The position numbers and the translations under genes were made by a program. The notes beneath the pieces are model-generated. The model worked only from the letters and a program-made list of their open reading frames with translations. It made no database searches and was not told where the DNA came from. Below, in pieces: positions 1 to 60,000 of a stretch of 60,000 bases of DNA (position 1 is its first letter; each line of letters begins with the position of its first letter). Source of the stretch: Bolinopsis microptera. Taxonomy: Eukaryota > Ctenophora > Tentaculata > Lobata > Bolinopsidae. The DNA lies in NCBI RefSeq assembly GCF_026151205.1, contig NC_087082.1, forward strand, positions 20,424,494 through 20,484,493, given 5' to 3'.

Positions 1-45
1 TTTTCTCAGGAACTTTCTTCCCAATCCTGCATATCTCATCCGTGT

Positions 46-118
46 CAGGAAAATGACAGCCCAAAAGGAAAATGACAGCCGTCAGGAAAATGACAGCCAT
101 CAGGAAAATGACAGCCCA
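46..118 (+). repeat. Short tandem repeat, unit about 18 bp
   Basis: About four copies of a unit containing aggaaaatgacagcc lie immediately upstream of the truncated LINE. They are read through by its open frame, giving the repeated residues QENDS. The repeat is probably the insertion site of the LINE or a later expansion, not part of the LINE protein. Confidence 0.7.
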
Positions 119-1285
119 AAGATTGCCTGTTTGTTAAATAACCTCATAAAAAGCTACTTAACAAACAGGCAACAATACACTGAAGTTGTAGGAGAAAAAT
201 CAGATACCCTATCTATTCAATTTGGTGTCCCACAGGGTTCAATTCTTGGACCTCTCCTATTTCTTCTTTATATGAACGACATCACAAACAGTTCTGAACT
301 AGGATCATTTGTTACCTTTGCTGATGATACTAATATATTTGTTGTCGGCAAAACAAAACGTGAGGCATATGAACGAGGAAATGAGCTTTTGTCATCATTA
401 CAGTCTTATATGAGAGCGAATAAGTTACATATAAACATGTCCAAGTGCTGCTACATACACTTCAAACCCAACATGGCAGGTTCTAAGTCAGAGATTTTAT
501 CACACCCTGAACCTGTACTAACTATAGACAACTATCCAATCAAAAAGGTTTCATCCGCAAAATTTCTGGGTGTTATAATTGACGAGAACCTATCATGGGA
601 AGATCACATTAAAGCTCTTAAGCGAACCCTAAATCATTCCACATCCACTTTATGTAGACTTCGCTGCTCCCTTCCAGAATTTCTACATCAACAATTATAT
701 TATACTCTGTTCGAATCACATCTTTCCTACTGTATATCTGTATGGGGTGGGGCAGCTAAGCAACGTATAAGCTCAATATTTACTGCTCAGAAGTACTGTC
801 TCAGAGTACTATTTGGTGATAGGCTGGCGTACCTTGATAAGTTTAAGACTTGTGCACGTACTAGGCCTATAGGACACCAGAAACTTGACCAAAAATTTTT
901 CATAAAAGAACACACCAAACCGATATTCAAGCATAATAATATTCTAGCTATACAAAATCTCTATACATACCACAGTTACCTCGAGCTCTACAAGATAATG
1001 AAATTCCGTGCTCCAATATCCCTATATGAGGGTTACACATGTTCGTCGAGGAAACCCTGCCTTCTTATCTGTCAGGTAGACCCACCTGACAACCACAACA
1101 CAAGGTCAACCAAAATTTTTAACATTTTAACCCCAAAGTTCAGAATGACTGACTTTACTACTAGTGTAATGTGCTTGCGAGGAAAACTTAAAAGTGCGCT
1201 ATTAGCCAATCAGCATAACCACGCACTGCTTGATTGGACCGTGAAAGATTTTGACTGCACAAATATTATTTTCCAAACATTATAA
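53..1285 (+). pseudogene. 5'-truncated LINE (CR1/L2-like) reverse transcriptase, C-terminal half
   Basis: From about residue 24 the frame matches the C-terminal half of the LINE ORF2 at 7353-10736: a YLTNRQQY block, the GVPQGSILGPLLF block and the catalytic FADDTNIFVV block, then the thumb and C-terminal region (FLGVIIDENLSW, SVWGGAAK). The endonuclease, the fingers and the first catalytic Asp block (DLSKAFD) are absent. The copy is therefore dead-on-arrival, as expected when reverse transcription stops early. The first 23 residues come from the neighbouring tandem repeat. The remaining frame is still open, suggesting a fairly recent insertion. It is clearly diverged from the two copies at 6-15 kb and belongs to a sister lineage. 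Confidence 0.9.
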
Positions 1286-2242
1286 CTGGCTGTTCACACA
1301 CATCTCAATTAAATTCCTCTAGGCTACTGTTTTCCAAGTCTTGTCCTGTGAGTAAAGAATGTGTGAGAAGGTATTAATAAAATAAATGTATATTTTTTGA
1401 ATTTTTAAATCTAATCTGAGAATGAAGTATAAAGAAATTTTTAATTAGCACTGTATAGTTTAAGATATTTATAGCTTATTATAACCATTGATACAAAGGC
1501 CATAATCTTTCGCAAGCTCTTTAATATACACCTTGAAGCCACATTTTATATCCTTGAACCACACAATATAAACTAAAGCATGTTTTAGTGTAGACTTTTT
1601 GTCACAACAAGACTGCAACCTATAGTAACAACTATAAACAGAACCCCTAATGTCTACTAACAAATTTCTTCTAGTCCTAAAATGAGCCCTGTCTCTAAAA
1701 CCTAACTGAACTAGCGTTTCGGTGTGTGCAAAAGCTTTCAGGCACGCGCATTCCTTGCCCTGTTAGTTACCTGTCCTTCCAAAACCAAACTAGCAGTCAA
1801 GGACAAAAAGTCATACACCAAATGGGCATTATATTTTATGAATTGTTTTACATCTTTTTATTCTGTAAAATGTGCTAAAATTAAATTTCTTGTTTCATTG
1901 AAAATTTCTTGTTTCATTGAGAATATGTTCACCGCAAACAGAAGAACAATGCTTAATTTCTGGGCTACTGCATGAAAGCAGTTGTGGTTGTCTCCGTGTT
2001 CAGTCTTTAGAATGTATATCGATTTGTTTCTGTGAGTCTGTTTATCTTTTTTCTACTTTAAAAAAATTAAAATTTCTTGTTTCATTGAATGTAAAAAAAT
2101 AAGTCTGGTTAAAGTAGGAGTAGAAGTAGTTATTTGTTGAATTGTTTATTTGCCGTTTTATAGTTCATTATCTTGTAACCAAATAAAATATGAAATGTTA
2201 TAAAATACATATTTAAGATCTGAAATTGCTAAATTGTCCCTA
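1286..2242. other. LINE 3' tail and non-coding sequence
   Basis: The first 100-120 bases are probably the 3' untranslated tail of the truncated LINE and contain an AATAAA-type signal near 1377. The rest is AT-rich. The phrase tttcttgtttcattga occurs three times (about 1888, 1905 and 2070). The short open frames here show no recognisable domain. Confidence 0.5.
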
Positions 2243-2452
2243 TCAGAAACAATGCTTTATCTCGTGTCCTTTCGAATTACATCGCCCACAGTCCCTGGAC
2301 ATATGCCCACTCTTTTCACACCTAAAACAGAATACTTCCTGATTGTCTGTTTTCCAATCTCCCTTCCTTCTCTCCGACTTCACATAAGTTAAACCTAGTA
2401 TAACAGGAGGGACATCTTTCTTGTTTGCTGTTGGGTAATTACCGTACCGCAA
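2243..2452 (-). pseudogene. Gag zinc-knuckle fragment of an LTR retroelement
   Basis: The fragment carries two overlapping CX2CX4HX4C knuckles: CFRCEKSGHMSRDC, whose last Cys also starts CGRCNSKGHEIKHC. Such knuckles are the RNA-binding nucleocapsid module of Gag. A stop follows directly and no capsid part is visible upstream, where a purine-rich dispersed repeat abuts it. It is a relic, not a gene. Its position downstream of an env relic on the same strand is the reverse of normal gag-env order, so rearrangement or two separate insertions are implied. Confidence 0.75.
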
Positions 2453-2760
2453 CTTTATTTACTCATTAAATAACAAATAATCACAGTGTACAAATACCGT
2501 GGCCATCTCCCAAAAGTGACCTAGTATTTTACATCAATAGGAAACAGGATTGAAAGAAAAAGAAACAGGAGAAAAGAAAAAAAGATATAGGAAAAAGAAA
2601 AAAGAAAAAGAAAAGAGGGGAAAAAGGAGGGAAAAAAAATGTTACGTAAAAAAGAAAAAAGAAAAAAAAAAAGAAGAATTAAGCATTAAGCATTAAGAAA
2701 AAAGAATAAAGAATGAAGAATAAGCATGAAGAATAAGCATGTTTTGCAGCGTTGTTAGGT
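2453..2760. repeat. Dispersed repeat A (copy 1) with purine-rich tail
   Basis: It begins aactttatttactcattaa and contains a conserved core of about 110 bases, then a long (GAAAAA)n-type tract and a terminal gaagaataag motif. Near-identical copies occur at 16555 and 18355. It could be a SINE-like or LTR-derived unit. No inverted ends or coding capacity are seen. Confidence 0.75.
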
Positions 2761-3525
2761 CAAATATTTGAGGAGACAGTGGGCCTACTTTTGAACCTCG
2801 TTCCAGTGGACGTAAAATTTCATCCACTTTTCGTTCCCATTCCGAAATTTCTTGAGACTGTAAAATTATGTAACCTAAAATATTTGTTTCGCATTGAATT
2901 TCTTTTATGTTTTTCGCAAATTTATGGTATAATTTTTCGATTAAAGCTTCATATTCCCATTGAACGGTGCGTTTTTGAAAATCATAAACTTTATGAGTGA
3001 ATTCATTAAACTGCTGTCGCATCTGGTCAATTTTTTCGTTTAATTTGCGCGATTCCCACCAATTATAGCCAAAATTTAAAACACTGCCTATTATGGGTAC
3101 TGATAACATGGCCATAGCAGTTGCTTGGCGCTTGGCACGTGTGACATTTCCTAAATTGAAATTTTTTAGTTGAATTTTCTTGCTTTTCCAAAATGTCTCT
3201 ACTCTGTCTTCTAAAGAACTTGATAATTATATATCACTGAGCGTAGAAGAAGGTTGGGAATCTATTGTATGGCAAGGATCAGTTTGGTCCTTAATGCACT
3301 TCATGTCAAATTCGTAAGCTGTGTACTGTCGAGTTTCATGGTCAACTGTATAGTCTCTACGTAAAGCACAATCCTTATAGCCTGGTACATAGCTGTAGGA
3401 CCCACAGTTATCGTGCTTTTGGCAGTTTTTCATACAAGTTTCTGCATTAGTAACATTTTGGAAACGTTGCACTGTCTCACCTGAGCCGATTTCCGAACGT
3501 ATACAGTATTTTACCGCAAGTGAAC
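2693..3525 (-). pseudogene. Decayed retroelement envelope gene with PAN-like domain and furin-type site
   Basis: Two adjoining open stretches (3227 to about 3525, and 2693 to about 3160) resemble the N-terminal and middle parts of the 701-residue Env at 22535-24640. The first has the cysteine-rich PAN/Apple-like segment (CMKNC, DNCGSYSY, EFDMKC, compared with EFDMRC in the intact copy). The second has a basic RAKR site, a hydrophobic stretch (AMLSVPIIGSVLNFGY), a coiled-coil region and the motif GPLSPQIF (GPVSPTIF in the intact copy). The frame is broken between the two stretches and the C-terminal half with the membrane anchor is missing. Conservation of the domain order in a diverged copy argues that it is functional in the family. 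Confidence 0.8.
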
Positions 3526-4098
3526 TCTTAAAATTTCTGGTTTTTAATTTTAATGAATACTGAGATCGGGGTAGTGTAAGTGCTTAATCCAGCTATTCCT
3601 TTCATCTCTAGCGCTATACCTTGATGAACATGATAGAGTTTCACCGGTTTAAAGTCAAGAAAACAACAAATTTTTATTTAAATCAATTATAGCAACAATT
3701 TGAAAAACTTTAAAGCTCTTCTATTACCATGGAATATACTACGGGTATGGTAACTTGGGCTATTGAGTTGTTAAGTAGATTAAGATTAGTAAACCTGCAC
3801 TTGCATTGTATATTTTATAAAAACTAGAAATTAGGCTTCACGGTAAAATGGAGAAGCAGGCTGATCTTGGAGAGAGCAGACCGTAAAGTTTACGCACCCA
3901 CCAGGGCTACCTACCTACCCCAGTTGTTCTTTTTGGTTTATCAGCTTGTATTGTTATATTTATGGACCCCAAGTCACCACACTAAGAAGGAGTATGTAAA
4001 AAAAAAATAATAATAATAATAATAATAAGTTAAGTTAATATCATCATATCTGTTTAAAACAGTAAAAGTCAAGTTGAGGATTGACTTTCCTAGTTAAT
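3526..4098. other. Non-coding interval with (TAA)n microsatellite
   Basis: No coding signal was recognised. A run of about seven TAA units lies near 4007-4028. Confidence 0.6.
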
Positions 4099-4177
4099 TT
4101 AAAGGTTCAAACGTTTGGGAATATAATAATGTTGGTATTTGTATCTGCTGCAGCAATAATATCGAAATATCATTTGT

Positions 4178-4386
4178 CTACAAAATTTTCGCCACTTCAA
4201 TAGATATTGGGTCGGCAATTTGGTGAGTGAGTGATGAAATGGTTTGGTCTGTGACTGAGTGAGGGGCGATGTGAAAGTTGTGGTAAGTCCAGGTGTTATT
4301 ATTGTTGGTGGATTGAGATCCCAGTCGTTGCCGTATGCTTTGTTTTGCAGGCTCAAGGCCATAGTTATCATTAGGTAGATGAACAT
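4178..4386 (-). CDS. Possible terminal exon of the spliced gene upstream
   Basis: On the minus strand a strong acceptor (tttgttttcag) precedes an open frame of about 69 codons ending in TAG. The composition looks protein-like (NDNYGLEPAKQS, SISIEV-type segments), with no recognisable domain. It would need a preceding exon ending in phase 1. The best-supported chain of exons upstream stops earlier, so this may be an alternative 3' exon, part of the 3' UTR, or a different gene. Confidence 0.3.
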
Positions 4387-4859
4387 CTGAAAACAAATTT
4401 GTCTTAATTGATTCATTAGCTGGTTCTGGAGTTTGAGGCTATACTATCGATTAAAACTTGGATTAATAACATTCCACATTTTTTTCGGTTAAAAATATGG
4501 CAGGATTAAGCGCCATTAGGCTAAATGGAATAAAAGGTTCACTCAGAGTCCCAAGTGAAGTCAACTTGGCAAAATCAACTTGGCAAAATCGGGGGGTTTG
4601 TAGGACTTCTCGTGAGAGAAAGAAAACTATAGAAAGAAACTATTAAAAGAAAATTTCTAAATAAAAAGGAGTGCAGCCGGTGACGTACACTTGGGTTGAG
4701 ATTCTTCTTTACTCTTTAGTCTGTCTCCTGCGGTGAAAATCAGTTTAATAAATATTCTATGAATTTTTTTAATTTTAATAACTCTATCTCATAAAGTAGT
4801 TTTATAGTTGGGTAACTAATGTTACTTAACAGAACAGTTAGGGTTTTAGTTACTTACGT

Positions 4860-5850
4860 TCAAAAGGGACGCCCAATCAAAATCCGGGATTGACGACAAG
4901 GTCTTGCACTCTTGCCTTTAGATTTTACCTGCAATTTGAATGTGTTCTTACAATAATACTACCGTTTTATAACACTGCTTAAATATACATTACAAGTTAA
5001 CAAGTTTGTATCCATTTGGTTTTTCGTGATTAATTAGATTAGTTAGGTAAGTTTAAAAGACTTACGTACTTCGATACCGGTCTTTTCACAATTGACTGGA
5101 AATATAAATAATTATAGATAGCTTGACAAATTTCAGAGTCGGGAAGTTACATACATATTGATTAGTGAATTCGTTTACAGATATATGAGATTTTAATACA
5201 TCGAAATTATACTCATTCTTCTATATTTTTAAATTAATTTGTAGCTTTTTAATAAAAAATAAAAGTGGATCAGCAAATTCTTTAATTCAAATCTTTAAAA
5301 ATTTACCTTCTTCTTTTTGGCTTGTGCCTCCCTAGAAGAACTCCCCGGAACAGGTTCATCAGGAACAGGAACGTTAGGAACAGGATAATCAGGCTGGGAA
5401 TCTATTGCTATTCCCACGATATTTTTAAAGGTTTTCCCCCCGTGTTTCGGGCTTGTCCTTAACGCCACTCTAAGGCGAACTTTATCATTCTCCTAAAAGA
5501 TTAAATCGTTTTTTAACAGACATGTGAGCTTTTGTTCTAACAATTATGGTAATTTTTACAATTGAACTATCAGATTTATTAGTTACTCAACCCACAATTT
5601 CTAGATCATTTTTAAAAATATTTAAATAAATAAAATTTAAAAAAATATCAATACTTACTTTCAGTGCTGGGGGTACCGCTGTGTTGTACACCATTAAATC
5701 TTCCACCTCACCAGCGTTCGTTCTTACTGTTAACAATGTCCGCTCTTTCCCTGGCGAGGACATGAACTCGATTCTTCCGCAGATGTACATGATTGAGAAA
5801 ACGAAAAAACTGAAAAAAACGGGGAACTGAAGTTTCTCAGCAGTGTACAT
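4860..5850 (-). CDS. Small spliced host gene, unknown function (4 exons)
   Basis: The exon chain on the minus strand is 5850-5659 (64 codons from an ATG), 5492-5307 (62 codons), 5095-5066 (10 codons) and 4928 to stop at 4860 (22 codons plus TGA). All junctions are phase 0, with donors gtaagt, gtaaat and gtaagt and pyrimidine-rich acceptors (tcttttag, atttccag, aattgcag). The protein has a hydrophobic N-terminal stretch (VFFSFFVFSIMYICG, possible signal peptide or membrane segment), a short mixed beta-type region (ERTLLTVRTNAGEVEDLMVY through DKVRLRVALR), a PVP-rich linker and a Lys/Arg-rich tail. A gtaagt donor lies 2 bases after the stop, so a 3' UTR intron is likely. The mariner-type repeat at 5920 sits just upstream of the start codon. 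I do not recognise the family. In-phase joins across three introns make it a credible gene. Confidence 0.65.
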
Positions 5851-6528
5851 GGTGTTTATTCAATCAAATACGGTAATTATTTATAACAATCTGAAATAGA
5901 ATTAATATCAATTATAATACAGGGTGGGCCAAAAGTCAGTACCCATACGTTGGCCTTTATAGCTCAGTCACTGAGTGCCCAATTTAAATACTTCTTTCTG
6001 GTATGACTTACTACCACCACTGGTTCGAGGAATTTGTCAACTCGAAAAATATTCGCGTTCATTTTTTTCAAATGGAGGTTCATTTTCACATTTATTTGAT
6101 CGTTTGGATAGTCGGATCAAGCTAAATGTTATTGAATTGTGTTTGGCCATTCGAATTACGTTTGTCCTGAAAGAATTAGAACTGTAGCTTCTCAGATGAC
6201 CGAGATATGAAGCATAACGAGTTTATTCATTACGTGTGATCAGGTGATTGGTATACCTAATCACGTGATAAGGTGCTCCCGTTAACCGCCCCGTTAAACA
6301 TTATGGGAATTGTTAAGGGTGCCCAATTAAGGTGTCGTGTCACGGTGTCACATAATCACCCAGTCAATATTGTTAACGAGATACAGAAAATGCTTGATAA
6401 CTTCGTCATTTCTAATCCGTTTTGCCTCATGTTTTCAGATCATATGCAACATTTGATAATTTACCGTATCTGAAAAAATTAGGCGTTCAGCATGTTCAGA
6501 GAAAACAATATAGGTGTTTTAATATTGA

Positions 6529-7356
6529 ATGGGCGTGGTCACGCACAAGTGTACTCCAAGATCAGTTTACAGGATGACCAGAAGGAGTCAGGCTCACTAC
6601 AAGCACTCTATCCAGAAGGGGTCAGTCACTGGTGCAGTACGATATAGTTTCACCTTCAGATCAATAGATGGAAAGAATCGTGCCAGTACTTGTATCTTCT
6701 CTGATTCAAATGGAGCAGGTATGAAATTTGGAGAGGATCACAAAAGGAGCTTTGGTAAGTGGCTGCCTGGTCGGAATGTTTGGACTCCTACAATAGATGA
6801 CATTAACCCATATCTTGCATGTGGATACAAGAACATTGTTATTATGTGTGGTATAAATGATGTTAGAAGACCATCTGTTAAATCTCAGCGTGAAATTTTT
6901 GCTATATTTAGTCATCTAGAATTCAAGATTGAGCAAATTCAAGAGGCCAATCCAACTGCCCAAGTATTTCTTTGTCCTCTTTTACCAACTCGAAATGCTG
7001 ATTTAAATAGGAAAGTTCTTTACTTTATAGAGCTTATTCGTCGTGAGCTACTTCCCAAAAACTTTGGTGTCCAGTTCGTTGATGGCTTTGATGACTTCCT
7101 GGATAATAACACTGGCTTACTTTGCCTAACCTTGTCCAGGGAGTTTGACAAATATGGCCGGACGGATTACCTGCACCTTAATTGGAAGGGAGTGGCCAAA
7201 CTTGCTACTTTAATCCGTAATACTGTCCTCGTTAGGATGCATGGAGGGACTGATAGGAGGAAGAGGGGGAGGAGGGACGGTAAGGTTGGTTCAACACTTT
7301 ATTCTCATGCCGCCGGAGGACAGCCTCATGTTGAAGGCTATCAGCCTCCAACATGA
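6529..7356 (+). CDS. LINE ORF1 with SGNH/GDSL-type esterase-like domain
   Basis: The 275-residue frame opens with a basic region and then an SGNH-hydrolase-like fold signature. Block I is FSDSNG (nucleophile candidate S60), block III is CGIND (N110) and block V is DYLH (D213, H216). All four SGNH positions are therefore occupied. Esterase-type ORF1 proteins are known from CR1-like LINEs, where their role in retrotransposition is unclear. The C-terminus is Arg/Gly-rich (RRKRGRRDGK), suggesting nucleic-acid binding. The ORF1 stop overlaps the ORF2 start as ATGA at 7353-7356, an arrangement typical of stop-restart translation. The exact start is uncertain because the first 40 residues show no conserved feature. 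Confidence 0.8.
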   Translation: MGVVTHKCTPRSVYRMTRRSQAHYKHSIQKGSVTGAVRYSFTFRSIDGKNRASTCIFSDSNGAGMKFGEDHKRSFGKWLPGRNVWTPTIDDINPYLACGYKNIVIMCGINDVRRPSVKSQREIFAIFSHLEFKIEQIQEANPTAQVFLCPLLPTRNADLNRKVLYFIELIRRELLPKNFGVQFVDGFDDFLDNNTGLLCLTLSREFDKYGRTDYLHLNWKGVAKLATLIRNTVLVRMHGGTDRRKRGRRDGKVGSTLYSHAAGGQPHVEGYQPPT

Positions 7357-10300
7357 ATGTTCTTAAAAAAGAGGTCTGTGCCCACTGTTTAAAAAGTATT
7401 TATTTAGGTCAATCTATATTTGAATGCTACAACTGTAACTGTCCCATTCACTCTAGATGCTATAACACCAGTGACAAACAAAATCAAAAAGTTGACTTGT
7501 ACTGCAATAATTGTCTCCACTTAGCAGTAATCCGTTATAACCCATTCAAGCTTCTGAATGATGACAATGATGATAACACTGATGCAGATGATGTTACACG
7601 TAAAATCTCTGATGTACTTGAAAGCTGTGACTCATATTCTGTAAAAGACATAAACCGCACCTTTGCTAACGAATTACAAGTGCAAAACTCACTAATATTT
7701 CAAAATCTTGATGGCAACAAATCAAACTTTGACTCGCTGGCAATTGAAATAGCTAGATTTACTAACAAATTCTCTGTAATTGGTCTTGCTGAAACAAATG
7801 TAGGCCCTGAATTGAAAAACTTGTACGAACTCACAGGCTATGAGAGCTTCTATCAAGATACCTTTGACTCGAAAGTAAAAGGCTCAGGAGTAGCTCTATA
7901 TGTCCTTAACTCCTTTAATGCTGTTAAAAATAACAACCTGTCACAAGTAACAGAAAATCTAGAAACCCTCTTTGTAACCATAGGAAGTATAGGAAATTCT
8001 ACTTCTATAGGAGTAATATACCGCCCTCCAAGTGGCAATGCTGAGCAAGCTCTCCAAGAATTGTCGTCAATCCTTGATAAAGCACCAAAACATACACACA
8101 TTGCAGGTGATTTTAACATTAATCTCCATGGTAAACACAGTAACATTATTGCACAGTATGAAGACGTCCTATTCAGTAGAGGCTTCTTCCCATTGATATC
8201 ATTAGCAACTCATGAAAAGCCTGGATGTAATGCCTCGTGCATCGACAACATCATTACAAATGACCTAGACTCTGTTACTGCCTCTGGAGTCATAACTGAT
8301 CACATATCTCATCACCTACCTATATTTACAATATTTGACTGGGAAATTAGCAAGACAAAAAATATTCACAAGCACACTCAATACTATGACTATTGTAAAT
8401 CAAACACTGATAAATTTGCTGAAGTCTTGGGTAACAAACTAAACAATGAACCAATTATAGATTTTACTAACTTTCATGATATCTTTAAAAACAGCATTGA
8501 CGAAACCTGCAAACTAGCTGTACCCAAAACCACTAAGCGCACTATGCAGAACAACCCATGGATTACTGGCGGGATTATAGCCTCAGTAAACCACTGCCAT
8601 GGGCTGTATGATGACTGGGCGAAAGTCAGGAAAGTTAAGTGTAAACAAGGCGAAACTGACACAAAAGGGGGCACATGCGTGTGTTCTATCTGCTGTAATA
8701 AAAGAAACCGTTATGATGACTACAAAGAATATAGAAAGGCTCTAAAAAAGGTTCGTAAAAAAGCTGTATCTGAATATTATTCTGACAAGTTTCTTGAAAC
8801 TCAGGGAAATTCCAAGAAAACCTGGGAACTGATAAATAAAATTCGTGGCAAACAGAAACGTGATATCAGACCTATATTTACCATAGACAATGAAAAGATA
8901 ACTGATCGCAGAGTTATAGCTAATGAATTCAATAAGTATTTTGTATCCCTAGCATCTAACCTTAATGCAGCCTACACAGAACTAGGAGAGATACAAATAA
9001 ATCAGCTTCCAAGTTTCTGTGACTTCTTACCTAAATCGAATACAGCTAATATATATCTACATGACTGCTCACCTGAGGAGGTGGCTAAGATCATATCGGA
9101 ACTTAAGAATGGCAAGGCTAGCGACATACCAGTACATATAGTAAAGGCAGTATCAGGCAAAATTAGCCCACTACTATCGGTATTGTACAACGAATGTATG
9201 CAACAGGGATTTTTTCCAGACGACCTAAAAGTAGGTAAAATAAGTCCAATATATAAGAAAGAAAATGCTGAGCTTCTTGAAAATTACAGGCCTATCTCAA
9301 CCTTAGCAATATTCGGTAAAATACTTGAAAAAATCATATTCTCCAGGCTTTACAGTTTCTTTCAGTCGCAAGGATTATTATATGAAAATCAATATGGCTT
9401 TAGAAAAAATCACTCGACAAGCCATGCACTCAACTTTTCTGTCGACTACATTGAAAAATCTTTAAGAGACAAAAATCACGTACTAGGCATCTTCATTGAT
9501 TTAAGTAAAGCTTTTGACACAATCTGTCATGATAAACTGCTTAAAAAACTGAATGATTATGGAATTCGAGGGACTGCAAATAAATTGATAGCCAGTTACC
9601 TTTCTAATAGACAGCAATATGTTTCAGTACTTGGAGAAGAATCCGAAAAACTGTCTGTAATATTTGGTGTTCCTCAGGGGTCAGTATTAGGTCCCTTGCT
9701 TTTCATTATCTACATCAATGAAATATATAGAGTATCAGACCTAGGTAAGTTTATACTTTTTGCCGATGACACCAACATATTTGTTGTAGATAAATGTATA
9801 AAAACACTTTACTGCAAAGCTAATAAAATTCTTAAACTTGTTCATCAGTATATGAAGAGTAACTTGCTGCATATCAACATAAAGAAATGTTGCTATATCC
9901 ACTTTAAGCCGAACTGTAGAAATGAACCAGATTCAAACACCAATGAATTAGAACTGACACTAAATAATATAGTAATTAAAAAGGTGGAGGAAACTAAGTT
10001 TCTTGGAGTCATTATTGACCAAAAACTGAACTGGGATGCTCACTTAAGAGCGTTAGACCGTAAATTGAAATGTGAGATAGGTAGACTATGTGGAATTAGA
10101 CGCTGTGTACCTAAAAAACTATATAAGGACCTGTACCACACCCTTTTTGAATCACACCTATGTTATGGAATATCTGTTTGGGGAGGTGTATCAAATAATA
10201 AACTAGAAGCCATATTTAAAACACAAAAGAAATGCATAAGAATTCTCTTTGGTGATAATGATGCATACTTCAATAAGTTCAAAACATGTGCCAGAGTAAG

Positions 10301-10736
10301 GCCTATCACTAGGGATAAGACCGGTAAAGTTATCAAGCAGATGTTAGGCAAAGATTTCTTTGAACTAGAACACAGTAAACCAATCTGTAACGAGTATAAC
10401 TTCCTGACTGTCCACAATCTTCATAAGTTGCACTGTTTACTGGAAATGTTCAAAATTAATAAGTTCCAATCACCAATCTCAATGTTCTCTTTATTCAACA
10501 GGTCACCAAGACGAGACAACTACTTCATCCCACCCACTCCATCCTCACTATTCATCTATCAATCAACTAGTATTTGGAATCACTGCCGTAAGTCAACAAG
10601 TGAAATAGACTTCTCCACTCCCATCAGTATATTCAAGAATAATCTTAAGAAATCTTTGTTAGAACTACAGTCTAAATATGACCGACAACTTTGGTGCAGT
10701 TACAACTTTGATGCAAATGAATTATCATTGAAATAG
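7353..10736 (+). CDS. LINE ORF2: PHD-like finger, APE endonuclease, reverse transcriptase
   Basis: The 1127-residue frame is intact. Residues about 9-55 form a Cys/His-rich PHD-like finger (CAHC, CYNC, HSRC, CNNC). Residues about 110-330 are an APE-type endonuclease (LAETN, YRPP, GDFNIN, CIDNI, DHISHHLPI), used to nick the target. Residues about 590-830 are the reverse transcriptase with ENYRPIS, QYGFRKNHST, DLSKAFD, GVPQGSVLGPLLF and the catalytic FADD. The C-terminal 250 residues match the region conserved in the truncated copies. All catalytic Asp positions are present, so the enzyme should be active. Translation probably relies on re-initiation after ORF1. Lineage: CR1/L2/Rex-like group, by motif style only. 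Confidence 0.92.
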   Translation: MNVLKKEVCAHCLKSIYLGQSIFECYNCNCPIHSRCYNTSDKQNQKVDLYCNNCLHLAVIRYNPFKLLNDDNDDNTDADDVTRKISDVLESCDSYSVKDINRTFANELQVQNSLIFQNLDGNKSNFDSLAIEIARFTNKFSVIGLAETNVGPELKNLYELTGYESFYQDTFDSKVKGSGVALYVLNSFNAVKNNNLSQVTENLETLFVTIGSIGNSTSIGVIYRPPSGNAEQALQELSSILDKAPKHTHIAGDFNINLHGKHSNIIAQYEDVLFSRGFFPLISLATHEKPGCNASCIDNIITNDLDSVTASGVITDHISHHLPIFTIFDWEISKTKNIHKHTQYYDYCKSNTDKFAEVLGNKLNNEPIIDFTNFHDIFKNSIDETCKLAVPKTTKRTMQNNPWITGGIIASVNHCHGLYDDWAKVRKVKCKQGETDTKGGTCVCSICCNKRNRYDDYKEYRKALKKVRKKAVSEYYSDKFLETQGNSKKTWELINKIRGKQKRDIRPIFTIDNEKITDRRVIANEFNKYFVSLASNLNAAYTELGEIQINQLPSFCDFLPKSNTANIYLHDCSPEEVAKIISELKNGKASDIPVHIVKAVSGKISPLLSVLYNECMQQGFFPDDLKVGKISPIYKKENAELLENYRPISTLAIFGKILEKIIFSRLYSFFQSQGLLYENQYGFRKNHSTSHALNFSVDYIEKSLRDKNHVLGIFIDLSKAFDTICHDKLLKKLNDYGIRGTANKLIASYLSNRQQYVSVLGEESEKLSVIFGVPQGSVLGPLLFIIYINEIYRVSDLGKFILFADDTNIFVVDKCIKTLYCKANKILKLVHQYMKSNLLHINIKKCCYIHFKPNCRNEPDSNTNELELTLNNIVIKKVEETKFLGVIIDQKLNWDAHLRALDRKLKCEIGRLCGIRRCVPKKLYKDLYHTLFESHLCYGISVWGGVSNNKLEAIFKTQKKCIRILFGDNDAYFNKFKTCARVRPITRDKTGKVIKQMLGKDFFELEHSKPICNEYNFLTVHNLHKLHCLLEMFKINKFQSPISMFSLFNRSPRRDNYFIPPTPSSLFIYQSTSIWNHCRKSTSEIDFSTPISIFKNNLKKSLLELQSKYDRQLWCSYNFDANELSLK

Positions 10737-12070
10737 GTTGATTTAGTAAACATAATCACATGAGTAAACCACGGTGTTATTGCAAAAAACCATGACAAGG
10801 GTATCAGACCTATATTAATCTAAGAGACGACACAAAACGAATCATCATACAATAAATTTTAAAATCCTGCGGCACAGGATCTTGTTGTTTTCCTACTCTA
10901 CCTCTCCCAAACCCCTCTCTCCTTCTCCTCTCTTCAGGTTTATTCTTCAATTTTTTTAAAATTAGATAGCAGATGTATTTTCTTTTAAATGAAGTAATGG
11001 CATTATACATTGATTGGTATCGTATGTATGTTGTGTATAGTGTTTGCTGACTGGGTATATGCTATATATTTTGAGGTTCACGACGTCTCGTCCCATGGGT
11101 GGAGTTGTAGGCTGAGTATGTGTTCTCCTTACTTCGTATGGGGAAACATTGACAGGTTTGCCTTAGCCTTTGGGACGAGTGTTTGCCCACCGGGGATCCA
11201 AAAATATGATTATCATGGACATTACTTTGACACATAAACTAATCAAACGACTTGAATGATTCCAGAAAATTTTACTAACTGCATTTAGCTAGTTTATAGT
11301 AAATACACACGATCGCAGAATAGAGGAGCACAATTGGGTTCTTTGTTCTGCGACTGTGTTTCCTCGGTGGGCCGACAGGTTTTTGTTGTGTAGTAGTGCT
11401 GGGGAAAAAAAAAAAAAAAAACGCTTTAACTATCAATGAGAGTACAAATTTTTAATTCTTGACCTTAGTGCCACAGTTTCTGTGGTAAAAACAAATTTAT
11501 AGTTAAACGTTATATAATGTAGAAGGGCATGATTTACTCACATCACTAAGCATCTGGATGGATAATTAGCACACAAGGATAAACTGACCTTTAAACATGA
11601 CCACCAACTATACCACGTAACCATAGCTCCGAAATAAATAAATTGCTCTACATAGAAACATCTGGCCTGATCCTATCACATTGTGGTCCCCAGGGGTTCG
11701 GTAAAGCCCTTACAGGCAACTGGGTCCTTTTACCAGCCACAATAAAATTGGTCATGCCAGTACTGTCCTAAACTGTAACCAACTATTTAAAAATTAGACA
11801 TCTTTAGCTAAATTTTAAATTTTAAGTCATAGAGCAATCTTCTTAATTTTAAAATTTTTAAGAATTATATTTTACCCTAACTATGATGTGGTGGCATTTC
11901 ATACTTAACTAAATTTCAACTTTGAAAGTAAATAGATTATTAGTGACAACAAATTATAGTTTAAGACATCCATTCTGCATTGTGTTTCCAATATTAGAAT
12001 TTATGATATGTATTGATTGAATAATTGGTAATAAATTTAACTTTTGTTTTATTAAACTTTTGTTTTATTA
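10737..12070 (+). other. 3' UTR of LINE copy 1
   Basis: Non-coding, nearly identical to 13842-15574 apart from a 400-bp insertion in the second copy and small indels (a long A run near 11406 is shorter there). It ends in the 16-17 bp tandem repeat. No independent gene was seen. Confidence 0.75.
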
Positions 12071-12192
12071 AAATATTCGAATTTTCAAATTTTGACGACA
12101 GAATCCTCGAACCAGTAAGTACAGTATGCCATCTGCAAAGCGGATGCTATTAAGGCCAACGTATGGGTACTGACTTTTGGCCCACCCTGTAT

Positions 12193-12852
12193 AAATAACT
12201 CCATACAAATATAAATGCGAATTCAATAGTCAAGACCAATAAAACTACCTATAAGTCTCAAAGTGAGTATCCTTAACCTAAAACTCACCACTGGGTAGAT
12301 CTTTTAGAAAACATTGCTATGTAAGGTAATAAGGGTTAATACGTGAATAAATATTGAATATAACACATGGTTTATATAGTAATGACAGTTTCTTTGTTTT
12401 AGCGGAATTCATTGTCATTGCCCTGGATGTTTGATTGTTATCAGGACTGGGGAGAGCTTTGCCCCTACAGTAATTAACAAATTAATGGAATGTCTAATAC
12501 AAAGGAGCGAGTTGTGTTTGATTGGAGAGGGTTTTGTTCTTCCGGTGACTTACACACTTAAACTGTGTTTGTTGTGATAAAAAACGCTAGCTCAAAGTTT
12601 GTAAACAAAACAAAGGAATGTGATGAAGCATTTGGAACAAGCAGTATCCTTAAGTTCTTGTCCACTCTTTATTTTGCTAAGATAAAATAGCGAGTTCAAC
12701 AGAACAAAGAAATAGAATGTGTTTAGACTAATTGTCATCGACCTGGATAGTTGATCAACACCTGAACACATGTGTTGAGGGATAGCCAAAGTTGATGACT
12801 CGATCCTAGTACCACTTGGCAGCTGTGTAGATGTTTAGAGGAGAAATTTTAA
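12193..12852. other. Non-coding interval
   Basis: No gene, long repeat or recognisable motif was found. A short internal duplication (attgtcattgccctggatg at 12410 compared with attgtcatcgacctggata at 12730) is visible. Confidence 0.5.
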
Positions 12853-12935
12853 GAGTGAGTCATAAACGGCAATCCCCCTCTAGAAATCTCTTCTAGAAAT
12901 CTAGAAATTAGTGAGTCATAAACTGTACTCCCTCT
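12853..12935. repeat. Minisatellite B, left part (split by LINE insertion)
   Basis: Units containing gtgagtcataaactgtactc and tctagaaatctcttctagaa. The same units resume at 15575-15770 on the other side of the LINE fragment, showing that the LINE landed inside a pre-existing array. Confidence 0.75.
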
Positions 12936-12956
12936 CTTAAACTTGTTCATCAGTAT

Positions 12957-13841
12957 ATGAAGAGTAACTTGCTGCATATCAACATAAAGAAATGTTGTTA
13001 TATCCACTTTAAGCCGAACTGTAGAAATGAACCAGATTCAAACACCAATGAATTAGAACTGACACTAAATAATATAGTAATTAAAAAGGTGGAGGAAACT
13101 AAGTTTCTTGTAGTCATTATTGACCAAAAACTGAACTGGGATGCTCACTTAAGAGCGTTAAACCGTAAATTGAAATGTGAGATAGGTAGACTATGTGGAA
13201 TTAGACGCTGTGTACCTAAAAAACTATATAAGGACCTGTACCACACCCTTTTTGAATCACACCTATGTTATGGAATATCTGTTTGGGGAGGTGTATCAAA
13301 TAATAAACTAGAAGCCATATTTAAAACACAAAAGAAATGCTTAAGAATTCTCTTTGGTGATAATGATGCATACTTCAATAAGTTCAAAACATGTGCCAGA
13401 GTAAGGCCTATCACTAGGGATAAGACCGGTAAAGTTATCAAGCAGATGTTAGGCAAAGATTTCTTTGAACTAGAACACAGTAAACCAATCTGTAACGAGT
13501 ATAACTTCCTGACTGTCCACAATCTTCATAAGTTGCACTGTTTACTGGAAATGTTTAAAATTAATAAGTTCCAATCACCAATCTCAATGTTCTCTTTATT
13601 CAACAGGTCACCAAGACGAGACAACTACTTCATCCCACCCACTCCATCCTCACTATTCATCTATCAATCAACTAGTATTTGGAATCACTGCCGTAAGTCA
13701 ACAAGTGAAATAGACTTCTCCACTCCCATCAGTATATTCAAGAATAATCTTAAGAAATCTTTGTTAGAACTACAATCTAAATATGACCGACAACTTTGGT
13801 GCAGTTACAACTTTGATGCAAATGAATTATCTTTGAAATAG
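12957..13841 (+). pseudogene. C-terminal 294 residues of LINE ORF2
   Basis: Residue for residue almost identical to the end of the ORF2 at 7353-10736 (differences include FLVVIID for FLGVIID and one Asp to Asn change). It lacks endonuclease and all RT catalytic blocks, and is therefore non-functional. The ATG is an internal methionine, not a real start. Confidence 0.9.
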
Positions 13842-14940
13842 GTTGATTTAGTAAACATAATCATATGAGTAAACCACGGTGTTATTGCAAAAAACCATGA
13901 CAAGGGTATCAGACCTATATTAATCTAAGAGACGACACAAAACGAATCATCATACAACAAATTTTAAAATCTTGCGGCACAGGATCCTGTTGTTTTCCTA
14001 CTCTACCTCTCCCAAACCCCTCTCTCCTTCTCCTCTCTTCAGGTTTATTCTTCAATTTTTTAAAATTAGATAGCAGATATATTTTCTTTTAAATTAAGTA
14101 ATGGCATTATACATTGTTTGTTATCGTATGTATGTTGTGTAAAGTGTTTGCTGACTGGGTATATGCTATATATTTTGAGGCTCACGACGTCTCGTCCCAT
14201 GGGTGGAGTTGTAGGCTGAGTATGTGTTCAAATCTCCTTACTTCGTATGGTGAAACATTGAAAGGTTTGCCTTAGCCTTTGGGACGAGTGTTTGCCCACC
14301 GGGGATCCAAATATATGATTATCATGGACATTACGTTGACACATAAACTAATCAAACGAAAATTTTACTAACTGCATTTAGCTAGTTTATAGTAAATACA
14401 CACGATCGCAGAATAGAGGAGCACAATTGGGTTCCTTGTTCTGCGACTGTGTTTCCTCGGTGGGCCGACAGGTTTTTGTTGTGTAGTAGTGCTGGGGAAA
14501 AAAACGCTTTAACTATCAATGAGAGTACAAATTTTTAATTCTTGACCTTAGTGCCACAGTTTCTGTGGTAAAAACAAATTTATAGTTAAACATTATATAT
14601 TGTAGAAGGGCATGATTTACTCACATCACTAAGCATCTGGATGGATAATTAGCACACAAAGATAAACTGACCTTTAAACATGACCACCAGCTATACCACG
14701 TAACCATAGCTCCGAAATAAACAAATTGCTCTGCATAGAAACATCTGGCCTGATCCTATCACATTGTGGTCCCCAGGGGTTCGGTAAAGCCCTTACAGGC
14801 AACTGGGTCCTTTTACCAGCCACAATAAAATTGATCATGCCAGTACTGTCATAAACTGTAACCAACTATTTAAAAATTAGATATCTTTTGCTAAATTTTA
14901 AATTTTAAGTCATAGAGCAATCTTCTCAATTTTAAAATTT

Positions 14941-15361
14941 TTTCCGTTCACCTTTTTGTAAAAAGGCAATAGTGAAAGGTTACGAATGAACGTTTTTGCA
15001 GAAAAACGTGGATTTTGGAGATAGCGGTAGGCGGGTCTGAATATGTTGTCATCTGTCCTTACTTCCGTCCGTTACCATGACAACCAGCGCGCAGTGCAGC
15101 GCGCGAGGATTGCTTGCGGAGATGTGATGTATAGATAGCCTGTGGTCAATGAATGCGCGGCGCGACTGTATTTCAATGTATATAACGGTGTAATGTATAG
15201 TATTAGGTTATAAGCCCAATTTGTACGTGGCATGCGTAGTATACTGTACTAATGTGTATCAATATTATAATTATGAAGTGAGCTGATTGGAGCTTATATT
15301 TATAGTTATAGTGAACGGAAATCTAGCGTCCGCCAAAACAAAACAACGGGCGCAATTCTTG
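14941..15361. mobile_element. Short non-autonomous insertion within the LINE 3' UTR
   Basis: The insert is precisely defined because copy 1 of the LINE lacks it (junction tttt/ttaagaatt). Bases 14942-14951 (ttccgttcac) and 15311-15320 (gtgaacggaa) are inverted repeats, with about 40 further bases to the right junction. It is GC-richer than its surroundings and contains an X-box-like motif (GTTACCATGACAAC, 15071-15084). It is a MITE-like element of unknown family with no coding capacity. Confidence 0.65.
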
Positions 15362-15574
15362 TTAAGAATTATATTTTACCCTAACTATGATGTGGTGGCA
15401 TTTCATACTTAACTAAATTTCAACTTTGAAAGTAAATAGATTATTAGTGACAACAAAATTATAGTTTAAGACATCCATTCTGCATTGTGTTTCCAATATT
15501 AGAATTTATGATATGTATTGATTGAATAATTGGTGATAAATTTAACTTTTGTTTTATTAACTTTTGTTTTATTA

Positions 15575-15775
15575 TAGAAATCTCTTTTAAAAATTAGTGA
15601 GTCATAAACTGTACTCCCTCTATAGAAATCTCTTTTCGAAATTAGTGAGTCATAAACTGTACTCCCTCTCTAGAAATCCCTTCTAGAAATCTAGAAATTA
15701 GTGAGTCATAAACTGTACTCCCTCTCTAGAAATCCCTTCTAGAAATTAGTGAGTCATAAAGGGTAATCCCCTTCT
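15575..15775. repeat. Minisatellite B, right part
   Basis: About four irregular units of 45-55 bp with attagtgagtcataaactgt and ctctctagaaatcccttct. It continues the array interrupted at 12936. Confidence 0.8.
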
Positions 15776-15809
15776 ACTGGTAAATTATTTCTCAAAATAT
15801 TTGCTAATT

Positions 15810-16106
15810 TTAATTCTTGATGTACTCTTGCACTGAGATTAGGTCGTGAATCATCAATTTTTCTAGGCGTGCTTTAAACATACTTAGAAATATTGGGCTT
15901 TCTGTTATACTAAAAATCATTTTGTTTACCCCCCTTAATTGTAACAAATCTTTTGGTCTTTCATATTTCATTATTATAAGTATTAATTCTATAGGTAAGT
16001 CCGTTATACCCTTATAGTTATTTAAACATTTTGCGGCGAAATGATTACGTGCCCCGCAGATGTAGCATGTTCTCCCTTCTTTCCGACCCTGTTTAGATAT
16101 TACGGG
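15810..16106 (-). pseudogene. Gag zinc knuckle joined in frame to an F-box-like segment (relic)
   Basis: Read on the minus strand there is an open frame of about 98 codons ending in TAA, with a stop upstream and no convincing start. It opens with a basic stretch and one CX2CX4HX4C knuckle (CYICGARNHFAAKC). After about eight residues it runs into ITDLPIELILIIM and PKDLLQLRGVNK, the pattern of an F-box (LPxEL, then a helix with L-L-x-L-R-x-V-x-K). F-boxes bind Skp1 and link a target to the SCF ubiquitin ligase. The same two modules occur separately in the provirus at 20.7-30.2 kb. This is a fragment of an older related element. The F-box call rests on motif pattern only. Confidence 0.6.
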
Positions 16107-16199
16107 TTATGAGGGCCTGTTCTATCAATTCTTTTTGGTAAGCTAATTGTTTATAGTACACATGAGTCTTTTGAGTGTAGAGCTTCATGGCACAGCATG

Positions 16200-16330
16200 A
16201 AAGTTAACTTTGCGTAAATCGTTGGAATGCTTCATCCCAAGCTTCATTTTCATTAAATATAATTTTGCTAGATGGCAAAATGTCTATTAAGACTATTAAA
16301 TTTATATAACGATACAAAAATCCACGGATG
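16200..16330 (-). pseudogene. Gag-like relic upstream of the zinc knuckle
   Basis: A short minus-strand frame (LPSSKIIFNENEAWDEAF, then QRFTQS and a stop) lies directly upstream of the zinc-knuckle frame. It resembles a capsid C-terminal segment in composition and position. It is too short for a firm call and is separated from the next frame by stops. Confidence 0.35.
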
Positions 16331-16499
16331 TCCAGTATCGGTGTACTGAGAAGTAGGGTATGTGCATGCTTTGCAAAATAGAATCCTTCGTACTTATCGT
16401 GGCGAGAAACAGTCTGGTCTCGTGTTCACCGACATTTTTCCCTCTTAATATCTTTATTAACAGTTATTCTTCTGATGAGTTACTGGTGGAGTCTTCCGT

Positions 16500-17200
16500 T
16501 TGTTATCTGTCAATCTGGGTCAGATCTGGATCAAATCTTAATCGGGTCCTGTAAACAACTTTATTTACACATTAAATAACAAATAATCACAGTGTACAAA
16601 TATCATGGCCATCTCCCAAAAGTGACCTAGTATTTTACATCAATAGGAAACAGGATTGAATGAAAAAGAAAAAAAAGAAAAGAAAAAAGAAAAAAGAAAA
16701 AAGAAAAAAGAAAAAGAATGAAAAATAAAGCATTAAGAATAAAGAATAAAAAATGAAGAATAAGATCTAAGGATCTTTTCTCTCCTTATCACTCAGCTTG
16801 ACTGCCCTCAATACCGAATATAATGTCGTCCACAGTAATGGACTCTTCATCCTGGTTATTCTCACGTACGAGGGAAATCTCTCTGTTCGAGATAATTTTG
16901 AATCCAAAATGTTCCCTGATCTTTCATGATCATTTTCACTCTCGTTATCTTATCCAGGTTTTCTGGAACAGGTCTTCTGTCTTCGAGGTTGGTCTTCGTA
17001 GTGAATATCCGCTTTCAAGGTCCTGGAATCCTCGTCGCCACTTTTGAACTCTTGGTTCTTTGAACAAGTAAAACAGGAGTTGTTAGAAAACACTTGATGT
17101 TAAGAATAGAAGTGAGAAATCTTGAAGAAAGAACAGCTTTATATATTGATATTTGGGTGTCACGAGAAGCGGTTTAAGCTCACGTGATTTACTAGTTGAC
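16500..17200. repeat. Dispersed repeat C (copy 1), interrupted by repeat A
   Basis: Bases 16508-16550 and about 16950-17200 match a continuous stretch at 39430-39725 (ctgtcaatctgggtcagatc, later gtcttcgaggttggtcttcg and gggtgtcacgagaagcggtt). Repeat A (16555-16770) plus some extra sequence lies between the two parts. It could be a solo LTR: a tatatattgatattt segment is present and no coding is seen. Confidence 0.65.
16555..16770. repeat. Dispersed repeat A (copy 2)
   Basis: Same start (aactttatttacacattaa), core and purine-rich tail as the copies at 2453 and 18355, ending gaagaataag. Inserted within repeat C. Confidence 0.8.
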
Positions 17201-17480
17201 TGTCTTCAACAGATAAAGTTTCCAGTTTACTTGCCTAAAGTCATCGAGGCAGTGATCGTTACGTTTGGAAAGCAGTGCTAAATCATTTATGTGCGGGCAG
17301 CCAATGGGTTCTTAGGAATGAATGATCACGAAGTCATCACTGTATCTAAACATTGGTGGTTTTCTACGGGCGTTCGATGTGCTAGTATCTTTTCGCGACA
17401 TTATATTATCTAGGTTTACTAATAAATTTTCAGAGTTTCAGGGGCCACTTGTTTAATTGCTGTTATTTGGTCCCCAATGT

Positions 17481-17857
17481 ATGTTGTCATCGTTGTTCCT
17501 TACTTATAACCACGAGATAATAATATGTAAACCGTGATTTTATTAAATTATATTATAGTTTTTAATTGTATGAGCCCAGAGTTATAGGAGGGGCAGGGCG
17601 ACATCAAGTTTAGGCGGGTGACATTGATCTTCCTCCATTTTGTTTGTTCCCTCTGTAGTTTCTGTTTGATCCTTCTCCTTTTCGTTTGTTCCCTCCGTAG
17701 TCCCTTTCTTTTCCATCCATCTAGCCAATACCACCAACATCACCCCGATCATTAACCAACACATTCGTTCCTCCCACATCATTCTTAAACCAGGAGTAAA
17801 ACTGGAACAGAAGATGTTGTCATCGTTGTTCCTTACTTATAACCACGAGATAATATA
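17481..17857. repeat. 42-bp direct repeat flanking about 290 bp
   Basis: The string atgttgtcatcgttgttcct and the following 22 bases occur at 17481-17522 and again at 17814-17855 without visible mismatch. The intervening sequence has a short minus-strand frame with acidic and basic repeats (TTEGTNEKEKDQ). It could be a local duplication or the footprint of an insertion. Function unknown. Confidence 0.6.
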
Positions 17858-17966
17858 AAACCAAAATACAATTTCAAAATCTCTGCAAATCCTCTGAAGA
17901 GTCTTTTAAGTCTAGTCCTCAGGGTGTGTCTCCTGGGTAATTGAGTCCTCTTGCTCACAAGCAAGC

Positions 17967-18163
17967 AAGCATGGGAAACGATCAAGAGGCAGGCCTAGGA
18001 AGAGCTTAAATGATGTATTTATTGAAGATGCTGAGCAGAGATTGGATCGTAATGGACTCACGATTGATTGTATGAGAAGATTGGCTGCAGATCGAAAAGG
18101 ATGGAGAAATATTACCCGCCGAAGTTGTATAATACAAAGTAATGACGCAGATGACGCAGACTA
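17967..18163 (+). pseudogene. C-terminal fragment of an RTE/BovB-like LINE reverse transcriptase
   Basis: The plus-strand frame reads HGKRSRGRPRKS, then MRRLAADRKGWRNITRR and a TAA stop. A basic RGRP patch followed by an A-x-D-R-x-x-W-R motif near the stop is characteristic of the ORF end in RTE-type and related LINE proteins. A short downstream tail with atgtatgtatg fits a microsatellite end. The rest of the element is absent. Confidence 0.65.
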
Positions 18164-18354
18164 ATCCTTTTGGATGGAGATCTCGCCATGTAACATGTAT
18201 GTATGTTCACTAGATCCTCCTGTCACTAGTTCCACTTCTTACTTGATCCTCTGGTTACTGGTTAACTACAGTCTACCTTTGATTTAACTCACTTTGACTT
18301 AGAACACCCCTTATACTTCTATAAGAATTGTTAATATAAAAATTGTTACTACCA

Positions 18355-18640
18355 CAACTTTATTTACACATTAAATAACAAATAATCACAGTGTACAAAT
18401 ATCATGGCCATCTCCCAAAAGTGACCTAATATTTTACATCAATAGGAAACAGGATTGAATGAAAAAGAAAAAAGAGAAAAGAAAAAAGAAAAAAGAAAAA
18501 AGAAAAAAGAAAAAAGAAAAAAGAAAAAAGAAAAAAGAAAAAGAATGGAGAAAAAAGAAAAAAGAAAAAAGAAAAAGAATGAAGAATAAAGCATTAAGAA
18601 TAAAAAATAAAAAATGAAGAATAAGAAAAATAACTAGTAG
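18355..18640. repeat. Dispersed repeat A (copy 3)
   Basis: As copies 1 and 2, with the longest purine tract (more than ten gaaaaaa-type units) and the same gaagaataag end. Lies about 225 bp outside the 3' LTR of the provirus. Confidence 0.8.
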
Positions 18641-18866
18641 AAAGAAGTCTTAATTTGATTCCAATTCTCAATCTATGTAATGAAGTGTTTAATAAAAATG
18701 AAATCACATCTTAATTTCTACATAAATGAATTCTTTATGTGGCATTATGAAATTAAAATTTTAGTTTCTGCATTGGAAAATTCTTGCTCACCAACCAATG
18801 GACGTGGAATACCCACCACAGTCTTTTTAAGACTGTTCTGGGTGTTCTGTTCCACTTCTTGTCCAT

Positions 18867-19583
18867 GTTTTGGCTACTGCCGTTGTGGTTTATTTATATT
18901 TTATATTTTAGATTTTAGAGCTTTTAATCAGTCTCAATTTATGGTTACTTGAACACAATTGATAGAGTCGTATAATAAGCCTTCAAATATAATAATACTT
19001 CCATTAATTCATTAAATAGATACCTTCGGAGATAAGGTTCATATATTGAGAGTCTTTTTATATTTCCGATTTGAATTGAACTTGTAGCTTATTTGAGAGC
19101 TACGTCGAATTGTAACTTGTTGCTATCGCAACTAAAATTCAGATATAGTCGGGCAGTGTTGTTGCCGTTAGGACGCATCGAAACACGGCTTCTAGATCGC
19201 CGATGCGTGGCCTCGTTAATGCTCAATTGAAACTAATCAACACGGAACTATGTACCCTAGATCATTTGAAGGTCCGTATATTTTGAAAGTTTTTCCGGAC
19301 TAATGACCAACACCCTGGATCATTTGAGTAGACCCGTTATCGGTGTTTTATATTTTGAAAGTTTCACTGGACTAATGACCAAAGTCACTGTAGCTGTGCC
19401 TCTAAGAGTTTTACGGGTTAATTCAATTAACTGTTTCAATCCGTAAAATAAATTTGACTTGGAGGTATACTAAAACTTTGAGTTCTCAAGAGAAATGGAT
19501 TCGACAAATTCAGCCAAATGAACGGAACTTTAGCAAAGAACCACCTATAATTAAAGAGTCTTGTTGGTCCGAGAGGCCAACAC
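18867..19583 (-). repeat. 3' LTR of the provirus
   Basis: About 717 bp. On the minus strand it starts GTGTTGG or TGTTGG just after the polypurine tract and ends near ccaaaac. Only three base differences from the 5' LTR were seen (near 19103, 19136 and 19143), indicating a recent insertion. It contains an internal imperfect direct repeat (two copies of tattttgaaagttt followed by ggactaatgacca, near 19281 and 19352). Confidence 0.9.
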
Positions 19584-19600
19584 GATCCCCTTTTTCATAG
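19584..19600 (-). promoter_or_regulatory. Polypurine tract of the provirus
   Basis: Minus-strand sequence TGAAAAAGGGGATC directly abuts the LTR start, the expected position and composition of the plus-strand primer of an LTR element. Confidence 0.75.
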
Positions 19601-20735
19601 AGTTTTTAATTTGATCATTTCACCGATTAGCCGATTCGCCAACCGAGGGCTTACTCGTACTATTCTAATGAAATATTTCTTCTTCTTCTTCGTCTTCTTC
19701 TTTTCTTCTATTAAATTTTCCTTGACATCCTTAAATTTTAAGACTCTGAATTTTAGAACCTAGGTCTCCTAATTATAATCATCATCTAACACCAAAGTTT
19801 TCCTCTCCTTCAAATAGGAGAATATTTACTATAATTTAGCCATTAGGGCTGATCAACATTTCTTAAAACTGTTAACATATATTAATACCTAATTCGCCAT
19901 TAGGGCCGCTCACCACTATTACAAGTAGTATTTCTTTCTTTTCTTTTCTTTTTTTTTTTTTCCTTCCTTTCCTTTCCTTTTCTTTGGTCTTCTTTCTTCG
20001 ACGACAACGGGGGTCAGGTTACGCCCTGATTGCGATGCTTTTAAAGTCGGGTTACGTCCCGGTAACGAATTGCTACAATTATAATTCTTTCCATTCCCTC
20101 TTCTTTCTTCTTTCTTCTTCTTCTCAACGGGGGTTACGTCCCGATACGAAACAGATTCGGGTTACGTCCCGATAACGATGCGTCTACGGTCTTCGTAGGA
20201 AATGTTCCTGTGCAGAGAGGGGATACGGTTGCGATCCAGAATCTCAATAGACCGGCTAAACGAGAAGATCTACTAGCTTGTAATTTTCTATTCAAGAACT
20301 ATTTAAGAACCTATGAAATAACTTGATCATAACCCCTGGATGGGCCATTTTGGTCAGTAGACTTCAATAAACTTAAAAGGCTCTGAAATGGTACTAAATT
20401 AATAGTCCTTTGACAAACTACTTTCAATTTATCGGATATTTAACTTATTTGCCTTTTAACTTATTCTTACTTATTAATTTAATTAATTTCTTACTTAACT
20501 TAATAAGTGTTTAACTTATTGAAGTCTTATAATAACTTTCACAATTTAAACTGTATACATATATTTATTATTTAGGATCTCAGTTGGGCTGAGTTCGATC
20601 CTTTACTTATCTAACTTCCTCATCTTTAAACCTGCCCGTTTTCAGTTTTATATTTTAAGTTTCAAATTTTTCAATATTTACATTTTTCATCATTCTTTAT
20701 CTAAATGCAGATTCACGCATAGTTATGCGATGAAC
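19601..20735. other. 3' untranslated region of the provirus with short repeats
   Basis: No coding was recognised. Notable are pyrimidine-rich tracts (19675-19720, 19930-19990) and four related motifs gggttacgtcccg or aggttacgccctg (near 20014, 20048, 20130 and 20159), each followed by a variant of gataacga. Possibly a regulatory or RNA-structure element. Confidence 0.5.
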
Positions 20736-21416
20736 TCATTTACCGTATTGCTTATCTTCGTATTTCATCATTTTACTGATTTCTTTTATTTTCTCTTCTG
20801 TCATTGTAATAGACAACCAGGTTCCATAAGCTTTACAGTATTGGTACTTTAAATAATAATCGAATTTGCATTCCATCTTAATAATTGATTTTTCGATTCT
20901 TGACAATTTCGTCCATGACTCGTGTTTATACTTTCCCCAACGTTCTAGGATAACCCAGTCCGATTCATTTGGGAATAATGACTTGTATTTTTCAAATGTT
21001 AGACATCTAGTTCTGACAAAACGAGCATAACATTTCTTTTGTCCTAATACTGCTGCATTATACGCTCCTCTCATGGTTAGGAGTTTTATCGCGAATTTTC
21101 CAATATTCGTTTGTATCCTGGTCCAATACATCTCGTTCTCCATTAGAATGTCAAAGAGATAATATGTTTCATAATTATAGAAGCTGAAGAGATCTGGATA
21201 TCCACTTGTTGTGTCTCGCAAATATTGTGAGACGATTTTCCCCATCCTTTTGCAAATTAACCTGGCTTTGAGTAAATCACGTAGATTCAGCCTTGTCAAA
21301 ATAATATGCCATAGTTCAATAGGTAGATTACAGTTGGAAACTGATTTGACTTCTTTAATGGATAGACTTTGAATTTCTTCTGTTTTTGAAGGTATCTCTT
21401 CTGATGTATTTTCCAT
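20736..21416 (-). CDS. F-box protein 2 encoded by the provirus
   Basis: 226 residues. Residues 31-66 fit an F-box: LPIELWHIILTRLNLRDLLK then ARLICKRM. F-box proteins bind Skp1-Cul1 and deliver substrates for ubiquitination. The C-terminal 160 residues are paralogous to the protein at 21587-22504 (FYNYETYYL compared with FYSYETFYL, FVRTRCL compared with FLRTRCL, KMECKF in both) and would be the substrate-binding part. No WD40 or LRR repeats are visible. No signal peptide, so presumably cytoplasmic or nuclear. Lies last before the 3' LTR, so it must be expressed from a spliced or subgenomic mRNA. Intact frame without stops. Confidence 0.75.
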   Translation of the reverse strand: MENTSEEIPSKTEEIQSLSIKEVKSVSNCNLPIELWHIILTRLNLRDLLKARLICKRMGKIVSQYLRDTTSGYPDLFSFYNYETYYLFDILMENEMYWTRIQTNIGKFAIKLLTMRGAYNAAVLGQKKCYARFVRTRCLTFEKYKSLFPNESDWVILERWGKYKHESWTKLSRIEKSIIKMECKFDYYLKYQYCKAYGTWLSITMTEEKIKEISKMMKYEDKQYGK

Positions 21417-21586
21417 TTGCTTTGCTGATCAATATGTGGTTAGAAAACTTTAATTAAAGTGATAATGGAAATGACGAAAGAGCCTGTTTCTATAATTTTG
21501 AACCCGTTGGTGAGTTGTGATATTACGTTTGACATATTACGTTTGATTTACATTTTACATTTTACATTTTCCTTTTTACGGTTTGA

Positions 21587-22504
21587 TTACCCTATTAGAA
21601 CTTCAATCGGGGGTCTATATTTTATAGCTTGAAGAAGATTGAAGTTTTTATTCTCTTCGGTTTTCAGCATTTTGCCTATTCTTTGGATCTTTTCCCGATT
21701 CGTAGTTATCGGTAGAGACGTACCATATTTATTCATATATAGTTTCGTTAAGAAAGTTTGGAACTTGCATTCCATTTTAATGCATGATTTTTCCAATGGG
21801 GAAATATCCGCCCAAGAATTCTTCTTATATTCCTTCCATCTTATGATCACTTCGTCGTCAGACGCTTTAGGAGTGAAGCTTCTTAGCCGGTCCTTGAAAG
21901 TATACAATGGTAGACACCGTGTTCTTAAAAACCTCAAGTATGGTTTTTCCACTTTATTGATGGCGCTGCAGTACACCCCTTTCATGATCATGTATTTCAT
22001 GGCAAACTTTCCAATTTTAGTTTTCATATTCGTCCAACACATTTGATCTTCTATAAGTATTTCCGTTAAATAGAACGTTTCGTAACTATAAAATTTAAAA
22101 TTTTCCATTATTACATTGGTAGGGTTCCGCAAGTAATCCTTCACCAAACTACTGAATCGTTTATTTAATTCTCGTACTTTCAGTAATTGCTTGATGGTGA
22201 GGTAATTAAATATCATCACCCATATTTCTATTGGTATTTCTGTTTCTCGTTTCGTCTCTTCTTTGTGTAGTTGTTCCAAATTATCATCGTTAGAAGCGTC
22301 ATGCTCGATGTTCAATTCCTCCAGTTCCTCGTGTATATCCGAAGCACTATTTGAGTCTATTGTATTCTTTGATTCACTTTCCCAGTCGCTGACATCTTGA
22401 ACACTATCATTTACATTTTCGTAATGTAAATTTACAGCTTTCTTTACCTCTTTTTCTGGCACGTTTCCACAATTTATATTTTCGCAATTTAGGTTCCAGT
22501 TCAA
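21587..22504 (-). CDS. F-box protein 1 encoded by the provirus
   Basis: 305 residues. The N-terminal 85 residues are acidic and low-complexity (DWESES, ELEELNIEHD). Residues about 90-125 form the F-box (IPIEIWVMIFNYLTIKQLLK then VRELNKRF). The C-terminal 180 residues share motifs throughout with the second F-box protein downstream (ETFYL, IGKFAMK, RTRCLP, KMECKF, MNKYGTSLPIT compared with CKAYGTWLSIT), so the two arose by duplication and diverged. The ATG lies 31 bases after the end of Env-B, suggesting shared transcription. Duplication followed by open-frame retention suggests selection. Identity of the C-terminal domain is unknown. Confidence 0.78.
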   Translation of the reverse strand: MNWNLNCENINCGNVPEKEVKKAVNLHYENVNDSVQDVSDWESESKNTIDSNSASDIHEELEELNIEHDASNDDNLEQLHKEETKRETEIPIEIWVMIFNYLTIKQLLKVRELNKRFSSLVKDYLRNPTNVIMENFKFYSYETFYLTEILIEDQMCWTNMKTKIGKFAMKYMIMKGVYCSAINKVEKPYLRFLRTRCLPLYTFKDRLRSFTPKASDDEVIIRWKEYKKNSWADISPLEKSCIKMECKFQTFLTKLYMNKYGTSLPITTNREKIQRIGKMLKTEENKNFNLLQAIKYRPPIEVLIG

Positions 22505-22534
22505 GTTTAAATTTGATTCTTCTACTTCGTCTAG

Positions 22535-24640
22535 TCATAAGACTCTGTTTTTCACATCGTCCACTGAATACACCTTAGTTGTACTAGGCGCTCTTTGTCG
22601 CAGTCCTTCGCTATATTCACCACTGAAATTAGTTTCATCTACTCCAGATTCTTCATCTTTTCCGCTTTCTAAAAGTTCGTCTTTATTTTGTTCTTCTAAT
22701 TCTATGTCCTTTTCTACTTTCCTTGTCCTGAACCGTTTTTTCCAATAGCTGTATAGAAGGAAGATTCCCACTATAATGCTAATCATTACTGTTAAAATTC
22801 CTATAAAATTCACAAGAGTTAGATCCTTCGTCAGATTTAGTCCGATTCTTTCAGATTTGATATGTTTAACAATTTCTTTTTGTTGAACTACATGAGCACT
22901 GAGCTGACTTAGATTCGTTCTTTTCAGCAATTCATTTTCAGATATCAAATATTCGTCCCATTTTTCGGGGTTCGTCAACTCTAGTTCTTTCGTAAACATT
23001 GGCTCTTTAATTGATCTAATGATGTAGTTGTCGGCAACTATTTGATAATATTTATCGTAGTTGAGAAATTTCACCGTACTTCCATTTGAAATATCCACGT
23101 ATTCAGTAGGACTTTCTTGCGTCGATGCTTTCAAATGATGTATTGCTCTGACCATGACACCAGAACTAGTCTGAATATTGCGCATTTGACATTTTTCCAA
23201 ATTCGTTTTACATATTCTTGGGTCGGCGTTTAAACACCTTGCTTTCTTTGCAGATTCTTCGTTTTCTTTATTCCCCAGACATAATTTTATCCCACTTCGG
23301 ACCTCGCAATTATTTTCGTTTTCCAATTCGTAGAATTCGCCATCTTTTTGATACACGTGATTCGGTATATCCAGACGCATGCACTGAGTACCATTGACCA
23401 AACCTACTTGGTTCACTTGATATAGGATGTACATTTCATCACTTTTTATTTGAGGTATCGATATAATCACATGAAGATTGAAAAATTTTCCATCTTTCTT
23501 TACATCAGCTAGCCACATTCTGCCTAGACGATAGAATAAAGGGACGTTGTCAACATAAATTGCGTCCTCCATTCTTTTATGTTTCAGCAAATCCAGTATA
23601 TTCGTTTCATTAAATATTGTGGGACTCACGGGACCTTTTAATTGGCCGTCTATCAAATCTTTCGAGAGAGTGTATATATACTCTTTCCAGTCTTGAAGCT
23701 GATTTCTTTTCAGGTTATACCGAATTATACTCATCATTTCACAGCTTAATTCTTCCAATGACTCCTGGGAATTTAATTCCAAAGTTTTGTACATTTTCAA
23801 CATACCTTCATGAAATTCCGTTGCTGATTCAATATAGTCCGTCATTTCATTACGGAAATCCTGAAATTGGTCGTAGAACTCGTTAAGTTGAGTTGAAATT
23901 TTCGATTGTTCATAGAGACTGAACACTCCAGTAAGAATAGAACCGGCAAAAAATCCAAGGGCTGCTTGAACAAATCTTTTCTGTTTCCTGTTTTTCGTCA
24001 ATTCAGTAAGTTTTTCTATTTTTGTCATTGTTTCATTGACAAAATTTTCATTTGATTTTTCAAACAGAATATTGATTCTGGACTGATATTGTCCACAGAA
24101 TTTATTCTTATCTTCGACCATGCATCGCATGTCGAATTCGCTTGAACCTTTAGAATCCTGATGATACGTAGGGATGGTTTCTCTCAGAATGCAGATCACG
24201 ACGTCAGATCTATATTCCACACCGAAAGCTTTACATTTCGGTATTTTGATACATTCTCTGAAACATCGTTCCGCCATTTGTCTAGAATCATTTTCGAGGT
24301 CTTTATCCACCGAATTCTCGATTTCCTTTATTACATTTTGGCGATCTCCGATTTTGTTGTGCACATGATTACATTTTACGTGGGTTAGCAGTCCCCAAAT
24401 TACATTTTCGTCAATGTTGCATATGTTTTCGCATTCATTTACATTTTTCATTGGATTTCTTATCTTTATAAATGTTGATATCAGCACAGGGGTAATCTCC
24501 GGTGCGACGATTCCGATTCCTTGTAAGATGAGACCAGTCTTTTCCTGGTGGTAATTGATTTCTTCAATCATTCCTTTTGAAAGTGCTATGCAGCAACTGA
24601 TAAAGAAGATAACTTGTTGATAATATCCTTTCTTCCGCAT
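22535..24640 (-). CDS. env: Envelope glycoprotein B (fusion-protein-like, PAN domain, furin site)
   Basis: 701 residues. A hydrophobic signal peptide spans about 7-23. A Cys-rich region at about 70-182 resembles PAN/Apple domains (CFREC, KCKAFGVEY, EFDMRC). A polybasic furin-type site, RKQKR at 218-222, is followed by a hydrophobic glycine/alanine-rich stretch (ALGFFAGSILTG) placed like a fusion peptide, then a coiled-coil-like heptad region (about 240-300). One membrane segment (about 608-630, IGILTVMISIIVGIFLLY) precedes a 65-70-residue acidic tail. This layout parallels class-I-like F proteins of errantiviruses and baculoviruses, though the sequence itself is not obviously theirs. The frame is intact. 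Part of the same order is preserved in the relic at 2.7-3.5 kb. Confidence 0.8.
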   Translation of the reverse strand: MRKKGYYQQVIFFISCCIALSKGMIEEINYHQEKTGLILQGIGIVAPEITPVLISTFIKIRNPMKNVNECENICNIDENVIWGLLTHVKCNHVHNKIGDRQNVIKEIENSVDKDLENDSRQMAERCFRECIKIPKCKAFGVEYRSDVVICILRETIPTYHQDSKGSSEFDMRCMVEDKNKFCGQYQSRINILFEKSNENFVNETMTKIEKLTELTKNRKQKRFVQAALGFFAGSILTGVFSLYEQSKISTQLNEFYDQFQDFRNEMTDYIESATEFHEGMLKMYKTLELNSQESLEELSCEMMSIIRYNLKRNQLQDWKEYIYTLSKDLIDGQLKGPVSPTIFNETNILDLLKHKRMEDAIYVDNVPLFYRLGRMWLADVKKDGKFFNLHVIISIPQIKSDEMYILYQVNQVGLVNGTQCMRLDIPNHVYQKDGEFYELENENNCEVRSGIKLCLGNKENEESAKKARCLNADPRICKTNLEKCQMRNIQTSSGVMVRAIHHLKASTQESPTEYVDISNGSTVKFLNYDKYYQIVADNYIIRSIKEPMFTKELELTNPEKWDEYLISENELLKRTNLSQLSAHVVQQKEIVKHIKSERIGLNLTKDLTLVNFIGILTVMISIIVGIFLLYSYWKKRFRTRKVEKDIELEEQNKDELLESGKDEESGVDETNFSGEYSEGLRQRAPSTTKVYSVDDVKNRVL

Positions 24641-25590
24641 CCTTGCTATTTAAGTATTTAGATTAACCACCATTAACCGGTCATATTATAATATATTTTT
24701 ATAACTGTAACTTTAGTTACAAAGATACAAGATTCTAAATTACTACGTGCCTAATTTGGTTTTTGTGTTTTATTAGAAAAGTATACAAAACAGGTCATGC
24801 TAAAGTAATTATTTTGGTTCCAGACAACAATCACGTTCAATTTGCCTTGGATCTAAAGAGTCTTTTGGCACATTTAAGCTCAGATTTGGCACAAATCGTG
24901 CACGCAAATAAATAAATAAATTAAGAACTAAATAAATAAATAAATAAATAAAATTTTCCGGGTGACGTCATTTAATCTAGTTCCCATTCCATTTGGCCGG
25001 CCTGCATTTAAAATATGGTTTGTTTCATGGCGTTTCATATCTCACATTATTTTAATCTTATATTTTCATAGCGCTTGCTTATCACTTATTTAAATATCAT
25101 GCCATATTGTGCATTACTTGTTACTCATCTTGATCATATCTTTGCGCATACACTTCATTCATAATCTAGCTATCTTGTGCACTTTCATTTTATATGATTG
25201 CGCTTTATTATCTTTCATAACATAATCTTTGTCATACATAGTGCATTTACTTTAATATCATTGCATACAAATACTTTCATATTGCGCATATTTATTTCTT
25301 ATTACATATCATATTGTGCACTTGTTATTCATTATCATTGTTTCATTGTCAATCATAATATAGTTATACTGTCCTAGTACTCATACTTCATATATATATA
25401 TACTTTATTTATAGTAGTTCCTTCAAATAATGTTCATCATACATAGTAGCCTTGTTACTACTTATCCTTATTTACTAACATAATTAAAATTCCAGCTAAT
25501 TAATTCTTTATGTTGATGGAATATCTAAGGAGAATATCTAAATATACACATTTACTACAGTACATATAAAGGACAGTGTCAATCTAGGAA
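24641..25590. other. AT-rich spacer between the two env genes
   Basis: About 950 bp without a credible frame. Contains an (AAAT)n run near 24908-24950 and, at 25060-25400, several irregular copies of a catattgtgca / attgcgcata motif. May hold splice signals for downstream genes, or be inserted or decayed sequence. Confidence 0.5.
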
Positions 25591-27231
25591 TTAAACTTCC
25601 GTATCATCCTGACCATCCCGGTCAATTGGGCCCTCATTAACTGGGATCCGTCCTCTGGTGCGATCGACGCATTTACTTATAATTAATTCTACTATAATGT
25701 ACCTCCAGATTAGATACCATACGGCGATGCTTTGTACGTTGCTAATAATAGCAAATATAATCGTAAACTTACTTTGTCCGAATATTCCAAATAATTCCCG
25801 CCAATTGGATTTTACATTTCGTTTTTCCGTTTTATCAATCGTCAAATGGTTAATTTCATTTTCCATTTCCTTCAGGATTAAATCGCTAATATCATGGTGC
25901 TTCAATTCAGACGTATTATATATCCAATTTTGAAAATCTTGAGACATGGGTATTCCAGTAAGTTTCACTCTGTCTATACTTTCTACCTTTGAAAGGTTTA
26001 CCCTCATTTCGTGTAACCCATGAGCACTTTGAGCGAGAATCGTATTATTCACCATCATATATTGGGTCGTAGAGTTGTGGCAATCTATCTCTATTGCGGT
26101 AGGCATTATCATGTTATACTTAGGATCTACATAGCCCTCAATATATTCATCATTTTCCGGCAGATTATATTCTATTTTAAACCCGTTATAACACCTGTTG
26201 GTGTCGTTTATGAATCGATAATGTTGAATTTGCAGACAAGGATAAATCATTAACAATTTTCCGACCAATTTAGCCTTTACATCCGTCCTATTTAACTTCC
26301 ATTGTACGTAATCAGTTGGATCGATTTTCGCTAGGATTCTCTCAGTCCCATATATGTCGTTGTACACGTTACACAAATACTCCGTTTGCGCCAACGGACT
26401 TTTAATTAATTCCAAAAGATAATTAAATTTATTGACGAGTTCCTCTCTTATTGCTTCGATCGCATTTTCATTATTCGAATTTACATTTTCAAGATTAAAT
26501 TGATACGGGGCTGGGCTTCCCTTTATTTGGAAATCCCTATCGATCCAAGTGTTACCCGGATTTTTCTCCGGCAGATTAAATGACATGCTCAACTCGGGTA
26601 CGAGTAGCTTATTTTCGATTTGTGTTGCATTGAACTGCCCCACAGGCAAATAAGCCCTTTTTACATTTTCAATCACGTTCCAAGTGACGTGTTTTCCGTT
26701 ATGCGTTAGACAGTACCCTGAACTATAGTCGCAACCCTCCATATTTGACAAAGAGGACGTAAATGTATCCTCATGATTCGCTATTACTACTCCATCCGAG
26801 AAATAACAAGATGTCGTAGTCTTAGATCTGTGTTCCAGCCACTTGAAGTCACATTTAAAATTATTAACCAATTTCGTCTGATACTCGCCTTTTTCGTTAA
26901 TACATTTTCGATTTTCAATCAAATATTTAGCCCTTTCTGGGTTTACGGTGATTACTCTTTTACTTTGACCCGTGATTGTTTCTTCTCCCACAAAATTCAT
27001 ATATGATTCACAGGTTCGAGACATTATTACCAGAGCATTGGCTGATGATTCGTATTCCGCGATGTTACGTTTCGAGATGGAAATATTCCATTTGACGTAA
27101 TTTTTATTTTTACATTTTAAATTTTCTGATAGCTTGTATAGCTTTCCCCAATATTCTTCAGAGCAGAGTAGTAATGTGGTTTGTGCTATCGATATGGAGA
27201 CCAGTATTATCACTGTCCTTGCAAACGACAT
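25591..27231 (-). CDS. Envelope-like glycoprotein A, unknown type
   Basis: 546 residues with the topology of a type I membrane glycoprotein. There is an N-terminal signal peptide (VIILVSISIAQTTLLLC), a large Cys-containing ectodomain with many N-X-S/T sites (for example NRT, NDT, NST, NNT, NLS), a hydrophobic segment near 488-518 (FTIIFAIISNVQSIAVWYL) and a short charged tail. No polybasic cleavage site or fusion-peptide-like stretch is evident. It could be the attachment partner of Env-B or a second fusogen. It has no recognisable similarity to Env-B. Starts about 330 bases downstream of the pol remnant. Family not recognised. Confidence 0.7.
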   Translation of the reverse strand: MSFARTVIILVSISIAQTTLLLCSEEYWGKLYKLSENLKCKNKNYVKWNISISKRNIAEYESSANALVIMSRTCESYMNFVGEETITGQSKRVITVNPERAKYLIENRKCINEKGEYQTKLVNNFKCDFKWLEHRSKTTTSCYFSDGVVIANHEDTFTSSLSNMEGCDYSSGYCLTHNGKHVTWNVIENVKRAYLPVGQFNATQIENKLLVPELSMSFNLPEKNPGNTWIDRDFQIKGSPAPYQFNLENVNSNNENAIEAIREELVNKFNYLLELIKSPLAQTEYLCNVYNDIYGTERILAKIDPTDYVQWKLNRTDVKAKLVGKLLMIYPCLQIQHYRFINDTNRCYNGFKIEYNLPENDEYIEGYVDPKYNMIMPTAIEIDCHNSTTQYMMVNNTILAQSAHGLHEMRVNLSKVESIDRVKLTGIPMSQDFQNWIYNTSELKHHDISDLILKEMENEINHLTIDKTEKRNVKSNWRELFGIFGQSKFTIIFAIISNVQSIAVWYLIWRYIIVELIISKCVDRTRGRIPVNEGPIDRDGQDDTEV

Positions 27232-27326
27232 ATACCTATAGGTATATTTATTTATAACCCCGTTAATTTGGTGCTGTCCGGTAACACGTTAAATACATGA
27301 TTTTTTGGATTTTGAGTATTAATAAA

Positions 27327-27640
27327 TTAATTACTAAGTATATCACATTCAAGAAATTCGTCCTCGCTGGACAGATAAGTCCGGTTGCTAGAGGGGTTTC
27401 CCTCTGAAGAGTCTTTCTTTTTCTTCTTTTTGGGCTCTTTCCTTTTTTCATTTTTCCTTCTATGAGCCGTGGTACGTACCGGGTCCTCTGACCAGACTTC
27501 TGGTTCTGCTTCATTGTCCTCTTCTCTCGATTCTGGCAACTGTGTTTCTTCCATTTCTATGTCTAGATTTTCAGGGGGCGGGGGAGGAGGTGGTGAACTT
27601 GAAGGAGTGCTGACCCGGCTCCAGTCCACATCGCTACCTG
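27327..27640 (-). CDS. Proline- and lysine-rich frame, probable tail of the deleted pol
   Basis: About 100 codons open on the minus strand, beginning in the pol remnant and without a clear ATG. Composition: PPPPPPP run, acidic middle (EEDNEAEPEV), then a KKKKKK run. It lies where the end of integrase would be expected, so it may be the C-terminal extension of pol, now out of frame with the protease after the internal deletion. It could also be a small accessory protein. Confidence 0.45.
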
Positions 27641-28678
27641 TGGGTGTGATGACTTTATTTCGTGTTTATAGATTGTACATAATGACATTTCTTTTCTTGA
27701 TAATGAAAATATGTCGTGGAATTCGAGAAGTAACTCCTTCACCTTCATTTTTTCGTCATCTGTTAGATTTTCATTTTCGTATAACTTGACCTGTTTTACT
27801 AATATTTCTAATCTTTCGGCAGGACTCATGTTCCAAGTTTCTAGCTCCTGCTGAATAGCATTTACCTGTACTTCTTCAATAGTTCCTACTATTGTATCTT
27901 TTTGTATATGAAGCTCATACTCTTTGTTCCCGTTTACATCTATTTCAAACACTTCTTCAGTAATATTGACCACTATTGGGCTTACATTTTCTCCCCAGAT
28001 TTCGCAATTGGGTGTATATATGTATGTACCAGGCAATTTAAAATCGTTGTTGTCTATTTTACATACTAGTACTCCGTCGTTATCAATGCTTTTATTCATT
28101 AAATTTACGACATTTGAACTCCGATGAGTTTCCGTAGTTCTGAACATTGGTGTCACAAAGTCATCACCCTTCAATAACAGCGATTTATAATTGATGACCA
28201 CTCTTTTGTCCTCTAAAAACTGGTTTCCGAGGATCAATGATTCGTTGATATCACATACTGTGACATTTACGTCACATATTCTGGTCTCGATCTTCATTTG
28301 TAGAGTTATGCAACCATAAACTTTTATGGGCGACCCAGTTGCTGTTTTAAACTTTTGATCAGTACATTCTAGGTGCACGTCTTTGAATATTGACTGAAAC
28401 ATGTCATGTGACATGCAGTTCTTTATCGCCCCGGTATCAATCATTGCTAATATCAGTTTATCCCCGAGTTTAACTTTAATGTATATATTCGAACTGCCAT
28501 CGTTGATTTTATTTACATTTTCGCCACTTTCGCCAATCTCTTTATTGCTATTTTCTTGGATTTCACAATTTTCTTGATTTTCGTAATTTTCTTGATTTTC
28601 ATATTGTGCTTCCAACATCGGGTCTTCTTCCTCAGTACCCTCATTTATTGTATCGACGTTGAAAGCGCAAATTAGTTT
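27563..28678 (-). pseudogene. pol: Protease and start of pol, truncated by internal deletion
   Basis: The frame opens across the gag stop in the -1 frame. Residues 58-66 from the first Met (AMIDTGAIK) carry the DTGA active site of a retropepsin. Further on the frame shows the usual Gypsy RT approach region (LLEFHDIFSL and YKHEIKS), after which a true RT would begin. Instead it passes within about 12 codons into unrelated sequence (27,640 region). The RT palm, RNase H and integrase, normally more than 2.5 kb, are absent. Protease could still act on Gag, but the element would need polymerase and integrase from another copy. Confidence 0.85.
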
Positions 28679-30180
28679 AAATTCGATCGCTTTTTCATGA
28701 ATTCTTCTCTTTCCTGTTTATCAAGTTCTTGATTATTTAGTTCCATAAATCTTCTCCATCGATCCTTTCCATCGATATGTTGTTGCTGATATTCCTGCTC
28801 TACTGCTCGCGGTCTATATTCCTGAGATTGATTCCCATTGTAATTATTTTCGAATTTCTTTTGTATTTCTCGATAATTGCCTCTGCTTTGCGATGGTTTA
28901 GCACTATTCCTTGCCATTTGATTCAGTCTAGTGTAACAGTCTTCTATTTTATGACCTTTTCTTCCACAAAACATACAAATCGGTGTTTGTCTGAAAAAGC
29001 ACTCCTCCGTATTGTGATTATTATATTGACAAATATTACAGAATTTGTTTCTTCGATTCGAGTTTCGCATTTGATTATTTCTTTGAAAATCGTTTCGTCG
29101 ATCATAGTTTGGTGCTTGGTCGTTCCACTGATTATTGAAATTCTGTCTCTGATTTTGTTGGCGATTGAAGTTTGATCTCTGATTGTACTGACGATCGAAA
29201 TTTGGTCTTTGATAGTTTTGTCTATTAAAATTCGGCATCTGTCCATTCTGAATGGCGAACAGTTCTGTTTCTTCATCTTCGAATTTCACTTCTTTCTTTT
29301 CCACTTTAGGTTTGACACTTCGAAGTGCGTGTATAGCTTCTAAATCTAGCGCTTGACCATATGCCGTCGCGTAGTCGTTGGTCCCGTTTTTTATAATTTC
29401 AAAACAGATTTGTTCAGACGCTAATCCGTTGATGAAACAGTCGTATAAAATCTGCGATTTAATTGTTGATTTTTCTGTGCCGTAACAACGCTCCGCCATG
29501 TCGTTAAGACGAGTTACAAAATCCGTGATTGATTCAGTCGGTTCTTGCTTTGCTGAGAATAATTTTGTTCTCCATTCTGCTTTCGAATTTGATCCCTCTA
29601 TTGTTCGTACCAATTTTTCACAACAACTTTCAAAATCCAGCCTCTGCATTCTGTCGAAATTCAATGTGTCGACTTTTGATTGACATGTTTGATCCAAATA
29701 GGTAATTAATACATCCAATCTCTTGTTTTCTGGGATTTTCGATGCAGTCGCAAAATGTTGAAAATTCTTTAGCCATCGTTTAAAGTTTCCCCCGTGACGA
29801 AAGATGTCGGGTTTTCTTAGCGGTATATCTGATTTTCTATTTCCGTCCCATTTCTCCAGAAGCTCCAATTTTCCAGTTTTCTGTCCGTCAAGATAGGCTT
29901 TATCCATTTCCTGTTCTTTAAGCTGAGTTCGTTTGTCCAATTCATGTTGCATTCTTCTATATTCATTATCTAGCTTCTGATTAGTCTCGAGCATATTATT
30001 ATTTCGGTCCGATAAATCGTCTGCATATTTCTTCAAATCTTCGTTCTTCTTTGCAGTGTCTTTGACTGTATTTTTAAGTTTGTCGGCATATGTCTTCAGA
30101 TCCTCATTTTTATCATTTATTTCATGTAGCTGCTTCTTCAAATTGTCTATTTCCTTCTTTGCATTGTCCAGTTCAGCCAT
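28672..30180 (-). CDS. gag: Gag polyprotein
   Basis: 502 residues. Residues 1-110 are strongly coiled-coil (KKEIDNLKKQLHEINDK and following). About 120-290 is a retrotransposon capsid-like region (FKRWLKNFQHF, CEKLVRTIEG, ITDFVTRLNDMAERC). About 310-375 is Asn/Gln/Arg-rich with irregular NFNRQ repeats. Two CX2CX4HX4C zinc knuckles follow at 381-394 (CNICQYNNHNTEEC) and 402-415 (CMFCGRKGHKIEDC). Gag builds the capsid and packages RNA. The ATG lies about 95 bases after the primer-binding-site candidate and is the first long-frame start in the leader. Intact. Confidence 0.9.
   Translation of the reverse strand: MAELDNAKKEIDNLKKQLHEINDKNEDLKTYADKLKNTVKDTAKKNEDLKKYADDLSDRNNNMLETNQKLDNEYRRMQHELDKRTQLKEQEMDKAYLDGQKTGKLELLEKWDGNRKSDIPLRKPDIFRHGGNFKRWLKNFQHFATASKIPENKRLDVLITYLDQTCQSKVDTLNFDRMQRLDFESCCEKLVRTIEGSNSKAEWRTKLFSAKQEPTESITDFVTRLNDMAERCYGTEKSTIKSQILYDCFINGLASEQICFEIIKNGTNDYATAYGQALDLEAIHALRSVKPKVEKKEVKFEDEETELFAIQNGQMPNFNRQNYQRPNFDRQYNQRSNFNRQQNQRQNFNNQWNDQAPNYDRRNDFQRNNQMRNSNRRNKFCNICQYNNHNTEECFFRQTPICMFCGRKGHKIEDCYTRLNQMARNSAKPSQSRGNYREIQKKFENNYNGNQSQEYRPRAVEQEYQQQHIDGKDRWRRFMELNNQELDKQEREEFMKKRSNLN
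28675..28681 (-). promoter_or_regulatory. Probable -1 ribosomal frameshift site TTTAAAC at the gag end
   Basis: In gag phase the codons before the stop read AAT TTA AAC TAA, giving a slippery heptamer T TTA AAC. A -1 shift enters the open protease frame, which has no stop across the junction. This heptamer is one of the classic X-XXY-YYZ slip sites. No downstream pseudoknot was worked out. Confidence 0.7.
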
Positions 30181-30255
30181 TTTATTGAACTTGATGTTTC
30201 AATGATTGAAGTTTGATGTTTCAGTAATTGAAGCTTGATATGAAGAGATCGTCAA

Positions 30256-30275
30256 TTCGAACCAGGAGGGCACCA
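30256..30275 (-). promoter_or_regulatory. Primer-binding-site candidate
   Basis: Directly inside the 5' LTR the minus strand reads TGGTGCCCTCCTGGTTCGAA. It starts with TGG (complement of tRNA CCA end) and includes a TTCGAA like a T-loop. Spacing inside the T-arm does not fit a standard tRNA exactly, so the tRNA identity is open. Confidence 0.5.
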
Positions 30276-30593
30276 GTTTTGGCTACTGCCGTTGTGGTTT
30301 ATTTATATTTTATATTTTAGATTTTAGAGCTTTTAATCAGTCTCAATTTATGGTTACTTGAACACAATTGATAGAGTCGTATAATAAGCCTTCAAATATA
30401 ATAATACTTCCATTAATTCATTAAATAGATACCTTCGGAGATAAGGTTCATATATTGAGAGTCTTTTTATATTTCCGATTTGAATTGAACTTGTAGCTTA
30501 TCATAATCATTTTACTACTTTCATTACGCATCAATATTTTTCCTCTGTAATCTACCTTTTCTTATCGCACTGAGCTTGTGATTTATACTGATC

Positions 30594-32363
30594 ATGCGAC
30601 GAAATTCTACACCTAATACCTCTACACCTACATCATCCCAGAGGAAGAAACTAGCTTCTAAAGCTGCTTCTGAGTCAATCGCTGACTCAGAAGCACCTTC
30701 TACCGGTATGTTGGGGCTTGGGGTGTCAGGGAATTACACGTTTGCAGCAACAACATGCCTTCACTTGTTAAGCTTACTGCCTGCTCCCGATTTAGATTTT
30801 GAGTTCGAAAGACTCCGCCTCCTTTCGAAAAGTGCTACTAAAGCAAGCACAACGGACAACAAAATTTCTTTTTTAAGGAAACATTTATTAGGCCAATGTG
30901 CCCTAGACGCTGACGAGACAATGAACAAATTAACTGCGAGTCTAAAACTCATTTCATGTACCGTTAATGAAGAGGTTGAGAAGGCGGTCAACAGCATCAC
31001 GGAACGAGCCTGCACTGCGATCCAGGAAGTCTCTGAAGAGTCCAGGAAGCAGACCTCTCTCATCGTTGAAGCAGCTAGCAGTAGTTCTCCACAGACTCTC
31101 TCCCCTTCCGGTGAAGTAGAAAGCATACCTAACCCACCACCTCCGGTAAGATTTTTGGACTGTGACTTTGGTGATCTTTCTTTTGATGAAATCTACCGCG
31201 AGCTTGACTTTAACATGAAACACCCGGGGGGCCGTTCAACGTCATATTTTGGCTCGGTACCTTACAGTTATGGCAGAACCAACCACCGTGCAACCCATGA
31301 TAAGCCCTTGCCACCTGTCCTAAAGCGCATTTTTGATTGTTTGCATGAATCCGATCCTGACTTTACTCCCACGAACTATACCTGCCTCTGTACTTACTAT
31401 AAGGACGGGTCAGTTGGTATTCCATTGCATAGTGACAGCGAATCCAGCATTGTTGAAGATAGTCTGATTTACACTGCATCATTTGGCTCTACCAGAATTA
31501 TGAGAATGTCAACGTCGACAGGCCCTTTCGTTGAGCATAACATCCCGCTTGAGCACGGCTCTGTCTTTGCAATGTCTCGATCTGATCAGAACCACTGGCA
31601 GCACGGCATTGAACGTGATCCTATGTTAAGGCAGCCACGAATCTCGCTCACTCTTCGCAAGTTGAAACAGCCTGATCCCACGGCCTTACCAGCACCTGCA
31701 GCCCCTACTCGGGTCCCGCCTGTTGCACCACCTACACAGATACAGTCACCAGCGTCCCGTCACTCCAGAGTCCTCTTAATTCACGACTCAATACACCGAG
31801 AAACGCCAGAATGGCTGTTCGACCAGATACCTGGCCACCGATGTCAAAAGCGCCTTAACTATCAACTAGTGAACTCACTGGAACATCAACATGAGTTCAA
31901 ACATTCTAAAGCAGTCGTACTTTCCTGCGGCATTAATGACCTAGCTAGGTATGGGCAGTCGGCCAGGAGTCTTGCGGACAATTTCTGTCCCCGTTTTATA
32001 GACTCTTGTAACAATAACAAGAATACCGAGTTTATGTTTTGTGCTTTATCTATGACTAAATTTAACTGGTTGAATGCAGAGATTGACGCTTTTAATATCA
32101 TAATGTTGAACCTGGCTAAGGATATTCCAAATCTGAGTTTTTTCGATGCCCATGCCGTGATCAAGCGTGCTAACTCATACTACGTATGGGACCGCAACGA
32201 CAGACATGGCATCCACTTATATCACGAGGTGCAAAGGGTAGTGGCACATGAACTTGTTAACTGCGTTGGCAAGTTATGTGGATCTGAACAGAGACGTCAC
32301 AGGAACTGTGAGTGGCTCTATCACCACAAGCCTAACAGTCTCTCCAGATATAACCGAAGCTGA
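30594..32363 (+). CDS. LINE ORF1: AlkB-like 2OG-Fe(II) oxygenase fused to SGNH-type domain
   Basis: 589 residues. About 1-185: Ser/Thr-rich then helical. About 215-357: AlkB-like dioxygenase region with YTCLCTYYKDGSVGIPLHSD (metal ligands H279 and D281), GSVFAMSRSDQNHWQHGIE (H337) and PRISLTLR (R349, R355), i.e. the HxD...H...R-x5-R set for Fe(II) and 2-oxoglutarate. About 358-390: Pro/Ala linker. About 392-560: SGNH-like fold with HDS (S399), CGIND (N448) and DRHGIHL near the end. AlkB enzymes remove alkyl groups from nucleic acids, and SGNH domains occur in CR1-type ORF1. The fusion would pair RNA or DNA repair with the esterase-like module. Complete frame; catalytic residues by motif only. 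Confidence 0.8.
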   Translation: MRRNSTPNTSTPTSSQRKKLASKAASESIADSEAPSTGMLGLGVSGNYTFAATTCLHLLSLLPAPDLDFEFERLRLLSKSATKASTTDNKISFLRKHLLGQCALDADETMNKLTASLKLISCTVNEEVEKAVNSITERACTAIQEVSEESRKQTSLIVEAASSSSPQTLSPSGEVESIPNPPPPVRFLDCDFGDLSFDEIYRELDFNMKHPGGRSTSYFGSVPYSYGRTNHRATHDKPLPPVLKRIFDCLHESDPDFTPTNYTCLCTYYKDGSVGIPLHSDSESSIVEDSLIYTASFGSTRIMRMSTSTGPFVEHNIPLEHGSVFAMSRSDQNHWQHGIERDPMLRQPRISLTLRKLKQPDPTALPAPAAPTRVPPVAPPTQIQSPASRHSRVLLIHDSIHRETPEWLFDQIPGHRCQKRLNYQLVNSLEHQHEFKHSKAVVLSCGINDLARYGQSARSLADNFCPRFIDSCNNNKNTEFMFCALSMTKFNWLNAEIDAFNIIMLNLAKDIPNLSFFDAHAVIKRANSYYVWDRNDRHGIHLYHEVQRVVAHELVNCVGKLCGSEQRRHRNCEWLYHHKPNSLSRYNRS

Positions 32364-33009
32364 GCGCTTTACAAATCATTGATACCATTCTGATTAAAAA
32401 ATGCGATTCACTTTTTTCTCAACTTCCAGTCCACCTTTAACAGATCGTTACCAAGATAGATCATATTATAATGAAATGATCTGATTGGTGGAATTTATTT
32501 TTCTCATTATCTGATAAGCTCATTCATTATCAGTATCTCTTATCACCCGATCGCACTCAAAACATCTTACTCTACAAATCTGTATCATCCTAAATCAATG
32601 AGATTTCATAACTCTATACAACATTCAAAATTCACATACAAATCTATAAATAATCAAGTGCGTTCTCTTCAGTATTACTCAAGTTCAGTGCGATAGTCCC
32701 TTATTACGTAAACGCTACAAACAAATCAAATACAAATAACACCTCACAAAACTACACAACACAAAAGCAACCACTTTATTCGATTTCTATTTTTTAGCCA
32801 AATCAGTTATTTAAATCATACTGATAAGGCCCTAGATAAGGACACTTTATTTCACTTAATTATCCGATTTTAGCTTAAAATAATATAATTTACTTTTAAA
32901 TCATATCACGATTCTGTAGCATACAGGACCTCCGGTTCTCGTGAAAGAATCTGATTTGAACTATAGTTTTATATACTATCAGTATCATAATCATAATATT
33001 TAGTTATAA
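32364..33009 (+). other. LINE inter-ORF spacer
   Basis: 646 bp between ORF1 and ORF2, AT-rich, no frame. ORF2 must be reached by internal initiation or another mechanism, in contrast with the ATGA overlap of the LINE at 6-12 kb. Confidence 0.7.
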
Positions 33010-36000
33010 ATGGAACCCACTGTTACATCTGAAAATAAAGTCAAGATCAAATGTTCAAGCTGCAGCGGCTGGTGTTACTCTATTAGAAATATTCGCACAT
33101 GCTCATGGTGTCAAAGTAATGTCCATGTCAAATGTTTTAAGGATAATTTAGGCTGTACGAGTTGCTGTGAAAGTATCATTCCTGGATTTCACGCAACCTA
33201 CTATGAAATCTATGACGACTACAGTAAACTTAATAGTGACATATTTAATCCGTACGATCAGAATAGTCGATTTAATCTTATTGGCGACGCCATGACCAAC
33301 GAAGAGCATCAAGATTCAACTTGGAGCAATATTTCATCTTTCCTAACTAGTTGTCAGTATAAACAACAACGTAACGTGAAAAAATCTACCTGCTCTCAAC
33401 TTAAAACATTTTCTATGAACATAAGATCCCTTATTAAGAATATAGATCAATTACGTGATGATATTGAGACTTATGATAAGTATGATATATTGTGTTTTAA
33501 CGAAACTAATTGCACTTTAGGGAAATTACCGAACGGAATAAACGACGTTACCTTAGATGGATTTCATGAACCATTTATCCAGGATCCAATTCGCCCATCT
33601 GGAAAAGGTGGGGGGCTAGCCACTTATGTACACAAACGTGTAGTCGATTATGATAAAATTGATATTTTCACTCCAAACCCTGAACCAACTAATACTAGTG
33701 GCGAATTTCAATTTATCAAGCTCCATCAGTGCAAAGGATACAACAGAACGAAAATAATTGGCAATGTTTACCGTTCTCCCGCTAGGAGACCTGAAGCGTT
33801 TCTAGAAATTTTCAAAAATACGCTGCACAACCTAGGGAGACACACCCGTAAACATATGACGCTTCATGGAGATTTCAACCTTGATTTACTGAAGCACAGC
33901 AGCGACCAAGCATGTCAGAACATTATAGATATTGCGTCCTCTTACGGTTTTATTCAAATTGTATCACGCCCAACTCGCCTAACGGACCATAGTGCCACGC
34001 TCATTGACCACATCTACACAAACAATCTTGAGGATACAATAAGCTGTAACGTCTTAACGACAGATATGTCTGATCACTTAGCAATAGTCACTACAATAAA
34101 TCTTGATAACACGCCAACCAGCAGCTACCGCTCTGCGTCTAACTCACAAAATGTATCTCAAACTGAAACACGTAGATTTAACGACACCAACAATCAAAAA
34201 TTCAGAGACTTAATTACAGATGAAAGTTGGTCAGAAATTTTTAACAATACCAATGATGCCAACGAACAGTTCAATAATTTAAATACGGCTTATAATAAGA
34301 TTTACGAGTCCGCCTATCCCACAAAAAGACAATCACGAAGACAAAATGAACGTGTTAATCCGAAACCATGGATGCTGCCCTGGCTCGAAGAAGCTATAGA
34401 ACGTAAAAATGAGTCATATTATGATTTTGTTAAGGAACCATCTGATAGTAACCGCAGTAAATATGACCGTCTGAAGAAGTTTTGTAATAAACACATCGAT
34501 AAAGCTAAAAACAAGCACTTCAAAAAATTTTTTGAGCAAAACAAAGAAAATTCTAAGAAGCAGTGGCAAATGATAAACAGTCTTCTTAATAGGAAAAAAT
34601 CTAAACCTACTTCAATTAAACTGACTGACGAAGACGGCTCAATCAGCACTCCGGCAGCTGTAGCAGAAAAATTTAACGATTACTTCTCAAACATCGCTCC
34701 TAAAATTAAGTCTGAAATTAGTAGTAGGACCACTTTTGATCCTGGTGGAACCCATAGCACACTTCGCAACGCCACTCCAAGTAGTATTTACTTAAAGCCA
34801 GTCACTGCCACAGAAATTCAGGACGTCATAAACCTGCTTAAGAATAAAGCCACACTAGACACTAAAATTGAACCTCTAAAAATCGCTAACAGCTGTCCCA
34901 GTTTTACTAGTGTACTAGCCCACGTTGTCAACAGTTCTTTTGAACAGGGGATCTTTCCACAGGCTTTGAAAGAAGCGAAGGTGGTCCCAATTCACAAAGG
35001 TGGATCTAAATCTGACATAAAAAATTACAGACCAATATCTCTTCTTGCTTCTTTCTCTAAAGTATTTGAAAAGCTAATGCATAACCGAGTTATAAGTTTT
35101 TTAGATAAATACAGCATACTATGTGAAAACCAATACGGTTTTCGCCCGGGTAGGTCTTGTGAACATGCTCTTCTCAACGCAAAAGACACCATTCTTAATT
35201 CAATGTCTAAAAAGCAGGTAACTTTACTTCTTTTAATCGATTTCAGCAAAGCTTTCGACCTTGTGGATCATTCCATACTCTTGCGCAAGCTGGACCATTA
35301 CGGCATAAGGGGTCAAGCCTTAAACTGGTTTAAGTCATATCTCACTAACAGGAAACAGTTTGTATCAATTGGCTCGTCAAAATCTTCAACCAACCAAATT
35401 TTATACGGCGTGCCTCAAGGGTCAATATTAGGACCTTTACTTTTTATAATCTACATAAACGACCTGCCTCAAATATCAGATATAGCCAATTTCATTATGT
35501 ACGCAGATGATGCCAACATCTTCCTGATAGGAGAAAATCTTAATGAAGTTTACGATAAACTAATAACTCTTAGCGATGCTTTAGTTAAATGGGTAGATAA
35601 TAATGGTTTAGCTCTCAACCTTAAGAAAACAAATTATATGATCTTCTCTCGACAAAGAAATCTTAATTATCGTGATGTGGCAATTTCTGGTGTCACAATT
35701 GAGAGAAAAACAGAAGCCCGTTTTTTAGGAGTTATAATAGATGATAAACTAAACTGGTCCCATCATATTTCTGCCATGAAAATGAAAATGTCCAGATACA
35801 TAGGAGTCATGTACAAACTTAAAAAATATCTGCCTCTCGAAGCACGTCTTCAAATTTATCAAAGTTTTGTGCAGTCACACCTTAATTATTGCAGCCTTGT
35901 ATGGGGTTTTGCTGCCAAGTCTCATATTGAATCGCTTTTTGTAAAACAGAAAATGGGCCTTCGAGCAGTATTACCTGGTTTCGTCAATTACTGGTACAAG

Positions 36001-36483
36001 GACGGTATCCCCCCAGCAAGTACCAAGTCTGGCTTTTATTCACATAAAATATTGACAGTACACAGTATCATTGTAAAGAACGCACTCATTTTAATGCATA
36101 AATTGAAAAACTTTCCTCATCTAGTACCATTGTCTCTCAAGAAAACAATTCCCAAAAGCGCACCATTATTTAATACTAACCTGGATTCTATTCTCACTAC
36201 ACAATGGTCAGAAAAGTATGGTCAACACCCTTACAACAACTCAGTATTTTTTAAAGGTCCATTATTAGCAATAAACCGATATAATGTTGCAGCAACTTCC
36301 CCGCCTAGTCTATTTAACCTGAACATTTACAAAACTTGTATAAAAACTATGCTCATCGATCAGCAAAATGAAAACATCGAAGACGATTGGCCTAATTTCA
36401 TGTTATATTGTATAACAGGACTAAGAAAATCAAAGCGTAACATAAACCAAAATGCCGATAATAACCTTGTCTCTACATCTTAG
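33010..36483 (+). CDS. LINE ORF2: Cys-rich finger, APE endonuclease, reverse transcriptase
   Basis: 1157 residues, intact. N-terminal finger (CSSC, CSWC, HVKC, CTSCC). APE endonuclease at about 135-365: FSMNIRSL, NETNC, VYRSPA, GDFNLD, DHIYTN and SDHLAIV. Reverse transcriptase at about 655-880: NYRPISLLA, QYGFRPGRSCEHAL, IDFSKAFDLVDH, GVPQGSILGPLLFIIYIND and catalytic YADDANIF. The tail shares the C-terminal region with the truncated relative at 45.5 kb. YADD and the sequence details set it apart from the FADD-type LINE at 7-15 kb. It should be catalytically competent. Confidence 0.92.
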   Translation: MEPTVTSENKVKIKCSSCSGWCYSIRNIRTCSWCQSNVHVKCFKDNLGCTSCCESIIPGFHATYYEIYDDYSKLNSDIFNPYDQNSRFNLIGDAMTNEEHQDSTWSNISSFLTSCQYKQQRNVKKSTCSQLKTFSMNIRSLIKNIDQLRDDIETYDKYDILCFNETNCTLGKLPNGINDVTLDGFHEPFIQDPIRPSGKGGGLATYVHKRVVDYDKIDIFTPNPEPTNTSGEFQFIKLHQCKGYNRTKIIGNVYRSPARRPEAFLEIFKNTLHNLGRHTRKHMTLHGDFNLDLLKHSSDQACQNIIDIASSYGFIQIVSRPTRLTDHSATLIDHIYTNNLEDTISCNVLTTDMSDHLAIVTTINLDNTPTSSYRSASNSQNVSQTETRRFNDTNNQKFRDLITDESWSEIFNNTNDANEQFNNLNTAYNKIYESAYPTKRQSRRQNERVNPKPWMLPWLEEAIERKNESYYDFVKEPSDSNRSKYDRLKKFCNKHIDKAKNKHFKKFFEQNKENSKKQWQMINSLLNRKKSKPTSIKLTDEDGSISTPAAVAEKFNDYFSNIAPKIKSEISSRTTFDPGGTHSTLRNATPSSIYLKPVTATEIQDVINLLKNKATLDTKIEPLKIANSCPSFTSVLAHVVNSSFEQGIFPQALKEAKVVPIHKGGSKSDIKNYRPISLLASFSKVFEKLMHNRVISFLDKYSILCENQYGFRPGRSCEHALLNAKDTILNSMSKKQVTLLLLIDFSKAFDLVDHSILLRKLDHYGIRGQALNWFKSYLTNRKQFVSIGSSKSSTNQILYGVPQGSILGPLLFIIYINDLPQISDIANFIMYADDANIFLIGENLNEVYDKLITLSDALVKWVDNNGLALNLKKTNYMIFSRQRNLNYRDVAISGVTIERKTEARFLGVIIDDKLNWSHHISAMKMKMSRYIGVMYKLKKYLPLEARLQIYQSFVQSHLNYCSLVWGFAAKSHIESLFVKQKMGLRAVLPGFVNYWYKDGIPPASTKSGFYSHKILTVHSIIVKNALILMHKLKNFPHLVPLSLKKTIPKSAPLFNTNLDSILTTQWSEKYGQHPYNNSVFFKGPLLAINRYNVAATSPPSLFNLNIYKTCIKTMLIDQQNENIEDDWPNFMLYCITGLRKSKRNINQNADNNLVSTS

Positions 36484-36855
36484 ATTATATGCACACACTT
36501 ATGCATCACTCAATAAACGTCGCATATCTCATCAATTACACTGCCAACATAGGACATTCTTTTTTATCGCCGCGATTTCAAATCAAGTTACAAATTCTAC
36601 AAATTTGAAGTGCTCAGTCTTGTTTTACTTTTCTTATCTTTACCTATTAACCATTGGAAAATAAAACTTTAAGCTATAAACCTTCATTGCATACTTTACC
36701 GGTAGAGTCTAAATTGAATAGTTTGAGATTTCCTTTACATTTTATATTTATGCATGTGCCCCACGGGGATGAATTTCTTATTACCATTGATATTATATAT
36801 ACTTTTTTGAGTAAACATTGGCTGGTACCACGGGCCAGTCCCCAACAAAAAAAAA
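36484..36855 (+). other. LINE 3' UTR and A-rich terminus
   Basis: Non-coding and AT-rich. Ends cccaac followed by about ten A at the duplicated agcttat. Confidence 0.75.
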
Positions 36856-37433
36856 AGCTTATTTGAGAGCTACATCGAATTGTAACTTGTTGCTATCGCA
36901 ACTAAGATTCAGCTATAGTCGGGCAGTGTTGTTGCCGTTAGGACGCATCGAAACACGGCTTCTAGATCGCCGATGCGTGGCCTCGTTAATGCTCAATTGA
37001 AACTAATCAACACGGAACTATGTACCCTAGATCATTTGAAGGTCCGTATATTTTGAAAGTTTTTCCGGACTAATGACCAACACCCTGGATCATTTGAGTA
37101 GACCCGTTATCGGTGTTTTATATTTTGAAAGTTTCACTGGACTAATGACCAAAGTCACTGTAGCTGTGCCTCTAAGAGTTTTACGGGTTAATTCAATTAA
37201 CTGTTTCAATCCGTAAAATAAATTTGACTTGGAGGTATACTAAAACTTTGAGTTCTCAAGAGAAATGGATTCGACAAATTCAGCCAAATGAACGGAACTT
37301 TAGCAAAGAACCACCTATAATTAAAGAGTCTTGTTGGTCCGAGAGGCCAACACTGATCTGGATTGTGTCACATAGTGCATCAATAGTGCGGGTGAACTCC
37401 ATTCCCACACTTTCAAATGATACTACAACACGT

Positions 37434-37679
37434 TTATCCTGTCGTTGCGTTTGGTTGATTTTTTAAGTTAATGGATTCAAATTTTGTCACTCTAGACGGA
37501 TCTCTCCAGGCATAAATTTCCATCAGAATGGTTTTTTCTGCCTGGAGAAATAGCCGTCTGAGTATCCTCATGAATGACTCTGTTGAGTTGCATCGTGTAT
37601 TGAGCTCTTCTTTCACTATTTTGCCAATCTGTCTTCTTAGTTCGTGAGCTCTGTCTTTGGGAATTGTAGAGACGTCCAA
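37434..37679 (-). CDS. Hypothetical short frame, possible exon
   Basis: An 81-codon minus-strand frame with protein-like composition (RAHELRRQIGKIVKEEL, FMRILRRLFLQAEKTIL), just outside the provirus. An overlapping frame in another phase is almost as long. No domain is recognised and no splice signals were confirmed. It may be part of an older element. Confidence 0.2.
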   Translation of the reverse strand: MDVSTIPKDRAHELRRQIGKIVKEELNTRCNSTESFMRILRRLFLQAEKTILMEIYAWRDPSRVTKFESINLKNQPNATTG

Positions 37680-37895
37680 TTTTGATTTCTCGATTGACCA
37701 TTAAGCATTGTAACCTTGATACTTAGGATAAGGCGGTAATAAATCTGCTCTAGATGTTTCCATGGTTCAGCTAATGCAATATATCAGTGAGATACCAGTT
37801 GTGTCGCTACTTTTAGGGATCTCATCTAGTTTCCTTATAACTTTCCTCATCACTGAGGTGCTCTCCGGGGCTGTCATTGGCGGGGCACTTTGTGC

Positions 37896-38210
37896 TAGCC
37901 TCCTTTTAAGAGTGCTGGGTTGTTCTTTGTGGTGCTCTTCGGTTTGCCTCCTTTTAAGAGTGCTGGGTTGTTCTTTGTGGTGCTCTTCGGTTTGCCTCCT
38001 TTTAAGAGTGCTGGGTTGCTCTTTGTGGTGCTCTTCGGTTTGCCTCCTTTTAAGAGTGCTGGGTTGCTCTTTGTGGTGCTCTTCTTTTCGCTTTCTTTTA
38101 AGAGTGCTGGGTTGCTCTTTGTGGTGCTCTTCGGTTCGCCTCCTTTTAGGGTGCTGGGTTGCTCTTTGAGGTGCTCTTCGGTTCGCCTCCTACAAGTGCT
38201 GGATTGCTTC
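37896..38210. repeat. 48-bp minisatellite
   Basis: Six to seven units of ctccttttaagagtgctggg plus 28 more bases. The unit length is a multiple of three, which keeps frames open on both strands (for example LLLRVLGCSLWCSS). One unit lacks a base and shifts the frame, so coding is unlikely. Confidence 0.85.
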
Positions 38211-38215
38211 TCTTG

Positions 38216-39420
38216 AGTTTTTTTTTGAACCTTAATAAAAGGTTTAAATAGTAGAAGTGAAGGTTACATCAATATGTCTTTAACAAAACTTCATAACTGG
38301 AGAAGGGAGCTGGACTGAGAGCATGGACCAGTAGGTCGGTCGAGCACTAGGTCATTCTAAGAGCTCAGAGCCACAGCTAACTATTTTAATAGTCCTCTAG
38401 TTGGGTTCTTCTAGTTGGGTTCCTCTATATTAGCAGCTTTGATGTTTTAGTTTGTTGGGAGGCGAGAGAACACGAGTTATTTTGAGAACTGGAAAAAAAC
38501 TATAACTGTTTTTCGAACACGAAACATCTGTATTTATATAAGTTAGGAATCACCTGGCGTGCAGGTACTAACAACTATTTTGACGTCAACCTCAGTTAGT
38601 GCACGATTTGACCGGAAGCTACAATATTATAATGAGGCCCAGTCCACCTGCTATGGTCATGTGACCTAGGTCACATGACTTACAACTAATGGACGGCTGC
38701 CTCGCATAGTAGTTGACCAATGGTAAAATTCCCGTATATTCTGCACCTATTTCTTTATTTATTTAAAGTCCTTTATTTAAAGTCAGAGCGGCAACTTATA
38801 TGCATGCTTGAATGAACAGACCCTCTGTTTAGTGAATGGTCCTTGACAGGTCACGATCAAACCACCTGTTCCCATAGTCATGTCACTAATTATCTTAATC
38901 ATAATTATGCAATCCTATTACCTAACAACTAAAACTCTTATAAAACTCTAAGTTGCTTAAAGCAGCACCCATATTTATATGCACTGGTCCATGTCCTGTG
39001 ATGGACTTGTGTTATTAGATTAGTGGCTAGTTACGGTTAGTTAGAGGTAGTTGGGGCAAGTTGCGGTTAACTCTGGTAAGATCTGGTAAGTTAGGGCAGG
39101 TTAAGACTATCCCCCCTAAAGCTTTTAGAATTAGCTGCTCACTGCTATTGTTACTACTGATCATGTAGTGCAATGTGTTATGATATTGTGTTATTACTCC
39201 ATGAATAACGAACTGGATCGTTATATACATAACATACCTCCGTTTTTTAATTAAATTAATATTTTTGTTTTGAGGGTTCTTTCTTCAAAATAAACAAAAT
39301 CATCGTATAATTTGTACAACAATTTCAATGAGATTATAAAATATTTAGTCTTAACAAACACTTTTCAATAAAAATAATATCATTGCATTAATGCGTAACA
39401 CTTTTGACGCAACAAATTCC
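38216..39420. other. Non-coding interval
   Basis: No gene was recognised. Minor repeats: agttgggttcttctagttgg near 38399, and a short series of agttrcggttar and gttagggcag phrases at 39029-39105. Confidence 0.5.
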
Positions 39421-39725
39421 TAATCGCTATCTGTCAATCTGGGTCAGATCTGGATCAGATCTGAATCGGGTGTTGGACCAGGTCTTCTGGAGCAGGTTTT
39501 CTGTCTTCGAGGTTGGTCTTCGTAGTGAATATCCGCTTTTAAGGTCCTGGAATCCTCGTCGCCACTGTCGAACTCTTGGTTCTTTGAACAAGTAAAACAG
39601 GAGTTGTCAGAAAACACAGTTCGATGGTAAGAATAGAAGTGAGAAATCTTGAAGAAAGAACAGCTTTATATATTGATATTTGGGTGTCACGAGAAGCGGT
39701 TTAAGCTCACGTGATTTACTAGTTG
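39420..39725. repeat. Dispersed repeat C (copy 2), uninterrupted
   Basis: Matches the two halves of the copy at 16500-17200. Shared landmarks: ctgtcaatctgggtcagatc, gaatatccgcttttaaggtc, gtcacgagaagcggtttaag. Probably a solo LTR or short mobile element. Confidence 0.7.
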
Positions 39726-39925
39726 AATACCTCAGGATGAATTCTTCGTGGAACAATAAATCTACATTACATGGCTAGTCCTGCTCAAATATATAGGTTA
39801 ATCTCATACTTCAGTAATACATATAATTAATTAAGCTCTGTAAGAGTTTAGATCGTTAAAAACTTGTATTATATTAATAATTTATTTTAGACGCCGGTAG
39901 TCAACTTAGTTTTTATTACATTACA

Positions 39926-40249
39926 TCATCTTGCCCAGTATTTGTAGAGAATCTGTAAGCAGTGGACACTTGCTTTTAATCTTCTTATTGTGTCCGCGTC
40001 TTTCTTGCAATGAATATATGGTCGCTCTTTTAATCTTCCGATCTTGTTCTTGGCTTCATCATCTCTTGTGCTTGATACTTCTTTCCTTTCCTTGTTCCCT
40101 CTCTCCTCCGTCTTCAACAAATCTCTTTCCTCCGCTCCATCAGTATCTATTTCACTATCCGAACTGCTGCTTGACTTTGTATATGTGTTTTCATCTCCCA
40201 TTATCATCTTCCTTTCTTTCCTCCCCACGCTACACTTTACCGTATTCAT
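39926..40249 (-). CDS. Hypothetical charged protein or exon
   Basis: 107 codons from an ATG: Ser/Asp-rich (SSSSSDSEIDTDGAEE) then Lys/Arg-rich. A 25-26 bp string gtaagcagtggacacttgct lies in its 3' part (39956) and again just upstream of its start (40287), so the frame sits within a direct duplication. No domain was recognised. It could be a small gene or part of a mobile element. Confidence 0.25.
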   Translation of the reverse strand: MNTVKCSVGRKERKMIMGDENTYTKSSSSSDSEIDTDGAEERDLLKTEERGNKERKEVSSTRDDEAKNKIGRLKERPYIHCKKDADTIRRLKASVHCLQILYKYWAR

Positions 40250-40439
40250 TCTGAGCTAAATGGATCCTACCGTTCGCGCCATTTGTAAGCAGTGGACACT
40301 TGCTTTTAAGTTCGTAGTTATTTGTATTTAATTAAGTTTGCAGACCAATGAAAACAAGATAAATAATAGGAAACAACTCGGATAAGATCAAAAGGATTAC
40401 AAATCGACTACAATAAAATATACCTCTAACTTACGCTAC

Positions 40440-40730
40440 CCTTACTTAACTTCTACAGCCCTTGCAGCACAACGCCTAGTATCTTAGTATATCAGCCCGC
40501 TCTTCCAGAGCCCCGCTGTGGTTACAAGACCACCCCATCGTCTGGCTATATCACGCCCTATTCTGCCTACTTCCCCCCCACGGTCAACCCCTGTTGACCG
40601 TGCCTAACGGGATTCTGCCCTTAATCTACTCTTACATGACCTCTACAGCACTCGAAGCTCAACGCCTGGTATATTAGCCCGCTCGTCCAGAGCCCAGTTG
40701 TGGTAACACTAACACCCCCTCGTCTGATCA
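40440..40730. repeat. Imperfect tandem duplication, about 190 bp
   Basis: Segments at 40450-40555 and 40635-40730 share ctctacagc, aacgcctggtat, agcccgctc, ccagagccc and ccccctcgtctg. GC-richer than the surroundings. No coding was recognised. Confidence 0.6.
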
Positions 40731-40840
40731 ACCCGCGTGGATCCTGGATACTCCACGGCCTCTACCTGCTCTCCGGAGCTAACCCACGTTAACTCTCCTA
40801 CATCTAAGCCAGACAGGTACCGGAGCACAGCTCCACTATC

Positions 40841-40940
40841 NNNNNNNNNNNNNNNNNNNNNNNNNNNNNNNNNNNNNNNNNNNNNNNNNNNNNNNNNNNN
40901 NNNNNNNNNNNNNNNNNNNNNNNNNNNNNNNNNNNNNNNN
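40841..40940. other. Assembly gap (100 N)
   Basis: Exactly 100 unknown bases, immediately before a satellite array. True size unknown. Confidence 0.99.
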
Positions 40941-41385
40941 GTTACCATGATTCTACTGAGAGGGTATTGTTAGTTAACCTAGTGTTACCATGGTTACCAT
41001 GATTCTACTGAGAGGGTATTGTTAGTTAACCTAGTGTTACCATGGTTACCATGATTCTAGTGAGAGGGTATTGTTAGTTAACCTAGTGTTACCATGGTTA
41101 CCATGATTCTAGTGAGAGGGTATTGTTAGTTAACCTAGTGTTACCATGGTTACCATGATTCTACTGAGAGGGTATTGTTAGTTAACCTAGTGTTACCATG
41201 GTTACCATGATTCTAGTGAGAGGGTATTGTTAGTTAACCTAGTGTTACCATGGTTACCATGATTCTAGTGAGAGGGTATTGTTAGTTAACCTAGTGTTAC
41301 CATGGTTACCATGATTCTAGTGAGAGGGTATTGTTAGTTAACCTAGTGTTACCATGGTTACCATGATTCTAGTGAGAGGGTATTC
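40941..41385. repeat. 52-bp satellite with X-box-like motifs
   Basis: About 8.5 nearly identical units of 52 bp beginning gttaccatggttaccatgat. Single-base variation is seen (attctact or attctagt). The array abuts the assembly gap, so its real length is probably greater. Each unit contains GTTACCATGGTTAC, an X-box-type sequence. Confidence 0.95.
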
Positions 41386-42883
41386 TTATTTGGTGAAATT
41401 ACTTTACTGCAGTACAAAACTGGAAACCTGTTTACCTGTTAAGTTATTTCTAACTTATTCATAATTGTTTTCCTATTTTTCTATAAAAAGTCAAAATTGG
41501 GTTCAGTTGTCCTGTATTTGTCCGGTCCAGTTGTTCATTATTTACAGTTACACCCACTTACCAACGTGTTCAATAATATCTCTTAGATCCTCCAAGTGAT
41601 CTTGAAAAGTACTTGGCTACTTGACTGTGTGACTGTGTATGACATTATGGTACCAAAAACAGTATTGTAATACTAAAACAGACAGTTGATATACTGAATC
41701 ATTAATTAAGTCAGAAACCAAACATTAAGGTATCAACATTGTTAAAAATGTCTTTGTATTTTTGAGATAATGTCGTTTTTTACGTTAATTCGGAATTGCT
41801 TCCATGACGTAGGGTTAAAATGCTTCCCTGAGGACTGACTAGGAGTTATTGGCAAAACCTGTTTTGGTCACATGGCAGCTGCTAGTAAAACACAAATTCA
41901 ATTGTCTAGGGTTTTGAAGTAATGTATACAATGTTACTAGCCTTGTGAAATGTAGCACTCATGGTAACCATGGTAACACTAACCATGGTAACACTAGGGT
42001 TTTGGTCGAGGTTAGGGTTGGAGATGGGGATTATGTAAAACCGTTTTGTTCGGCTGCAAAACCGTAAAAATTCAAATCGAGTAATAATTTTAGGGCGAGC
42101 AAAATAATATAAGCTTATACTCAGAAATTTTGGTTAAAAGATAAGGACACGAATATTATATAGGTAATGTAGCTACTCATGGTAACCATGGTAACACTCA
42201 TGGTAACCATGGTAACACTAGGGTTTTCGACACGACTCCAAGCATTTTTTTGAAAAAAATGTCTTCCAACCATCATATTTACAAATTTATTAAGTTTTAG
42301 AGCCAAAATTCTCGAGTTTGAATAACGTTATATTGATTAAAAACTAATTACTGTTTTACTATCATTATGCGATTGCCTTCAGAATATTAAAGAAAATATT
42401 CAAGAATTATGAAATTGTTTCCGTTGACAAATAACCGATAACCACTCCAATACCCTCAGAACGGACCCTGTTAATAACAATAAGCCGAATAACAGTATCG
42501 GCTTACCTTTTACTGCGAAATTGAATCCCTTGGGGCCACAACTTTCCCTTTCCTGAGGATCAACCGTACTTATTTAACCATTGTTGTGTGTTGTGTAATA
42601 ATGACAACCATTATTCTGGTCTATAAACAGGAGTGACCAAATATCGAACCATTAGTTCCAGTCCTTACACCCTAGAGGTAGTGTGATCACTCATGGTAAC
42701 CATGGTAACACACCCACTACAAAGTGCAAAATGGCAGTTTGATAACTCATGACAGGACATCTTCTCATTTAGCTGTTTTTATCTATCGGTTGTTTCATAA
42801 GGTGAGCACCCCGCCCCGTCCTGATTTTGCTATAAAAACATTTAAATTCTGTTAATTTTAGTGATAATTGCTTTTCATGACAG
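41386..42883. other. Intergenic or intronic sequence with dispersed X-box palindromes
   Basis: No clear gene. GTAACCATGGTAAC occurs at 41964, 42182, 42203 and 42695, usually followed by acactagggtttt. Otherwise AT-rich and without recognised features. Confidence 0.5.
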
Positions 42884-43054
42884 GAATTAGGGAAGGATGG
42901 AGGGGAGGATAAAGTTCACAAGCCTGATATAGCCCATCACGACCGGCCTGATATAATTACAAATTCCAAGAAATTCCAGGATTGGCAGAGACCTACACCA
43001 CACCACCAAATTCTCGGAAACATGGCTGATGTGATGCTGTTGAAGTCGTTCCAG
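42884..43054 (+). CDS. Internal exon of an unidentified host gene
   Basis: A 171-base segment (57 codons, phase 0 at both ends) bounded by acceptor ttttcatgacag and donor ccag/gtatca. It is open throughout (ELGKDGGEDKVHKP through ILGNMADVMLLKSFQ). The other two phases contain stops or are less protein-like. No flanking exons could be fixed. The downstream intron would hold the large 42-bp minisatellite. Family not recognised. Confidence 0.4.
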
Positions 43055-43084
43055 GTATCATTTTAAGTTGGATTTTCTCTCTGT

Positions 43085-44880
43085 GGTTTGGTTCTGTTAG
43101 TGCTGTCTTCTTTCTCTGTAGTTTGTCTGGTTCTTCTGTTAGTGCTGTCTTCTTTCTCTGTAGTTTGTCTGGTTCTTCTGTTAGTGCTGTCTTCTTTCTC
43201 TGTAGTTTGTCTGGTTCTTCTGTTAGTGTTGTCTTCTTTCTCTGTAGTTTGTCTGGTTCTTCTGTTAGTGTTGTCTTCTTTCTCTGTAGTTTGTCTGGTT
43301 CTTCTGTTAGTGCTGTCTTCTTTCTCTTTAGTTTGTTCTGGTTCTTCTGTTAGTGCTGTCTTCTTTCTCTGTAGTTTGTTTCGTTCTGTTAGTGCTGTCT
43401 TCTTTCTCTGAAGTTTGTCTGGTTCTTCTGTTAGTGTTTTCTTCTTTCTCTGTAGTTTGTCTGGTTCTTCTGTTAGTGCTGTCTTCTTTCTCTGTAGTTT
43501 GTTCTGGTTCTTTTGTTAGTGTTGTCTTCTTTCTCTGCAGTTTGTCTGGTTCTTCTGTTAGTGCTGTCTTCTTTCTCTGTAGTTTGTCTGGTTCTTCTGT
43601 TAGTGCTGTCTTCTTTCTCTGTAGTTTGTCTGGTTCTTCTGTTAGTGTTTTCTTCTTTCTCTGTAGTTTGTCTGGTTCTTCTGTTAGTGCTGTCTTCTTT
43701 CTCTGTAGTTTGTCTGGTTCTTCTGTTAGTGCTGTCTTCTTTCTCTGTAGTTTGTCTGGTTCTTCTGTTAGTGCTGTCTTCTTTCTCTGTAGTTTGTCTG
43801 GTTCTTCTGTTAGTGCTGTCTTCATTCTCTGTAGTTTGTTTGGTTCTTCTGTTAGTGTTGTCTTCATTCTCTGTAGTTTGTCTGGTTCTTCTGGTAGTGC
43901 TGTCTTCTTTCTCTGTAGTTTGTCTGGTTCTTCTGTTAGTGCTGTCTTCATTATCTGTAGTTTGTCTGGTTCTTCTGTCAGTGTTGTCTTCTTTCTCTGT
44001 AGTTTGTCTGGTTCTTTTGTTAGTGCTGTCTTCTTTCTCTGTAGTTTGTCTGGTTCTTCTGTTAGTGCTGTCTTCTTTCTCTGTAGTTTGTCTGGTTCTT
44101 CTGTTAGTGCTGTCTTCTTTCTCTGTAGTTTGTCTGGTTCTTCTGTTAGTGTTGTCTTCTTTCTCTGTAGTTTGTCTGGTTCTTCTGTTAGTGCTGTCTT
44201 CTTTCTCTGTAGTTTGTCTGGTTCTTCTGTTAGTGCTGTCTTCTTTCTCTGTAGTTTGTCTGGTTCTTCTGTTAGTGCTGTCTTCTTTCTCTGTAGTTTG
44301 TCTGGTTCTTCTGTTAGTGCTGTCTTCATTCTCTGTAGTTTGTCTGGTTCTTCTGTTAGTGCTGTCTTCATTCTCTGTAGTTTGTCTGGTTCTTCTGTTA
44401 GTGTTGTCTTCTTTCTCTGTAGTTTGTCTGGTTCTTATGTTAGTGCTGTCTTCTTTCTGTGTAGTTTGTCTGGTTCTTCTGTTAGTGCTGTCTTCTTTCT
44501 CTGTAGTTTGTCTGGTTCTTCTGTTAGTGCTGTCTTCTATCTCTGTAGTTTGTATGGTTCTTCTGTTAGTGCTGTCTTCTTTCTCTGTAGTTTGTCTGGT
44601 TCTTCTGTTAGTGCTGTCTTCTTTCTCTGTAGTTTGTCTGGTTCTTCTGTTAGTGCTGTCTTCTTTCTCTGTAGTTTGTCTGGTTCTTCTGTTAGTGCTG
44701 TCTTTTTTCTTTGTAGTTTGTCTGGTTCTTCTGTTAGTGCTGTCTTCTTTCTCTGTAGTTTGTCTGGTTCTTTTAGTGTTGTCTTCTTTCTCTGTAGTTT
44801 GTCTGGTTCTTCTGTTAGCGCTGTCTTCATTCTCTGTAGTTTGTCTGGTTCTCTTGTCAGCGATGTCTTCTTTTTAGTTT
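43085..44880. repeat. 42-bp minisatellite, about 43 units
   Basis: Unit ggttcttctgttagtgctgt plus 22 bases, 42 bp in total and thus 14 codons. This keeps long frames open on both strands. On the minus strand it reads KKTALTEEPDKLQR per unit. Units vary by single bases and by three indel-bearing copies. A unit near 44435 has a TAA stop in the minus frame, and several 1-2 base indels shift it, so there is no evidence that any frame is translated. Confidence 0.95.
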
Positions 44881-45530
44881 GATATGTTTGGTGCCTCCCT
44901 TAATTAATAAAATTTGCGAGATCGAGAAACCTTATAAAAATTTACAAATATCTAAGTTAATCGGTTCAGATCAGACAATTGACACAATTCATTGAACATT
45001 AACTTTCTGTGCCGGTATCAGTTACAGCTCAACAAATACAGATTTGCAAAGAATAAGACCTTTATTTATCTTATCGTCCCTTATTTTGACGAAGGGCCTA
45101 ATTCATAATAACCATTAATATTGACGCTAGCAGATTAAATTGTTGCAACGTTTTGTGATGAAAGATACCATTTTTCGTGGTCAAAGATTCGGCAGGTTTA
45201 ACGTTTCAATTAAATTATGGGAGGAATGAGAGTAATAAAAATATTTGATTAATTCGAACTCAATGAACACCTTGCCTCTACAACAGCTGAATCGGGTTAA
45301 TTCGTAGAGTGAACAACGTGATACAAGGTTAATTGAAAAATACGATGGTAAAGAATATTAAAGATCTGATTTTTGAAGGTTGGAGTAAGGAAATGATTAA
45401 ACACAAGCTGGGTTTTCTCAATTATTTCAGCACCCAATATTTTAATCTTTATTCCTAATATGTAAGATCTTTGATAATGTACCTTTAATTAATTTCAGAA
45501 GGATATCATAAGATTATTAAAGTAGATATC
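44881..45530. other. Non-coding interval
   Basis: AT-rich sequence between the minisatellite and the LINE fragment. No gene or repeat was recognised. Confidence 0.5.
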
Positions 45531-47285
45531 TTAGGAACCCAACATCGAATTCGATGTATCTTAGGCCGGTAACACCAACTGAGGTGAGTGAGGTGATTCT
45601 AAAATTTAAGAATAAGTCAACACTGGATACCAAAATTGGGCCGATGAAACTCGCAAACCATGATAGCAAGTTCACCGGTGTGATTTCTACTATCATAAAC
45701 TCATCATTTACACAGGGCATATTTCCAACTGCTCTTAAAACTGCACGCGTAATCCCTATCCACAAGGGAGGTAGTAAGACAGATGTCACTAACTATAGAC
45801 CCATATCTCTTCTTAGCTCATTCTCAAAAATTTACGAAAAGTTAATGCACACTAGAGTCCTTGAATTTCTTGATAAAAACGGCTCTCTGTTCGAAAGCCA
45901 ATACGGCTTTAGACCGGGGATGTCATGCGAGCATGCTCTTCTTAATGCACAGAACTCTATCCTTCATTACCTTGGCAGGAAACAAATTGCGGTGCTCCTA
46001 CTGTTAGACTACTCCAAAGCTTTCGACCTACTTGAACACAAAATTTTGCTTAAAAAACTGGAACACTACGGAATTAGAGGTATAGCACTAAGCTGGTTCG
46101 ACTCCTATCTTCACGATCGTCATCAGTTCGTCACAGTCAACGGGGTTGATTCCAGTCCCAAGACGATCAATTATGGTATTCCTCAAGGCTCTATTCTGGG
46201 CCCCCTACTCTTCGTCATCTATATAAACGACCTCCCCGGAATCTCAGACCTGGCCAAGTTCATACTTTACGCCGATGATGCAAATATTATAGTCACGGGC
46301 CATAACGAGGAAGAAATTCAAAGTAAGCTCTCCATGATTGCAACACTTCTAGTGAATTGGGTAAGTAGCAACGGGCTTTCTTTAAACCTGAAGAAGACCC
46401 ACTATATGGTCTTCAGTAACCGTAAAGTAGATTATTCCAAAATAAGTCTCAACATATCTGGAACAAACATTGAACGGGTTACTGAGGCACGGTTTCTGGG
46501 TGTTATAATTGATGAGAAACTAACATGGTGTAAACATATCACAGCGGTAAGATTAAAAATGAGTAGGTACATAGGCATCATGTTCAAATTAAAACGACAT
46601 CTGCCCCTAAAAGTGCGACTACAACTCTACCATAGTTTTATTGAGGCACATGTTAACTACTGCTCGTTAGCCTGGGGATTCGCGGCAAAATGTCACATTG
46701 AGACATTATTCCGTAGACAAAAGCAAGGAATGCGGATGGTTATGCCAGGATATGTAAATTACTTTTACAAAGACGGCAAATTGCCAGCTCACACCAGAGA
46801 AGCATTCTGCAAATTTGAGATTTTGACAATACACGGCATCATCGTAAAGAATGCGCTTACATTAATGCACCGCATGAAGCACTTTCCTAACACAGTACCT
46901 GTATCAATTAGAAATTTGTTTCCAGATAACATACCCACGCATGGTTCAAATCATGAGAACAGTAGCGAATGGCTAGATACGTACAATAACCGATGTTTCA
47001 AAGCATCCATCTTTTTTAAAGGACCTTTACTAGCTCTAACAGACACCAACAAGAACATCACGTCCCTACCTAGCTTATTTTCAATAAATATTTACAAATC
47101 GAACGCAAAACGCGTGCTTCTTGAGCAACAGTCAACACTAGCTAACTCAGAGGACAGCTGGCCAGCATTTCTGCTACACAACGTACCTGGTTTGAGGAAG
47201 TCCAATAGATGAGGGATGATTGAGTAATACAGCGACCAATAATCGCTAAATCATGACATCATATCATAACATAACATAACATAGG
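45530..47285 (+). mobile_element. 5'-truncated LINE, relative of the AlkB-SGNH LINE family
   Basis: Begins within the RT-upstream region and ends with a short tail of (ataac)n units near 47262-47283. Endonuclease and ORF1 are missing. The sequence is recognisably related to 34.8-36.5 kb but clearly diverged, so it is a different subfamily. Confidence 0.85.
45554..47212 (+). pseudogene. LINE reverse transcriptase fragment with intact RT core
   Basis: 552 codons remain open: NYRPISLLS, QYGFRPGMSCEHAL, LDYSKAFDLLEH, GIPQGSILGPLLFVIYIND and YADDANII, followed by the C-terminal region ending LRKSNR. RT catalytic residues are all present, but the N-terminal finger and endonuclease are lost, so it cannot mobilise itself. 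The ATG is an internal Met. Confidence 0.9.
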
Positions 47286-48534
47286 ACGACAGCAAACACA
47301 CAATAAACGAGCAGTAATAAACAACGTTCGCTTAATGGACTGACATATTTCAGCATATTTTTCACTGCCAAAGCGCTGATAACAGCAAGCCTTACCCCAC
47401 TCCGCGCGGCTTTTTAATGCACTAAATCTTAAAGATAATTCTCGCGATAAAATTTTCATCGTCACGCTTGAAAATTTCTAGAAATTAGAATAGCCGTATA
47501 TTATAACAAACTATAGCAAGCAGAATTAAAAGATAAAAGGTTCTGGGACTTGAGTGGTACAAATAAAATGAAAGGCATGCTAATCATGCTCACGTACTGT
47601 AATGTGTCGAGAGTTTTTTTAATTTTTACTATTTGACAAAATAATTGATCTTTTTAGTGTGAGTGTGATTTCAACTTTGAGTTTGAAAATATTTTGAAAC
47701 GACTTTCGATATTATTGATTATTATATTTAATAAACTGTCTCAAAGCCCTTAGAGGTGGCTCTATACGGGTCTTTACAACAACAAAAAATTATTTTTAAC
47801 TGTAAAATTCAAGGAGAAAGTGTCTCAATGGGAAATGGGGCTGTTGGTTGGAAACTGCTCTTTTGACTGTTAGAAGTGTATAACAAGGTGGTCTGTGCTA
47901 AAGATAACATGCTGCTTTAACTCTATAACAAGTATAACAGCATCATCTCAAAAGGAAAAGCACTTGTAATATCTTTAACCCGCCACTTATTTACATTATT
48001 TTCAGAAAAAAATTTGAAAATCCACCAAATTTACCTGCCATATTGCTAAATTCTACCAAATTTTCCTTCCATTCTGCGTTTTTGTTTGCAGTTTCGAAGT
48101 AAAAAACATTTAAAATTAAAAGTATTGTAGTATAATATCTCTGTTGATATGAATAGAAGTAAGTTTAAATAGGTCATAAGTATCATAGCACCGTATCAAT
48201 CAGTTTAACAGTACTTGCTCGTCCATTACAACCAAAATATTTAATTTTTTCGAATAAAACCACCTAGTTATGGTCGGAATATAGAGTGAGTTCATGACGC
48301 TTGTTTCACTGTAATAAAGGAATGATAAAATTATTATGCCATATACACTCTCAGAACTTCAAAAGTTGACTCAGCGGGTTTTATTATGGCGGGTGAAAAT
48401 AATGGCGGGTTATATTATGGCTGAATTTCCCGAAAAACCGCCAAATTTAACCCGTCATAATCAAACGAACTAAGGTATCATAACAACAAGGTAAAACGTA
48501 TATTGAATATTGATGAGGCAGAAAAAATAAATCA
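47286..48534. other. Non-coding interval
   Basis: Mostly AT-rich and featureless. At 48375-48470 there is a patch of attatggcggg and its near-inverse (ccgccaaatttaacccg), weakly resembling sequence at 53660-53830, probably remnants of one short repeat family. Confidence 0.45.
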
Positions 48535-48750
48535 CCAAATGTTTTGAATGATAGAAACTGCTATGATCAGATGGGAGAGACCACTACACAAATGTTTTGA
48601 ATGATAGAAATTGCCAGTTTCAAACTGGTATGATCAGATGGGAGAGTCCACTACACAAATGTTTTGAATGATAGAAACTGGTATGATCAGATCAGATGGG
48701 AGAGACCACTAAGAAAGTGGTATGATCAGATGGGAGAGACCACTACACGA
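48535..48750. repeat. Irregular tandem repeat, unit about 60 bp
   Basis: Three to four units of acaaatgttttgaatgatag followed by tatgatcagatgggagagac, with partial internal duplications. Confidence 0.8.
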
Positions 48751-49700
48751 TTAAATACACCGGAAATGGTTGTAGAATGTAGGGCTCGAATAGGGCTCGC
48801 AAAGTGAACCATAAGAGCCCCCAATTTGTCAGGACCCCCTGGTATACCTTCCTGCCTGCCATGACGTCGTGTGAACTTACAGCCTCTTTAATGTTAACCA
48901 GCACAAAGTCAAAAGAAATGTAACTCTTTAACGGTCTGCAGATTTAGAACACCTCGTAAAAACAACAAATAAATAAAAATATATTTGAGTAGTTCCCCGA
49001 CAGAACAGTAAAAATCTTAACAAAGTCGTGAAATCTGGTCGAAGGAGGCTATAGATAAAGAAAAATATATCATGGACATTATGCCATAGTCCTCTGGGTA
49101 GTATTGTCAAACATAATTGTTGATGACCCAATTATGATATCTTACATTAGTATACAAATTACCTTTATAGCTTTATGCAGCAATAAAAGAGCAATACAAG
49201 AGCCCGTTAAATTGAAATTTCATAAATCATTATGTATCACCAGATTATGATAGATTGGAGGGCCCGTTTATTAATTGAACTCTATTACACCTAAGAGTTA
49301 TAAGATTATCAGAATTACTACATAACCTTTAGCCCTCTAGGGAATAGAGATATGGTCTGGTCATTGGTCAATGGAATACGGCTAAGCTTAAAAAGGAAAT
49401 ATATCAAAAATCCCTTATTGCTAGAAAAACTTGGACGATCGATTTAAGAAAACTCATTGTAACCATGGTAACACTAGATTATTTCTTTTAGTTGGATTGT
49501 CTACCCCACAACTATAGGATCAACGATGGAATAAATAAATCTCAATCTGCTCGCTTTGGATACTTCTATTATAAACTATACACATGAAATCTTCTTTTGC
49601 AGAGAAGATATAACATAGTCATTAGTCATTAAACTATTAAATAGATAACCCGATTTCTAGAGGATTCTGATGATCCAGTCTTTAAAAGATAAAACCACAT
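48751..49700. other. Non-coding interval with a shared 30-bp motif
   Basis: The phrase aacaaagtcgtgaaatctgg and its neighbour cagaacagta at 48995-49042 recur at 52088-52142, marking another dispersed repeat. X-box-like GTAACCATGGTAAC is at 49459-49472. No gene was seen. Confidence 0.5.
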
Positions 49701-49704
49701 TCGA

Positions 49705-50010
49705 AGTGGGAAACGGTTCCTGAAGAGCTTAATAAACGGTTCCTGAAGAGCTTAATAAACGGTTCCTGAAGAGCTTAATAAACGGTTCCTGAAGAGCTTA
49801 ATAAACGGTTCCTGAAGAGCTGAATAAACGGTTCCTGAAGAGCTTAATAAACGGTTCCTGAAGAGCTTAATAAACGGTTCCTGAAGAGCTTAATAAACGG
49901 TTCCTGAAGAGCTGAATAAACGGTTCCTGAAGAGCTTAATAAACGGTTCCTGAAGAGCTGAATAAACGGTTCCTGAAGAGCTTAATAAACGGTTCCTGAA
50001 GAGCTTAATA
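49705..50010. repeat. 23-bp minisatellite, about 13 units
   Basis: Unit aacggttcctgaagagctta plus three bases, with a few units having gctgaat for gcttaat. On its right edge a 49-codon plus-strand frame (50005-50154, SWYEEDYQKMPEEKLVKFYK at its start) runs out of the array with protein-like composition. The array may have expanded from coding sequence of an unrecognised gene. Confidence 0.9.
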
Positions 50011-50555
50011 TCTTGGTATGAAGAAGACTATCAAAAGATGCCAGAAGAAAAGCTCGTCAAGTTCTATAAAATTAGAATTTCAAAGACAATGTTTGGGAAA
50101 TTTAGATTTGATTGGATATGTAAAACCAAATTACCGAGAGTTTGGATCAATTGAAATCTAATCCAATCGAAATAATACGACACTTATAAATGCCTCTGTA
50201 CGTGAAACGACCTAGGCCCAGGCACGTGATAATATTAAGAGACCGGAATTGAACCTGGGACTCTGTACGCAGAGAAAGTTCTATAGAATTATGCGATTAC
50301 CTAACCACTAGTTACATACCCCCATATACCACCCCCATTACCACCACCAGGCATGCTGTCAGGGAGGCGCCAATGGTGTCCAATTTTCCGGGACCTAAAT
50401 TATCTATTCGTTGGCCAATTTCATATTTCTTCATACTCACATACTGGTCAAAAGGCCTTAAAAGCATTCGACCCAGCTAAAAACGTGTCAATAATATCCC
50501 CCAAGGTAGTCGCAGAAATACGTCAGACATCAGATAGAAAGAGGAAAAATTTAGT

Positions 50556-50645
50556 GTTACCATGGTTACAGCTGCTTACTCTACAGTACTTGCTGTACAA
50601 TCTAGTGTTACCATGGTTACAGCTGCTTACTCTACAGTACTTGCT
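50556..50645. repeat. 50-bp tandem duplication containing an X-box motif
   Basis: Two copies of gttaccatggttacagctgc plus about 30 bases. Each includes GTTACCATGGTTAC (50556-50569 and 50607-50620). Confidence 0.85.
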
Positions 50646-50771
50646 TTAGATAAACCATATCTTTCAGCTAATCATGGGAAAGATGCGAAGGAGAGGAGAT
50701 TGAGATTTAGAAAATTGTTAAACTTCATAGAAAACCGTAATATCAACTATTCTACTATAAAAAAAAGTTAA

Positions 50772-52219
50772 AACTTTAAAACGACAGCTTAAAAGCTGGC
50801 CAAACTGAACAGTTAAATTGTCAGACAAGATCAGATCTGCGCCCAAAACACAAAGACCGCGAGGACGGAAAATAAGCCGTACGAAGTGTGCAGTGAATGA
50901 TCGTTTGAACAAGGACACTAGCTGTATCATGGGCACAGGAAAATCAATGTGACTCAGGTGTTACACAGATTTAGTCTTCACTTACACAAGTACACTCAAA
51001 GTAGCTGGTCTCTACCAAACTTCCGGGAAATCGAGGCAAAACGGACGTGTTACCATGGTGACGTGCTGCGCTTAGGAAACAAACCATGATTATGTTCGCT
51101 TGTATTTAACTTGTTCGATTTATGATCGGCAAGTATCGACCATATTTCTTATATAAATACTAACATTAAATAAACTCAATAACAGAAATACCTCTCTGAC
51201 GTTTGCAATTACAATGCCCGAGATTAAAATAACGTGCTCATTTACATATTACGTAAGCCATATTTCGTGATGATATATGTACCGATTGAACAGGCTCAAA
51301 CCAGTGCGGTTCTGTTTAGGTTGGGTAACTGAATCTATGTAAGATCGGTCTCGGACAAGTCTTTGATCTTTTGAAGGATTTATAAAACATTGGATGCTGA
51401 ACTCGAACTCGGATCGAAACCCAAATTCTTCGAAGATGTTATGTTGGAGTTAAAGAAAAGGAACATCAAAAATCGACAATTATGTTTCGTTAAATTCTTT
51501 CCAAAACGTTAACACTCTATCTCTATACTGGTTCTATAATGCGAACCAGCTTTTTAGCGTCCAGGGTGGAAATAAGAGAGAGCTCAGAAAACGACGGACG
51601 TGTTACCATGGTAACGGTGCGTTTGTGCAATCATGAAGAGTACATTTCAGGAACATTTTAATATGTAATAAGAGTATATATCCTTAAATATTAATATAAT
51701 ATTAATATTAACAATTTATTGAATATGATGTCATGAGGCAAAATGAATTTTATCCGGAACTATAAACCATCACAAAATTGTAATAAGGTAAAATAGATTC
51801 AGCCGAAACAAAATAGACCACAAGGGACTTGTGGTATGATCCTATAATGACCCCAACAGCTGCAGCTGAATATAGTGGTTTATGGCTGACATAACACGTG
51901 CTGCGCGCACAACAACACGTGCGTAACACGTGCTGCGCGCACCGTAACACGTGACTTTAAAAGTAGACGTGTCTCACGTCTGATCCTGGGTAATGGTTTA
52001 TTGGTCGCAGACGCAGTGACACAGCGTGACAATATATATGTATAACACCAGTTCCAAGCTTTTATCAAAACTCAACCGAACACCCCGCCAGAACAGTAAG
52101 AATCTAAACTAAGGGGTAACAAAGTCGTGAAATCTGGTCGAAGAAGACCAGCTTCAAACGAATTCCAGCATAAATTATCAGCATAAATATTCAATTGCAA
52201 GTTAAATTTCCAAACCGGT
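50772..52219. other. Non-coding interval with X-box and E-box motifs
   Basis: No gene was recognised. Contains GTTACCATGGTGAC (51049-51062), the perfect palindrome GTTACCATGGTAAC (51602-51615) and a cluster of CACGTG sites (51895-51957). Confidence 0.5.
51890..51957. repeat. CACGTG-rich short repeat
   Basis: Four CACGTG hexamers within 65 bp, arranged as two copies of taacacgtgctgcgcgca with shorter linking units. CACGTG is the core of bHLH-type E-boxes. GC-rich compared with the flanks. Confidence 0.75.
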
Positions 52220-52224
52220 GTAAA

Positions 52225-53612
52225 CTTAACGTTTAAGGGGGGGGGGCCAATGGGTATTTTTTTGTGAAACTTGATTTCGAGATAGCAATTGACTAACAAA
52301 CTAAGACCAGTGACCGAACTTTTGAGGGGGTCCCGGACCCCAACCGCCAAACGGTGCGCGCATGGCAGCCACGCCCATATTTGGTCCAAATTAGGCCCAA
52401 TTTAGCCAAATACCCTGAACATGCCCAAAACCAAGATTTATGGTGCTCTACTTGTAGCTAGTGGTCTCCTGAACTCGTATATGAAATTTCATCAAGATTG
52501 GACAAAAAATGACTGAGTTATGAGCCAAAAACCATATGCCCATATTTGGGCATACGCACCAAATTTGGTAGATTTCGTCCCATGAATTGGTCAAATATCA
52601 ATATTTTTGAATGAAACTTACTTTATATGAAAAGTAAGCCTAAACTACATATTATATGTAAGTTATAGCTTTATATCTGTTTAAATGTGGATACTAAGGC
52701 GAAAAAACCACAAAAAATGAACTAAATTGCCCATATCTCGGTTCGCGATATTTGCGGAATTGATCTCATTAAAATTGTAACAACTCAATCAGTTTTCAAA
52801 ATTTTTGCATGAAATTTTCGGAATCGACTCGAAATCGCATTTCCACCTTATTTTAAATACGGATTTTTGATTTAGGCCTCCAAAAAAATTTGGCGGCCAA
52901 ATTCTGAATTTTTGTGAGATAATTTTGGAATTTGGCCGCCAAATTTTTTTGGAGGCCTAAATCAAAAATCCGTATTTAAAATAAGGTGGAAATGCGATTT
53001 CGAGTCGATTCCGAAAATTTCATGCAAAAATTTTGAAAACTGATTGAGTTGTTACAATTTTAATGAGATCAATTCCGCAAATATCGCGAACCGAGATATG
53101 GGCAATTTAGTTCATTTTTTGTGGTTTTTTCGCCTTAGTATCCACATTTAAACAGATATAAAGCTATAACTTACAGATAATATGTAGTTTAGGCTTACCT
53201 TTCATATAAAGTAAGTTTCATTCAAAAATATTGATATTTGACCAATTTATGGGCCGAAATCTACCAAATTTGGTGCGTATGCCCAAATATGGGCATATGG
53301 TTTTTGGCTCATAACTCAGTCATTTTTCGTCCAATCTTGATGAAATTTCATATACGAGTTCAGGAGACCACTAGCTACAAGTAGAGCACCATAAACCTTG
53401 GTTTTGGGCATGTTCAGGGTATTTGGCTAAGATGGGCCTAATTTGGACCAAATATAGGCGTGGCTGCCCTGCGCGCACCGTTTGGCGGTTGGGGTCCGGG
53501 ACCCCCTCAAAAGTTCGGTCACTGGTCTTAGTTTGTTGGTCAACTACTATCTCGAAATCAAGTTTCACAAAAAAATATCCATTGGCCCCCCCCCCCCCCC
53601 CCCCCCCCTTAA
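52225..53612. repeat. Large foldback: 1.4-kb near-perfect palindrome
   Basis: Arms of about 680 bp (52225-52903 and 52929-53612) are inverted copies with few mismatches, around a 25-bp spacer centred at 52916. The outer ends are G-tract (left) and C-tract (right) next to ttaa. No transposase. It may be a foldback or hairpin element, and its transcript would form a long double-stranded hairpin. Confidence 0.9.
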
Positions 53613-54837
53613 GCGCTCTAATCGAATGTATTCTAAATTGGTTGATCATATGCCTTGCACGTTAATATCATGGCGGGTTTAATTGTTAAATAAATGTTTA
53701 AAATGATGGCCGTTAAAAATATCGGCATGACGAAAATGCCCAAAAACCGCCACAAAAACCGACACATTGGCTAATAGTAATACAGTCTTACGCCTTATTC
53801 GTTAATATTATGGCGGTTAATATCATGACCGTTAACAATACAGACCATTATAAGTTACATGACGGAATGGCCACTTTATTACCGCGATAATATTTTATAT
53901 TAACGAGTAAGGTAATTGAAATCATTGATTTAAGTTCACTAGTATAGAAGTAGTTGAAGGGGAAAGTCAAAATCAGTGGTTCCAGATTAGCAGCAAATAT
54001 CAATCCTGGCGCAAATATATATATATATACGTTATGGTTATAAACGTCGATAAAGATAATTTTTACGAACAAAACAGCCTCTTGGCTATTAATTTTCCGG
54101 CTTCAATGCCAAATCCTCACCGTTACCCAACTTCGAAAATAAATAATAAGGATTCTGCCGTTCCTACTAAATAATTATGATCACAGTTCGTTTTGGGGTA
54201 AAGGTATGGGTTATAATGTTAAAGTACAACAGTTTAGATCGGGTGCAAAGTGCAAACTGAAGAAATGTAATTCTTAACTTCAAGATTTTCAATAATTTTA
54301 TACCGAGCAATCCTGCAATCAGATATATGAAGACGCGTAAATTTAACTTCAGATCTGAATTCAGATAATAACGATACGAAAATAAAATAAGCCGTTGAAA
54401 ACGTGATTAATACCTTATCGGTCATACTCATTGTCACATACAACTACAAGTTTTTAACGGACCAAATTTTTCACGGACATAATTATTCACGCTCATAAAT
54501 TATTCCACTGCGAACTTACTGTCCAGGATATAACAACTTTTCAAGATATTATAAAATTTAGATATTCTAAATATCATATTATGGTACTTCTGCACTTTTT
54601 AAATTTACAGTTCCTCGTTCATTTCCTCTTCATCTTCTAGATCTCTTACAACTGGTTGTTTATCCAACTCGTAGTTGTACCGGGTAATGAACGATATCAA
54701 CTGCTCTACCAGAGATACTAGAATGTCTGAAGTACAACTTAAGCTTTATGTAGCCCCCCACTTGGCATACTAGGCTACCTTCGGTGGTTCGTGTCAACGA
54801 CGATACCTTCTACCATACCAACCATATCGATGATATA
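53613..54837. other. Non-coding interval
   Basis: At 53655-53850 several gttaatatcatggcgg and tgaccgtta phrases suggest remnants of the short repeat family also seen near 48400. The rest is AT-rich with no recognised gene. Confidence 0.45.
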
Positions 54838-55722
54838 TAAGTGACTACCCACACGCAACCTCTTAATAACTCACGTAATTCGTCTCCAAATTGCACCAAA
54901 ATTTCAGAGATTATAGATATGGGTCAAACTTAGATTTCCTGAAAGTTTCGTAAGCCACGCCCAATTACAGTGGGCGTGGCGTGACACTCCCTCTTTTTCA
55001 CTATTGTCTTCATAAAATGAGAACGCTTTAAGCTAAGAACTCAAAATTTTTTGCACACATTTGGCTTGATAATTGAAAACTTTTCCAAAAGTTTCAAGTT
55101 CATTGGTTAAAATATGGCTGAGTTATGACCATTTCAAAACTCATCGGATACGTGATCCGAGCACTCAGTCAGTGATCTCGTCATTTGGTTAATGGCCTGT
55201 TTGGCTCACATGCACCGCTTGATTTATCCTAAAAATTTGTGTTTTCCTTTCTAGCAAAGTCATCATCGGTATCCAATCAAAGCCTAATGAACCTCATTAA
55301 TACACGCTAACGCCTTACTCTTGATCAGATTGGGTGACGAGATCACTAATTGAGTGCAAATATCACTGACTGAGTGCTCGGATCACATATCCGATGGATT
55401 TTAAAATGGTCATAACTCAGCCATATTTTAACCAATGAACTTGAAACTTTTGGAAAAGTTTTCAATTATCAAGCCAAATGTGTGCAAAAAATTTTGAGTT
55501 CTTAGCTTAAAGCGTTTTCATTTTATGAAGACAATAGTGAAAAAGAGGGAGTGTCACGCCACGCCCACTGTAATTGGGCGTGGCTTACGAAACTTTCAGG
55601 AAATCTAAGTTTGACCCATATCTATAATCTCTGAAATTTTGGTGCAATTTGGAGACGAATTACGTGAGTTATTAAGAGGTTGCGTGTGGGTAGTCACTTA
55701 TGGGCCACCCTGTATATAGAAT
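54838..55722. repeat. Second foldback element with mariner-like end
   Basis: Arms 54838-55182 and about 55355-55700 are inverted copies around a 170-bp centre. The right end continues to gggccaccctgta, resembling the CAGGGTGG end of the TIR element at 5920. The matching outer bases on the left are missing, so the left end is truncated. Arms include cacgcccaattacagtgggc, itself a small palindrome. Confidence 0.85.
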
Positions 55723-57149
55723 TCGAAAACCGGGATATCTTCCGAGGAATATGGCCGACGTACCGTCATGCCTCATCTGCATAGCATTTAACATTCTTAA
55801 TGCCTAATATATAACGACTGCTTTTCTTACTTGCCGTGTGAAAAATTTATTTACAAATTATCTGTTCAAATTGAAAAAAGATGTATAAAATCGGATTTTT
55901 AATGGTTTTGAACCACTTCGAGTGTTAATTTTAATGTCCGTTTAACTTTATGTACGTTCACATAACGTCCGTTCAAGTAAGGTCCGATAAGGTATATACA
56001 TTTATATGGTAAAAACTTCGCACCGCATCGCTGATTTAAAACTTTTTTCGCTTTTCACAACCACTAATGTTTCTTTCATTAAAATTTCTGATCGTTTATG
56101 AATAGACTCAGTGAATACATATTCTAATGGATATAAATATAAATAGCTGATAATCACCCACTAATATTACAATCGGTTTAATGAAACATTTCTTTATCTA
56201 TATAGCTTGCTCCTTCATAAACATTTCTTAAATAATGAAAATTATTAAAGTCGTGTCAAAACATTTTGGAAAAATGTTTAATTTTTATAATTTATAGAGA
56301 CCTTAAAAGTTTAAATATGCAAGACCCTCTTACACAGTTCAGTGTTTACCATGTTTGGGTGCCCATCTTATTTCAATATTACAGATGAGAGCAATATTTT
56401 GAACGATTTTATTTTACATTCATATATTTTCGTACTCTGTAAAATTTGAAAAGTATTTAATAAACAAATAAGGAGCTCAGATCATGTTCTATCTCGTAAA
56501 CTTGATATGGAGCTGCATAGACTGGACTATAACCCAGTCAAGACCAAGTATATACACTGAATCTTAACCCGGTTATGGAAGTGGAAACATTTGACGGTAC
56601 TGCGGGAACATTTGACTGTTATAATCTGCAAAACAACAGACAGATAATAAAACGTTGGGAAAACAATGACAACACTGCAGATGAAGTGCTGACACTTAAA
56701 AAGGCAGACAACAGTCGGAGAGATAATCATGTGACTAGCCTGCTGTCTGTCTTCTGGTCACGTGTTCTTTGCTGTCTGCGCCAAATGCAAACTATTTAAA
56801 GATGATCTAACTGTTATCACGTTACAGTGATTTAATACTTTTCAAGCGGAAATTGATGGAAGTGCAAGCGTGTCGAGAAGTTTTTGTTGGTTTTTTTAAG
56901 CGAACAGTTGTAAACAAATAAATATTAGCAAACTTTCTTATTCAGCTTTCGTAAGACTGTAAAAGTAAAACTGTAATATAACGACAATTTTTCACATTTG
57001 TTTTATTTATCTTCCTCAAATCATACTGTTAAATGTTAGAGTACATCTTTCAACATTAATTAAATTTGTCGATGTATTTTATAATAAAGAGGTTTAAGAA
57101 AATTTTACTATAATCGATTTCCCAAAACTATTATAACTATAAAAGTATA
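55723..57149. other. Non-coding interval
   Basis: AT-rich. A 74-codon plus-strand frame at 56575-56799 shows no domain and no splice or start context that would support it. Confidence 0.45.
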
Positions 57150-57418
57150 AGGGACGGGTACATAGCTGGTGCTGAAATAGCTTTCCCTGTTCCCAATCTG
57201 GACACAAATTCCTAACCCAAACCATAACTCTAAGTCTAACCCTAACCCTTACTCCAACCCTAACCAATACCCTTACCCAAATTCTAACCCTAATCCAAAC
57301 CCTAACCCAAACCCTAACCATATTCTATAAGGCCCTAACCCAATAAAATATTACATGTCAAGAACATCCCCATAATAGGATGAATACAAGGAAAAAAATA
57401 TCATTATTCATTACGTGG
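57150..57418 (+). repeat. Subtelomere-like repeat D, copy 1
   Basis: About 265 bp starting gggtacatagctggtgctg, with a degenerate series of ccctaa-type hexamers (57226-57320) and ending in ttacgtgggctc. A direct copy is at 58827-59090. Confidence 0.85.
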
Positions 57419-58463
57419 GCTCAGGGTCAGGGTCAGGGTCAGGGTCAGGGTCAGGGTCAGGGTCAGGGTCAGGGTCAGGGTCAGGGTCAGGGTCAGGGTC
57501 AGGGTCAGGGTCAGGGTCAGGGTCAGGGTCAGGGTCAGGGTCAGGGTCAGGGTCAGGGTCAGGGTCAGGGTCAGGGTCAGGGTCAGGGTCAGGGTCAGGG
57601 TCAGGGTCAGGGTCAGGGTCAGGGTCAGGGTCAGGGTCAGGGTCAGGGTCAGGGTCAGGGTCAGGGTCAGGGTCAGGGTCAGGGTCAGGGTCAGGGTCAG
57701 GGTCAGGGTCAGGGTCAGGGTCAGGGTCAGGGTCAGGGTCAGGGTCAGGGTCAGGGTCAGGGTCAGGGTCAGGGTCAGGGTCAGGGTCAGGGTCAGGGTC
57801 AGGGTCAGGGTCAGGGTCAGGGTCAGGGTCAGGGTCAGGGTCAGGGTCAGGGTCAGGGTCAGGGTCAGGGTCAGGGTCAGGGTCAGGGTCAGGGTCAGGG
57901 TCAGGGTCAGGGTCAGGGTCAGGGTCAGGGTCAGGGTCAGGGTCAGGGTCAGGGTCAGGGTCAGGGTCAGGGTCAGGGTCAGGGTCAGGGTCAGGGTCAG
58001 GGTCAGGGTCAGGGTCAGGGTCAGGGTCAGGGTCAGGGTCAGGGTCAGGGTCAGGGTCAGGGTCAGGGTCAGGGTCAGGGTCAGGGTCAGGGTCAGGGTC
58101 AGGGTCAGGGTCAGGGTCAGGGTCAGGGTCAGGGTCAGGGTCAGGGTCAGGGTCAGGGTCAGGGTCAGGGTCAGGGTCAGGGTCAGGGTCAGGGTCAGGG
58201 TCAGGGTCAGGGTCAGGGTCAGGGTCAGGGTCAGGGTCAGGGTCAGGGTCAGGGTCAGGGTCAGGGTCAGGGTCAGGGTCAGGGTCAGGGTCAGGGTCAG
58301 GGTCAGGGTCAGGGTCAGGGTCAGGGTCAGGGTCAGGGTCAGGGTCAGGGTCAGGGTCAGGGTCAGGGTCAGGGTCAGGGTCAGGGTCAGGGTCAGGGTC
58401 AGGGTCAGGGTCAGGGTCAGGGTCAGGGTCAGGGTCAGGGTCAGGGTCAGGGTCAGGGTCAGG
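57419..58463 (+). repeat. (GGGTCA)n array, about 174 units
   Basis: Perfect hexanucleotide array over about 1,045 bp with no interruption seen. GGGTCA differs by one base from the animal telomere unit (GGGTTA). Frames open on both strands are artefacts of the repeat. Confidence 0.98.
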
Positions 58464-58546
58464 AATAGCACGTGATTTAAGGAATAGCACGTGATTTAAA
58501 GAATAGCACGTGATTTAAGGAATAGCACGTGATTTAAGGAATAGCA
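58462..58546. repeat. 17-bp tandem repeat with CACGTG
   Basis: About five units of ggaatagcacgtgattt plus aa, directly following the hexamer array. Each has a CACGTG E-box core. Confidence 0.85.
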
Positions 58547-58826
58547 GAATTAGTTTGGACAGGTCTTTATTTTGAATACAATCTACAATATACAATTTAT
58601 AACACCTTCTCTCAACCTCTATGTCTATGCGCTCGTTACCTTCCTTTATCAGTTTATACCTGCTCTGTATAATAAAATATTATAACAAGGAACTCTCTCT
58701 TGCGAGCCGTCAAGAAACGAGGAAAGGAGGAATCTTCTTTCGATTCATTAGTAACACGGAAACGATGCACACTTAAAATGTTATCGGGTGAGGACTCAGG
58801 ACAAGCGAAGCGTGCTTTGTATAAGG
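58547..58826. other. Spacer between repeat arrays
   Basis: About 280 bp without a recognised gene, lying between the inverted hexamer arrays. Confidence 0.5.
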
Positions 58827-59090
58827 GATGGATACATAGCTGGTGCTGTATTAGCTTTCCCTGTTCCCAATCTGGACACAAATTCCTAACCCAAACCATA
58901 ACTCTAAGTCTAACCCTAACTCTCACTCCAACCCTAACCAATACCCTTATACCCAAATTCTAACCCTAATCGAAACCCTAACCATATTCTATAAGGCCCT
59001 AACCCAATAAAATATTATGTCAAGAATTACATCCCCATAATCGGATGAATACAAGGAAAAAAACATATCATTATTCATTACGTGGGCTCG
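58827..59090 (+). repeat. Subtelomere-like repeat D, copy 2
   Basis: Direct copy of 57150-57418 with small changes (one internal deletion in the ccctaa series). Same gtgggctc end, but followed by C-rich instead of G-rich repeats. Confidence 0.85.
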
Positions 59091-59107
59091 TATCAATATT
59101 ATTTCTA

Positions 59108-60000
59108 ACCCTAACCCGGCTAACCCTAACCCGGCTAACCCTAACCCGGCTTACCCTAACCCGGCTAACCCTAACCCGGCTTACCCTAACCCTGCTGACC
59201 CTGACCCTGACCCTGACCCTGACCCTGACCCTGACCCTGACCCTGACCCTGACCCTGACCCTGACCCTGACCCTGACCCTGACCCTGACCCTGACCCTGA
59301 CCCTGACCCTGACCCTGACCCTGACCCTGACCCTGACCCTGACCCTGACCCTGACCCTGACCCTGACCCTGACCCTGACCCTGACCCTGACCCTGACCCT
59401 GACCCTGACCCTGACCCTGACCCTGACCCTGACCCTGACCCTGACCCTGACCCTGACCCTGACCCTGACCCTGACCCTGACCCTGACCCTGACCCTGACC
59501 CTGACCCTGACCCTGACCCTGACCCTGACCCTGACCCTGACCCTGACCCTGACCCTGACCCTGACCCTGACCCTGACCCTGACCCTGACCCTGACCCTGA
59601 CCCTGACCCTGACCCTGACCCTGACCCTGACCCTGACCCTGACCCTGACCCTGACCCTGACCCTGACCCTGACCCTGACCCTGACCCTGACCCTGACCCT
59701 GACCCTGACCCTGACCCTGACCCTGACCCTGACCCTGACCCTGACCCTGACCCTGACCCTGACCCTGACCCTGACCCTGACCCTGACCCTGACCCTGACC
59801 CTGACCCTGACCCTGACCCTGACCCTGACCCTGACCCTGACCCTGACCCTGACCCTGACCCTGACCCTGACCCTGACCCTGACCCTGACCCTGACCCTGA
59901 CCCTGACCCTGACCCTGACCCTGACCCTGACCCTGACCCTGACCCTGACCCTGACCCTGACCCTGACCCTGACCCTGACCCTGACCCTGACCCTGACCCT
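59108..60000 (-). repeat. Telomere-like transition and (CCCTGA)n array
   Basis: Begins with taaccctaacccggc units (59108-59190), then switches through ctgaccctga to a pure CCCTGA array of about 800 bp reaching the window end. It is the reverse complement of the array at 57419. Confidence 0.97.

Follow-up and report, generated by a model that had tools for sequence, protein, structure and literature searches.

Two F-box genes, candidate SCF adaptors, behind the envelope gene of an LTR retroelement in Bolinopsis microptera

Described systems and the window element

The best-known cases of retroviral accessory genes taking over cullin-RING ligases come from primate lentiviruses, where the accessory proteins Vpu, Vif and Vpx turn these ligases on host factors, Vpu doing so from a membrane. 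These proteins recruit a host adaptor or substrate receptor, whereas the element described here encodes the F-box itself, possibly on its envelope protein (Env). Skp1-binding F-box proteins of viral origin have been described, namely baculovirus LEF-7 and polerovirus P0, which are likewise short and carry a private C-terminal part, and a Leu-Pro pair is reported to be essential to their Skp1 binding (PMC6105029). They differ in coming from a DNA virus and a plant RNA virus, and we liken them to the proteins studied here by F-box layout, not by C-terminal kinship.

Among retroelements, the insect endogenous retroviruses or errantiviruses (gypsy, ZAM; Metaviridae) are alike in their LTRs, gag, protease, an env placed behind pol and a furin-type Env site. 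The Drosophila group is described as making a baculovirus-type F Env from spliced mRNA (PMC12992720), and piRNAs are described as protecting insects from envelope-carrying gypsy elements (PMC13172572); the term 'F-box' is absent from the main text of both papers. Unlike errantiviruses, the present element has two envelope-type ORFs, one gB-like and one F-like, as well as F-box genes. A search of one library of open-access papers returned some titles on plant and fungal genomes and no published report of F-box genes in envelope-bearing retroelements.

The window is a stretch of 60,000 nt (C11:20424494-20484493), and the genome searched amounts to 264.65 Mb. Contig C125 bears TTAGG arrays (33 overlapping matches), a repeat suggestive of arthropods. 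On the minus strand of the window lies a provirus with the 5' to 3' order gag, protease ORF, gB-like ORF, F-like env, FB2 and FB1, the last two being the F-box genes. Its 3' LTR (18867-19583, minus strand, ends accurate to a few bases) is paired with a 5' LTR in two parts, an inner one (30273-30501, minus strand; 99.6% identity to the 3' LTR, 230 nt) and an outer one (about 36856-37353, minus strand; 99.2%, 503 nt), which are split by an insertion at 30502-36855 (6354 nt, with LINE ORFs) bearing a seven-base duplication at both flanks. By eye, no clear target-site duplication of the provirus was seen. The gag gene (28672-30180, minus strand) scores 25.5 bits against PF14893 (cut-off 25) and 22.4 against PF03732 (cut-off 24.1), and a retroviral-type aspartyl protease ORF (27563-28618, minus strand) scores 28.4 bits against PF13975 (cut-off 28.2). 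RT, RNase H and integrase in Gypsy order are absent from the window copy, in which the gap of about 330 nt between the protease ORF and the gB-like ORF leaves no room for them. Paired LTRs, gag and aspartyl protease, the marks by which the element is placed in the envelope-bearing Gypsy group, are all present in the window copy; we provisionally call it 'Gypsy-type' from gag, protease and layout only, pol having been read in the window copy alone. The first-pass annotation had described a young provirus with intact genes, and of this the youth stands, judged from LTR identity, whereas the window copy is defective, with pol missing and the 5' LTR split by the LINE.

Other features of the window may be recorded here. 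The LINE in the 5' LTR (30594-36483, plus strand) has a first ORF in which an AlkB-like 2OG-Fe(II) oxygenase domain is matched at 70.6 bits (PF13532) and GDSL weakly, at a sub-threshold 20 bits; an endonuclease-RT ORF follows. A long tandem array of a 42-bp unit, with frames open on both strands, occupies 42958-44600, and G+C rises to as much as 0.569 at 58001-60000, against about 0.36 elsewhere. Rfam gave no match anywhere in the window, 58001-60000 included.

The gB-like ORF (25591-27231, minus strand, 546 aa) reaches 23.4 bits against PF00606, below the cut-off of 43, and has no sequence match in the PDB; it was found at 10 loci in the genome, at 2 of which it forms a single piece without stops over the whole query. 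The F-like env (22535-24640, minus strand, 701 aa) matches neither PF00523 nor any other Pfam envelope family, and on this test is not identified as a baculovirus-F-type Env. It is 36% identical to the env of a second family, B, which itself scores 38.8 bits against PF00523 (Fusion_gly; cut-off 29.8); for the F-like class, the PDB gives RSV F at E 0.0024. A furin-type site, RQKR, is seen in its translation, and its strongest hydrophobic window spans residues 612-630, after which a tail of about 70 residues remains. This envelope gene (Env-A) is present at the same 10 loci as FB1 and FB2 and is stop-free in all of them. Loci with both a gB-like and an F-like envelope, which belong to different fusion classes, occur in several families (e.g. 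L053, L054). A remnant of another F-like env, with a stop and a resemblance to family E, lies at 2693-3448 (minus strand) and is 28% identical to the window env, and the Envs of families C and D (L056, L057, L058) have long hydrophilic C-terminal tails with no recognisable F-box.

FB1, FB2 and related F-box genes

FB1 (20736-21416, minus strand) encodes a protein of 226 aa from its own ATG, and the FB2 ORF (21587-22504, minus strand) comprises 305 aa counted from a TTG. Both exceed the curated cut-off of PF00646 (20.5 bits), FB1 with residues 29-63 (30.8 bits, E 2.5e-7) and FB2 with residues 89-123 (25.2 bits, E 1.5e-5), while PF12937 (cut-off 24.3 bits) is narrowly missed by both (24.0 and 21.8 bits, respectively). 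The two proteins share 42% identity over 222 aa, a stretch that takes in the C-terminal part. The first-pass annotation is upheld in these respects, having proposed two paralogous F-box ORFs with a common C-terminal domain, placed, as they are, between env and the 3' LTR of an LTR retroelement. A Leu-Pro pair is found in FB1 and in the F-box proteins of families B and F; FB2 has Ile-Pro there.

In an alignment of seven distinct members (FB1, FB2, the family-B protein and the public proteins P0002-P0005), the invariant residues within the F-box are, in FB1 numbering, P32, E34, W36, I39, L48 and R52, and those beyond it T103, G106, K107, Y130, T136, R137, T140, F141, W168, K180, E182 and K209. 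A profile built from the C-terminal part of FB1, FB2 and P0002 ranked the C-terminal parts of all four B-type proteins (E 3e-7 to 1e-3) above every one of 2000 shuffled sequences (best 0.049); by this comparison a putative C-terminal domain is common to the A and B types independently of the F-box. A profile search of the PDB reached Skp2 F-boxes only with E values of 0.68 and 0.85, and six unrelated chains ranked above them. The top matches of that search (arginyl-tRNA synthetase, COP9 subunit 3) were taken as chance, as was a match of FB2 to Syd at 19.3 bits (cut-off 25).

FB1 is present at 10 near-identical loci in the genome, stop-free in 9 and broken in 1. Of the same 10 loci, 8 keep the FB2 frame open for 315 codons past the env stop and 2 have it broken; the locus counts for FB1, FB2, Env-A and the gB-like ORF are lower bounds. 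The FB1-FB2 pair adjoins env at all ten of these family-A loci, and no relative of either gene was found in the genome outside such element loci at E up to 1e-3. All ten copies descend from one recent common ancestor. Of the changes unique to single copies, FB1 and FB2 combined hold 22 nonsynonymous and 7 synonymous ones, the spacer 4 and the env end 1, which is synonymous; no selection on FB1 or FB2 is seen among these ten copies, which are too young for it.

Family B is represented by two loci, at C3:6.12 Mb (L053) and C5:19.2 Mb (L055), and in both an F-like env is followed by a single F-box-like gene, whose frame stays open in L053 but is shifted in L055. The encoded protein is 24-29% identical to FB1 and FB2, and its F-box taken alone scores 15.6 bits, below the PF00646 cut-off. 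P0003-P0005 are of the family-B type (53-59% identical to the family-B protein), P0001 (97%) and P0002 (52%) are FB1-like, and P0002-P0005 score 18.5-19.2 bits against PF00646, again below cut-off. P0002 is closer to FB1 (49%) than to FB2 (37%), which suggests that the FB1-FB2 duplication predates the split from P0002.

A further F-box gene characterises family F, in which two LTRs with 100% identity along 427 nt (C3:10548606-10562757) enclose a gene for a 205-aa protein that scores 30.3 bits against PF12937 (cut-off 24.3) and 26.1 bits against PF00646. The gene lies between the LTRs at all four LTR-paired loci (C3, C9, C2, C4), being broken at C9, C2 and C4, and downstream of a detectable env at 5 loci; the whole protein has 37 genome matches, many of which overlap and stem from broken copies. 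Against the FB profile the C-terminal part of this protein scores 8.7 bits (E 0.022) and is not recognisable as that of FB1; the gene would have been taken up separately or have split from the FB type very long ago. The first-pass annotation had treated its F-box genes as part of the element, and they do recur, in 10/10 family-A loci, as a homologue behind env in family B, and with another F-box lineage within the LTRs of family F. Also in family F, a 211-aa ORF lies between env and the F-box gene (L054, 2747-3382, minus strand), with shorter related ORFs in L063 and L067. An open F-box-like frame of 238 aa (L069, 494-1210, plus strand) is 26% identical to the family-F protein and scores 18.1 bits against PF00646, below cut-off; frames of this type occur at two places on C7, 17.857 and 18.115 Mb.

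Run in six frames behind env at four family-C loci, one family-D locus and one of the two family-E loci, the FB profile found no F-box gene, an absence that holds at the sensitivity of a search which also missed family B. None of the 70 genome-wide PF00646 matches (E up to 1e-3) lies near family C, D or E loci by coordinate. At that sensitivity, none being seen in these families, an F-box gene is so not a general need. At a further env locus, L060, the ORFs of at least 100 aa belong to another element. Among viral contigs neither alignment A1 nor the family-B protein found a relative, and the one locus that FB1 brought up, L064, was rejected as a chance match of 21 residues, its ORFs being tailed-phage-like. 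FB2 alone had no relative in the protein database, and no FB2-type relative with DNA other than that of the ten copies was found.

Differences at codon positions 1, 2 and 3 are 0.415, 0.299 and 0.661 between FB1 and FB2, 0.59, 0.50 and 0.654 between FB1 and family B, and 0.602, 0.485 and 0.648 between FB2 and family B, synonymous sites being saturated or nearly so in these comparisons. Within family F, the C3 gene and an open frame on contig C150 give dN 0.196, dS 0.735 and a ratio of 0.27 over 205 codons, and the DNA behind the C3 gene is also found behind the C150 frame, 77% identical. Together, the codon-position differences and the family-F ratio point to protein-level selection on the F-box genes between lineages. 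The selected accessory function previously proposed for the pair is borne out to this extent, and not between the young copies, with their 22 nonsynonymous and 7 synonymous changes.

The FB2 frame behind the env stop

The FB2 frame opens at the codon right after the env stop, in the same frame as env and with no gap, and runs for 315 codons (21587-22534, minus strand), the F-box match starting at codon 99. No ATG lies ahead of the F-box; the first in-frame ATG is codon 107, inside the match. The 305 residues of the first-pass annotation are therefore to be amended: the frame is present, and the count starts from a TTG in a frame that has no usable ATG and stands behind UGA CUAG. The env stop with its context, TGA CTAG (22531-22537, minus strand), is a candidate readthrough signal in frame with FB2 and is present in 10/10 copies, which counts as one inherited state because all ten are recent. 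Readthrough at UGA CUA followed by G has been measured both in fungi and in human cells (PMC4207609, PMC4359377). Within the window, CTAG follows only 3 of 2591 TGA on both strands, and a fraction of 0.0001 of 20,000 simulated stretches with the same dinucleotide make-up stays open over 107 codons. RNA folding past the env stop revealed no structure beyond that of shuffles (z -0.61; 52/200 shuffles fold equally well). The stop context and the extension are not conserved in the diverged family B, where env ends in UAG U and the F-box gene is separate.

Taken together, we consider FB2 to be probably a readthrough tail of Env. A comparable arrangement is described for ilarvirus CP-RT, in which an extra domain without an AUG of its own is likewise placed on a structural protein, many having a UGA CUA stop; there it is a plant RNA virus coat protein that is extended, with a silencing suppressor and no envelope, and the passages on CP-RT make no mention of an F-box (PMC11166343). 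Since the strongest hydrophobic window of Env is followed by the remaining tail of about 70 residues, the FB2 extension should be cytosolic. SCF ligases act in the cytosol.

A less likely, though serious, competitor is that FB2 is translated from a spliced mRNA of its own with the start codon in an upstream exon, in which case both proteins would still be SCF adaptors and FB2 would not be tied to Env. There is precedent in the endogenous retroviruses of Drosophila, where env is spliced to upstream exons that, in one subclade, contribute no more than the dinucleotide AU (PMC12992720), and family B has a good-looking acceptor, by eye, ahead of its F-box gene. Yet an in-frame acceptor upstream of the UGA would still run into the UGA, and between the UGA and the F-box a simple scan detected no pyrimidine-rich acceptor (best 0.47), a crude scan whose threshold of 0.7 for a good site is missed as well by the candidate upstream of the FB1 ATG (pyrimidine share 0.53). 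This latter candidate (21417-21456, minus strand, the exon starting at 21424) is weak and was placed by eye. Splicing would, moreover, give no account of a frame that opens directly behind the env stop.

Proposed role and competing explanations

It is reasonable to postulate that FB1 and FB2 are SCF adaptors that redirect host ubiquitination, FB1 as a free protein and FB2 on Env via readthrough, a reading to which we assign a probability of roughly 0.52 from sequence comparison. The two would be accessory genes of an envelope-bearing Gypsy-type retroelement, the F-box of each protein binding host Skp1 and the common C-terminal domain binding a target, such that the host SCF ligase would be turned on a protein chosen by the element. 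FB1 is probably a free cytosolic protein made from a spliced mRNA. FB2 would probably arise solely through ribosomes passing UGA CUAG, as a continuation of the F-like Env, and a minority of Env molecules would then bear an F-box at the cytosolic side of the membrane, given the predicted topology. The likeliest use of such an activity would be to remove host factors standing in the way of the element, with piRNA-pathway proteins and membrane factors as candidates; FB2 would act at membranes, where its target may be a receptor or surface restriction factor. Counter-defence and glycoprotein turnover, the functions suggested in the first-pass annotation, are conjectures.

It is improbable, in our estimation, that the F-box binds Skp1 merely for the protein's own stability or localisation, with no target destroyed, as the conserved C-terminal domain suggests a (putative) bound partner. 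Still more doubtful is a history in which Env and FB2 formerly made up one ORF, the UGA being a nonsense change inherited by the ten copies and the CUAG behind it chance. The shared frame, with no gap and no ATG, would follow readily, as would its uniformity among ten recent copies of one ancestor, but the scarcity of CTAG after TGA in the window stands against chance, and family B keeps env apart from its F-box gene. That the F-box genes are passively captured host genes, functionless in the element, we hold to be highly improbable: retroelements do pick up host genes, frames are broken in 2/10 FB2, 1/10 FB1 and most family-F copies, and the FB1-FB2 changes between copies look unselected, but the codon-position bias and the dN/dS of 0.27 between lineages, the same position behind env in families A and B, and the lack of any FB1 or FB2 relative outside such loci in the genome (E up to 1e-3) all speak against it.

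Returning to FB1 and FB2 as SCF adaptors, we tentatively extend the reading to a broader proposal, one that could well prove too wide: the envelope-bearing LTR retroelements of an invertebrate may have taken up F-box genes at least twice as accessory genes in the style of retroviruses, and in one family programmed UGA CUAG readthrough may graft an F-box onto the cytosolic tail of a fusion glycoprotein, making Env a membrane-tethered ubiquitin-ligase adaptor. If this is true, invertebrate retroelements, too, would carry dedicated host-control genes, as judged from several envelope-bearing elements in one genome, and reading through a stop codon to place an F-box on the Env tail would be an uncommon route for bringing a ubiquitin ligase to a chosen membrane. 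The binding partners of FB1 and FB2 would, in turn, point to the host factors that restrain such elements.
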